From positions 39,635,402 to 39,699,401 of the forward strand of contig OV121086.1 in assembly GCA_921293015.1 (NCBI GenBank): DNA of 64,000 nucleotides. Direction: 5' to 3'. This stretch comes from Phorcus lineatus. Its lineage: Eukaryota; Mollusca; Gastropoda; Trochida; Trochidae. Both the position numbers and the translations under genes were made by a program. This document shows positions 1-64,000 of this stretch, piece after piece. Every line of letters starts with the position of its first letter. The first letter of the stretch is position 1. Below the pieces are notes generated by a model. It was not told the origin of the DNA. It was given only the letters and a program-made list of their open reading frames with translations, and did no database searches.

Positions 1-368
1 CGACTTTGAACCTTACTGGACTCTTGCGACAACGATAGTCTTTTGCAACCTTTTATTGCAAAGGATAGGCAATTGTGACCCACTGTTGTAAAAGCTGTCG
101 TTTAGTTTTGAATCAGAACTAAAAAACTCTAAAACACACTTTAAATTATTAATAGTTTACCCAACTATTGATGCTTTTATCGGGTTTTCATGTTCACTAA
201 AGAAAAAGTACTGTTGATATTTGAAGCTTGCAATTCATTGATAGATCATGTATCATTACACCCCTTTAAATAATATTACACGGCTGGTTCAAAAGAGCTT
301 TGCACATTGATATTACACCTTTAACTACACCCTGCTTGATGTATGATGGAAATCATGAATATTTTCAG
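1..368. other. No coding exon recognised; intron of the nucleostemin-family gene
   Basis: I see no exon here that could encode the basic N-terminus expected upstream of the first recognised GNL3 exon. The stretch ends in a pyrimidine-poor but usable acceptor (TTTTCAG) at 362-368. It is best read as the intron before the first visible exon, so the start codon should lie to the left of the window. Confidence 0.5.
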
Positions 369-3300
369 AAACAAGAAATGCAAGAAAAACTGAAAGAAAA
401 GAGGAAAAGAGAAAGAGAAAAACAACTCGCTAAAAAACGAAGCCTTGACACTGTTGTGAATGATGCACTGAAGAAACAGAGGGATTTTGAGAAAAAGGTA
501 CAGTTGTTCCAATAAAACTTTAACCGAAAATATCGGCATGCAGAGATTGGATTAGCACCATTGGTTCGCAAAGAGAAATTTGAAGTACTTATTCTGAAAA
601 GTCTATTTTTAGTTTATGGAGAAATGAATACCAGTTACATTATCTTAAAATGTAACATATTTAGTTATCAACAAACATACTATGATATATCTATATTCTT
701 TATAATTTGATTTTCAAACAAAATATTTTTTCTATATTCTTTTTTTTACAGAAGCTTGTTGATGATTCTCAGAAGAAAAAAGGCAAAGCTGTTGAAAATT
801 CTTTGAAAACCTTTTACAAAGAATTCAAAAAGGTAATTACTGGTTGGCCTATCAAAAGTCAAAATATGAAAAATCAATCAATCTTGTTTATTCAATAGAA
901 AGGCAATTGGCCCATGTACACTACATTGTATACAATAAATTACACTTGTCCATTAGAAATTTAGAAGGAGTAGTTAAATTGTCCATCAAAGAATGTTCAA
1001 TCATCCAGGTACTCTAAAGTATATCTGGTATTTGATTTGATTAGCAGTACAATAAAGGGCATCTCCCCCTGTATGGCTTTAAACTGTTGTTCAACTAGTG
1101 AGTGTTGTCTACTAGGTTGTTGATGCTGCTGATGTAGTACTCGAGGTGCTGGATGCTCGGGATCCGCTCGGCAGTCGATGTACGGAGGTAGAACAAGCTG
1201 TCCTTAGTAGCGGCACAAGCAAACGTCTCGTCCTCGTTCTGAACAAGATCGGTGAGAATAGCATTGAAGTGATTTGTGTGTCCCATTGTTTACGTTTTAT
1301 TCCTCTGATATTTTACTCTGTAAGTTCATGAATTTATGTTATCTTGTGGATTGATGTTATTGCAGATTAAGGAATGACATTGAGTTCATAAGAACATGAT
1401 TTCCTTAATCAAACTTATTTGGTTAAGTAGAATACCTGAATATGACATTGTTTTATGTAGACTGCCCCTGGCAGGAAACAACTAACCCTGAGTGTTTAAA
1501 AATATTTAGTTGTTGATGTTGTTAGAATTTTAATACTTATTCTAGAAATAAAAATTGTTTACATGTTTATCATTTGAGTTTTAATGAAGCATAATTTTTT
1601 TACAAAATAATAATTATTTCCAGTTGGAACTATTGGATATGGTTTCAGAAACAAAGCTTATCTAGCAATATTTTATTTTGTTAAAACATTTTTATACAAA
1701 TGATTCATTGCCATTAATAATTGACAAGAGGTATGAACAATATGCAATTGTTAAAAATTTCGGTTTCAGATTTGGTACCAAAAGAAAATGTACAGATTTG
1801 GCTCAAGCATTTAAGAAATGAATTTCCTGCTGTAGCTTTCAAAGCATCAACACAAACACAGAGTGACAATCTGGTAAAACGTCACAACATTATTCACATT
1901 TATAGCTAATATAGATTAAAATCACCTTATTGTCTTACACAATTGAATGACAATTTCATATTATAATATCTTGAATTGCTTTTAAAAGAATTTTTATATT
2001 TTCTCGGCCTCGGTCTGTCGGGTCTGGTATGAAGAAAGTTTAGAATCTGTTGACTAATAGAATGCCATGATCAAACTATGGTAACCGAATTCACAATTTG
2101 TCTGCATGTCAAATGCTGCCTAAGATATAGCCAAAGGCAAAAATTACTATCAAACCTCACTGGCATTTAAAGCTTTCAATAGAATAACTGTCTCTACATT
2201 TAAAAGACTGTACTTAAGACTGTATTTAAAAGTCCTGAGTATAAATAATATGCATAAATCTACAATATCCTGGAGGCTGATAATTCTTATACTTATTCTT
2301 TATAAAATGATCATACATTAATCGTTGAAAAATTCTACTTAGGCAAGATCGAAGATGAAACTTTCAGCTGTAACAGATGACCTGCTCAAATCTAGTCACT
2401 GTCTTGGAGCAGAAGTTTTGATGAAGTTGCTAGGCAACTACTGTCGTAACCAGGACATCAAAACTACTATCAGGGTTGGAGTTGTCGGTAAGTAGAAATT
2501 TGAACTGGTCTATGATGAAAAAATGAATCTTCTTGGTAGTGATTTTCATTCTTGCTTAACCAAATTTCTTTATTTGTGTATATAAATGAAAGGATAGAGT
2601 ACATAATGTTTTACATGACTCTTCTTTGATAAAAATGTCTGAACTAATTTAGTCAAAGGGAGGTAATCTAGACAAACATTGCATACCACAAGACATTTTC
2701 AGATAAACAGAACACTGATGTTAATATATTTTCTTCCAATAAATATATTGTCTTCCAAATGATGCTTATGAATGACTAACCTTTTGCATAGAGATTTTTC
2801 TTGGGCCAAAATGATGTAAAGATAAATGTCTCAAAATTATTTTATATCTGTTCAGTTTTGAGTCGGAAACATTCCTTCTTTCACCAAGTAGGAAAGCTGA
2901 TATAGGAAGTCTGTTTCTAATCTATTTCAAGTCTTGCGTACACTTTTGTTTACAGGGTTCCCAAACACAGGAAAAAGCAGTATCATTAACAGTTTGAAGC
3001 GGTCGAAGGCCTGCAATGTTGGAGCTACTCCGGGTGTAACAAAGTGAGGTTCATATGATTCTTAATATCAATGTTATTGACTGCACTTCAAAGCTAAAAC
3101 TTTGTCAGGATATACCTTTCACCTATGATGTCAGAATTCATAGACTGACCTCCCCTCAAATATGGCCATGGCAGGCATGTTCCCTGAAACCTTAAAAGTC
3201 TTCTTCTTCAGAGCATATTGGCACAGGAGCCTGAAATTTGATGAGTGACATTTTGCTGACATGAAGACTGAAAGTAGTACATTAAGTGTCTGTGTTCCAC

Positions 3301-6300
3301 TATGATTAAAGTTTGTAGGTTTGGTCTTGACTGCCCTTCAAATATGGCGTGAGTAACCCGCCCCAAATCTTTTTCAGAGACCAATCATGCCAGGAATCTA
3401 ATATTTTAAGTACCTGGTATTACCGCGATGCATTTGTTTAATTTATATTATTTAATTTTAGTGATATATTTCATCTTTTGAACTAATGGGTATGAGTCAT
3501 AGTCAAAGGCTAATGAGCTACAGAGCCCATGGCTCTATTTTTAAAATGTGACAACCAGGATCCCTTGAAAGTATTCTTGGATCAGACACTGTCCATAGTG
3601 TAGATAAGTGAGAGTAACCGGTATGTCCTTTAACCAGTATTTATGTTCTGTCTTCAGAGCAATGCAGGAGGTTCAGTTAGACAAGCATATCAAGCTTCTG
3701 GACAGTCCGGGAGTCGTCATGGCGCAGACAACGTCAGACACAGCAACGATTCTGCGCAATGTTGTCAAGGTAGGCCGCCCTCACTTGTTTAGTCAAACTA
3801 TTTAGACAAGAGCAACTGCTCTTTGAAAAAGACTAAAGGTGATGTACCAACTGAATTCACAATAATGACATCTTTGTTGTTTTCTTCTTGTCTAAAAAAG
3901 CCATGTCATTGTTCTATGTCACTGGTTTAAGCATCAAGTTTATACAAAATATATGGAACACAAAGTGCCACATTTTTAAAAAATAGGCTTTCATGTAAGC
4001 ATGTGTTTGGACAGTGAAATGACCTTGAGAATATGTTGAATATTGCAAGGCTTAGAATAGTATGCACCAAAAGGTCCTGTTTGATTTTTCCTGCTTTAAC
4101 CTATATTTTATGTTCATCGTTTGATAGCAGGACAATTTTAGCGAGGTGAAAATAAGGAGCTGAAATCTTACAGTTTGTGGTCATTTCTGTAGTGAGGGTG
4201 TAAATGCCTATAAGTCAAAGGTCATGGAAAAATGCTCATTCACTCTGAAATGGTTTTTTTTGTGAACGTTGCCAATTAAAGGTTAAAACTTTGTAGAAGA
4301 AACTATTTTTAAGGCTCCATAGAATGTTACCTTTATTCCAATTTAGATTTCTTAAAAACATTCATCATTTCTTGTGTTCAGATTGAAGCTCTGGATGATC
4401 CAATTGAACCTGTGGAAGCCATCTTGAAGAGATGCAGCAAGCAGCAAGTATGTATCTGAAATCAGAACTCAATCAGAATGATCAAAACTAGGGATGGATT
4501 TCAAAATCTTACATTCCCTCACCAGTTCCTACTGGTATCTGCTATGATAAGTTGCGGCAGCATAGCACAGTGGTTAAGATGGATGGCTTCTGATCAAGAA
4601 GTCTTGGGTCAAATCCTGCCAGGGGCTCAACAACTTTGTCTGCAGTAGAGAACTGTTCTACTTGCATGAAGATTTGGGTGCATGCTAGACTGAAATTCCG
4701 TGAAGTACCACCCAGCCAATGCTCACAGGTTTCACCAAAATACATAGCCACAGCAGTGCTGCAGGCTTATTGCCTTCAATAATACCAGCAGTTGTGATGT
4801 GAGCAATATATTCTTCAAAGTGGCTTAAACACTGATAAACTGAATCAAAATGATCAAAGTTATGGTTTTGTCCTAATCCATTTCTTGATGGAATCCAAAA
4901 TCTTACATCAAATTACCGTCATAATCAGTTCCTGATTTATAACCACATTTATTAGTGAAATGTTTTCAACATAATGTTCAATTTGTCAGATGATGCTGCA
5001 CTACAATCTGCCAGACTACAAAGACACGATGGAGTTCCTTTCCCTGCTGGCACACCGTCGCGGCAAGCTCAAGAAAGGAGGTGTACCCGACGTCGACAAG
5101 GTGGCCAAGAGTGTGCTGCAAGACTGGACAACGTATGTTCCAGAAAATTTAAAGACTTTGATAACTTTTAAATGATTGTCTTCCTTACATTGATGATATT
5201 GCTTCTTTCCTAAGTTTTATAAGGAAAAGTACATGATTATCTATAGCTTAAATCAATTTGATTTTCCAGTGCACATAGTAATTGGTTAATTGTGTTCCAA
5301 TGCAACGAATGTGCATTTTGACTAAAGAAGGTGCAAACAGAATTTTTAGTTTATTTGTAATACATAATTGTATTAACCTCTAGGCCCAAAAGCAGGCTTG
5401 TAAACACAATTGAATCTTGAGTGAAAGGGTTAAACAACCGGTAACCTCGACTTTATCACTTCTCGACTTTCGTTCAAAGACTTTTCAACAAAATAAGAAT
5501 TGGGCTTGATTTTTGTTAATTTGTCAAATAAACACCTTTAATTAGCCTTTCATTAAGACAGCGTAATTATAGGCTGTGAAAAACCCACCTGGGCTAGGGG
5601 CCATTAAATTCGTGCGGGTGTGACGTGATAGACAGACTGTACAGAGTGGCGCATCATTATTTCAACTGAAATACCGCATTAAATAATTGTTTAATTACCA
5701 TTGATGTGGATACCTTTCATACACCAAACGCTTAATGGTGTTACATCGTCAAATGATTTATCTGACTGAGTGGAAAACATTCTCTGAAAATCGTTAATTA
5801 TTGGTTATTTTCTGTGATATTGTTATGATAGATGTATAGATCACGAGGCAATGATTCTGTTTATGACGTCACAAAAAGGGTGTGTGACCAGTCATGCATT
5901 CACTTGTTTGTGGCCAGATAGATCGAAGCGGCCCATCAAAAGTGGTATTTAAAAACGGCTTTCATTACCAACCTGAACATATTTGAGTAGCGACCTTTAA
6001 CGCACTTTACAAAATTGTAATCAGACATTCATATATTCCAAAGCAAATAGTGAAATATGTTTGTGGTTATATAAACTTTTAAAAAAACGTCATACAAGGT
6101 ACTCCAAGATATGTATACTGGTATGTTTTATGCTTTATGGGTCTTATATTACACACACAGAGGGAAGATCACCTACTACACACACCCACCAGAGCAGAAG
6201 ACGTTACCAACCCATCTGAGTGCGGAGCTCATTACAGAGATGGGCAAGGCATTCAGTGTCGAGGAGCTTAAGGATGATGAGGAGAAGATCTTACAGAGTA

Positions 6301-8477
6301 TGTACAGTTACAGTATCTGAATCTATTGATGCATCTCAGTGCTTTAGTATGAGGTTGTTCCTTGAGTAAAATTGTGAAAGTTTAGAAAACAGTGCTGTTA
6401 GAGACAAAAAGATGAGTCATGAGCTAAGTCAGAGGCTTTTTATTTCTTTGCATTTGGTTGTGATTTATTCGTATTCTCCACTAGGTTTGAAGCCGAAGTC
6501 GAGTAGCCATGTACTTATGGAGTCAATGGGCCCGATGAAGGGAATCGTGGAGGAGTCCGATCTACCTGGGGAGGAGGAAGAGGAAGAAGATGAGGCTGAG
6601 ATGGAGGAGGAAGATGATGATGAAGAAGATGAGGAAATGGAGGAAAGTGATGATGAAGATGAGGAGGAGGAGGAGGTTGGTAATCTTTGCATTTACATTG
6701 AGTTGCCTTTATAACCAGATAATTTAACACTTCCTAAGCAGGCATAACTTGCCCTGATTCAATCTCTGGCTAATTCAAGTCAAGTTGCCTTTACTCACCG
6801 TTTCTCGGACAACTCTACAGCCTACTGCACTTGAACTTCAGTCTACTTCTCATTGAATCGGGTGCTGTGCTCATGCCACGAATCTTGATGAAATTCAGCA
6901 AAGCTTAACGACTTTCATGACAAGTTGATAATTGAAATAGATATTGATGTGATATAGCGTATGTTCTGGATTATGTTAATTCTAGATAGAAGTATCAATG
7001 CCAAACAGTCAAATTAGTTATTCCAAACTGATGAAATATTTCAAGAAGAAATCAGAAGATTAACAATTCAAATATTTTGAAACATCTGTTTTTACGTTTT
7101 GTAATATTTGGTACTTGAACAGCTGAAGAATGTATCGCTGCCCAGGCATTGAGAGTTGTTGTTAGGTTTTCAGCAATAGCCAAGAACATATCTTATTTTT
7201 GACAGCTGATATAGGTGAATATTTTGCCCAGGATTGTCGTTAACGTTCTCAATGAATTGCTCATCACCTGTCTACTTTCTGTTGACAGTTAAAGGATGTG
7301 AAGGTGTCCCTGCCCAGTAGCCGTGAAACATCGGTAAAGTCATCGAGTGTGGCGCTGACAGGTCGGCAGACCAAGTCAAGGAAGGCGGAGCGGGAATCTG
7401 ACCAGCTGAACATCCAACAACTCAACAAGCAGAGGATGAAGGACTTCAAGAAGATGAAGAAACAGAGGAAAAAGGATGGTATGGTCTAATTCCTCGATTT
7501 CATTTAATAGTTAGACTGTCAAGGTGACAACTGCTTTGTTTTTTGAATGCACTTCATAGTACCTACCCTTATTTCAAGTTTCTGAAATACAAAGAAGTTG
7601 TCTTTATTTAAGTCCTTTTTGCTGGATGGACTTATAGCATAACTTACATTGTTGTCCTGTGACTATTTGGTATGGTCAATTTCTTAAAGCGGTTCATGAA
7701 AAATTTGTCCTTATCCGATTGCCATCAATGAAAATACTGTTGAAGTTGACTTCATTAAATCTTTAAGCTCATTGCTACCATAGCAGAGCCTATTGTCACC
7801 ATCAGGAATGATGAAATTTTGTCATCATTTTGTTAAGATCATGTGTAAAATGTTTAAGGTGTTCATTATTCTTTCCCTTACTGAGATTTGGTCCTTGTTT
7901 TTGTTAGTTTGCTCTTTTCCTTTGTAGAGATTTTGGCTTTTTTTATTCTTATTGTTTTAATTTAGGATGTGCAGCCAAAACAAATGTGTTGTAGTGTACT
8001 CAACTAGAAAGAAGATTAGAGGTTTAAGTGGAATAAAATATGTTGTGAATCTTTACTATCTCGTAATAGGGCCAAGATCTCTTGAACTGTTTGGCAAGTA
8101 TTATCCATAAAATGGTGAGGATTCCATTGTATGTATATTTTGTAGGTTGATTATTTCTCCTCCAAGAGAGGTTGCTCTGTCTATTTTCCTATTCAACCTC
8201 TGTCCTAAGCGTTTCTAGGTCTGGAAATGTAGAAGTCTGATTGGATGCAATGAAATTTAGTTGTGCAATCAGCGGCGCTGTTTAAAATGTTATCATTCAG
8301 AACGCCAATGAGGAGGCGACATTCCTTGCAATTCGAGATAAATCTCCATGCAAGATATCTTTTGTTTCAGGTAAAGTGGCCAGCAAGTTGTCCGATGCAT
8401 TGTCGTCTGCATTCGATTCCTTGGGCAAGAATGAGGACGAGGATGGAGATTATAATTTTGAAACTGACTTCCGCTGA
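369..8477 (+). CDS. GNL3: Nucleostemin-family nucleolar GTPase (GNL3/GNL3L), 5' partial
   Basis: Thirteen exons join in phase: 369-497, 752-832, 1116-1251, 1770-1873, 2343-2487, 2956-3043, 3658-3769, 4382-4447, 4990-5132, 6161-6297, 6485-6675, 7289-7478 and 8371-8477. Together they give 542 codons plus TGA. The product is a circularly permuted GTPase: the G4 motif NKID (split over exons 3 and 4) comes first, then the P-loop GFPNTGKSS (exons 5-6), then the G3 motif DSPGVV (exon 7). A Lys/Arg-rich coiled N-terminus precedes the GTPase. An acidic Glu/Asp stretch (exon 11), a basic segment (exon 12) and a short C-terminal tail follow it. Family members act in the nucleolus in 60S ribosome maturation and cell proliferation. 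The start codon and first exon or exons are missing to the left. Exon 11 uses an unusual donor, GTTGGT, chosen because it alone keeps phase. Invertebrates often have one gene for vertebrate GNL3 and GNL3L, so the symbol is a family label. Confidence 0.93.
4549..4840 (+). mobile_element. tRNA-derived SINE, copy 1 (in a GNL3 intron)
   Basis: This shares a head, a central block and a tail with the copy at 58196-58500. The shared parts include a tRNA-like start, the block around CAACTTTGTCTGCAGTAGAG, the block GCTCACAGGTTTCACC, the block CATAGCCACA and a GTGATGTGAGCAATAT-like 3' region. The A-box and B-box-like sequences (GTGGTTAAGATGG and GGGTCAAATCC) are degenerate, so this is probably an old copy. 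It lies between GNL3 exons 8 and 9. Similar 70-90 base sequences flank it on both sides (4464-4530 and 4840-4940). Confidence 0.8.
8193..8308 (+). repeat. Dispersed repeat, copy 1 (GNL3 last intron)
   Basis: This matches 52214-52335 in the same orientation. Shared blocks are CAACCTCTGTCCTAA, GCGTTTCT.GGTCT, GATTGGATGCAAT (GACTGGATGCAAT in the other copy), AGTTGTGCAATCAGC and GCTGTTT. No terminal inverted repeats or coding content were seen, and the family is unidentified. Confidence 0.65.
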
Positions 8478-8528
8478 GTTGTGTTGTTATTGTACATATG
8501 TACAGCTTGTTAAGGGATAAGTATTATG

Positions 8529-8534
8529 AATAAA
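8529..8534 (+). terminator. Polyadenylation signal AATAAA of the GNL3-family gene
   Basis: A canonical AATAAA lies 52 bases after the TGA stop at 8475-8477, with a T/GT-rich stretch (TCGGTTGTCTGTGTTGTCTG) just downstream. That spacing fits a very short 3' UTR. Confidence 0.7.
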
Positions 8535-8539
8535 ATGCC

Positions 8540-9400
8540 TAAATATTTCTCGGTTGTCTGTGTTGTCTGTACATCAATCTTCAACTTTGCTACATTTTAA
8601 GAGACATATTTGGAGTTACTGATCATCAAAAAAAGGAGCTTTTGACAAAAGATGATTGGTATAAATCAGAGATTTTGTGGTTGGCTCAATGAGTGGTCAT
8701 TTCAAATTATCATTAAAACAATAATTCTGTGTCAAACGTATAAAAAAAAACAAATGGAGTAATCTTCAATTTTGCTACAACATTGCCGAATTGTGCAAAG
8801 ACATGCTTAGTAACTGATCAGTAACAACTCCAAAGTGTAGAGCACAACCTGAAACCGTTCTTGGGAAGATCCTTTTGTTATAATTTAGTGAAAATTTTCA
8901 AGATGTGCAACTGAAAAGTTTGCATGCATAGTTTGCTTCTCCAGAGTGGTAGTTCCTTTTTTGGCGATTTATACATGCATTTTGCAGTTGAGCTTTTCAA
9001 TTTCAAGAGAGCATCACAGTGCCTGGTATTTTATTGAGCAGTGTATGAATATGCTTAAAATGTAGAGTGCCAAAAAGGGTTCCTTCATTATCATTTATAT
9101 GGCAAAATTAAAGAATAACCCAGATGCCAACAAAATGTAACCAGCTTCCAGGCTGTTAGACAAGCCTTATTTCATACACACTGTTTGTTAAGACTTGAAT
9201 TGTCTTCATGTTGTAGTCTGGAACAGACAGTGGCTCTTGCTACACAAACTTTCAATTTAGCTTTACCATGCTTTAGGAACAGCTTTTAAGATCTTTCTAA
9301 GAAACTGATCCATCTTGTCTTGTGAAATCAATTACAGATCTTGGGATATAGTTAACTTCGTCCATTTTAGCAATAAAAACAAATCAGGATATTAGAAAAT
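8540..9400. other. Intergenic spacer between convergent genes
   Basis: I see no ORF, splice-consistent exon, repeat or structured RNA here. It separates the 3' ends of the GNL3-family gene (plus strand) and GMPPB (minus strand). Confidence 0.5.
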
Positions 9401-9401
9401 G

Positions 9402-9407
9402 TTTATT
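9402..9407 (-). terminator. Candidate distal polyadenylation signal of GMPPB
   Basis: TTTATT on the plus strand reads AATAAA on the minus strand, about 2.1 kb after the GMPPB stop codon. Another AATAAA occurs at 9735-9740, and either or both could be used. The stretch 9408-11504 would then be a long AT-rich 3' UTR that contains one small inverted-repeat element (10048-10228) and no other coding content that I can see. Confidence 0.35.
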
Positions 9408-10047
9408 ATACATCGTTAAACAAATTATATGTACATGATTTGCATCATACATAACAACCAATGACAATGAACCCACAATTCATTCAGGACAAAAAACGAT
9501 CCACACATATTTGCGACAGACTGGTTTAACCAGAAAACAATAATTTAAAAATAAATGAAGCTGAAGTAAATAATTTGGAATGATAATGGTTATTTCTTAA
9601 CTTGAAAACAGCAAGTAATGTTCACATTTTAAAAAAACAATTCTTAAAAACTAAACACCCATAACAAATATCTCCCATGTATTGTGACATACCTTGTGCA
9701 AAAAGTAATTAGACGTACTATATTATTTCAATAATTTATTTAGTTAATTCTAGAATATATAGCTTAAATAAACCTATCATAATGAAAAGGAAAACCAAAA
9801 CAGCTGAAAGGGTTTGGAAATGACATTTGAACATGTAGCATTTTGGATGGAAAGTGACAGTTTACTGTAACAAATAAAAAAACAAAACTTCAAATTCCAA
9901 ATTTGTTTTCATCTCAGTTAACATATTATGTCAAACTATTTGTAAACAGCGTGATTGGCATACCACCTTCAGGTGATATTTCAATTGTATCAATTACATC
10001 ATTCTGATGATTAAAACATAAAACTACAAAATTGAAGACAATGTTAC

Positions 10048-10228
10048 CAGGGATTGGGAAAGGTAGGGGCCATGGGCCATGGGCCATTTTGCACATGGGA
10101 TGAAAACATGGCCAATTTAAATTGGAAATTTTACCATTGTGACTAAGGGTAATGGCCCATTGAAAATTCTGAAAATGACTAAAAAGCCCTAAATGGCCCA
10201 TTGTCAAAGGTGTCTATCCCAATCCCTG
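10048..10228 (+). mobile_element. Small inverted-repeat element (family 1), copy A
   Basis: The ends are CAGGGATTGGGAAAGG and CTATCCCAATCCCTG, a terminal inverted repeat. The interior repeats a GGCCCATT-type block about every 45 bases. It is the same family and orientation as 17820-17994 and inverted relative to 14117-14290. The flanks TGTTAC and TTTTAT agree at only four of six positions, so any target duplication is eroded. It lies in the probable 3' UTR of GMPPB. Confidence 0.85.
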
Positions 10229-11504
10229 TTTTATGTTTTTGGCAGTATGATGTACAGGTAACAGTCAACTATGAATTTTAATGACAAAAACGTATGTCAA
10301 GACTCTATTATTACGCCAAGTTTACTTCAAAATGATTGCTCTGCAAATGATCATATTACTTTGGTTAGCACACATTTCAATTGCAATTGATGTTAATGTA
10401 CAACCCAAGTAGTGCTTTGATTTTTGTGACATGAAAAAATAATTTCAATTGATGGCAAATACTTTTGATTAAGAAATTATACACTATGAGGTGGAAGAAC
10501 TGATGATTTGGCATACATCAGAATATACAATAATCAATTTTCATTTGATACCTAAAGAAAGATAAATTAGAAAATTATTCTTACATTCACTGGGGTTTTT
10601 TTTATAAAAATAGCAAGTCCTACATCTACAAATATAAGCAACAAAAATATCCTTCAGTATATCAACAACAATATCCTTCCTTTCCTAACTTGCAATATTT
10701 TGCAATAATTTACAGTCATTTAAAAGAAAGTAACATCATAAGGAGATGATTTAGATATCCAATCATCATTCTTGCTCAAAAGCTAAACAAGATTCAAGGA
10801 TTAAAAATCATCAGCAGTCAATACTTACTGAACTCTGTGTGTTAGAGACAACAGTTTTAGAAGACTTATATTATCATAAAAAGAGCCTAATTTTCAACAT
10901 AATTGAAATTGAAAAGTTGTCACAATAAATAATTTATACATTAGTGATACTTATGCGTATTTGACAAAAACAGATGTTGTGCAAATAGCCCTGTCCCCTT
11001 ATAGATAGTGTAGCTAGAAGTCAATTTGAAGCAGTATGTAAGATTAAACTACTGTTGGTGTTATTGTGTCCGAGTTTCCAGAAATTACCAAAATTAATTT
11101 CAATTTTGTCAAAGTAACCCGTAACATGTTTGTCACATCGTTTAAATAGTGATAAAGTATGCAAAATGCATAGTTATCATAGAAATCCTTTAGTTACCAT
11201 GAACATGACACTCCCTTAAACATATTAATTAAACACACTGCTGGTAATCTTTTCAGCAATGAAAAGATTTTATAATAATCGCTACATAAGGTTGAGCGGA
11301 CAATGCCCCACAGATGATCTTGATCAAGGACATCCCTTGATCTACAATCTTTAAGCCCATGTTAAAAATGCAACTAAAATAGTCCATCCATTAGAGTAAA
11401 TAGAGTAAGTTCTTCGACCATGAACACAATGAACCCTGCTCTGCCCACGGTATCCCTCATTGAAAGCAGACAGCCATCAGATAAAACAGCCAGGACGAGA
11501 CACT

Positions 11505-14500
11505 TCACATGATGATCTGAGGATCGGGTACAGACTCTGATATTGACTTGTGAGGGAGGATACGACCCCCATTCACGTACAGTTCATCCTTTACAATCAC
11601 GTCTTCACCAAGCACACATACATTTTCCATTCTCACCTGAAAGAGAACATAACAGTAGTTCAGTAAACTTCAATACATCATATGCAAAGGTAGGCCGTTG
11701 CACATGCACATCGATTAAAAAATGAAACTTGAAAAATTGAAGTTTTACCATTGCCACAAAGGGAATGGCTCATTTAAAATTCTGAAAATGACTAAAAGCA
11801 ATATATATGGCTCATTGTCAAATCTGTATTTCCCAATCCCTGAGCCATATGTAAAGTTAAGTGTGGTTCTGGGGCAAACAACGTGGTTAATTCTAGGAGA
11901 CAATAATTAAAACAAGGTCAAAGTACTGTAACTTTCAAAAGGCTGAATTAAATGAAAGGAAGAAATTAAGACAATTGATTCACTGATATAACTCTAAGTT
12001 GTTAATAACAATTTTAGAAACAACAAAAGCTTTTGAGACTGTGACTACCGTTACCTCATTTGCACTTGGCTAGGTAAAAAAAGTTAGTTATTGTTTCAGC
12101 CATGGGCTGTGTTTGGTAAACAAAATTATTTACTAAATCAAACTCTTTTAAAATCACATGTAGGTATAATGTTAACTTCAATTCTACATTAGAAGTACCA
12201 CATGCCTTTTCAGTTTATGATCTACCTTTCATAAATTCGAACAAAGCAAGATCATGAATTTGCTGAAAGCAGGACTTACCCAGTTTCCGACTGTACACCG
12301 CCACCCAATGATACAAGACTCCAGCCATGAGTGAGATTTGATTATAGCACCTTTGAGCACTGTGCAGCGTTTTATACAGACACCGTCTTCTATCACAACA
12401 TCGGGACCCACTGTAACATTTGGGCCTATTCTACAGTTGTTTCCGATTTTTGCACTGGGATCCTGAGGAAGATAGGAAGATAATCAGTCAATGAAGTATT
12501 ACTCGCCAAGAATGAAGTATTTCAATCCAAGATTGAAGAATTTCAATCCAAGAATGAAGTATTTCAATCCACGATTGAAGTATTACAAGCAAAGAATGAA
12601 GTATTACAAGCAATGAATAACCTATTACAAGCAATAAATAACCTATTACAAGCAATGAATGACCTATTAAAAGCAATGAATGAAGTAATGAATGAATGGT
12701 AAATTTACAACATCAATTAACCCCAATCCTATATCCAACCAAATACATCTTTGCTCAAACAAAGCTAACTGTAACCAATCTTGAACTAGCAAACCATTTA
12801 GGAGGTTTTTCTTGATGCAGAAACATTCAACGCTGATACAAGAATTCTACTTACTATAAGAACATTTCCTACAATGGAGGGTCCCTGATGCAGCTTCTCT
12901 GGCTCCTTGTGTTTGAGTGAGTTCAGGTACAAGCACATCCCTGTGAGGAAATCTTTCGGTTGACCAACATCCATCCAGAAACCTGGTAAATTAATCAATT
13001 TCTGTTGACAGACGCTACTTACAAAGATTAATGGAATCGAAAGAGTGCTAAATGACAACATATGCTAGGCTTCCTACCAAAATGTCATTTGTAGAAACAT
13101 CTTAACTACGGATATTCTAAGGTCAGTAAGACAAATAGTGATAACTGAAAAGGTTTATTTGAATACAACAGGTATAATAATCCTTAAAAGGACAAGAAAC
13201 ATTGTGATTAGAGCATGTAAAATGGTAAAAGCAAATTTCTTCTGATCAAATGGTAATGATATTGTAATTCAATGAAATATTCTAATTGACAAAACTCATC
13301 AAAACTAACCTTGTAGTTCCATTGCATAAAGGTTATTGTCTTGTGCCATAAAAGGGAAAACCTCTTTCTCAATGGAGGTAGGCCGAAGCTATAAGAAACA
13401 GAACTTCTTATTAAACATTGACCAGAATTTTCTGATTAATAATGAGGTGATTGGTTCTGAAAGACCCCTCCACTTAAATGATGGTTCCCAACACATCTAT
13501 GAAAACAAATATTAAATTTATTCACTTTTTAATACCAATGGTGAACAAATATCAAACAAACATTTATTATTTTTTGTATGACAGGATTTGTATTACTGTT
13601 CAGATTCAAAATTTAAACACCTTTTTTAAAGCTAACACTGTTAAACATTTACATATTAAGGTGACTTAGATGTAAAATTAAGATCACAGCCATACTGTCA
13701 ATTCAAGGTTAAGTCTTATTCAAACAAACCTGTATCCGTTTTAGCATGGACGGACTGAATATGTACATTCCAGCATTGATTTTGTTCGATACATATTCTT
13801 GAGGTTTTTCTACAAAGCGGTTGATTCTGCCATTCTCTGCATCATACACCACAACACCATATTTAGATGGTTCTTCCACCTTTGTAACCTGAAAAATGAA
13901 ATCCAGTTGGAAAATAAAACGTTTGCTTTTTGACACTTGTGATACTTATGTTGTACAATAGTGTTCAAAATTGGACATTAACTGTCAAGATTATCTTGTG
14001 TTCGAAATTTGGTACAAACCTCAGGAGATTTAAGATTTTGAAGAGGATCCTCCTTGAGTGATTATTGTTAAATAACAAAAAGAAACATATTTTCATGCCA
14101 AAGGAGGTTCCAGTCTCAGGGATTGGGATAGACACCTTTGACAATGGGTAATTTTCAGAGCTTTTAGTTATTTTCTGAATTTTGGATGGGCCATTCCCCT
14201 TTATAGCAATAGTCAAATTTTAAATTTCAATGGGCCCTTTTTCATCCAATTTGCAAAATGGCTCATGTCCCCTGCCTTTCCCAATCCCTGCAGTCTGAAA
14301 AAGAATCAAAGGTTTATATCGTTACTTACAACAATGGTTCCTTCTTTGCCGTGGTTCTTATGGTAGAGCAACATGTCTTTGAAGGGGAAGTCACAGATGA
14401 TGTCACTGTTCAGAACAAAGAACGGATCCTCATCTTGTGTGAGCAAATCTCTTGCTAATGCAAGAGGACCAGCTGCAAATATTGAGAAAATTTTGCATAT

Positions 14501-16232
14501 TTTGAAGATTTATTTATTTTAAATGTTCCCTAATAAACATCAGTTAATGCCAAATTTATTATCTCAATTGGGTCGACACATCTCAGTTCTAAACCCAATC
14601 ATCTGTGACCAAAAAGGTCCAAGTTAGTATCTTTAAAACAAAGGCTTGCTTTTTAAAAGAAAATTAAATCCAGCTTGATGGCGACTTTAATATTCCTCCA
14701 AAATACATTTTGGTGATTATATATTTGAACAACATACATCATTCAGTGATAAACATATCAAATGTCACAAAACAGTTCACGGTTCAAATTGACTTGCTAT
14801 ACTCTTATGAGAAACTGACGGGTCACATAGATGATATCAAAAGATAACAACACATACCTGTACCAAGAGGTTCTTCCTCTAAGGATATCGTAATCTTTAT
14901 CCCAAGCTACAACAGAAACAACCTTATTAGAAGATTGGAGAAAACAATGTGAAAAATAGGTTTATTCCTTTTGGAGATTACTTTACTTATGGAAGTGTTG
15001 TGGCAATGATAAAGTCTGCAAGATCACTATTCTCTCTGTTCAACTAATCTAATCACAACTAAATCTGTGAATGAGAATACTTTAAAATACAGGCAAACAA
15101 TTGCACAGGAATACTGCAAGATCAGCAGTTTATCATGCAGTATCTCCAAAAGATATCAGAATACTGACATCAATTCAGCCTTAAGTGTAAAGATACATGG
15201 TACCATAGTGTTGAGAAATGTGATATATCTGACCATATACCTATCATGGCATTATGATGCACATTCTAGAGATCAATACATGATACCATAGTGTTGAGAA
15301 CTGTGGTATATCTGACCATTTACCTATATATAAAACATTTCAGGGGGTTTGACACCTAAACCTCCACTTGGATTTCTTTTTTTAAATCTACCGTATAATA
15401 GGTAATCCAGATTGTAAAATCTGATTGTAAAATCCAGATTGGGAAATCCAGGGGTATCCCCAAATGAACCCCCCAACCCCCTTTCAAAATTCCTGGATCC
15501 ACCACTGGAATGTTTAGATTGTTGTGCTTACACAGTTAACATGGTAATTCTGTAACTCTCACCTGTTGTTCGAGACACTTCAGTTCCTTCTCCATCTGCT
15601 CAGCCCTGTAACTCACAGCTAGGATGATGTGTTTAACACCTGCCTGAAATACACAACATATTGATTATTCTCTCATCTCAGCAAATCAATTATTTTTGCG
15701 GTAAAACACTAGAAACATCTGCTCAAGGTGTGTAACTGACACTTGCATATATGCACATAGGAACAGAGGAAGATATCAAGACCTTAGGACCAAGCATTAT
15801 TAATTGCAATAGCTTATGTTTGGTTTCAAATTCTAACTGTCTGAATGTAATCATGAAGAGAAATGTTGGATAAAAATGTAAAAGGTTGAAAGAACATTAT
15901 AAAGGATTAGTTAAATTTATTTGACATTGAAGAAAAAAGAATAAAAAACTACAAGGAACACTATGTTAAAAGTGTCAAGCAAAAGACTTATTTTTAATCT
16001 TTTTTTTATTCATTGACACAAATCAGGAGAAAAACAGGCAAAAATTATATACTGTTTTAAAATTATGAGTCTTATTGATTTATCAAATGGGAAATAAAGT
16101 TACCTCAACGAGGGCTTCAACTTGGTGCAACAACATGGGCTTATTGCCAAACTCCACCAGCGGTTTAGCTTTGCTGAGTGTAAGTGGCCGCAATCGGGTA
16201 CCATACCCACCAACCAAAATCAGAGCCTTCAT
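11505..16232 (-). CDS. GMPPB: Mannose-1-phosphate guanylyltransferase catalytic subunit beta (GDP-mannose pyrophosphorylase B)
   Basis: Nine exons on the minus strand join in phase: 16232-16104, 15643-15563, 14906-14858, 14472-14330, 13888-13730, 13388-13310, 12982-12855, 12462-12280 and 11636-11505. The 360-codon product equals the usual animal length. The enzyme makes GDP-mannose from mannose-1-phosphate and GTP in the cytosol, supplying N-glycosylation, O-mannosylation and GPI anchors. The start [18 protein letters not shown] carries the nucleotidyltransferase signature [11 protein letters not shown], with the family Lys in [22 protein letters not shown] (exon 4) and [14 protein letters not shown] (exon 5) are typical family blocks. 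Left-handed beta-helix hexapeptides fill exons 7-9, ending [10 protein letters not shown]. No break or missing key residue was seen, so the gene looks intact. Introns contain family 1 inverted-repeat copies (introns 4 and 8) and a 21-base minisatellite (intron 7). Confidence 0.97.
11690..11842 (+). mobile_element. Family 1 inverted-repeat element, degenerate copy D
   Basis: The 3' two thirds match copies A and C: GAAGTTTTACCATTGC, GGGAATGGCTCATTTAAAA, TTCTGAAAATGACTAAAAG and the terminal TTTCCCAATCCCTG. The 5' end is eroded or truncated. It lies in GMPPB intron 8. Confidence 0.7.
12487..12695. repeat. 21-base minisatellite in GMPPB intron 7
   Basis: There are about nine tandem units of 21 bases. 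Early units read CAATCCAAGAATGAAGTATTT and later ones CAAGCAATGAATAACCTATTA, so the array changes gradually along its length. The period is a multiple of three, which keeps a long minus-strand frame open with a 7-residue periodicity. I do not regard that frame as coding, because the flanking GMPPB exons splice across it. Confidence 0.9.
14111..14296 (-). mobile_element. Family 1 inverted-repeat element, copy B with 6-bp target duplication
   Basis: The element spans 14117-14290 and is inverted relative to copies A and C. It starts CAGGGATTGGGATAG and ends CCTTTCCCAATCCCTG. It is flanked by a perfect direct repeat CAGTCT at 14111-14116 and 14291-14296, the expected footprint of a 6-bp target-site duplication. 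It lies in GMPPB intron 4, close to exon 4. Confidence 0.9.
15195..15330. repeat. Short tandem duplication in GMPPB intron 2
   Basis: The block ACCATAGTGTTGAGAA followed by TATATCTGACCAT and ACCTAT occurs twice, about 84 bases apart. The intervening sequence has no recognised content. Confidence 0.7.
15343..15512. repeat. Probable fragment of an interspersed element (GMPPB intron 2)
   Basis: A G/C-homopolymer-rich block in AT-rich DNA, with repeated AATCCAGATTG and TGTAAAATC motifs. It ends in CCTGGATCCACCACTGG, which resembles a transposon terminus common in invertebrate genomes. A matching opposite terminus was not found, so it is probably truncated. Attribution rests on general familiarity only. 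Confidence 0.4.
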
Positions 16233-17200
16233 ATTTCCTAGACCTTGAACAGAAACCAAACATCTTTAATTGAAAAATTATTGTTGAAAAAAAAACTTAA
16301 TTAACAACATGATTAAATTTTTCCTTTTATTTAATGAGTCTTTTGGAATTAGACACATTTTGGATATTGGATTAAAATTATTCTTTTATGAGAAAATTTT
16401 CAAACAGTTTGAGATATTCACACCCACACAATTTCAAGTTTTCTGTATTCTTGAAAAAAGGAACAAATAACATTATGTCTCAAATAAACTGGGACTTTAC
16501 ACAAAGATACTAGGACAAAACCAAGCTTGAGCTATACAAAACATTTCCAGTACATTTTGGTCATAGAAATTATTCATCAAATATTTCAAACAACACTTAT
16601 CAAATGCATTCACGAAAAATAACTTTTGATGTTGCTTAATTCATATTCTAAACATAAAAATAGTTTTTATCACTGACTATCAAGAGTGACATACTCTTTG
16701 AAACTAACACGAAAAATGCTAATTTGAAGACTTCTGCATCAAATATTAGCAATGAAGACACGTAAATCAGAAGAAAAATAACATCTACACTAGAACATTT
16801 AATTAGTTCATGTTGAACATACTTATTTTGATGTAAATGTTTATTAGTGTTCATTGTATTCAAAACAATGTACATAATCATTTATTAGCTGCACTAAACT
16901 ACAAATGTTATCGCTTATCGAAATTGTCAAAATTTAAGGACCATTGTTGAAATCAAAATGACAGATTTCAATAAAAATAAAAAATTTCCATTAATAACAA
17001 AAAGTTTAAAATAAACTCTTTGTCATATTTCAGCAGAGATATTAATTCAGAGGTTTTAAAGAGGACAAGAAACATATGTAAAAATAATCTTTGTTCAATA
17101 GGCATATATAATAGCATAAACAATAAATTTTGCTTTTTCAGTCCTTTTTTTCCACCCCTCCCTTTCTTCCTTTGTAGTTACAATGTTCTATCGTAAACAA

Positions 17201-17672
17201 TTCATCAGGGCTCCAGATAGGATGCGTATCTGCGTAAAATACGCACGGGTAATTCATACATATGCATTAAGAATGAAATCAATGAGTGACAGTTACGCAC
17301 AACCTTCCCTGAATACGAGTCAGATATTTGTATACAGGAGCGATCGTGACTTGTCAAAATAAAGTTTCATTTCAACATATCTGATCTTTACATTTTAAAA
17401 AGTAGTCAACTTGATGCCAACCTGTATGTAAACACAGATTACCAAGTTTATATCCTGTTAAAGATAAATTTCTCGTTTATTTGCAGCTTAAACGTGTGGA
17501 AAATATAATCAATGACTATCATCGAAAAAGATGCTAACTTGAAATGAGGATCTGAAAACGATAAATCTTGAAATACTCCTATTTTTTTTCATGTGGTAAT
17601 TTTACTCCTGTATATTTATCTTGAGGAGTGAAATACTCCTGAGTTCAAATAATTATCTGGAGGCTTGTTCAT
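17201..17672. mobile_element. 462-bp inverted-repeat element with 5-bp target duplication
   Basis: The element spans 17206-17667. Its left end CAGGGCTCCAGATA pairs with the right end TATCTGGAGGCTTG at 12 of 14 positions. A perfect direct repeat TTCAT flanks it (17201-17205 and 17668-17672). It has no coding capacity, so it is a non-autonomous element. It contains two GAAATACTCCT motifs near its 3' end. The superfamily is not assigned. Confidence 0.85.
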
Positions 17673-17813
17673 ACTACACCGTAAAAAAATTATAATACTC
17701 AAAACAATCAAAACATTAAATGTAATTGTTAAATAAACACATATATGTACTTTACAGCTATTTTACACATTCTATCCTGGTGACCCTCTTGCCATTAAAG
17801 TTTTTAAGAGACG

Positions 17814-18000
17814 GTTCTCCAGGGATTGGGAAAGGCAGGGGCCATGAGCCATTTTGCACATTGGATGAAAAAATGGCCCATTCAAATTTGAAATTTTACC
17901 ATTGCTACTAAGGGGAATGGCTCATTCAAAATTCTGAAAATGACTAAAAGTTTTATAGATGGCCCATTATCAAAGGTGTCTTTCCCAATCCCTGGTTCTC
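17814..18000 (+). mobile_element. Family 1 inverted-repeat element, copy C with 6-bp target duplication
   Basis: The element spans 17820-17994, with ends CAGGGATTGGGAAAGG and CTTTCCCAATCCCTG. Perfect GTTCTC repeats flank it at 17814-17819 and 17995-18000. Three internal GGCCCATT/GGCTCATT blocks lie about 45 bases apart. It is non-coding and is the best-preserved copy in the window. Confidence 0.92.
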
Positions 18001-21000
18001 TAAGGTATATGATGCGGAAACAAATGTTACTGACGCTGACACATTGGTTTCAGACAGCAAACATTACTGGCATGTCCAAAACAAACAATGAAAAGTAAAT
18101 CTATTCATTGGTTCTTCAATATGAAGCGTTGACATGGTATAACAAAGAACTGTTGATAAGTCTTATCATTATAAGTAACTTTGTCACAAAAATTTTAAAT
18201 ACTACTTCTGTGACCTACAATTCTGAACCTGTTGGAAACATGGTTAACTTTGTATGCTCCAACTGTTCTTATAAACACATATTTCTAGAGCAAATTACAA
18301 GCAATACAAAGAATGAATCTCAACTCTACAATTGTGGCATAAAGTCTGGATTTTCAAGATTGTTTGCCCATCCATTCTTGAGTGAATGAATGAAATGATT
18401 AAATCTTAAAAAGTATAGATATTACTTATATCATTTTTTCATGTGCAAACATGTTCCTTGTCAATACAGAGAATTTAGCAGTGGAATGAATAAGAATAGC
18501 AACTTCTTAAATATGATTCTCAACTAAGACACAATGTTTCACTGTATACCTTTTCTCCTTCATCAAATGATCACAAAGAGTGTGACGACTAAAATTGTGT
18601 GTCTCTTTACAATTAACGGTTCTAATCCTAATCTCATTTTCCTACTTACATTCATGCCTAACAATCTAACACGCATCTAAACATCACAATCTAACAAACA
18701 TTTAAAAATATGTATTTAAACAATAAAAAAAGAGTTAATTAAAAAGATTAAACATAGACTTAATTTTTACACAAAAAAAGTCTGTAACATTTGGGAGAAG
18801 AATGAAAATGCAAAAATAGCTGCGCTAAAACCAAACTCTGGGTTAACTAAATTAATTTATGAAAAAATAATCAATTAACACCAATACATGAAGTTGACAT
18901 TAAATATTTAAATCTTCACATTCTGTTAAAGAAGTCAAAGGTGTAGAGGAATATACAAAGAAATACCTTGCTTCATGTTGCTTGTCAAGTTGGTTTGTGT
19001 GAACTTGAAAGGCTTTCAAATATTTATAACCTGATCAGTATACAATCTCAACTCCTCGATCAATGGACAAGCTAATGCCATATGTAAAGCCTTTGTTCAT
19101 TGGTCGAGGCTCTCACGACGACCTCTCAATCACAAAAATTCAAAACAGGACATTATAGGGCTTAAGGTACAGCAAGATGCAATCAGCGAACAATATTGTT
19201 ACTAGGTAGATTTTAGACCTAATATAAAGGCATGTCTACTACTTAGTATGCTAGGCTGGAAAACAATGAACTTAATTACTCAGATTTCTAATTACCTAGT
19301 AACATTTGTAATTAATTATTCTGTTGTGAGCTAATTGATATGTTCAATTATTAATCTCATTAGAGTCTTGGTTATTATTCAGTATGTTAGTTTGCTAACT
19401 CATGGTTGTTATGGAGATTTGTAAATATAAGAGTCTTTATAAATGACATTCTACTGGTCTAACATTAATTACAGGGTTGGAAATACATAGTATTCCAATA
19501 GCCGATGGACAGTAGGAAGAAGCTTGGCCACAGGATATGGAAATAGTTAAGAATTCCATGAGGTCATGTAGATGTATACCCAAAGGAAAAAGTTAAGGAC
19601 CACTCCTTGTATGGTGCTTTCATACTGATTATTTTGGTGGTCCTTAATTTTGGACAGCTGAAATGCATTTTTGCTTGTACTTCAAGTGCATTAGTCCTCA
19701 CAGCTTTTACAAAGATAAGGCTTATTTCCACCTTTGAATCTTAATATGGTCAAATTCCATGGACAAAATGATCTCATGGCTACCCCACTCTCCTACTACA
19801 GATTGAGCCAATAGCATTTGCTTCCTTGACTAAATATATTCCAGGTTCAAAGTTGTTTGGCTCTTTCGAAAATAACTCAAGTGAGAAATAAGTTGAAATG
19901 ATGAAGTTTATTGACAATATGGTATGCTTAAGGGGTACATATTAAAGATAGCTGGATTTTGACTGCAAAAAGTAAACTTGGTTGAAAGAAATATTTTGTA
20001 CCGCAATACTAAAAGGGTTAGGCTATACAATATGCCACTCATCCAACAGCGCTAGACCCCAAATATAAAATAATAGTTACATACCTATCTATACAACGTA
20101 TAAAAAGAAGGTGTGATAGGGTTGGGGCATCTTACTCTCAGGAAAAATAATTATTTTATCAACTATTCGGTGAATGTGCCTTATATGCCTAACTTCAAAG
20201 CCTTGCAAATACCTTCAGAAATTTAGTACTCTACTCTATATAGCTCATGCTTTGATGAGTCTAATTCCATTACCTGACTTAATTCCAATCTATTTCAACA
20301 TGAGATAACAGTAAGAATATTATTGGATTATTCAACAAAAATATATCTAAAAACTGGTGCTTTATGAGTGATTTAACAAACTAGACAAGATGTAATAATT
20401 ACTGATTGTTCACAACAATTCATAGCCAAGCGGGCACAAAAATACCTGGTAAATAGCATTATGCTTAAGTTTTCAACAATGTCAGGGAATTACAGTTTTT
20501 CTGAAAACATGATTCTGACAGAACTTCTTTCAGTTCATTCTCTCAATGAGTCTAGCATACATGTGTTATCCAGACTTCAAAACAAATAGTGTTTTTTATT
20601 TCATAATGGTTAACATGAAACCTAACATTTTTAAATGTGGTTTGTTCTACTATTTTGTTCATATAAGATTGTCTTACTTATAATATATTTGAAAATAAAC
20701 ACGTTAGGAATTGCAGGGATTACATTTCACTGCGCTAATGAAACTCTTGACATAAGAGAGTTTGTTGCCCATGAATACAATGTCCGAGTTAACTTGCAAC
20801 TCGCCGTCTTAAAAATAGCTTGGGTAAGAAAAACAATTCCTAACAAGAAGCTCGGAATTACCGTTTTACTGTCCCTCGTGAATTTATTGTAATAAATTTC
20901 TCACTAAAGCTCAGATTTTATCACAATAATCCACTCAGGACAGATAAACATTCTTGTTGATTATTCTTATACTGCCGTGTCGGGTAAAGATACACGCCGG

Positions 21001-21463
21001 GTAAAGATATGCACTCGCACAAAACTGAACCTAGTAAAGCAGGATGAGTGTTAGCTTGTAATAGATTTATGCCTATGCAACTTTATGGAATTTAGAAGAT
21101 ATCATGAAGTTTTGAAAAGGTAAAAAGGACTTAATTGTTGATTATTGGCACAAAATTGGTAAAAAGTGACACAATTCCTAGCAAACATATCGTCATCAAA
21201 CAGTTTGCCTTAAGACATAACAATTGTCATTGGAAACAAAAATATTGATCCGACTATCCGTTTTTCCATATCTGAACTTCAGAAAACAGTTTTTAAATCT
21301 ATCAAAATCATAATATTGGAAATGTTAGTTGGATTCAAACCTTGCGTGTGTATCTTTAGCCTACACGTGCCCACCTACGGGAAACAGGGGGTAGTTGTTA
21401 GAAAACTTTCAGTGACACTGACAAACACATTTCAGCATGCATATCCTACATGCATATTTTACA
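18001..21463. other. Intergenic stretch with no recognised gene
   Basis: Only short random frames occur here, and none has a recognisable domain or splice-consistent neighbours. At about 20970-21010 there is a short doublet GGGTAAAGATA. The 16233-17200 stretch upstream of GMPPB is likewise AT-rich with no supported content, and should hold the GMPPB promoter and 5' UTR. Confidence 0.5.
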
Positions 21464-21869
21464 TTAAAGAGCCATTCCATCAGTTGTTGGAGTCAAATTA
21501 CCAAACTTAATCAATGGTGTCATTTGATCGCGAAGATGAAGATAGAACGTCGCAATTATGATCGAAAACCGGACAGTGGCACGCGTCAAATAGTCAAACG
21601 TAATTTTGGAGACTTATCTAAAACAGCCAGGAGGGCAGTTAGGAGTTAATAGTGTTTGTTAGGTTATATAACTATTATATAACTAGTATCCATGTATATG
21701 TATCTTACCAACTCTTTACAGTTTTAAAATCCACCTCCATCTCTTCAAATTATCCTATGACTGTTAACTTGTATATCTATCTAGTAAACTAGCCTCACCG
21801 TTGGTGTTTTATCTTTGTAGCACGTTGAGCATGCATTTGTGTGTGGATAACATGCGCAATATAAATATC

Positions 21870-21908
<39 letters not shown>

Positions 21909-22120
21909 CATCATCATATATTGGACGTGATATAGATCTACACCTCTGTGCATTTAAAAAGCTGTTTTTAGATTTTCATGGAAAACCAGTATTTGTCATA
22001 TATATGTCATTTGGACATTAAATGTAAAGATGTTTTGATTTTATATCACCATATATGACATTGAAGTTTGTATCAAAGGTAAATAATATGTTATAAAAAT
22101 CTGACAGAGTGGCTCTTTAA
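21464..22120 (+). mobile_element. TTAA-flanked element (family 2), copy 1, with internal insertion
   Basis: It starts TTAAAGAGCCATTCC and ends GAGTGGCTCTTTAA, an inverted repeat with TTAA at both outer ends. It shares CGCAATTATGATCGAAAACC, ATTTTCATGGAAAACCAG and ATATATGTCATTTGGACAT with copies 2 and 3. About 230 bases present only here (about 21690-21920) end in an (ATT)n tail. The 93 bases after it (22121-22213) also follow copy 2, so copies 1 and 2 belong to a larger duplication. TTAA ends suggest a Kolobok- or piggyBac-type non-autonomous element; this is inference. Confidence 0.8.
21690..21916 (+). mobile_element. Retroposed fragment with (ATT)n tail inside family 2 copy 1
   Basis: This segment is absent from copies 2 and 3 of the host element. 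It ends GCGCAATATAAATATCC followed by (ATT)n at 21871-21908 and a few ATC units. A tail of short repeats after a GCGC.ATATAAAT motif is typical of LINE/SINE 3' ends, so it is probably a short retroposon insertion. No internal coding or tRNA-like region was recognised. Confidence 0.55.
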
Positions 22121-22213
22121 TATTATCAGTGAAGCTCTAAACTTTAACAGTGACGTGGTTTTTATCCCATATACTGTATTTTTTCCGGAAGAATGAACAT
22201 GTATCTCTTAGGT

Positions 22214-23655
22214 GCCTAGCTTTACCTAACAGCACTGTATTATCTTTTATCCTGTTACCTATTTTCACTACAAGCCATGGAGGTTGAACTGAAATTATTT
22301 TTTTTTACTTATTTATGATGGCAATAGTAATATGTGACTTTGTCCTCTATCCGAAATGTTTTTCTTAAATTGGTGTCATATTATCACAATTAGTCCTGCC
22401 TATGAAACAAAATTTACACCTGCTAGTCCTGATTTTTGTATATGATGTAATCATGAGTGTCTTACCCATTACTATGTTGACCAGTCAGTTATTCATTTCG
22501 AAAAGATCCTTTACAGTGCAGTAAATTGTTGTTATTATTGTCAGACGCACATGGTATTATAAGTTACTTCAGTGTTTGAGAAAATACATTAAACAAAAAC
22601 AATTCTTATGTGAAAAGTAACAATTTGTTTTGATTTCATCATTTGATGCTCGGCAAAGTCGTGTTGAATAACAATCTCCTTTTCTATTTTTTTACTTAAA
22701 ATGAATGTCGTCTTAATAACATAACAAGTGTAAGAAATAGACAGCTCAAGAGGTAAATAAAGTTTCAAAATTAGAATATATGTCTTATTCAATAATAATC
22801 AATAGCATACACACCGACAGCGTTTTCGAGTACTTGTCAAAATATTTGTTGCTTGCCACGACGCTTCTAAAATCCAGAACGAGGCTAACCGGATATAAAA
22901 CCACACCCCCGTTTGCAATCGGAAACAATCGGCTGGAAACGTAACGCTACAGCATTGAGCAATACATAGAGAAGCAAAGAGCACCAGCGATCTTCCTTTT
23001 GGACCTATGGTGTCGTCTGCAACTTTCACTCATTTTATTAAAGGCAACAAAACATTTTAACCCTCAGAACTATTCTGAAACTGTAACTACTTCATACATT
23101 ATTAAAGTGTAACATTCACATAGGCTATTCTGAAAATAAGGCCTAATTTATTTTATTTTAAAGTGATTTAGAGTCGATCACAATTAATATCGCATCTGTT
23201 AAAAATTCATTTTCATATTCAAATTGCAGTGCCTTTGGTGAAAATCGGTCCAGTAAAGGGAAAGTTGAATAATTTACGAACAGTTACAATTTTGATCGAA
23301 AACCGGACAATGGAGACTATACCGAGACATGCAGGAGCGCGCCAATAAAATATAGGCCTACGTTTTGTTTTTAAATATCTAAAGCAGACCTGATTCAATT
23401 TAGATTTGAGTGTTTGATTGGTTATGTAACTAGAATTTATGAAACTGTGACATGGGATTTCGACTTGTGAATTCAATATACACTGTTGAATTTATGATTT
23501 GTCTTATTTACAAATAAAGTCATTAAAATGGTATAAGTAAGTTCTGGAGGGTGTTTTTTTTGTGTATTTGCAACGCATTACGATATTCTCTTTCAACTAC
23601 CGGTAGATAGATTGTAACACAGGCTTACACATATCTGTATAACTAGTTTGAATAA
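22214..23655. other. Intergenic stretch between repeat copies
   Basis: No supported gene. Around 23285-23310 there is a GATCGAAAACCGGACAATGG block resembling the core of the family 2 element, so a strongly diverged copy may lie here. A 76-residue minus-strand frame at 22799-23029 looks hydrophobic but has no supporting evidence. Confidence 0.4.
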
Positions 23656-24129
23656 TTAGGCGCCACTGTACTACGTGAGTTGTTGGAGTCATAAATGCCA
23701 AACTTAATCAATGGTGCCATTTGATCGTGAAGAATCGACTGTTACCAAAAGTAAACATTTTAAAGCTAATTCTTTTTGTACAGTGACAATATGAAGGTAG
23801 AGCGTCGCAATTATGATCGAAAACCGGACAGTGGCGCGCGTCAAATACTCAAACGTAATTTTGGAGACTTAGCCTATGTAAAACAGCCAGGAGGGCAGTT
23901 AGGAGTTGATATTGTTTGTTAGGTTATATAACTAGTATCCATGTATATTGGACGTGATATCTACACCTCTGTGCATTTATAAGGCTGTTTTTAGATTTTC
24001 ATGGAAAACCAGTATTTGTCATATATATGTCTTTTGGACATTAAAACAATTTTATATCACCATATATGACATTTAGGTTCGTATCAAAGGTAAATAATAT
24101 GTTAAGAAAATCACGGAGTGGCTCTTTAA
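23656..24129 (+). mobile_element. TTAA-flanked element (family 2), copy 2
   Basis: A diverged left end (GCGCCACTGTACTACGTGAG) leads into GTTGTTGGAGTC, then the family core, and ends ACGGAGTGGCTCTTTAA. It lacks the (ATT)n-tailed insertion of copy 1, so it gives that insertion an empty-site comparison. The following 93 bases match those after copy 1. Confidence 0.8.
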
Positions 24130-24231
24130 TATTATCAGTGAAGCTCTAAACTTTAACAGTGACGTGGTTTTTATCCCATATACTGTATTTTTTCCGGAAG
24201 AATGAACATGTATCTCTTAGGTGCGTAACTT

Positions 24232-25278
24232 TATAACTGTTTATAGATTTTCATGGAAAACCAGTATTTGTCATATATATGTTTTTTGGACATGAAAAGT
24301 TAAGATGTTTTGATTTTATATCACCACATATGACATTTAGGTTCGTATCAAAGGTAAAATCATACCCAGCAGGCATCTGACGTCATTTCGACGTCGAAAT
24401 TTGGTTGATTTTAGGTCAGGACGTCGATCAACCAATTTTTGACGTCGGAACAACGCTTTTTAACTGACGTTGAAATTTGGTTGGTGTTTTGACGTTGTTT
24501 CAACGTCATCAGAACAACTTTAAACTGACATGTCATTACTTTTAAAACATTTCATTATTATTAATAACATCAAATGAGTTACGGATTGTTTTAAAGAATG
24601 AAATAAAAAAAATGAAAAAGAACAGCTATCCTCGACATTTAAAAGTGTTATTGATATTGGATTTAGATGAATAAAGGTTAATTTCTTTCAATTTCACAAT
24701 AAAGGGAAGTAACTCTGTCCTTATGTCTAATTAGAATAAACAAGGTATATGGTATTTTTCAAAAACTGAAAACATAAATTTTCGATTTGCATAAAGTTAG
24801 TAGTTCTTACAAAACGGTAATTGCGCCTTTGTAACAAACATATTTTTGGTGACACTTTAGTTTAAATCGTTCCAGTGTCATATAAACATTAATACCCTCA
24901 CAAATGTTTTAATTTCCATTACAAGGATATTACATGCGAGCTGCAATCTCAGTCTTGAACCGAGGCATGTGATACTGCTGAGGTTGAAAGCATAGCCTCT
25001 CAGATGATGTATTGCTACCAATATAATAACGAAACAAAGCTAACACAACCTGACTGATCAACAAGCTTTGACGTCGAAAAGACGTCTTTCAACGTCAACA
25101 TATCGGTTTGACTTCAACGTTGAACCGACGTCGAACTAACGTCGGATTTCGACGTCGCCGCAAATTTCAAATCCATTCAAATTTCAACGTTGGTAAATGA
25201 CGTCATTTCAACGTTTATACAACGTCATATTGCCTGCTGGGTATGCTATAAAAATCACGGAGTGGCGAGGCTCTTTAA
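24232..25278 (+). mobile_element. TTAA-flanked element (family 2), copy 4, split by an inserted element
   Basis: The left part (24232-24363) carries ATTTTCATGGAAAACCAG and GTTCGTATCAAAGGTAAA. The right part (25243-25278) carries AAAATCACGGAGTGG and CTCTTTAA. They are contiguous in copies 2 and 3, so the intervening 880 bases are an insertion. The 5' half of the element is missing here. Confidence 0.8.
24364..25242. mobile_element. 880-bp inverted-repeat element (family 3) nested in family 2 copy 4
   Basis: The ends are ACCCAGCAGGCA and TGCCTGCTGGGT, a perfect 11-base inverted repeat (ACCCAGCAGGC), flanked by TA/AT on both sides. Comparison with uninterrupted copies 2 and 3 of the host supports a 2-bp TA duplication. 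Both subterminal regions are packed with GACGTC, AACGTC and AACGTT motifs, many facing each other, while the middle is plain AT-rich DNA. It has no transposase, so it is non-autonomous. Confidence 0.88.
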
Positions 25279-25692
25279 TTTCAAAACAATTGAATTTCAC
25301 GCACCTATTTGCCCTTTAACACAGCAGATATGTTATTTGGAAAGATTAATTTGTTCATATTTTCCCAAATGAATATGAGTTTATGCCAAATGTATTATCT
25401 TCAGAGGTTCATAACACCTCATTGCTCAAACCGATATTCCGCAATAAATGAAGAAATAATCAAGGAGCAAGCAAAAAATAACGGCCTTCATTTTTGTGTG
25501 GACACTTTTAATAGATCTTATTAAAATAATGTAGGGAAATGGATTCGCAAAGTTTAACCAATCATGGTACGTTCGTTTGAAAAAACTTTCCTTCCGATTG
25601 AATTTTTTTTATTGTCTTTCAATGGGAAACATATATTTTCCTTTTCATGAGATAACTTTATTATCTAAAAAATTTGCTAGGCCTACAGTCCT

Positions 25693-26176
25693 TTAATGAG
25701 CCACTCCGTGATTTTTACATAACATATTATTTACCTTTGATACGAACCTAAATGTCATATGTGGTTATATACAATCAAAACATCTTAACCTTTTATGTAC
25801 AAAAGACATATATATATATGACAAATACTGGTTTTCCATGAAAATCTAAAAACAGCCTTATAAATGCACAGAGGTGTAGATATCACGTCCAATAGACATG
25901 GATACTAGTTATATAACCTAACAAACACTATCAACTCCTAACTACCCTCCTGGCTGTTTTAGATAAGTCTCAAAATTTACGTTTGACTATTAGACGCGCG
26001 CCACTGTCCGGTTTTCGATCATAATTGCGACGTTCTACCTTTAATATTGTCACTATAAAAAACCAATAAGCTTTAAAATGGGTCATTTTGGTAACAGTCG
26101 ATACTTCGTGATCAAATGACACCATTGATTAAGTTTGGCATACATGACTCCAACAACTCACGGAGTGGCTCTTTAA
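25693..26176 (-). mobile_element. TTAA-flanked element (family 2), copy 3 (inverted, most complete)
   Basis: The element is 484 bases with TTAA at both ends, TTAATGAGCCACTCCGTGA at the left and CACGGAGTGGCTCTTTAA at the right. It is inverted relative to copies 1, 2 and 4. It holds the block absent from copy 1 around CGACTGTTACCAAAA (in reverse complement here). It is non-coding and is the best guide to the family boundaries. Confidence 0.88.
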
Positions 26177-26973
26177 ATTGCTATCGTACCTGGGTACATG
26201 ACGTCAGTCGTGTTTAAATTGAAGCTAGTTGGGTAGATCGAGAAGTCACCTTTACTGCGCGATCATTTATCTACGTTATTCTTCTTTGATTTTAACAAAT
26301 AGGCCTACATGCTGTAGATGTAAGGTAGGTGTTAACTATAAGTATATACGATATTCAAGGTTCTTACATGTTAAAAGTAATGACTCTTTTGAAATTAGGT
26401 CACTGATATATGTGTGTGTAGGCCTACCATAGGCTTGTTGTTATCTACCATGAAACTTATATTTGCAAACGTTAGTGTATGTACTAAAGAATCTTCTCTA
26501 ATTTGATACACTGATGAAATTTTCTTATGGTGATCAATGTCCTTAATTATCTGTTAATTGAATGTATTTTTATTCAATTGTACCGAGCGTTGTCTTCCCT
26601 GTATGTTTCTCACGGTGTATTTTTCAGGAATACATGTAACTGGTAATTGATGAATAATATCGGAAAAAGCTTCATGCAATGAGAAATGTAGTGGCTAGTA
26701 AAATAAGCAGGAACATATATATTTGATAAATGTATAGAAGTTATTCCAGAAAGGGGCGAGTTTTATCATGTCGTTGCGAGTCTGTGTTGGACGTATTTTT
26801 AGACCAGTCGGTCATATGCGATACTAAATATAGATAATATATAGCGTGACAATGTTACCTATAGTTCCTCGGGACGACAAAAGCGCTTCATACAATTCGA
26901 TGTTTAGGCATAAGTACTTCATGGATGGGCATTTGAATCTTTTTTTTCAGTGAACGATTAAAAATTCCTAGGA

Positions 26974-29900
26974 ATGGCGGGAGCGCAAGAAGAGAGGTGC
27001 GAGGAGTTGTTAACAACAGGTAGAGTTCATTCATCCTATTACAATTAGTATGTTATTATGTATTATCATAAGTAGGAAAGTATTTTATTATATAATAAGC
27101 AATGAAATACTGGGATTTATCAGTGAAATAAACCTTGTATGTGGTCACAGTAGCGATATGATATATTGTCACTGGTGACAGTAGCGATATAATATATCGT
27201 CACTGCTGGTGAACTTTCCAGGGCCTCTTTGTGCCGGGACTACTTTTAGGGTTTAGAAATGTTTATCGACATCATAAACACTAAAATCAACAAAATTAGA
27301 ATGAAATTATATAATAAATAGAATATTTAATTAAGTTTGTCAAATACGATGTTTATCTCATCTCGTGGTGGGGTTGAAGTTGATATTTTCACGAGTGGCT
27401 GCGCCATTTGACAAACTTAATTAAATATCCTGTATATATCATTTAAACATCATGACATCATTATATGGCCCATACGAATTTCATTAACATGTACTATTTG
27501 TAATTAGTTATATCGTTTTGTGATGAAGAAAAAATGAAAACACTACTTCGAAAATTATTATGTCCACCATGTAAGTTCTGAATATCTACATGGACAAGAG
27601 ATAAAAGATGATTATTAAGCTGATGGTTCTATATTAAGATTAAAATACTTGATAACTGGGTTTTATTTTATAACTACACGAAATTTTGTGCTAAGTCAAA
27701 TGTGAGACATAGTGGATATCATGTTCTGAATTAGATTATGCAGAACTTATATGAAAATCGGTTGACATTTTATTCTCAACACTAGGAGCGGGTACAGATT
27801 CTTTTTGGGGAAGGCAACCTTTTTTTTCCTATTCAAAACCCTTTAACAGCATTCTCAAGTGATAATGCAAGAAGAAAAACAATTTCCGAAATTATTCAAT
27901 TTTTGATAGATCACATCAGTGAAATAAGAAATGAATGTTCATAATGAAGTTTATTTTTATCCCACCCTGGGATATAGTCATGTTCGTCCGTCCGTCCCTA
28001 ATCGTTGATTGTAAATCTGGAATCGGAATGTATATAAAATCCAATACCTATTCATAATAAAATAATGTTTATCAATTCTCGAAAATATATTCAAGTAGTT
28101 ACAGAGATCACATTATACTGTTGAGAAGTAGAAACAAAAATTAGACATTTAATCTGCATCAATCAAATAAAAAATGGAACATTTTTTATTCAGAGTCCTT
28201 AACTAAAGCTGGAGCACAAATGAACTTCTTAGTAAAAAGTTCACCGGGAGCAACAGTTGCTAAGGATATTCATTACAACGTGACCTACAACACAGGTTTG
28301 TAGATTTTGTGAAATTTCTAATCAATACTACCCGCACAAGACCATCTTAGAAACTAGGGAACTTATATTTGTTTGCTATTGCTAGCTATAAGAACTATTG
28401 CCCTTGAGAACTTTATGTAGGTCTACGAATAAAAAACGTTTTTTCTTCTGTTCCTAAATATTATGCACGCATAGAAAACGCTGATGTCGCCGCGATAAAA
28501 AAAACCTTTAAAGTATTATGTGAGTCTTACACTTTTACCTAATTCACACATGGTGTCTTTAACTCTCGTGGTGACCTACAGAAAGAGAAGCAATAGAACT
28601 ATTATTAAAGTGTGATATAATTTCAGGGATGGCGAAAGACAGTTATCTTACGTGCGAATTAAACTCCTAGGCAAGAGAAAGGTTTGACTTTTATCTTTTT
28701 CATAAACAAACATTAACAAGGCTGGTACGGGTTTGATTCTAAGCAGGAAATGATAGTATAGCTACATCACTTCCTCTACACGAACACATTACATTGAACG
28801 CAGCCACTGGAATTGTGCATTCACAAACACAAGCAAATCGTGTTTTTGAGGCATGATTTGTGAGACACGTGCAGCAATGTTGAATAAAGGCCCTTGTTGG
28901 AAATAGCAGACATTCAGTAACATAAAGAACACCAAAAGTATGGCAAGACTTACGCAAGCGCAACCTTCAACTGCAGCCCAAACACCATTAGAAGGCTGTT
29001 AATACGCTACCAGCAGACAGGCCAGACACAGGGCAGATCAAGATCGGGAAGACCGAGGGTAACAACTGCGGTCGAAGATCGCTACATCAGGCAGATTCAC
29101 CTCCGAAACCGATTCGTAACGGCGACATCAACAGCGGCGACGGCACTCAGTCATGTCATCAGCACAAGAACAAACCTTCGACGACCTCGTTTGGCTGGTC
29201 TATAAGCCTACCGCCCCTTCCATGGAATGGCTTTGACCCGTTTACACCGTGAACGAAGTTCATCGACGTAGGGACTAGCATCTCGCGCCAAACTGCATTA
29301 GAGAGGTTCACCCGTTTGGAGACGGAGACATCATGGTGGCCAAATGACGCTGTTGCTGGTTCTGCGAGGGAATATGACTGGCTAGCTATCGTCGTTCCTT
29401 ATATCCAACAACAGCCAAGAAGATTGATATTGCAACACGACAACGCAAGACCTGACACTGCCCAAATTGTTAGAGACTACCTCGAGAACGCCAACGTCAC
29501 TGTTTTGCCGTGGCCAGCCAACTCACCAGATATGAACCCTATTGAACACCTTTGGGTACACCTTGACCGCCATTTGAGACAGCTGGTTCCACCTCCAAAC
29601 AACTAGCAGGAACTTGAGCAAGGTCTGTTAATAATATGAAACATGATCCCTGCTGACGTCATCCCACGCCTGACGACTTCAATGAGGAGGCGTGTACTTG
29701 CTTGCATTGATGACAGACTCCGTGATTCCTGTGACTACTGAGAGTTTTTGTGCATTTGTCGACATTTGTGCAATTTTTTAATATCGACCCCCTGTCTCTT
29801 TCCTTGTGTATTAGGTCAAATTAAATGCCAATATTTGGATGCTTTTTAAAGAGAATATTGGAAAATGATTTCTGTTTATAAACCAATCGCCAGAGTTCTA

Positions 29901-32900
29901 TACCGGCGTTTGTTTTTATTTTATAGCTAAACTTGAAAAATGAGTGAAACCTTTCTTTTGCCTGGTAGTTCATATATAATTGCTCTGAAATCACTTGGAC
30001 CTAGATTTTCAAATACCTCTAAATTCTAAGGTCAATGTGGATATGGCACTTACGACTATCTTAGTGCTATGAGAGCTTCGAAAATCTAGGCTCTGATCTT
30101 TAATGGCTAGCATTGCATTCATAAAATTTTGAACATGAGTAAACATTTCCCTAAGAGTAGCCATGCGTGGTCGGACTTTATAATTAACGCCGAATCATCG
30201 CACATGACAATAAAGACGTTGTATCCATAAACTTTATTATACTTTATAATAATTGCTTAATGCCTCAAATGGACTGTTATGTTTATATTCAGCAATGTTT
30301 CTTTCCAGGTTCACATCTAGACACGATCAAAGGTTGGTATGACAAAATTTGGTGACTCTGTGACACTAGTAAGGGCAACATGGACTACGCTCTATGAACC
30401 TATTTTCATCGTCTTCTTCAGAAGTCTATGGCCCAGAAAGTTTGAACCTTGTGAACAGACTCCTTAGCTGATGGGATTCTAATTTATAGAATTGGTGACC
30501 CTGTTATCTCTAATAAGGGTCACAGGGACCACGCCCTTGAAATCATCTTCACAGGAAGCTAAATGCCTAGAAAGCTAAAACGTTGTGTACAGACTGCTTA
30601 GCTCATTGGTATTATAATTTATAGATTTAGTGAATCTGTGGTCCCTACATGGTGACCCCATGACTATTTATAAAATACACTGTAGGCAGGCTGATTAGCT
30701 ACAGAGTCAATGGCTCTATTTTTATTAGCTCACCTGGCCTAAAAGGCCAGATGGGTCTATAGCATGGAATGTCGTCCGGCATCTGTCTGAAAACTTTTCA
30801 CTATTTCATCATCTTCTCCAGAACAATTGACGCCCTAAAAAACTTTTCACCTTCTTCTCTGTTAAGACTCCTTAGCTGATGGGGATTTTGATTTATATAT
30901 TTGGTGACCCTGTGACACCTAATAAGGACAAAGGGGACCAGGCCCTAAAAACCTTATAAATCATTTATAAATTATAGAAAGCCAGATGAGTTACAAAGCT
31001 AATTTTTGTAGAAAACCAGATGAGTTACAAAGCTAATATTTTGACGAATCAACTCATCGTATTTCTCTATGACATTTTTATATATATTTTTACGTTATAA
31101 CAGTAAAATGAAATATATCAAAGCCAAATAAATTTCATAAACTAACGGATTGCATGTCCTGTAACCTATTCCAGTCATAACCTATGACAAAACTGGTACG
31201 TAATTGATAGTCAATAAGGCTTAAAATATGACAGATGTTTAGCTGTAACTTGAAGTTCACGTTCACCTGTACCTATTGAGTGAAATGTTTCCTAATACTT
31301 AACACAGGATTTTGCAAATGCTAAACTGGAGTACAGTCATAACTTGAGACTTATCATACTTTTAGATACACGGAAGCTTAGTCTGTAGCCACACGACGTC
31401 TCAGTCTGTTTTGAATAAAACATCGTTTACAATTCCTCTGAACATTCAATGCGAATTCTCTCAATAACCTTAAACAAAATGACCTGTTGCATTGGTGTGG
31501 CTATTGATTTGAAGATAAAGTCGAAAACCCCTTTTGTGTAATCGCACGTTCAGTTTTTTTCGTTTGAGTGAAACCTAACCTTTTTTTCAACTTACAGCTA
31601 GGTCTGCAGAGATCTTGAAAGATTCAAAAATCAAGCCCTTCGTTGCTACTCGTGAAGTCAAACAATCAATTCAGCGCATCAAGGAGAATAACTTTGTCTG
31701 TATTGAGGGCAAGGAGGTGTCTGGAAAAACTTCTTTAGGATATTACCTCTTGAGGAAACTTGGCAGACAGAAATATATTCCAATCATCCTGAATGGTCCG
31801 GAAGATTATCAATGGCTGCTTCCAGATGAGCTATATGCCATCCTCATTTGTGATATCTTCGGCAAATCTGCCTTCTCTACCGAGCTATTTGACCAATGGA
31901 ATAGGAAACTTGCAGACGTATTCAGAAGGGTAAAGGCTGGAAAAGTCTTTTTGATCCTGACAAGTCAGGAGGGATTCTTTGACAAATGCTTGGGTACAAT
32001 TAGCGTTGAGGAAGTACTTGAGAAGAAAAAAAAGTTTTCCTTAGTCCTGTGTCTTTGAGGAACTTTGAAAGATTTGAAATTCTTGAAAAACTTGCGCAAT
32101 ATCTTCGTCAACCACGAGATACAAAACTTTTGACTGAAACAGTTCTGACAAACCAGCATCTTTGGTTTTTCCATTGTTGCAAGCTCCTGATGAACCAACG
32201 TAAAGCTCTCAAGAACTGGCCAAAGTTCTTTGAATATCCTGTTTCAATCATTTTTAATCAGGTTCAGAAACTCAGGACAGAACCCGTAAAAGTAGCAACA
32301 CTCTTTCTCGTATTGCGGGAGGGTTGTGTTGAGGATAACTCGATTGGTCATTTGGAGAAATTAAGCCCAGAACTCCTCCAAAAGATTAGTCCTCATTTAT
32401 CGTTAACAGAAACAGATGTTCGACAATCTCTTTCGTCAATGGATGGAAGTCTCCTTGCAAATGAGAGTGGAACGTATACCTTTCTTCATGATGTTGTTCG
32501 TGATGCCGTTTGCTTTAACTTTTGGGATATTGAACCCACATATTCAATCAAATTGTTTCCTCCAGATTTCCTTGTCAAACACTTGGCAATAGAGAGCAAT
32601 GACCCTTTGCAGCAAATTAAAGTGCCTCGGGAATGCTTCAAAGAACTCAATAAAAGACTTCAACAGATTTTTCATGGTGAAATTCCACCTTATGAATATT
32701 TCCAAACAGAGGCTTTTGGAAAACTTTTTCTAGAACTTCATCAGAGATTTCACAACGCAGTTGTAAATCTGCATTTAATTAGCATCATAGTTGTAGCCAG
32801 TGTCTTGTTTGGGTTTCCATCTCTCCTTTCAAAATGCTTGAAGGTTTGGCAGCAACAAGCTCTTTCAAATGAGAAAACATTGCTGGAACACTCGACAGTT

Positions 32901-35792
32901 AATAATCTATGCAAGAAGAAGGCATTCCAATCAGCAGATCTCTTGGCAAAGGCTGGCTTCCGTCCATGCACTCCACCAACGTGTGAAGTATGCTCCAAGA
33001 CTGACATACCCAGGAGGTTTCTGCCATCATGTCTTTCAGAGGATGAAAATGAGATGGACGATGATGATATTTCAAACATCTTGAAATGGGTCGTGCATTC
33101 ATCCTCCATTGATGTAGTGAGCGACTTTTTCAAATGTATTGATTCCAGAAAATTATTTGAAGTTTGCACAGTTGGTATGTGCGTTTCCTGCGAAGTCGGA
33201 AGTCATGAAACGTTTGAAAACTTCAGGTCTATGGCCGGTGGTAAGATCGCAAATTTTGATAATCTTGTTGAATCAGCTGTCAAAGGTGGAAATATCTTAA
33301 TGCTTTTTTACTTGGTTCATGAATTCAAGCAAGTTCGCCTGACAAGATGCAGCTTTCAACAGGCATGTGCACTCAACCGAGTTGAAATAGCTAAAATGAT
33401 ATGGGAAGATGTCCCTGAAATCAGACTGATCTCTGTTGAACAAAGCTTTCAGGAAGAAGTTTTGAAAGAGGTGGTTACCCATGTTGATACTGACTGTGAG
33501 GAACTCCTCAGCTGGTTAATCTCGATAGGGTTCCATGTGAAGGATAGCAAAGTCCTTCATCAGGCCTGCCAGTATGGAAACAGCAAAGCCGTTGCACTTC
33601 TTCTGCAGGACCACATCAATGTAAACACCTTGAACGAGGAAGGAAATACAGCACTTCACGTGCTATGCAAGAGTGAAAATCTCAACTTTGATATATTTGA
33701 GAAGCTCTTTAGCTCTGGCGCAGACGCGAATATAAGGAACAAGAAAAATATGTTACCTTTGCATTTGCTGTGTGCCAATCAGCATCCAGTAAGGTCACTG
33801 GTTCTAAAACTTCTTCTACAAAATATGAATGTTGAACAATTGAATGATACAGATATAAAGGGGAACTCTCCTTTGTACACTCTACTTGATAGTGGATTCA
33901 CTGTGGAAGAAATGGAACTGTTGCTAGAATCAAACACTGATGTTTCTAAGCAAAATGGACAAGGAGAAACACCACTTCATGCAGCTTGTAGAAGTCGAAA
34001 CTGCAGAGCTGTGGAAATGCTTATTGAATCAAAAGTTGACATATATTCAAAAGATATGAACGGTTCCACCTGTCTCCATCACGCAGTTACTGTACCAAGC
34101 AATCATGAAACCATAGCTCATCTTTTAAAACAGCCAAATTCTGACAGTTTGCTTCGACCAGACAACTCTGGAAATACCCCTCTTCATTTGGTGATGAAGA
34201 CAGCTAACAATGATGATGCAGTGACAGTGCTTCTGAATCATGGCGCCAATGTCTTAGCTGAAAATAATGATGGCGAAACACCATTTCATATTGCATGCTC
34301 AATCTCAAATGAAAACTCCCATCGGTTCATAAAATCACAGAAAGATCTCTGTACAAGGGCATTTGAGATGACAATGAAGGAATCACCGCTCCACCTTGCT
34401 TGTAGATCAAATGGCGAATCAGCAGTTCAAATCGTGGCTCAATTTCTTAAGTGGGGTGCCGATATCATTGGTGTTGATGAGGAAGGGAAAACGCCTCTAC
34501 ATGCAGTATGTGAAAGTGCTACACATATCAGTTTGGGTATAGCTCAAGAGTTATGTGCAAGAGAAGCTAGCATGGAGTTACTTGATGAGAATGGTAACAC
34601 TCCACTTCACCTCGCTTGTCAATCACAGGGCAGTGCCAAGATTGGCATGATTCTGCATATGGTCAACCAAGGGGCCAATCCGCTCAAGCGTAACAATACA
34701 GGCGAATGTCCAATAGTGCTGATGTTCACAGAAGGTGCTTTCGACATTGTGCGTCTGATGATGCATTCAGTTTTACGTCAAGCATGTCAGTTTGGAGAAG
34801 CCCAAAAGCTTAACAATGTCGAAGATGCTTTGTCGTTACCGATAGACTTGAGTCAAGTCTATGAAAACTCAATACCTTTGATGTTAAGAGTTTGTGGCGA
34901 ACATGGGATAGGCACATCATGCGTTGTTAGTTCCATTTTGAAAGCTGGGTATGATGTCAATGTGACAAATGACATTGGTCAAACGGCAGCCCATGCAGCA
35001 TGTCGTAGTGTTGGACCTCACACAGTCTCGGTTCTGAAAGTCCTCCAAGCTCATGGTTGCAGTATGTCTCTGCTTGACAACTGGGCAAGAACACCACTAC
35101 ACATTGCAGTAGATAGTGACAACGACGCTGTGGAAGATGTTTTGAATTTCTTGTTGGACTCCAACCTGGAAGTGAACAGTGTAGATGCTGATGGAAACAC
35201 TCCATTACACATCGTCTGTGGCTCGAAAAAAATGAATTTACGTAGAAGTATCAACTGGCTTTTGAAACATGATGCCAATGTCCTTATAAAAAATCACAAA
35301 GGAGAAACCTGTGCAGATGTTGCCAGGCGGCAAACCTTGCCATACGCAAAAGAAACCCTAATGAATGAGTTTCTGTTGAGGCATTGCCAGCCGTTGTTAA
35401 CTGACAAAAACTTAATGATTAAAATACTTGAAGCAGGTGCAGACATCAACTGCACGGACTTCGAAGGCAATACAATATTCCACAATCTTGTTATGATGAC
35501 TGGTACAATTGATGTGAGGCAAGAAATTGAATTAGCAAAATCACTGGGAGGGGATCTAAGAATAAAAAACAATGATAACAACACGGCCTATGAAATTGCG
35601 CTCCATGGTTGTGCAACAGAGAGTCTTCTGCAAATCTTATATTGTGATGAAATCCCACAAATGGTTAGTAAGCCTGCAACTGGTGTAAGACCAGTAGCTT
35701 CAGGTGAAAATACTCAGAAATCAAACAGAAAACTGGAAATAGTTGATCATGTTGCTCAATGTATAAAGGATATCTTTAGACTTTTTGACTAG
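26974..35792 (+). CDS. STAND-type P-loop NTPase with ankyrin repeats (frame break at an A8 run)
   Basis: Exons are 26974-27019, 28194-28295 and 31598-35792, with an acceptor at 26950 suggesting an upstream 5' UTR exon. A 49-residue leader precedes KPFVATREV, Walker A GKEVSGKTS (residues 87-95) and a Walker-B-like ILICDIFG (about 131-138), then LILTSQE. The layout resembles the STAND NTPase family called nSTAND3. A helical region with FLHDVVRDAV follows, then about 17 ankyrin repeats (GNTPLHLAC-type) to the stop. Such proteins usually act as cytosolic switches or scaffolds in innate sensing; that role is inferred. The frame changes by one base at the A8 run 32026-32033, ending the first frame at 32058, while the next stays open for over 1,200 codons. 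That suggests a recent frameshift, an assembly error or frameshifting. Ligand and partners are unknown. Confidence 0.82.
27144..27205. repeat. Two tandem 31-base palindromic units
   Basis: Two units lie end to end at 27144-27174 and 27175-27205. Each contains CAGTAGCGATAT and ATATTGTCACTG (ATATCGTCACTG in the second) and can pair with itself. They lie in the first intron of the STAND-ankyrin gene. Confidence 0.85.
28967..29765 (+). mobile_element. Degenerate Tc1-like transposon (STAND-ankyrin gene intron 2)
   Basis: A transposase reading frame is recognisable but broken. NTIRRLLIRYQQTG and GRSRSGRPRV fit the DNA-binding half. LRRPRLAGL followed by a stop fits the linker. The intact part at 29316-29606 has ILQHDNARPDTAQIVRDYL and LPWPANSPDMNPIEHLW, the second and third acidic motifs of Tc1-type DDE enzymes. 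Stops and frameshifts show that it is dead. Terminal inverted repeats were not located. Confidence 0.88.
30340..31060. repeat. Degenerate tandem repeats, about 130-150 bases per unit
   Basis: A block TTGGTGACCCTGT followed by TAATAAGG, a G/A-rich stretch, CAGAAGTCT or a related stretch, GACTCCTTAGCTGATGG and TTTATAGAT recurs about four times with many changes. Between copies, GCTCACCTGGCCTAAAAGGC at about 30726-30746 forms a small hairpin. This type of repeat is familiar from mollusc genomes. It lies in intron 2 of the STAND-ankyrin gene. Confidence 0.75.
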
Positions 35793-36300
35793 AAAGTGAA
35801 TGACACACATTACTTATGATATATGCAGTTTCCATGTGCAATACCCAGGAAATACCAAGTTTGACTCTTACTATGAATGTGACTTAACGTTGGATGGGTT
35901 ATGGAGATGACTTGTTGGAATAATTAAAAACTCGTTTTAAGATGAAAGTGAAGATTTTCTGAACAACATGTTTTAAATTAAGTGAATGTTACACTGTCAT
36001 TTCCATCATAGGGGCCGGCAAATCTGCCGAAAATCAAATAGACATGAAATAATAATAGTTTTTGTAAAAATCATCTTCCTACATCAAGGTGTTTCTATCC
36101 GCGAAACGCCTACACTTCCCTGATATATTTAGACACGTCTCACATTCAAGACAGCTGGTTAGTCATAGATATTTATTGCATGAAGTTTTTCAGCAAATGA
36201 AATGTTAGAGGAACCTGTATAAAAATATGTCGAAATCCGTACTTTTATCCGCATACTACCAACATTGCTCGGAACAGTCATTTCATTGGCTCGTTAAATT
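35793..36300. other. 3' flank of the STAND-ankyrin gene, no gene recognised
   Basis: This presumably contains the 3' UTR. I see no canonical AATAAA close to the stop; AATTAAA at about 35921 is a possible variant. No repeat was recognised. Confidence 0.4.
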
Positions 36301-37965
36301 CAGATTCAGATTCATTTATTAAGCTCAAATCGCCACCAACGGTGGTATAAGAGCAAAAAATGATATAAAAATTTATAGACAAATTAATCAAGACAGCAGA
36401 GACAGACGAATTTTCACATTGACACAATCATATAAACAAAAACTATAGACATACATATATGTGTTCCAAGATAGAATCATATAAATATTTCCATAGCATT
36501 TCATAAAATATCTATAACTTGTAAAATTTGCTTTATATATTAATAGAGCATGTATTGTGCATTTGTATTTCTACCGATACAATTAATCCTAATTGATACT
36601 AAATGAACTAGCAATTCTTATAAATAATGTTGATAAATTTAGCAAGCTTTTTAGCACCTTTGTGTTATTATTAGTAAGTAACCTTTTTAAATTCAAATAG
36701 GTTCGGCAATGTAAAATAGAAGTTGTCAATAAGAATAGAGCGATCATGGTTCAGGGCTGTACACTTTAGCAAATAATGGAACTCATCACCAACTGCAGGG
36801 GAATGACAGAATTTCTTGACATGTTCTTTCTTGCTTAATAGTATTCTGCCAGCGTCCAGTTTCTACAGGGAGTCTATGATTAGTAGTTCTAAAGCGAAGT
36901 ATTGGTGAAGAAATATGTTTAGACAAGAAGAGATCATTCTCAAAACTTGGTTTTTCTTTCAAAATTTTGTAATATGGTTCTTTGGAACTGGATGTAGCCT
37001 CTGAGCGCCAGGACTGATTAAATTGGTCTTTTAGAACTGATTCTACTTGTAGCAAAAGCCAAGAGGTATTACATTTATTTGGATTTAAAAAGACATAAGA
37101 TAGACCACAATTATCTAAGATAGATTTGACAGATAAAAGCCAAGGTTTAGCATCAATATCGTGATTATGATTGAAGGATATCAATGAGTACAAAACATCA
37201 GATAATTTGACTTTTTCGTTACTGCTCGCTATTCTATGCCAGTAGGACATCATTCGTTTTGCTATTTTTATAGATAAAGGGGCTCTACCAAATTCTCCAT
37301 AGAGCATATACGATTGTGTTGAAGATTTTAAACAGGAAGCAAGCTTTAAAAATTTCAAATGAACTTTTTCTATTATACATGTATTTTCAAACCCCCATAC
37401 CTCGCATCCGTACAATAAGATTGGTACAACCTTTGCGTCAAATGCAGTTAAAGGGCAGTCTAGTGGCATATTCATATTTCTAGCTTTCTGAAGAAGACAG
37501 AACATTGCTTTTGAGACACTCTGTGCGATAGATATCTTACCAACTAACATTCTTCTATTTCGATGAAATTTTATACCAAGGTCACTATAATCGTCAACTA
37601 TATCTAAATAAGTATCACCAAACATAAACCTTAATATGTACTTTTTTGCCGGTCCGCTTCCAAATATTACAATTTTACTTTTAGAAATATTTACTTTTAA
37701 ATTCCATTCAACACAGTAGTCGAAGAAAGTATTGAGGGTCCTTTGTAGGCCAATATGGGTATCACTGAAAAGGTCAGTGTCATCTGCATACAGCAAAGAA
37801 AGGAATTTTATAAACAGATATATATCATCACCTGACTTAGTTTCAATGCTTATTCCAGGGCATCCATTTTCATTTAACACTTTTTCAAGGACATTATAAA
37901 GAGACCGAAAAGTAATGATGAAAGATTTTCTCAAAATAAGACAAAGAGCTATACCAGGCATTTGC
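36300..37965 (-). mobile_element. 5'-truncated, inactivated non-LTR retrotransposon (LINE)
   Basis: On the minus strand, the largest open frame (37961-36786) holds a reverse transcriptase part with the catalytic box LLYADDTDLF, then LKVNISKSKIVIFG, then the C-terminal region typical of LINE ORF2 (SYMLYGEFGRAPLSIKIAKR, FRTTNHRLPVETGRW). The upstream box ENLSSLLFGLFI lies in another frame near 37900, and the terminal VGDEFHYLLKC lies in another frame near 36790. At least two frameshifts therefore exist. The element ends at about 36300 in a GAATCT-type tail. The 5' part, including the endonuclease, is missing. The clade is not assigned. Confidence 0.9.
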
Positions 37966-40900
37966 TTTGGCAGACTTTACTTATATACAAACATTTTACT
38001 GCAAGAGAAAACAAACATAGATATTTCATTTCCAGATCAAAATATTCAATCAAAAGAGTGAATTTGTTTATGATATCGTAAAACATGTTTTATGTATATT
38101 GGGAAAAGACGAGCCTCAAAAGAGATATGCTGATTGATTTGATAATTTATTTGTTAGATGTGAAAACGTTTTCCAGCCTTTGGAACAACAATGGAAATCA
38201 GTGGATTTCCAACTGGTCATTGTTCATCCCTTGACTATAATATATGGCTCTCCTGTATGATGTATGTGTCACTGTTAACCATTAGAAAAACTTTTTTGTA
38301 TCTTCATTCACTGGAGGAAATGAAGGATATCTATCTATTATGCAAAAAGATATTAGTTTTTTTTACCAAAAAAGATTACATTTTATTTTTTTTTAAATTC
38401 TTAACCATATGACACGGTTTTATGAATGATTTCTAGATTTTTGTTAGAAATAATTTGACATATTGAGAAGGATCATTACAACGTTCTTTAATGATGTACA
38501 GCTGCATACCAAAAGTTTGTTCAAATACTTGCATATTCTAGTGCAAATATCATGTAATTTGGCAGATCTTTGATGCATCGTAGCATTGCGGAAAAGAAAC
38601 CGATTATTTTGAATTTTAAATACAAAAGTGAAAATCCATTGCACCTTAACGCAATTGTATGCCATCGTATACAGTAAACCGTAGGACTTTTCGGCAGGTC
38701 AGTGAAGTGAAGGGGTCAAAATTTTGAAAACAGTAACTTTTATGGTTCGCCATAAAATCTTTTATAAGTGATCAACAGCTTTAAACACAAGTCATGGTTA
38801 TTCGTTTGCATTAAAAATTAATTAATTGATTAAGTCAAAATGATTGGGCTGATTGTTTGCTGACAGAGTCGAATTGGAATGTTTTAATTTAAGTAGAAGG
38901 AAATAAGATTTTCGAAAGTGTGACCCCTTATGTCTAATTATTCCAAAATTCTATGCCAAAATTCTTATTTTGGCACGAGAGACTAAATGATCTCACATTG
39001 AGTTCAACACTGGCTATTTTTATTTTACACATTGACAAGGAGATATTTTTGGTCAGTTCTGCTTAAGTTATTTTATTGACGTTCAAACCAAACCTTGATT
39101 ACATGATATTTGCACTAAGATACAATAGTAAGTGAACAAACTTAGCTTTAGGCATTTTATATTTTTAAAGAATATGATATGAAATGAGTATTTGAATATG
39201 TGAACGATTTCTTTGACTATTATGTTTGAAGATAAGAAGTTATAAATGTTAAATTATTATGTGAAGGAACTGTTTAAAGATGCGTTAACATATAGTGATG
39301 TGTTAGTAACAATTTTTTTTATGCGATAGTTATGTGTCAACACTTTCTTGAAATCCTTTTGAGAGTATTAATAGAAAATTCTGTGGGAGATATGTTAGAA
39401 GAATTTGTAAAAATGTTTTAAGATTATGTTAACGATATGTTGGAAGATCGAGTGAACATAATGTTTGAAGTTCATCCGCAAGATATGTTCAAAGAGTATG
39501 TATAAGTGCAGATTAAAGCTCATGTGGAATATCTGTAAAAAGATGACGTGAAACTAAAAGTTGAGTACAGATTAAGATTAAGTTAAGTGGAAGGGCTGTT
39601 AATGGACTATCTTTAAGATGTCTTCGAGGATTACGTGAAATTAACTTTTAAAGATTATGTTGAAGATTTCATTGAACAATGTGTCGCAGATGAAGAAAAT
39701 ATTATGTTCAAGACATGCATGTTTGTTAAATTCTTTAAAAGATATATATGTGTAATGTGTATTTGAAGAACATGTACAAATACTAGTATAATCGGAGATT
39801 GTGTGAAAGTAATTTGTTAAGAGATTATAAAGGTTTGGAAATTACGTGAAATATTTTTGTGCAAGATATTTTGAAGGGTTGCGTCGTAACATCTTTAAAA
39901 AATATACGCGCAAGGTACTTGTGGCTTTAATGTTCTCGTGATATTCTTAGATATAAAGTTTGAGTTTAAGTTTAGCGTTACGGCAGTAATGATACGAGAA
40001 ACCGTCATACACGGCTCTCTGTGAGTTGACGCAGTACGTAACGGCTTGGCCTCAAGAAGTCGACTGTCGATGAAATTTCCACGGGTGAGTGAAGAAAAAA
40101 AACGTTTTGATATTTCATCAATCAACTTTGAACAGAGACGGTTGGATATGTTGTTAGAAGAGGATGATTGAGGTTATTCGGATGAGCGCACTTCCTGAGC
40201 CTAAGGAAGCGTGAAATGTCATGTGAAGTAAAATTTGTTATTGTCATTATCAAACTTTTCTTCAACAAATTTCTTTTTACTTACTTCAAATGGATCAAGT
40301 GGATGAGTCCATTATCAAATGTAGGTTGGAGGAACCCGATACACAAACCACTCATGCGTTTATTTGTTTTGATAGCAGTGTAGGCAAACTGGGCTGTAGG
40401 CACATTAGGAACATACCGAGCCTACACCTTTCGTTGCTTTTTTATGGCATTATTTCCACCCCTGTAACAATTTGAATTTAGGATCGAGGACTTACAATGA
40501 ATACACACGTATGAAGAGCTAAAAGTAATTATATTTATAGACTATAATATATGTACTGTAATTACATGTATGCACTGTGTGTATCTATTTTATGCGACAT
40601 GTACTGTGTGTGTCATGGTATTTTGCTAACACGTAGTATTGTATACTCAGTTTCCATGTCATTCATGTATCACATTCATTTATCATGAGCAAGTATTGGT
40701 TTGACTAATGCTTAATGGATTTGTGATGAAGATGTAGTTGTATATATGTGATGTTTATGCATATCGGTTATGTGTACTTATTGTTTTACAAATTGTTTCA
40801 GAGTGTTAAAAGTTAAAACCACGAGATTTGATATTCATCAATAAAGTTCTCAACATCCCCAGCAACTGTTCGTCATCATGACGCTATTATCAATTATTAA

Positions 40901-42190
40901 AACAAATTAATGTTATTTATATTTAATTATTTGCTGAAGGTAACATTATGACAGTGTTCAAGATACAAGGGTATGAAGATATCTTGGTAAGAACAAGCTA
41001 AATGAATAGATGTTTTACATTACTTTCGCGATTCTGAAAAGGTAGTAGTAACTGCTAACAATAAATCAACATTTTTTATGGCTGTAGGTGGAACATACTT
41101 CCCCCGCAATGCATAACAGACGCGAGTCTCAATCACTCGCTAACTAAAGCCTTGCTGCTTTGTAGCACCTTTTTGTGCTATATTCCAATAACGGCGCTGG
41201 AATCGATTGTACAAACATTGAAACAGAAATCCCCCAAGAATGATCCTTATTCCTCAGAGGACACTACAGTAAAACCGCAAAGTAGGGCGCAATTGAGCAA
41301 GGCTTTAAATGCCACAAATAGAGACTGGCCCCAAGTTATACCTTGAGGGATTAGTCGCAATACAATCTTCCCTAAGAGTTTATAAGCCATACAGAACCAG
41401 ATGCAACGATGAAACTAGAACGTCTACAATTATTCTTTGTCAAAATTAAAAGTTTAGAATTATGAATCAATCCTACAGAAAACATTTTAGGACCCCATCG
41501 AGGATTAATCAATATCTTACAGAGCTCGTTGTTCGTTGCACTTTGACTCCAACGGACACGGACTCGGACATATCAGAATCGAGTATCACCCAATCAGAAT
41601 CGAGTATCCAGCACATTCATAGTAGAATGTCGGTTGAAAATTATTTTTTATCAACTTATTGAATTAGCCGGAAATTGCACTAGAAAGAAGTGAATCATCA
41701 CTTACACGTGACATAGCTTACCTTTTAATACAAAACATTGAAAATCAATATTTTTACATTATGAACATAATTGGAGATATTTTCATAAATAACGTTTAAT
41801 CTAACAATGCTTTAGAATGTTTAAGACTCTTCAGGTTACCTACGTATTATAAAGCAGAACGAATTTCATTTTATTTGGAAGCAGACTTCTAAATTCCTTT
41901 GTTCGCAGTGCAACACAATCAGACGTCCGATTCCAAAATGAAATTGACAGATGGAAAAGGTTATTGCAAAGTGCCAGGATGTAAATGGGCTACACGGAAT
42001 GCACGTGCTAAGAACATTGATTTCGTTTATCGATAGTTTCATGGTGAGAATGCTCAACCGAAACATCCGTAGTACTACACACTTCATTCATACCTTAGTA
42101 GAAAGTCCCAGTAAGGGTTATGGAAATTAACAAAATCTTAAATAATAGAATTTTTGCGTATTTTTCACTCAGACCAAGTGATATGTTAAA
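37966..42190. other. Intergenic stretch with no recognised gene
   Basis: No domain-bearing frame was found. Between about 39190 and 39880 the plus strand has a strong A/G/T bias and loosely repeated GATTATGTTGAAGA-like words, perhaps a very degenerate minisatellite. Short frames at 41152-41346 and 41462-41662 have no recognisable family. A short Cys-containing frame near 41937-42030 is broken by stops. Confidence 0.45.
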
Positions 42191-42347
42191 CAGTTACTAC
42201 CATAGTTTCCGAGTTCTATCGAGAATTACAAGGACTGTTTGTCCGTGACGCCGTCCTCGGCCATTCGGCCATTCTGCCTCGGAAGGTCCTCACGGTCAAA
42301 CTGTCCTTGTATTTCCCGATACCACTCGGAAACTATGGTGAAAACTA
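42191..42347. mobile_element. Fold-back (long-palindrome) element
   Basis: The arms beginning ACCATAGTTTCCGAGT (42199) and ending ACTCGGAAACTATGGT (42339) stay complementary for about 65-70 bases, with only a short centre around TCGGCCATTC. Internal pairs include TACAAGGAC with GTCCTTGTA. The G/C-rich centre differs from its surroundings. It has no coding content. It could be a fold-back element or a hairpin RNA source; no clear target duplication was seen. Confidence 0.8.
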
Positions 42348-43690
42348 CTATTACATGTTTCGCGATGCAGTCATGTAATCACAAGTGCTTAAAAGAAGAA
42401 GAGTGAGCATTGCAAGGGAAATTATGGTTTTCCGGGTATTTTGAAGAGAAAAATTGAATAAAATCGGTAATAGATACAATGATTACACTATTTAAAATGT
42501 GATCCATATATGACTTTTACGAAACTCGTCCAATTACGTGTTTAACTGCCGCTCTCGAAAAATAAATTTGATAATCTCTATATTCACAGCGAAATAGTAA
42601 TAGATATACTGTCATGCATGACCATTAAATTTATTATGCAAATCTAACATGATTAAACATATTTTACTTCTTTGTGGGATATATAGGCAGGTGGAGAAGC
42701 TGTACAGCGTCAAATGTATGAACATTTCGTGCTAGCTCTAAAGTAGCTGCAGAACTGTAGCTATATAACCTCTTCCCCAAGTATCATCGAGGCGACGTCA
42801 GGGTATCAAAGAGCCTAAGCAACTGTAGCTACAGAAGAGTGGAGCGTCAGCTATACGGCTTAACCTGAGACAGGATGCTGTAGCTAGCTCTAAAGTAGTT
42901 TTCTCTGTCTCCTGAGTTAATTTGCAATGGAATAGGTTTCAAACAATATCGCCGCCAGTAACGACGCCTGATACAGTTTGGGGATAAATTTCTACTACTA
43001 GTAATTTAATTTATTGAAATTTCCTTTTTATGAATTTTATGTTTAAAGGGATTAAAAAATGTTCTTCCTATGACCAATTTGTAGTGCCACCTACTCAATT
43101 TGTTGAGTTTCATGACAGTAGTTTGCTATTCACTCCTGATGTGCTCAGATAGCAGTTTGGAATCAAACATATGAACAATTTAAGTTTGAGCGTCACTAAA
43201 TTTGATTGATTGAAATGTATTTTATTCATACAAGAAATGAATTGGGCACAGACTATCAAACTCAGAAAATCCCTCAGAAGATTAATTATTGTTTAACAAT
43301 AATGTACAACAAGGGAAGGACAGTATATGTATATGTACAAGAGATATCATTGAAAGCGCATTGATTAATCCATTCCAACGTCTGTAAATCACTTAAAACT
43401 GTCCCTGGCACCATTCCGTGCTTTTTGACGTCTCAAATTATCTGTCCTTGAAGCTCTTTTACACTACTGTATATCCATGTATTCAAATCTCTTCCTTGGT
43501 TACACTTGACTTTTACTTTGTTCTTTGTTTCTCAGTTCATCCGAGACCATAATGTGCTATTGCGAAAGCAGCTACTCTTGAAGCGTCGTAAAATCTATGA
43601 ATATGGTATACATACGTTTTCAAGGTTTCAAGATTTTTACGAAATGCAAGGTCTATTGTTTCTAACCATTGTAACAAATATTTCAATTCC
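42348..43690. other. Intergenic stretch with no recognised gene
   Basis: The motif GCTAGCTCTAAAGTAG occurs twice (about 42731 and 42883), with several GTAGCTA-type words around it, suggesting a small local duplication. Nothing else was recognised. Confidence 0.4.
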
Positions 43691-44324
43691 TTAAACGGAC
43701 TAGTGCACACCAATATTTCGTTAACACAACGAATGCACAGATACTGCATATCTCTCGATATTATTCAAGATCCTCACTCAAGTAATCTACCTCGTAAGTT
43801 ATTTAACAAAATTAATATTTACGTATTCAGGTAGTAAAGTTGATTTTTAAAGACCGGAAGTATTTAATGTTACGTTACAATAAATCCGCATGAACTACGA
43901 TATCGGAAATATTAAGATTTTGCTTATAACCAAAAAAGCGGAAACGGCAGCCGCTTTGGTCAATCTAATAGCAATGCTAATGCTGTGTTATTAAATCGGT
44001 TTATTTACAACATTGCTTTCATAAAACATAATTCATTATTTGGTCTCAGTTCAGAGCTTAGCTAAATTCAACAGCTGCACATAATAATAGTTCAGCCGCG
44101 TTCAACTGTCTATAATTTATCCGTTTTGTGCACAGCTAACCTTAGATTTTTACATGTTAAAGCCGACAGCGGCTGTCTAAAATTTTTCATTGTTGATTGC
44201 AGGTCAATTGTAAAGAATTTTAAGTATTTCATTGCATCGATAGAAAGCTTAAGTGAATGCATATGTCCTCTTAAACCTTAGAATAGTCAATTTAAACCTT
44301 AAAAGCGTGCACTAGTGCCTTTAA
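43691..44324 (+). mobile_element. TTAA-flanked element (family 4), copy 1
   Basis: It has TTAA at both ends and inverted termini TTAAACGGACTAGTGCAC and GTGCACTAGTGCCTTTAA. It is an inverted counterpart of 50872-51505, with very high similarity over about 600 bases including ACGGCAGCCGCTTTGG and ATCCGCATGAACTACG. It is non-coding apart from short random frames. TTAA termini suggest Kolobok- or piggyBac-type mobilisation (inference). Confidence 0.85.
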
Positions 44325-44546
44325 GTAGTATGTCATAACCGTGAATAAATACCATTCTGGATTCGAAATCAATTGAATCCTTTGAAACGATCTTTTCTGA
44401 ACATTAAGGCACTTATGAAAACTGGATCTCATCTATTTATTTGAGTTCAATTATCATTTATTTTCAAGATATTATACTTATTCTTTAGTAAAAAGTGTCT
44501 GCAAAAGAGATTTATTGATTTGAAGAGGGGAAGGCTATGCGGGAAA

Positions 44547-44564
44547 AAATATATATATATATAT
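44547..44564. repeat. (AT)n microsatellite
   Basis: A short run of AT dinucleotides about 300 bases upstream of the GH10-family start codon. The remaining 44325-44867 stretch is presumed promoter and 5' UTR, with no other feature recognised. Confidence 0.8.
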
Positions 44565-44867
44565 GCATTGGATTTGAATACCTTCTTTCATTCTGTATCA
44601 AACTCACTACTTAACAATAATCTATCGTGAAATGATCCTTAAAAAAGCGCTACGACTACGCTTCACTACCAACATACGACTTTGGATTGTTCATGGCAAA
44701 GAAAGCTACTTGTCTAACAAGTATTTTACAGAAGATAGTATGTATAATGGCCCCGTTACCTTTTTGACAACATAATACCAGCTGATAAGAGCACACGAAT
44801 TTGCAAAGAATTTGTCTTATCAGTGTTCAAGAAACTAGCCAAGGTTTTGTTTTTACACAGTTCGAAC

Positions 44868-47786
44868 ATGTTCATAGCATCACTATGGATCTTGATATCG
44901 GCCCACTCCATCATAGCTAATTTGATTACAAATGGGGACTTTGAACACACGAATCTGGCGGCCTGGAACGGTAATGGAGGTAACATCGCACTCTTTACCA
45001 CCGATAGTCACAGCGGCAATTTTTCTCTCAGGGCATTTGCAAGGTAAGACGCGACTTTCAGAGATTTATTGTCACTATACGGAACTGATAAGTGTTAATA
45101 GGGTAATTTTGGGAAACAACCAATATTTCTCGATAAAATAATATCATTTCGAAAGTTTGCCATATTTGACTTTATCAAACATACTCCGGGTCCCTTTAAC
45201 AATTCCAACAGAATTCAAATAAGAAACATGCCAGAAATTATATGATAATATGTGACTTCAGTAATTTTTATGGGTAGAAAATGAAGAAAGAAAAAATTGC
45301 AAGATTCCAAAACTTAATATTTTGATATTTTTGACGACATCTCACACATGAAATTTGAATGAAATCAATGAAGTAAATCATCTGTGTTGTACCGAAGTTA
45401 ACTGGTTATCTACTTAATTCAGGCCTGTAACTGATGAAGGTCCCTGCCAGTTTGTTAACGTACACGAAGGCGGCTACTACAAGTTCAAAGGTTATATCAA
45501 ACAGCTGGGAGACAATGCGGGAACCTTGTTACAGTCCTACACAGCCGCTATGAAGTATTTGAATTTTCAAAAAGGTATTTTCTAAATACTTTATATGTAA
45601 ATCCAGATGTCGTAGACACCGTTAGTAAAATTACAATTTTAGTTGTTTGTGGAAAGATTCACTTTTTTTAAACCATTTGTTTTGTTAATTTCTTTTTAGA
45701 CTTTCTTTAATATGGCGAATTATTCAATCATTTAGGCTCATACTTTTCATTCTTGCGATTAGCGTAAACTCATACTATCTGTTATTGGTTGGAGCCCCCA
45801 AAATAGATCCATTTGCATGCAAGGGATAAATCGGTGACTGTTGTTTAAAACAGAACTGTATATTTATAACTGCAAATTTGCCTCACTATTCTATTGTTTG
45901 ATGCAATGACCAAATAATTGTATAACTTTTTCTAAATAAAAGATAAAATGAAGGTATTTTGTTCTATTAATGGCCTTAATCTACTTATTTGATGAATGTA
46001 ATGAAAATCCTATCCTATTCGCAGTATTTCCTAGCCTAATAAGGGTGCCTCCAACTTAGTCTTTTTAAAGGCTTTTCTTGTATAAAGACAGCATCCAGTA
46101 TTCAAAGGGACTATATAGCACGCTTTTCAGCTCAAATTGGCTACTTGAAGGCATATGAGGACATAGGAAAACTTATCCTTTACAATTGACCTGTAATCGA
46201 CATTAAAAGTTATGACGGCAGAAAACGGCTTGCCAGGTAACTTAATAATATGTGCAACTTTTGTAGTATAACTTTTATAGTATAACTGAGGACTCATTCA
46301 CGGACCATTACGACTGAAAAACTTGACGCAGACAATTGAAGGTACGTTTATAGCAGAATCTTCGAAAAAGTTTGCAAACACTGACAAAATAGTATTTTCA
46401 TCTTCAAAAACAGGTTTATCTGTTGCAGATTACCCTATAGCCTCACGATCTTTTGTTGAGAGCAAGAACGGCTGGCTGTTGATGGAAGGGGATTTCACTC
46501 CCCCGAAAATAGGTGGCGTCTCCGCCTTTTTTATATGAAAATGTATCATAAAGATAATTAATTGGGAAATAAAATCATCACAAAACGAATACTCGAGGAT
46601 GTGTCATTATCACGTCGTGGAAACTGTAAAAATGAAAAGTAATTGCATGAAATGTTAAAAAAACCATAACAATCAGATTTGAGAACACTTATGATAATCT
46701 AGATCATCTCAAACCCATAGTGGTCAACAGATATATCTTACCCTTTAAATATAACTTAGCATAGTAAGTAATATTCAGTGATTTCAGAGAAATTTTACCA
46801 TTTAAAATGTTGAATACTTTTCAGGGTTTACGAAGGCAGAACTATGCATCTATGGTCCAGATAAAGAGATAGAATTTCTCCTTGATGATGTTTCACTGGA
46901 GAGTTTCCATGCCGTGGCAAACTGGGAAGCGGATGCTAATGCACGGATCCAAACACTGCGGAAGAGGAACATTGACTTTGTGTAAGTTGTGGTTGAAGCA
47001 CAGTATACTACGGTAGCCCATTAGGGACACGATGCCCAAAAAGGTTTCCGTAGATAATAATTTTCCAAGTTCATTGATATACTTTGATTAATGTTTACAT
47101 GTTTTAAAGTTTTTTGGGTTTTTGTTGTTGTTATTTGTTTTTTCTTTATTTATTTCATGTGGGATTTCTTCTTCTACAATTAGATTTGGATGTTCAAATC
47201 CAGCGTGTTGCTAAAGATGCCAATAAAAAACAAAGACAAATTATTTTTATGTATGGTCAGGTAGACAATTTAAATGATTCTTTTGTAATATATTTTTTAA
47301 AGTGAAGTTACCTATCGAAATAAGATACGCTCAAAATACCACGGTTTTAAATCCCTTTAAAGCAGAACTCCGTTGGAGCGGTCTTCAGATTTAGAGTCAC
47401 AATTTGTCTTTGAAATGTACATTGCAAAAATGAATCATCAACAAGAATCAACCTTGAGTTATTGGAGTTCTTCAAATCAGATATGTAATTGCCTTAAAGA
47501 ATATAAAAAACGTCTAAATTATGAATAAAATTAATCTTAATTGATTTTAGATTTAAACTCGGCCCAGGTGTAGATCAAGCAAACTTTACAGTGAAGGTAG
47601 GTCACGGAAGTGGACACTGGTCATTGGAAATAGACAGCAAAGGACAACTTATTTATATACTATATATTTGCCATGTTGTGAAAACTCCACACTGTTGAAA
47701 AGACTTGTTATCAAATCGAAATGCGACGCATCCAGTCATCATTAAAATGATATCTACATCAAGTGTCGCCTGAAGTATTTTATTTT

Positions 47787-47839
<53 letters not shown>

Positions 47840-50800
47840 TTTAAAAATAACAAACTGAAGATTGGTCTTCATATAAGTTCATTACCAACCGGTTTCACAA
47901 CATATTGATCATCAGGGTAACTTAATATATATATAAAGGATCGCAATAATATATTTTCGCCATTAAAGCTTATGAAATAAGTGGGACTTTCCACGTGAAA
48001 GGATCAACAAGCTAAAAGGACCATCGCACAACCTTACCCCTACGACACAGTAACTATATATCAGTCTTACTTAGTTAATTAAACTCTTTTGGGAGTTTAC
48101 ATATAGATCTTAGGTATTTCTGGTCCATATCTTTGCTTCAAAATGTGCGTTTCCCTGGGTTTCCTGGTATTGTAATATTTTCAGGACATTTTGGGTCTAG
48201 TGTGGTATTTTCAGGAACTAGAGGATGATAGAATTTACGATAAAAAATGTTTAACTTCAAATTTGGAGTACTTCTTCATCTGCTTCAGATTGACCACAAA
48301 CGTCACCTGTTCGGGTTCGGATCTTTCATAGACATGAACTGGATACATAACCCACGTTATGAAGCGTACAACAACATGACCTTCAGCCTCTTCAACTGGG
48401 CTACACTGACCTCACTTGGATGGGCCTCCACTCAGCAGGTAGACCTCTATCTCAGTAGATCACTCCTTTCAGATATGGGCAGTTATGTAGAATTTGATGA
48501 AATAACATCCACATTTGTTCATTTCATTGTTTATTTAAAACTTATACAATTTAAACAATAAAATATCTATTTATAACCAAGATGATAAATAAATGTCGAT
48601 AATACGAAGCTAATATAGTTAATATGCTAACGTCGGAACACTTTATACAATTAATAGAAATACACCTTGGGTATCTTATCGGAGGTCATAATTGGTAGAT
48701 ATCCTATCAGGAACATTTACGACATCCCTGAGACACTCTATACTCTATAGAATCCCTTAGGTAATCTATAAATACATGTAATACCCATTTTCAAATAGCT
48801 ATGTCTTTACACGGACTTATTTCCTAACTGTGAATTTTACTCTGAATAGAGTCAAAGTCTTCTGAAAAATACCCCTAAAAACATGTACGAAGAACCAACT
48901 GCAAAGGTTTTGACGAAAGAGCGGCCCGAAAACGATCTCGTCATAATGTCTTCTCCCTAGAGCGAACAGTCCTACCACTGTACCAAAGCGCATCAGCTGA
49001 ATGAGCTGCGTTTCGAAAGTCTTCTTTTATCTAAGAATATCATTATAGTGTGAGAGTTAAAGATGCCTCTTATGCTTTGAAAGCCATCTATACAAATGAA
49101 TAGCTCTAACTCTCCGCGGCATATATGACAGAGATTGACCTCTTCCTTCGGACCATCCATTGAAAGATGCGACGATGCGCCCTTGAGATCAGTAATTAGT
49201 CTTTATTTACCGACATTGAGCTCGGGTTTAAGATAGTTGAACCTTCGCATACTAACTTGAACACCTCGATCTTAGTTTTTAGTACGTACATGTTCTTAAT
49301 AAAACGTCCTGAAAAGTATTTCTTCCCAAAAGTGGAAACAAGTTATAAAACTATTTGCATGTTTAAATCTTATATTTCGTTGTTAATCAAACATTTGTAA
49401 TTGCTGATATGCCACAGACGGATGTAGCTACTACTTTTCATCGGCAGTTGGATGCGGCACACATTTTAAAAGACAAAAGGTAAGCAAATCTTGGTTTCCA
49501 TTTTACAACTTTAACATATAGAAAATGCTTAGATTCAACATAACATGCAGTCCTTGATATTATTTTCTGTTAAGGGTACGAGTACGCGGTAACACAATGT
49601 TCAGCAACCCGCCATCTTGGGTTCAGAGACTCGACTCACTCGGGTTCCAATCGGCGGCTGTCAGTCGAGTCACACAACTTATGAATGCATCTAGAGGTCT
49701 GTGAGTATATATGATTTCTTTTTTGTAGTCAGTGAAGGGAATAATTAATTACCTTGTGGTTCTTTCAGAAAGTTCACACGAACACAATTTGGCTCAAAGA
49801 TAAGAAGGATTTCATGGTCGATTCGCTGGAGGAACACGCCCTTAAGATTTAGTTTAACACATTTTAGATGTAAGATGGACATTCCACGATAAATTATTTC
49901 TTGTGGAGAACACATTTTAAGATTTGGCCAAAATGGAGAAACATTTCACGATTTGACTTTTTAAATTCATTCTGTGACTTTTATTAAGTATTTTCATAGA
50001 AGTTTCCCTGTTTTTTACTACTTTATATTTTGAAAGTAAAACAATAACTTATTACTTTCAATGTTTAGGAAAAAGCGGTTTATACTAGTACCATTTTAAC
50101 CAAACTCTTTTTTAGAATAGATCAGTGGGATATCCTAGATAATCCGCTGGATAATCTCTTCTACGAGGAGAAGATAGGAGATCCACACTACATCCAGCAG
50201 TTGTGCGACCTGATGAAACTAGAAGACCCTTCTGTGCTCTCGTACTTGAATCAAGATGACGCGTTGGCTGTAGGATCTAAGACACACGTAAGGGGATACC
50301 CAATAGCTTCAAAAGTAAACGGTGACAAATTTCCGTCATATAGCCTTTGGTTTAAGTTGTGGTTTACGATATTTTTAATTCGCTCTTCAAAGAAATTTGT
50401 GGTTATAGCCGTTTTCGATAGTATTTAAGTTATATCACGGCTGTAAGTATTATTGCAGGGAGAAAGCCTGCAACATTGTCGTGGCTGTGCAAAGAGGTGA
50501 AACCTGCGAGCATTTGCTGGAACTGTTTTGGTAAAACACAAACAACATGATGCCATAATCTGACATCGTAAAAGCGCAAAGCTCCTGGGTTTAGCGATGT
50601 GAACAAACTTATATATTTAACGTTTCTAACGCAATAATTACACTAAAGGCACAAACGAGTTTGGCATCCTGCCTGCTGGTGCGGGTTTGTCATATACAGT
50701 TATTAATAAAACCATAACATCTTTACATTTCAGGCCTATGCTGCGCTGGCCGACTCTGTCAAAGATCACGGGCTTGGTGGGTTAGGAGTGAAGGGTTCTT

Positions 50801-53800
50801 TTCCTATTACACCGCCGGACGCTACCCTTCTGAAGGTAAGAGAAACATTGACAGATTACGAGACGTCACGGGAGCTGGTGCTACAACGCCCCGCTTTTAC
50901 GGTTTACATAGGCTATTTTAAGGTTTAAGAGGACTTATGCAATCACTTAAGCTTTCTATCGATGCAATGAAATACTTAAAATTCTTTTCAATTGACCTGC
51001 AATCAACAATGAAAAAATGTAGACAGCCGCTGTCGGCTTGGACATATAACAAATCTAAGTTTAGCTGTGCACAAAACGGATAAATCATAGACAGTTGAAA
51101 GCGGCCGAACTATTATTATAGTGCAGCTGTTGAATTTAGCTAAACTCTGAACTGAGAACAAATAATGAATTATGTTTTATGAAATCAATGTTGTAAATAA
51201 ACCGATTAAATAACACAGCATTACCATTTCTATTAGATTGACCAAAGCGGCTGCCGTTTCCGCTTCTTTGGTTATGAGCAAAATCTTAATATTTCCGATA
51301 TCGTAGTTCATGCGGATTTATTGTAACGTAACATTAAATACTTCCGGTCTTTAAAAATCAACTTTACTACCTGAATCCGTAAAAATTTGTTAAATAACTT
51401 ACGAGGTAGATTACTTGAGAAAGGATCTTGAATAATATCGAGAGATATGCAGTATCTGTGCATTCGTTGTGTTAAAGAAATATTGGTGTGCACTAGTGCG
51501 TTTAAGTGATCGCAATGCACGGATCCTTATCTCCATGCACCAACGCGCCTAGATGAACTTTGAAATGGTCGCATAGAGAGTCTGGTTCGGTCGCCATCTG
51601 AATTTTTTTTTTGCATTGCCTGAACTTTACTAATTAAACAATATATAATGTAAAATTATATGTAGTGATGGGATATTTGATTATTGACAAATTATAAATG
51701 ATAAGACTCAAAAGCTATGCCTTGTCAATTAAGCCGTAGAAAGGTTTTTTCATCAAATGTTTTTTGGGTAAATGAACTTCATACTATTATATCAAATTTC
51801 ATTTACACTCAGATAAATGGTTAAATTGTGAGAAAATGATGTTTAAATGAATAAGTGTATAAACAGTACAGTACCATCGAATTTCGTGTCCTCAGTAATA
51901 CCCATCTTCCTACGCATGGCCTATTCTTACGCCAACTCCAATGACTTGCTGATTAGCCTTGCCGCGTTTCCGTGCTTGTCGCCAATGCTGCTGCGACAGA
52001 TCGCGCTTGTCCAATGAGAAACATATGAGAATTGCAACTTTTCGCCGAAGAGGGCGCTGTACTTAAAACACGAATTTCGAGTGGTTGGCAGCAAGGTTTA
52101 AATTAGCCAGTGACTCTGACTGGTGAAATTTAAAGCCACGCGGGGAAGATGACAGATGTGAAGACCCTCTCTCTATGAAATCCTTACGGAAATGCAATTG
52201 TAGCTACTTCCTAAACAACCTCTGTCCTAATACAAGCGTTTCTCGGTCTAGAAGTTCAGTAGGCTGACTGGATGCAATCAGAAAAAGTTGTGCAATCAGC
52301 AACGCTGTTTCGAAGTTATTATTCAAAACGCCTCAGTTATTTAGTTATGCTTTCGGACAGCTAAACTTTATTCGAATATGCACTTTGCACTATGAGACTT
52401 CATTACAGAAAAAAAAATCAACTTCATTAACGACAGCATCAATGGATAGGCTTCGGTGATAACTACTATGTTATCCATACGTGCGGTGTTTTGATTTGGC
52501 GAAATAATGCAAAGAAGATGTTGCAATATTTTGCCGCTAGGGGAATCTGCTGGAAGCCCGAGTAGGAATTAATGACGGACCTTCCTCTGTGGGGAGTAAA
52601 TATATGGCGTAAGGATTCATGTTACTTTTGGCAGATTCACATTGGTATATATATTTAAAAGATTATTACTTTTGAAAAATAACGTTTTGATTTTAGGTTC
52701 GACTTGACCAAATTGCATCCGCGGGACTTCCGCTATGGATAACGGAAATGAGCGTGACTCATGTTGATTCCAACATCCGGGCATCTCTGCTCGATAAAGC
52801 ACTACGCATGTACTTCAGTCATCCGGCCGTTGAAGGCGTCACTTTCAAATCTGTGTGGGACTCCAACCTCCATTCTCCGACTGCACTCTTTAATGGATTT
52901 GATTGTAAAGTAAGGGCAATTCTTTAAACTTTTACATTAAGCAGTTGATGTTTAAACCATGATTAATCAGCGCTTTTGTCAGGTATTGTACACTTTATAT
53001 GAGAATATCATATCTGGTTTGGGGTTCTTAACAAATCTTGAGTTAATGGTTCAGATAAATAGAGAGCTCAATACATTCATGTACTATTGAAACAAGTTGC
53101 AAATATACTGAGCAAAACTGAAAACTTGACGTCTGGGACTTTTGGGACTAGATTTTTATTATTATGTTTGAGGCAATTATTTTAATTTTATCCTGTGCAC
53201 AGAAGACCTTGAAATCAACCGAAAACCAAAAAAATGTCTCGACAGCATTTAAGTACCCTTGAACAGCAACAAGAGGAAAACGTCAATGTCAAACGAACCC
53301 CAACTATGACGCTGCCGCCATCAAATCGGTCAACTTCACAGACGGAGACTTGAGCGTGACGTTAATCTCGCCTGCGGTACACTCGGTCCCTGCCGTCGGC
53401 AAATCTCAAGGAATCGAGAGCCAACATTAAAGACAACCGAATTCTTTGATTAAACCTTATGTGACTTAAGGCCCACACAAGATGGTTACGGCGATGAAAG
53501 GTGTCAACATTGGACCATTATGGGTTCTCAAGGCGCGAAGTCCAGCAACCCACAAGCGATTTCTGGCAGTTTGTGCAGTTACCTTTCCACCAAACATCTC
53601 TTTACTTTTTGAGATTGCAGTTACAAATCTGTTTATAAGATGATGTAATCGTATTCGATCTTCTCGAAGTGACGTCATACCTGACGGTCGACAACGGTTC
53701 CAGTTTGATGCACTCTCATCCTAAGATTAACAATCGTTTGTCGTGAACAATTAAAGGCTTTTGCAACACTGACCACAGATTGACCAGCATGGAGCCTACC

Positions 53801-54335
53801 CATAGCACGTTGACCTTCGTTTGAAAGACGCAACAATTTCTAACAAAAACTCAAATTGAAATTTTAATTTGTTTTTCCATTTCAAGATCCTTATCAGTGT
53901 TCAGTTTAAGCAAACAAGCACCGAATGACCTCATGAGCGATCTAAAGTTAAAAGTACCAAGTAGGATTAATTGGTTTTAATTCTCTAGTAAGCCGAAGTT
54001 TCAGTTCTACTTTAAATTTCAGTTCTTAAAAGGCTATTCGGTTTCTGTTCTTGTATTTTTGTTTGTTGAATTTGTAATTAAACCATTGGCTGCTTTTTCA
54101 GCCAAACACAGCCGGGGAGCGTTTCATAAATTTGACACAGCTAGAATGGTCAACCCATGTGACTAGATCTCTGAAAGACGGTACCGAGTTTACAGTCAAT
54201 GGTTTCCAAGGTGACTATGAGATCCAAACGCTTTATAACGGGGTACCTACAGGTCAAGCTGACCTTCACCTTGGTCAGGTGGACACCATCTTCTTGCAAC
54301 ACCTCCACGTGCCGAACGATTTACAGGGACACTGA
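44868..54335 (+). CDS. Secreted GH10 (xylanase-family) protein with N-terminal carbohydrate-binding module, probable pseudoenzyme
   Basis: Twelve exons join in phase: 44868-45043, 45423-45574, 46414-46512, 46825-46981, 47551-47596, 48289-48438, 49418-49479, 49575-49700, 50116-50287, 50734-50835, 52697-52909 and 54102-54335, giving 562 codons. A signal peptide (about residues 1-17) is followed by a jelly-roll carbohydrate-binding module (ITNGDFEHTNLAAW, about 18-165, ending LDDVSLESF) and a GH10 barrel. Family enzymes cut beta-1,4-xylan using two glutamates. The nucleophile E431 is present (LPLWITEMSV), but the acid/base position in WDILDNPLDN is N332 instead of Glu (usual WDxxNE). Other conserved residues also differ: RGNTMFS replaces RGHxxxW, GVKGSF replaces GVQxH, and the usual ENxxKW is lost at residues 250-255. 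The frame and splice sites are intact, suggesting a selected non-catalytic or altered role rather than decay. Introns host family 4 elements and a Tc1 fragment. Confidence 0.88.
46101..46224 (-). mobile_element. Family 4 element, diverged partial copy 3 (GH10 intron 2)
   Basis: TTCAAAGGGACTATATAGC followed by ACGCTTTT, then GGCTACTTGAAGG, GAGGACATA, CAATTGACCTGTAATCGAC and CGGCTTGCC follow the order of the family 4 end read from its other terminus, with many substitutions and an internal deletion. Only this end of the element is recognisable. Confidence 0.55.
47791..47837. repeat. (TA)n microsatellite in a GH10 gene intron
   Basis: About 23 uninterrupted TA units. They lie between exons 5 and 6 of the GH10-family gene. 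Confidence 0.97.
50872..51505 (-). mobile_element. TTAA-flanked element (family 4), copy 2 (GH10 intron 10)
   Basis: This is an inverted copy of 43691-44324. The right end GTGCACTAGTGCGTTTAA is intact, while the left end is eroded (GGAGCTGGTGCTACAACG). Shared internal blocks include GACAGCCGCTGTCGGCTT, TTCATGCGGATTTATTG and AGATATGCAGTATCTGTGC. Confidence 0.85.
52214..52335 (+). repeat. Dispersed repeat, copy 2 (GH10 intron 10)
   Basis: This is the partner of 8193-8308, in the same orientation, with CAACCTCTGTCCTAA, AAGCGTTTCTCGGTCTA, GACTGGATGCAATCAG and AGTTGTGCAATCAGC. The family is unidentified. Confidence 0.65.
53460..53835 (-). mobile_element. Tc1-like transposase fragment, N-terminal half (GH10 intron 11)
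   Basis: On the minus strand, GQSVVSVAKAFNCSRQTIVNL is a helix-turn-helix typical of Tc1-type transposases. GTVVDRQV and then VTAQTARNRLWVAGLRA lead towards the catalytic domain, which is absent. A stop breaks the frame after DRQV. It is dead and truncated. Its linker (ARNRLWVAGLRALR) corresponds to LRRPRLAGL in the element at 28967-29765, but the two are different lineages. Confidence 0.85.
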
Positions 54336-54689
54336 GATATACACGTTGAGTTACTTATTGAAATCAATTCTTGGTATTCGTTAAGATATAAACTTAAGTT
54401 GTGGATTTTATGTAAGCTTCGATCAGTTATTGTTCATCTAGTGACAGGAGAGTTACGTCCCTTTAGTTGTGTTAGAAAATGGCTAACATGTATGAAATGC
54501 TCTGATATTGTGTTGTGCATTTCTGTATTAAATAACATTAACTTGGAAGAAGAGTTTGTACTCCAAAAGCCTAGTCATGACGGGAACAGCATTGATTGAA
54601 ATTGTCCACAAGTCCTTTCGTTGTTAGTTAACTTTAGTTGACACTGACTCGAAAAGTAATTGCATGTTAATGGATGGAACTAGTGGCCA

Positions 54690-55195
54690 TAGTTCAGAAC
54701 AAATCAAGTTCAGGCTAACGAAGTAGTAGAACTTTTCTTAACAACAAAGATAAGACAATTCCCAGCTACATAGTTCAGGCAATTCCCAACTTCATAGTTA
54801 AGAAATTCCTAACTACTTAGTTCAGGCAATTCCCAAATACACAGTTAAGACAATTCCTAACTACATAGGTCAGACAATTTCAAACATCATACGTTCAGAC
54901 ATTCAATATTTCATGATGATATGATATGTATCAATTTAAAGTTCAGGTAGGCTAATTCTTAACGAAATAAGTTCGGGCAGTTCTGAACGACATAGTAAAA
55001 CATTTACTGACAAGTTCCGAGAACTCCTAACCAAATAGTTCAGGCAACCAAAATATAGCTAAGATTATTCTTATCAACATAGTTCTGGCTATTACTAACA
55101 TCATGCGTCTAGACAATAACAACACAGTTGAAACAATACTTTACAGCATAGGTCCAGGCAATTCTTAACGACCTAGTTCTGGCTAATCTGCCACA
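54690..55195. repeat. Degenerate tandem repeat of about 24 bases, 3' of the GH10 gene
   Basis: The unit ACATAGTTCAGGCAATTCC followed by AACT recurs many times, with TTAAGACAATTCCTAAC variants alternating. Units become irregular after about 54900. It probably lies within or just beyond the 3' UTR. Confidence 0.75.
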
Positions 55196-55590
55196 TCAGC
55201 GTATTTGTATCACCCATATAACCAGCACAGGAATGAGCATTGTGGCACTACCAGAAAGCGTGACAGGATTGTAGGCTTTGATATATCTTACTTCTAACTC
55301 CTTGCATAACCAATTTTTATTGGCTGAAATAATGATGTGATATTCATTGAATAACCAGTTGTCAGCAATACGAGACATTTGACCGGGTAGATATGAGGAT
55401 GTTGCGCGGAAACAACTGCGCTGATATAGAAGGATGAATTTTATGAATTATTTTGTACTCCTTGATCTGAATTTATATTATGTTCGAAATTTGGGTTTCC
55501 ACTTGTCTGATGACAAGAATCCGATGCTGATGTCGTCTAAGATGAAGTTGGAATATGTTAATAATTGTTATGTTATTGCGTAAATAATAT

Positions 55591-55596
55591 AATAAA
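55591..55596 (+). terminator. Candidate polyadenylation signal of the GH10-family gene
   Basis: AATAAA about 1.25 kb after the stop codon. I noticed no nearer canonical signal, so the 3' UTR may include the degenerate tandem array. Tentative. Confidence 0.3.
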
Positions 55597-55619
55597 TCAT
55601 AACATTGATGTTTTGTAAA

Positions 55620-56751
55620 TATAAATTAAATGATAAAAAAAAGACTGTACATCGATGTACCGAAATGTGGTTTGAAACAGATAGGTAAATGATAATCAGT
55701 CATTCTCAATCCTGTTAACAAGATATATATGATGATCTATCTAATAATAAACTAACATAACAAATGCAGATAAGTCTTAAAACTTTATACAAAATTATTT
55801 TTAATTATGAAAAGTCATTTGAGTTGACTTTAAAATGTTGCCGCAGTGTACGGCATATACTACACGTGGAACGTCCCCGTGAACACGTATAACGTTAAAT
55901 AACCAATCATAATTCAGAGAAAAAAAATTAAAGGATAAGATTGAACCACATAAAACATCATGAGAAGCCATTGATGAAGCAAAACGTTCTGTGCAAAGTT
56001 TCTTTTTTTTGTTGGTTTGTAAAACTAATTTGTTTAACATTGAAAACGTCACTTTACATTGGCTTTATAACACAATTATTGATCTTCGATGGCATTTGCA
56101 TTACGATTCTAGGTCAATGATAAACGGCATGGTGTAAATAACAAAGAATCAACACATACACAGCATTTAAAACCCCATTCACTCATAATTTACTATTCTA
56201 CACACATTAAAACAATCTCAGGCGCAAATTATATACATTTAAACAAACAAATTAAAGGGCATTTACTCAAATTTGCATAGTGAATATTGCCAACATCCGA
56301 ATTAAAGCTCAAAGTGAGATATAAATATAGATTTCTTTAAAATAATCTTTTAATGCTCTAAGAAGGAGCGGACGTGCACCATTGATTAAAATCGTTACCA
56401 TGGTTCAAAAGCCAATCTCCAATCAATACTACAAAGAAAATATAACTTATCTATCAGCACAATACTGTGAAACCTTCAGCAACAATAAAATATGGCAAAA
56501 CATTTGACAATTCGATGGGACATGGAGTCGGTCAAGGGTTCATAGGTTAAAAACATTAAGTTGAAAGCACAAGAGATGTAAGTGTAACTTATGTATAACA
56601 AACATTCCATCTGTTAACACATTTAGCAAAGCATCAACAACAGTCATAGCACCAACGAATTTTCCGGCTAAATGATTACTTTTTCTCCATGGATGTATAT
56701 TTAAAACAACGATTAACTGCAACACCATTCAAGACAGTGTCGCTCAAAGCC
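55620..56751. other. Spacer between convergent genes, no gene recognised
   Basis: AT-rich DNA between the GH10-family gene (plus strand) and the ABCA gene (minus strand). Part is probably the ABCA 3' UTR. Frames present lack domain or splice support. Confidence 0.4.
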
Positions 56752-56935
56752 TTTTTTAAAAAATCATTTAAAAGCTAATTTTTAAAAAACATTTAAAACC
56801 TATTTTTTTTAAAAACATTTAAAACCTATTTTTTTAAAAATCATTTAAAAGCTAATTTTCAAAAAAACATTTTAAAGCTAATTTTTTAAAAATCATTTAA
56901 AAGCTAATTTTTAAAATATCATTTAAAAGCTACAG
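56752..56935. repeat. Tandem repeat of about 30 bases, 3' of the ABCA gene
   Basis: About six or seven units of AAAAATCATTTAAAAGCTAA plus a T/A run, with ACATTTAAAACCTA variants. It lies about 240 bases beyond the ABCA stop codon, probably in its 3' UTR. Confidence 0.85.
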
Positions 56936-57170
56936 TCTTGATGGATAAATAACTTAATTTTCTAGAAAGCCTTACAAACTGTTCAACAAATTCATCTGAA
57001 AATATTTGAAAGCAATCATAACAACAGAAACAGTGAATATTTAGAACAGAGATAAAGGTGTCACACAAAGCAAGACGATGAAAGAGTCACACAAAGCCTC
57101 TTAGGTTACATAAAAGCTCAATGTAAATCATAATAAACAAGTGAGCAACACGTCAATCATTGAACGGTTG

Positions 57171-60100
57171 CTAACAACAACAACAACAGCAGTAACAGCA
57201 ACAACACATTTTACGACACTTTGGCTTTTTGGGAGGTTCAGTAGGGGGCACCTGTCCTTTTGTAAATGATAGGAAGACTTGTTCAAGAGTTGTTTGGTAC
57301 ACGGAATAATCCTCGACGGAGAAGCGCTCCTTGGCGTCCTCCATCAGCGTGAAGACCTTGGCCAGACTGACCGCTGCATACGGCACCTGGAAGTGGACAT
57401 AGCCCTGGTGGTCATCGAACATCATCGTGTCCGGGAACGTCTCCTTGATAAAGTCTATGAGAGGCTGGTTAGGCGCCGGATTTTGACCATCTGGTAGCAT
57501 GGCCATTCTGGCCACCAACGTATAGCCCTGACCGAATTTGTTCTTCAGGTGTTGCGGAGTTCCGAGGCACACGAAGCGAGCGTTGACCATGATGGCGATT
57601 TTTGTACATAGTGCGTCACATTCCTCCATACTGAAACATATTTTCAAAATGAGTTTTTTTCAGCAAAATTTTTTAATAGACGTGCATTTCTAAATGCAGA
57701 AATAGTTGTAAGTGAAAAGAGCATTATGTCTGGGTAATGAAAATATCACCTCGCTATTTAAATAACATGTGACAGAAAGTTGTAAAATGCAGGGGAATCG
57801 ATAGTTTTAAGCACCAGTCAGTTCTTCTCCATCGAATGACACGATTGTTAACGTTTGGAATATATTTTTCCATATGTGACTTCAGAAAACAATCAGATCA
57901 ATTTACCATCATTTTTTTCACCTGTGTCATTAAGTTTACCTGTGCGAAGTGAGGATGAGCGTTCTTCCACTCTCTCTGATCTTGGAGAGAACCGTCCACA
58001 TGTGTCTTCTAGCCTTGGGGTCCATCCCGGTAGAGGGCTCGTCGAGCATGATGAAGGCAGGGTCTCCTACCAGAGCAATGGCAGTGCTCAGCTTGCGCTT
58101 GTTTCCTCCACTGAAGATAAGGAATATTACTAAGGATTGTTGTAATAATACTCTGTTGACTGACGACCAATCTCCTCAAGGTTTTGGTATAACGAAAGCC
58201 ACACTTAGACTTTCATGGTTAGCGCGTTCGGCTTCGGATCAAGCGGTCCATGGTTCGAATCCCGCCTGGGGCTCGGCAACTTTGTCTGCAGTAGAGAAAT
58301 GTTCTACACGCAGTAAGGTTTGGGTGCAATGCTACACTGAATTTTAGCGTAGTGCCACACATGGTTAGCTAGTTCCAGCCGATGCTCGCAGGTTTCACCG
58401 CAATGCATAGCCACAATGGTGTTGCGGGCTTTCTCCCTGCAATAATACTAGCAGCCGTGATATAAGTGAAATACTCTTGAAAGCGGCTTTAAACCCTATA
58501 TCACCTCATAAACCAAGCTAATAGAAGTGACAATGTTTTTCAGTAGTCCGTGATCGATCATTAATAAACCCTTGAACGCTATCGACATTCAGGATGGATA
58601 TAAACTGTCATCACTAAAAAAATAGTTAAGGTTGTAGTTAACTGAAGTCAAACTAAAGCACTGGCAATTCATCTGAACGCTGGCATATTACCTCAGTATA
58701 TTTGTCAAGAAAGGTTTTTAGATTCAGAGCTTGAACATATCACGTCGCTTGTTGTCACATATCAAAGAGTTACATTTGCAGTACCGACAGGGTCAACTTG
58801 TCAGTAATTATAGGAATCTAACGCATGTTGTCCTACCTGTATTCCGAGGTGGGAATGTCAGCATACTTGGAGAGCATCATAGAGTCGAGCAGGTTGTCAC
58901 ACACCTGGGGGATACAGCGTTCAGGGATGCCCTTCAGTCTTGCATACATGGCCAGAGTCTCGCGTCCGGTCATCTGGTCAATGAGGGCGTCGAACTGAGG
59001 ACAGTATCCCATGTTCTCCTGCACCTGAACGTACAGGTATCGGTCAAGAAAATGACATCAAACTTACAAAAGCGACGTACATTATTCATGGTAAAAAATA
59101 ACGCATGTATTTATAAGATTAGATTCAATGGTATATGCATTTCAAGAGGTAATATCATTTTCAGGCAAAGATTCTCAAAAGTTTATCTTCTTAATTTTAA
59201 AGTTATTTTTGTGTGTGTTGTGAAAGGTAGCTTTGAAAAAGCAAGCAATGTCTCAGTAGCTATAGGTTAACTTCTTTGACACTTGAGTGGCTATAGGTTA
59301 GGTCCAGTTTATCGGTCTGAAAGAACACTCCTTGCTCGCACGTTCTAACGTAATCTCAACTAGCAAATCACAATGACTCCAGCAAAAGCATTCGGTATCA
59401 GTCTCAGAGGCAAGTAACTCCCGTTTACCATTCGTTAACCTTCATCGCCGCTATCAATCATTTTAAGGCGATTATGTCATTGGTCCGTTAATGACTTTGG
59501 TTTGTCTGCGCTAAACTGGTGTCAGAACGTGCGAGCAAGGAGGGCGCTTTCAGACAATTGTGCATAGGACAGATAGTGTACGTTCGAATCCTGCTAGAGT
59601 TAATATTTAAAAACTTTTATTCCTCTGAATACGGTCGATTTTAACCAGACTGGGTTACGTCAAGTGATACTTTTTGACGGCTTAGCGTCGTTCTAGGATG
59701 TCACGTTCTCAATTGTTAATCTCTTATTTGAGTTAAGAGGACACGAGTGCGATATAAGACTAAGGAGCGAATCAATTATTCAATTTCAATGGGACTGGCT
59801 GAATGAGTGGATGTTCTACCAACTGTTGCAAGCAAGAGGGTTTATACAAGTGACACCGATAACTCCTTTCATATAAGTCAGATGATAAATACCTTTTTAA
59901 CATTGTTCCGGACATCGTAAGACCACAGGTAAGCATTCCCTGCCGTCAGCATCACATCCCCAGTCAACATTCTAAACGTCGTCGTCTTCCCGGCGCCATT
60001 TTGTCCAAGGAGACCAAAACACTCCCTCTCAGAAATGCCAACGCACAGGTTGTCAACGGCAACGAAGTTTCCAAACTCTTTGGTAAGGTTCTTCAAAATA

Positions 60101-63100
60101 ATGGCATCGTTGGCGCCACCAGAAGGAGAAAGTTTGGAAATCCGTTGCCTTTCAGATGCAACATCATCGTCTTCTGCAGTGCTTGTGTTGTTCCACGGCC
60201 TGACCCAATTAGCATCATGGGTGTCCCGTGAGAGTAAATATTTGATCTTCTGGGGGATTTGATAATCAATGAAGAGAATCAGAAGGAAATAAAACAGGCC
60301 CTGGGCGGTCATTATGAGGACGTATCTTCCGATTCCGGGCAGCTCCCACTGGAGGAAGTTGGGAGAGAAATCTATGCAGTTTTCTCCACAGTTGTCTAAA
60401 GGTAAACATAATGACATATAAAAGCACAAGTCAAGCAAGATAGGTAAAAACGCCATCAACATTACCATGGCATACATGAGAAGACGTTTATTATTGTATA
60501 TGCTGATACTGTATTATTGCAGTTACAATGTGTTTGGAACTTTGGTCACATATCATAGACTTAACAAACTTAGATTCTAAAATTCATTTCAATTGGTCTA
60601 TTTGAAACTATTTGGGAGACAATCCAGTTTGACAATTCCCCAATAATTTTCGTAACATTTAGTAAACAAAAATGATAACTACCTTTGCAACATGGTAGTG
60701 TGAAGCCCTTTGCGCATGCGTCTTCGTAATTCTGCTCCCTACAGTATTCAAGGTTGCCATAATTGGAGTACATTTCCATGAATGTCATTCCGAATGCATG
60801 GTGCGGGAAGAGTATAGAGAAGATCCAGTCTATGACCTCGATAGCGTTCTTGCTTGCTCTCAGTAACGTCAGAATGAACGTGACTAGAATGCTGACCATA
60901 CCTGCAATTTGATCCAATTTTATTTAAAATTTTCAAAAATGTTAATACTTTTTTAAAGAGCATCCCCAATTTCTACCTACGTAATGTTTTATTTAAAAAG
61001 CTTTTTATAAAGGAGAATCTCTATACTGTTCCTGCTTTTGATTAGGCCAATAGAATGTCTGACAGGTTGAACAAACAACAGATCAACGGTGTGAAAGGTC
61101 CAAAGGTGAACCGTCAAAATGAGAATAGATGGTTTGCCTCGTTACTTAATATAGCAAAAGTTGGAAAAGATTTTTGCAGATCTATACAAATTCTTCAGTG
61201 ATTTATATTTCAGCTGTTAACATATTGACGGAAAACGATTAAAAACTATCATTCAAGGGCAATCGATTACTAAGCAGGCAGCAACGTAATGTAGCCTGTT
61301 CTTGGGTTATTTCATAAAATTACATCTAATCAAAAATATTCTTACCAGTGATGATATTGAGCATTGTAAGGATGACCATTCCTGAGGCCGGGGTTTTGAA
61401 CCAGTACTGGAGGGTATACATAAAGGGCAGCACAGACCAGCCATACGTCACGAAGACAAGGAGGATGATAGCAAATCTTCCTTCTCCCGTGTAAGCATCC
61501 GTTTGAAATGCCGCAAAGGCTATCAGGACCAGAACACAGGACAGGATATAGTTGACAAAGTCCCAGGCCAGGTTTGACATCCAAAAGACAAAAGGACCGA
61601 CTCCACTTACCACCTGAAGATGTTTGGCACCGACCAGTCGCTCTTTGATTAGGAAGAACACGAAAGAAGATGTCAGGAATGCCATTCCGAAGAGAATAAT
61701 GAACGATATCGCAAACCCTACTGAAAGACCAACTGTCCTGGAATTTTTTGACGTTGATGATGTGTTTTGAGGAAGAGGATGGTTGTCAGTGATGATGGAA
61801 TGATCCGCAGTAGTGTAGAACTTCAATATGCTGTTCATGATGTAGTTAAGAGATATGGGTTGGCTGTGGTAGGGTTCTCCGTTGTAGTGCCCTCTGACGG
61901 TTGTATCCGATTCAAATTCCCCGCCAATGATAACTCTGTGCCTAAACTCGTGTAGCCCAAGACTGTCAATCTTGGACAGAAAATAGTCCGACATGTTATG
62001 AAATGTATTCAGATTGACCCATTCAAGCGTTTCCCGAGATCGATCAAAAGATGATACATATTTCTGGGCAGCAGATTCAGTGAAAGATGTCGTTCCGTTT
62101 TGGTAAGGAACAGTTGTCCGTCCAAACGACCCTAAAGTGAGAGACATGGAAGGTTCAGGTTTTTTGGTTGAGGTAAACTGTGTCGACACCAATGCTACGA
62201 TTGTGAAGATAACCGGAAGTAACATCTGGGTCAAGGTTATTGCCTTGTTTCTCCACGTGTGAAGCATCTTCTTCACAAACATGCCTCTGAACCGAGAGAG
62301 TTCAAGTCTCAACCCTGTAGCCCTTTGGAATCCCTGGTTGAAATCTGACAAAAGATTGGTTAATGTTACTATTTAAATGCTTATGTATAGAGGATTCAAA
62401 ATTATACCGGATGTACAGTGTTAATAGTACGTCACTAGATTTTTTAATATCTATATATGAATATTTATTAATGATAACGTTTCGAAACGAGATTTCGTAT
62501 AAAAAGGATCGTTTCAAATAGTAAAAAGGTGTTATCAGGTGTTAGTTAAATTAATTGTATTGATAAATAACGTTAATGGATCAACCTTGCTTTTGAAAAA
62601 AACACAGTTCGCCTTTACATTCGAAATAACAACTGAATGAATGAAGATGGTAAAGAATTCACGATGAGGTATACAACTTCACCTAATAAACCTTTGTTGA
62701 CTCCATTTTCTAGCAACGTTCCATACGACCCGTTCTTGTATTCAGTAGACTTAATAGGCTCGTTTATCTTGGCATCCTCTTGGTCCCCTGGTACCGACAC
62801 GAGGGGGTTAGAGAAGGACATCACTGACTTGGTGTTTGTCTTGTGGGAGGATTCATACCCATTCACTTCAGCCTCCGATGCATCCGTGTCAACTCTGTAA
62901 AAAATCAGATCAACTCTGAACTCAAATATTTCAACTGATCCCTTTGCAAATAAGGTATATTAGGAAGCTGGGATGCTTGTTCAATCTTCGGTCATCTTTT
63001 AAAATATTTCGATAAGGTTATTGTATGAAGTTTTAAAAGATTACCACCTTTTTAAAAATTCATAAATCGCCGACAATGGAATTTTTACAAGACTTTAGCG

Positions 63101-63961
63101 TGATTTCAAAGAGTTGAAATGGTGTACAAATAAGAAACATTGTATGTTAATGTTTGCATTATATGACCAAAGTAATTTGGTTTTAGAGATTGATGAAATC
63201 GCAATTTTGCTCCCTATCAAATCGCCTACTTTAAGAATACTTCCTCCATTGTGGTTGCGCTGATTCCAAATGAGCTGATCCCAAGTCTTCTGCTGTGGTC
63301 TTCTATGCGAGTGAATAATTCTGCAAACTTGGAGGACTGGTCGTCTGGTAGAAGATACGAGAGCTCAGCATTGATTTCACTCTCCAACCTGGCTGTGGGC
63401 ACGTGCTGGGTCACCAGTGACGTCACAGCGGTTACCTCGCATGCGGGCTCCTTTACAATAACAAGGTGATAACCCGCTCCTGCACAATGAGAAGACGTTT
63501 ATGTCATAGAAGTTTGAGAAAGTGCTAAATAGGCGAGAATTCTCTTATAATGTTTACTAAAAATTAACTATAATTCAACTAAGTTTTCACTTTGAAAAAG
63601 GGGAAATATATTGGTGACAGAGGTATGGATTTTCGATCTTTACTGCTATAAAGCTGGAGGTGGAAATAAAACTATTTACTGACATACGATGCAAACTTAA
63701 ATTCCACAGGTTTGACGAAATTGAACATTAATCTAATATTCACAACTGACCATAGAGTTTCTTAAGAAAGTAAGATGTTCCACAACACTTGACCACGCCC
63801 TCGGCCATGATGGCGATGCGGTCACCCAGGAGGTCAGCCTCATCCATGAAGTGAGTGGTCAGAAGCATCGTCCGCCCCGCCCTGTTCCGCTGCAGGATAT
63901 CCCACGTCTGCCGTCGCGCTGCCGGGTCCATACCGGATGTTGGTTCGTCTAGGATAACGAC
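57171..63961 (-). CDS. ABCA3: ABCA3-like phospholipid-exporting ABC transporter, 5' partial
   Basis: Nine exons on the minus strand join in phase: 63961-63751, 63479-63230, 62894-62692, 62344-61346, 60901-60683, 60395-59893, 59024-58837, 58110-57940 and 57630-57171. They give 1,067 codons. The visible part starts in nucleotide-binding domain 1 at its Walker B ([13 protein letters not shown]) and H-loop ([16 protein letters not shown]). After a regulatory linker, transmembrane domain 2 follows: one helix near [12 protein letters not shown], a glycosylatable lumenal loop, then about five helices. Domain 2 has Walker [13 protein letters not shown], signature SGGNKRKLS, Walker [13 protein letters not shown] and H-loop [16 protein letters not shown]3 loads phospholipids into lysosome-related organelles. 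Similarity in NBD2 ([30 protein letters not shown]) is to ABCA3 more than ABCA1. All motifs are intact. The C-terminus ends in a Cys-rich tail ([11 protein letters not shown]) from a triplet repeat. TMD1 and Walker A of NBD1 lie right of the window. Confidence 0.95.
58196..58500 (+). mobile_element. tRNA-derived SINE, copy 2 (ABCA intron)
   Basis: The head has an A-box-like TGGTTAGCGCG and a canonical B-box GGTTCGAATCC, the internal RNA polymerase III promoter of tRNA-derived SINEs. The central part shares GGCAACTTTGTCTGCAGTAG, GCTCGCAGGTTTCACC and CATAGCCACAATGG with copy 1 at 4549-4840. The tail reads GTGATATAAGTGAAAT. It is better preserved than copy 1 and lies between the last ABCA exons. 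Confidence 0.88.
59315..59555. mobile_element. 241-bp inverted-repeat element (family 5) in an ABCA intron
   Basis: The left end GTCTGAAAGAACACTCC and the reverse complement of the right end agree at 29 of 32 positions, including the block CTTGCTCGCACGTTCT. The interior is non-coding. No clear target duplication flanks it. Only this copy was seen in the window. Confidence 0.85.
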
Positions 63962-64000
63962 CTGGAAGGATCATTTGGAAACGGGTTAAAGAAACCCCGG

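Follow-up and report, generated by a model that had tools for sequence, protein, structure and literature searches.

A probable pseudoenzyme of the GH10 xylanase family, with degenerate paralogues, in the genome of Phorcus lineatus

Introduction

What does a gene do when it matches the GH10 xylanase family and retains the catalytic nucleophile, but carries Asn where the acid/base Glu is expected? The question is raised by a 64,000-nucleotide stretch of the Phorcus lineatus genome ('the window': contig OV121086.1, 39,635,402–39,699,401, forward strand; positions below are counted from its first letter). An initial annotation, made from the letters of the DNA, ascribed the gene to an animal, which fits an intron-bearing gene of a 958-Mb genome; it proposed either a maintained pseudoenzyme or a protein of altered chemistry, perhaps a lectin built from a carbohydrate-binding module (CBM) plus barrel. 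Pseudoenzymes derived from glycosidases are already known, GH18 proteins of oysters among them (PMC1945033, accessible portion), and bivalve GH10 has appeared in print as digestive-gland genes (PMC5549309, accessible portion). For the oyster, the accessible part of one account counts 11 xylanase genes, describes them as constitutive and of unclear use, and calls their function speculative (PMC13128122). Our search, which covered open-access literature, turned up no description of an animal GH10 clade that is inactive yet maintained.

Results

Structure of the gene

The window gene spans 44868–54335 on the forward strand and encodes, in 12 exons, a 557-residue product with a CBM22-like domain and a GH10 domain (Table 1); the segments 50116–50287, 50734–50835 and 52697–52909 are its exons 9–11. 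GT-AG borders flank each of the 11 introns, and the 12 exons join in an open frame, the latter as the initial annotation had stated. Third codon positions are 49.8% GC, compared with 36.7% over the whole locus. A first model of 586 residues began exon 3 at 46342; this was dropped in favor of 46429, which is the better acceptor and agrees with the paralogues. A further candidate exon with splice-like borders (47184–47258) was left out, as its reading frame does not fit. Spliced alignment of a paralogue to the window gave identical exon borders and stopped 15 bases short of the stop region; this check is reciprocal, not independent, because the paralogue model was itself built with the window protein as query. 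The protein has five N-glycosylation sequons and a hydrophobic N-terminus that, read by eye, is likely to be a signal peptide; the product is probably secreted.

Table 1. Exons of the window gene and the features they encode
Feature	Position	Strand	Content
Exon 1	44868..45043	+	start codon, hydrophobic N-terminus, CBM22-like domain begins
Exon 2	45423..45574	+	CBM22-like domain; Asp63 where bacterial relatives have Trp
Exon 3	46429..46512	+	CBM22-like domain
Exon 4	46825..46981	+	CBM22-like domain ends, GH10 barrel begins
Exon 5	47551..47596	+	GH10 barrel
Exon 6	48289..48438	+	GH10 barrel; TS-LGW at the ENxxKW block (one-residue deletion)
Exon 7	49418..49479	+	GH10 barrel
Exon 8	49575..49700	+	GH10 barrel; RGN (N282) for RGH; Ser286 is the W84 equivalent
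Exon 9	50116..50287	+	WDILDN; Asn327 at the acid/base position (codon 50141-50143)
Exon 10	50734..50835	+	GVKGS; Lys395 and Ser397 replace Q and H of GxQxH
Exon 11	52697..52909	+	WITEMS, Glu426 retained (codon 52745-52747); Lys460 is the W273 equivalent
Exon 12	54102..54335	+	barrel end, C-terminal domain as in 7d88-type GH10, stop TGA 54333-54335

In the 586-residue first model, residues 243–494 match GH10 (PF00331) at 39.3 bits against a cut-off of 22.1, and CBM_4_9 (PF02018) is matched, also at 39.3 bits, against a cut-off of 25.9. The closest solved relative is PDB 7d88 (phmmer E 2e-34), described in the accessible part of PMC13288935 as a GH10 xylanase from Bacillus sp. KW1; the alignment begins before the barrel, extends through it and continues into the C-terminal domain. 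Barrel and C-terminal domain are thus homologous to those of 7d88-type GH10 proteins, and an N-terminal CBM is also found in several bacterial relatives. The two proteins part company at the catalytic motifs: 7d88 reads WDVNNE and TEY, the window protein WDILDN and TEM, with the remainder of its pocket altered as well.

A dismantled catalytic pocket on a retained barrel

Alignment to 7d88 and 7d89 (the latter being the 7d88 sequence with Ala at both catalytic Glu) places Asn327, the last residue of WDILDN (residues 322–327, first base 50126), at the acid/base position, and Glu426 of WITEMS (residues 423–428, first base 52736) at the nucleophile. These are the N332 and E431 of the initial annotation under another numbering, the spacing of 99 being the same in both. 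No substitute exon was found: codon runs of the forms W[DNE]xxNE and W[DE]Vxx[EDN] yielded no alternative WDxxNE-like stretch on either strand of 44000–55500. The other changes that had been listed were likewise seen, with RGN for RGH, GVKGS for GxQxH (so that the His is lost) and the ENxxK block gone. The equivalents of W84, N126 and W273 (Cex numbering) are also lost.

Eleven positions of the -1/-2 pocket were named beforehand by Cex numbering. There the window protein has T,S,G,N,S,D,N,K,S,E,K; the bacterial rows have E,N,K,H,W,N,E,Q,H,E,W, except that one of them shows T at the first position. Across 17 intact rows, 12 from bacteria and 5 from animals, ten of the eleven pass a conservation mark of 88%. 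Of these ten the window protein keeps one, the nucleophile, compared with 47 of 62 other conserved positions (Fisher p=1.2e-4); as judged from this alignment, the loss is selective for the pocket and the barrel scaffold is retained. A scaffold that persists without its pocket speaks against catalytic activity, and also against the former cleft being used in the way of a chitolectin. The loss is also wider than had been stated initially, in that nine of the ten conserved pocket residues are gone.

The N-terminal module

In a bacterial relative, the N-terminal domain matches CBM modules of known structure (1dyo, 1h6x and 4xuo; E 7.1e-10 for 1dyo, 3.9e-22 for 4xup), and the N-terminal domain of the window protein aligns with that relative's CBM. 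We take this module to be CBM22, and W53 to be its aromatic. In contrast to the CBM22 modules of 1dyo, 1h6x and 4xuo, the window protein has Asp63 at the aromatic of R-x3-W, so that the ligand-stacking residue after R-x3 is absent. All 11 bacterial rows that include a CBM have Trp in the same column, and the four intact animal rows that reach it all have an aromatic residue there; it is non-aromatic in each of the five degenerate-clade rows that hold the stretch: Asp (window), T, I, S and E.

These data bear on the proposal that the CBM22-like domain and a dead barrel together hold xylan or another plant glycan uncut, in the manner of the GH18 chitolectins. The CBM_4_9 match lies above its cut-off, and there is precedent: chitolectins and imaginal disc growth factors are duplicated glycosidase barrels, without the catalytic Glu, that animals have retained, oysters included (PMC1945033, accessible portion). 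The analogy fails at a key point, since chitolectins, which differ from the window protein in fold family member and in chemistry, keep their sugar-binding residues (same portion of PMC1945033), whereas in the window protein those residues of the pocket have largely disappeared. The window gene thus shares with them a lost catalytic residue and purifying selection (see below), but not a retained sugar-binding cleft. Because the conserved aromatic of its CBM is Asp63, the xylan part of the lectin proposal is weakened, and we regard a xylan- or plant-glycan-binding lectin as unlikely; another glycan, or a protein, may be bound.

Paralogues within the genome, degenerate and intact

Searching the 958-Mb genome with the protein returned at least 51 exon matches, some of them belonging to the window gene itself, and a profile search at least 15. 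From these we assembled 15 animal models, the window gene and 14 further spliced genes. Two loci were left aside: C39:18.58M, in which we found no acid/base exon, and C1:34.45M, which is partial and rich in transposons. Several models are weak: C1:34.47M is unreliable upstream of exon 9, C11:12.24M and C41:24.64M have a poor exon 9, exons 5 and 7 of C2:35.02M are doubtful, and C39:30.58M is partial. The 12 bacterial rows were taken from 68 loci scanned by HWDV[ND]NE or GVxxWGFW, and are consequently biased to intact genes. Intact paralogues (C1:75.09M, C1:75.13M and others) have the domain order of the window protein at about 40% identity, and C1:75.09M also has 12 exons; they retain WDVNNE, RGH, GLQSH, TEMD and WGFW, which the window protein does not.

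Seven of the 15 animal models lack the acid/base Glu, two of the seven being genes in which the exon is poorly modelled; the nucleophile Glu is missing from four of the 15. In a tree of 27 proteins (15 animal, 12 bacterial) from which the motif columns were excluded, the seven genes without the acid/base Glu, that is the window gene and six others of this one genome, form one group (support 92/76; 88% of 200 bootstrap trees), to which the intact C1:75 pair is sister. The window gene sits in an inner five-gene clade (98/98) whose internal order is weakly supported (49/62, 47/29). Elsewhere in the tree stand C11:39.12M and C39:30.58M, from which the nucleophile or other residues of the pocket are missing: a single clade of all nine degenerate genes is rejected (p-AU 1.9e-5), as is one that joins C11:39.12M to the seven-gene group (p-AU 0.001). 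On this phylogeny, these two genes have degenerated separately from the seven-gene group. A cluster on C7 stands outside the tree, six of its genes being known from sequence pieces only; all six show WVTE[LM]D, and no acid/base exon is contained in the pieces.

The contrast between pocket and scaffold recurs in the other members of the clade with good models. Conserved pocket and other conserved positions are kept, respectively, at 0/10 and 44/62 in C11:32.02M, 2/10 and 44/62 in C11:41.28M, 1/10 and 52/62 in C2:35.04M, and 0/10 and 50/62 in C2:35.02M; outside the clade, C11:39.12M keeps 3/10 and 51/62. C39:30.58M, at 7/10 and 37/52, lacks the contrast.

The paralogues also bear on the idea of altered chemistry, by which Glu426 would act with another proton donor, or on pre-activated substrates. 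Glu426 is indeed retained, as it is in three other clade members, and an Asp directly precedes the acid/base position. On the other side, the nucleophile position of the seven-gene clade is E in four genes, D in one and A in two, and eight pocket residues besides the acid/base are changed; among the changed positions are H80, N126, Q203, H205, K47 and N44, which we take to be the residues that hold the -1 sugar. This suggestion of the initial annotation therefore found no support: GH10 chemistry in the window protein appears unlikely, the product would not be expected to cleave xylan, and an enzyme of altered chemistry is highly improbable.

Shared new residues in the former pocket

Another observation to emerge from the alignment is that in nine of 366 columns the window protein shares with C11:32.02M and C11:41.28M a residue found in none of 18 intact-type rows. 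Of the nine, three (G249, K395 and K460) fall among the ten pocket columns and six among the other 356 (p 0.0011 by a post hoc Fisher test). Elsewhere in the clade, position 460 is Arg in the C2 pair, and Asn in C11:12.24M and C41:24.64M. Degenerate and intact genes are not distinguished by barrel net charge, and for that reason we make no claim of a basic protein and speak of two lysines only.

Evidence for purifying selection

Pairwise dN/dS values between the window gene and its relatives are saturated (dS from 7 to meaningless values), so a branch model was used instead (eight genes, 491 codons, with the branching inside the five-gene clade fixed). Neutrality (omega=1) is rejected on the window gene's own branch (lnL -11411.45 vs -11387.96; 2dlnL 47.0) and on the degenerate branches together (lnL -11579.53 vs -11390.73; 2dlnL 378). 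The window branch is itself synonymously saturated (t ran to 33), and only the rejection of omega=1 counts, the estimate of 0.025 not being usable. Omega is 0.197 on the degenerate branches and 0.118 on the others; two classes improve on one by a 2dlnL of only 5.2, so that any relaxation is modest. Pairwise omega is 0.287 (2dlnL 64.6 vs omega=1) in the degenerate C2 pair, whose two genes are nearer to each other than any other two in the clade; the doubtful stretches of C2:35.02M would inflate this value. As intact pairs give 0.135 and 0.303, the C2 pair is not clearly looser.

Might the gene nonetheless be a decaying pseudogene that is intact by chance? Its lost pocket residues are what such decay could produce. 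However, the frame is open, all splice sites are intact, and omega=1 is rejected on its branch. Furthermore, in neutral simulations the frame stayed open in 140 of 1000 runs at 0.1 changes per codon, in 2 of 1000 at 0.3, and in 0 of 500 at 0.94, the distance demanded by the omega=1 fit. We consider a pseudogene barely credible.

Discussion

Purifying maintenance of the window gene rests on its intact open frame, the selective loss of its pocket, its clade of degenerate paralogues and the rejection of neutrality, and the proposal of a maintained pseudoenzyme is upheld to that extent. Taking these lines jointly, we think it likely that the product of the gene is a pseudoenzyme, maintained and probably secreted. 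Against this reading, the nucleophile Glu is retained in the window protein, and the seven-gene group may combine more than one loss, a tree with a separate loss in the C2 pair not being rejected (p-AU 0.25). The evidence base is a set of paralogues within one genome.

We envisage that a GH10 gene of the type CBM22–GH10–C-terminal domain was duplicated; that in the copy line leading to the window gene the sugar-cleaving pocket was almost wholly replaced; that the barrel scaffold would have been held under purifying selection throughout; and that the line then may have divided into several paralogues, none with the acid/base Glu. Most likely, the window product would work by binding a glycan or a protein on the remodelled barrel face that bears Lys395 and Lys460. 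More tentatively, the degenerate GH10 genes might constitute an animal family of non-enzymes in which the former active site has been rebuilt, and not just lost, as a binding site for an acidic glycan or some other ligand, with Lys at 395 and 460 as its mark; this possibility, to which we give rather less than even weight, would resemble the way in which chitinases gave rise to chitolectins and growth factors, here with a xylanase origin and with the original sugar site given up.

A different role was also weighed, in which the protein is made alongside the active gut enzymes and regulates or partners the intact GH10 paralogues, as a subunit, a decoy or a sink for xylanase inhibitors. Intact paralogues are present in the same genome, GH10 annotation is over-represented in mussel digestive gland (PMC5549309, accessible portion), and xylanase inhibitors occur within GH18 (PMC1945033, accessible portion). 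A decoy that mimics the cleft would, on the other hand, be expected to retain it, and we judge such a role quite unlikely. A maintained pseudoenzyme is the reading that we carry forward.

With a GH10 profile match above cut-off, annotation would label the window gene and its degenerate sisters xylanases, and counting such genes as enzymes inflates the estimate of how far the animal digests plants and algae. That the gene has lost nearly all of its active site and still appears to be preserved by selection, alongside other disabled sisters, suggests that an old enzyme scaffold took on a new, non-cutting job. If so, GH10 would be, like GH18, a glycosidase family that animals have repeatedly turned into non-enzymes, with at least three separate degenerations in one genome, each having an intact relative for comparison. 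The E and N of ENxxK are already gone from the intact C1:75 pair, which has there a one-residue deletion common to most of the clade, much as an intermediate would.

GH10 paralogues elsewhere in the genome

Two GH10 paralogues have degenerated separately, apart from the degenerate clade to which the window gene belongs. One, L050 (C11:39.12M), keeps only 3 of the 10 pocket residues, the active-site positions conserved in 17 intact relatives, yet has both catalytic glutamates; the other, L056 (C39:30.58M), carries Ala at the nucleophile position and retains the acid/base motif WDVNNE. On C7, WVTE[LM]D was found in all six pieces read from a GH10 gene cluster, in which the intact type seems to have expanded recently.

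Sequence surroundings of the window gene

The arms of the inverted repeat at the GH10 gene are 91-96% complementary, in four pieces, and are probably a mobile element. The sub-threshold reverse-transcriptase match marks the 396-aa open frame as a putative retroelement remnant.

Features in the window and the C7 gene cluster
Feature	Position	Strand	Details
Ankyrin-repeat open frame	32022-35792	+	1256 aa; many repeats; Ank_2 E 1.8e-66
Open frame	36786-37976	-	396 aa; reverse transcriptase, 26.3 bits (cut-off 29.6)
Inverted ~620-base repeat, two copies	43680-44307, 50892-51516		upstream of GH10 gene; in its intron 10
ABCA-type transporter exons	57171-57659, 57936-58175	-	R1_ABCA1 67.3 bits; ABC/AAA pieces
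GH10 gene cluster (loci L001-L004, L006, L007)	C7:31.71-31.83M		members near-identical
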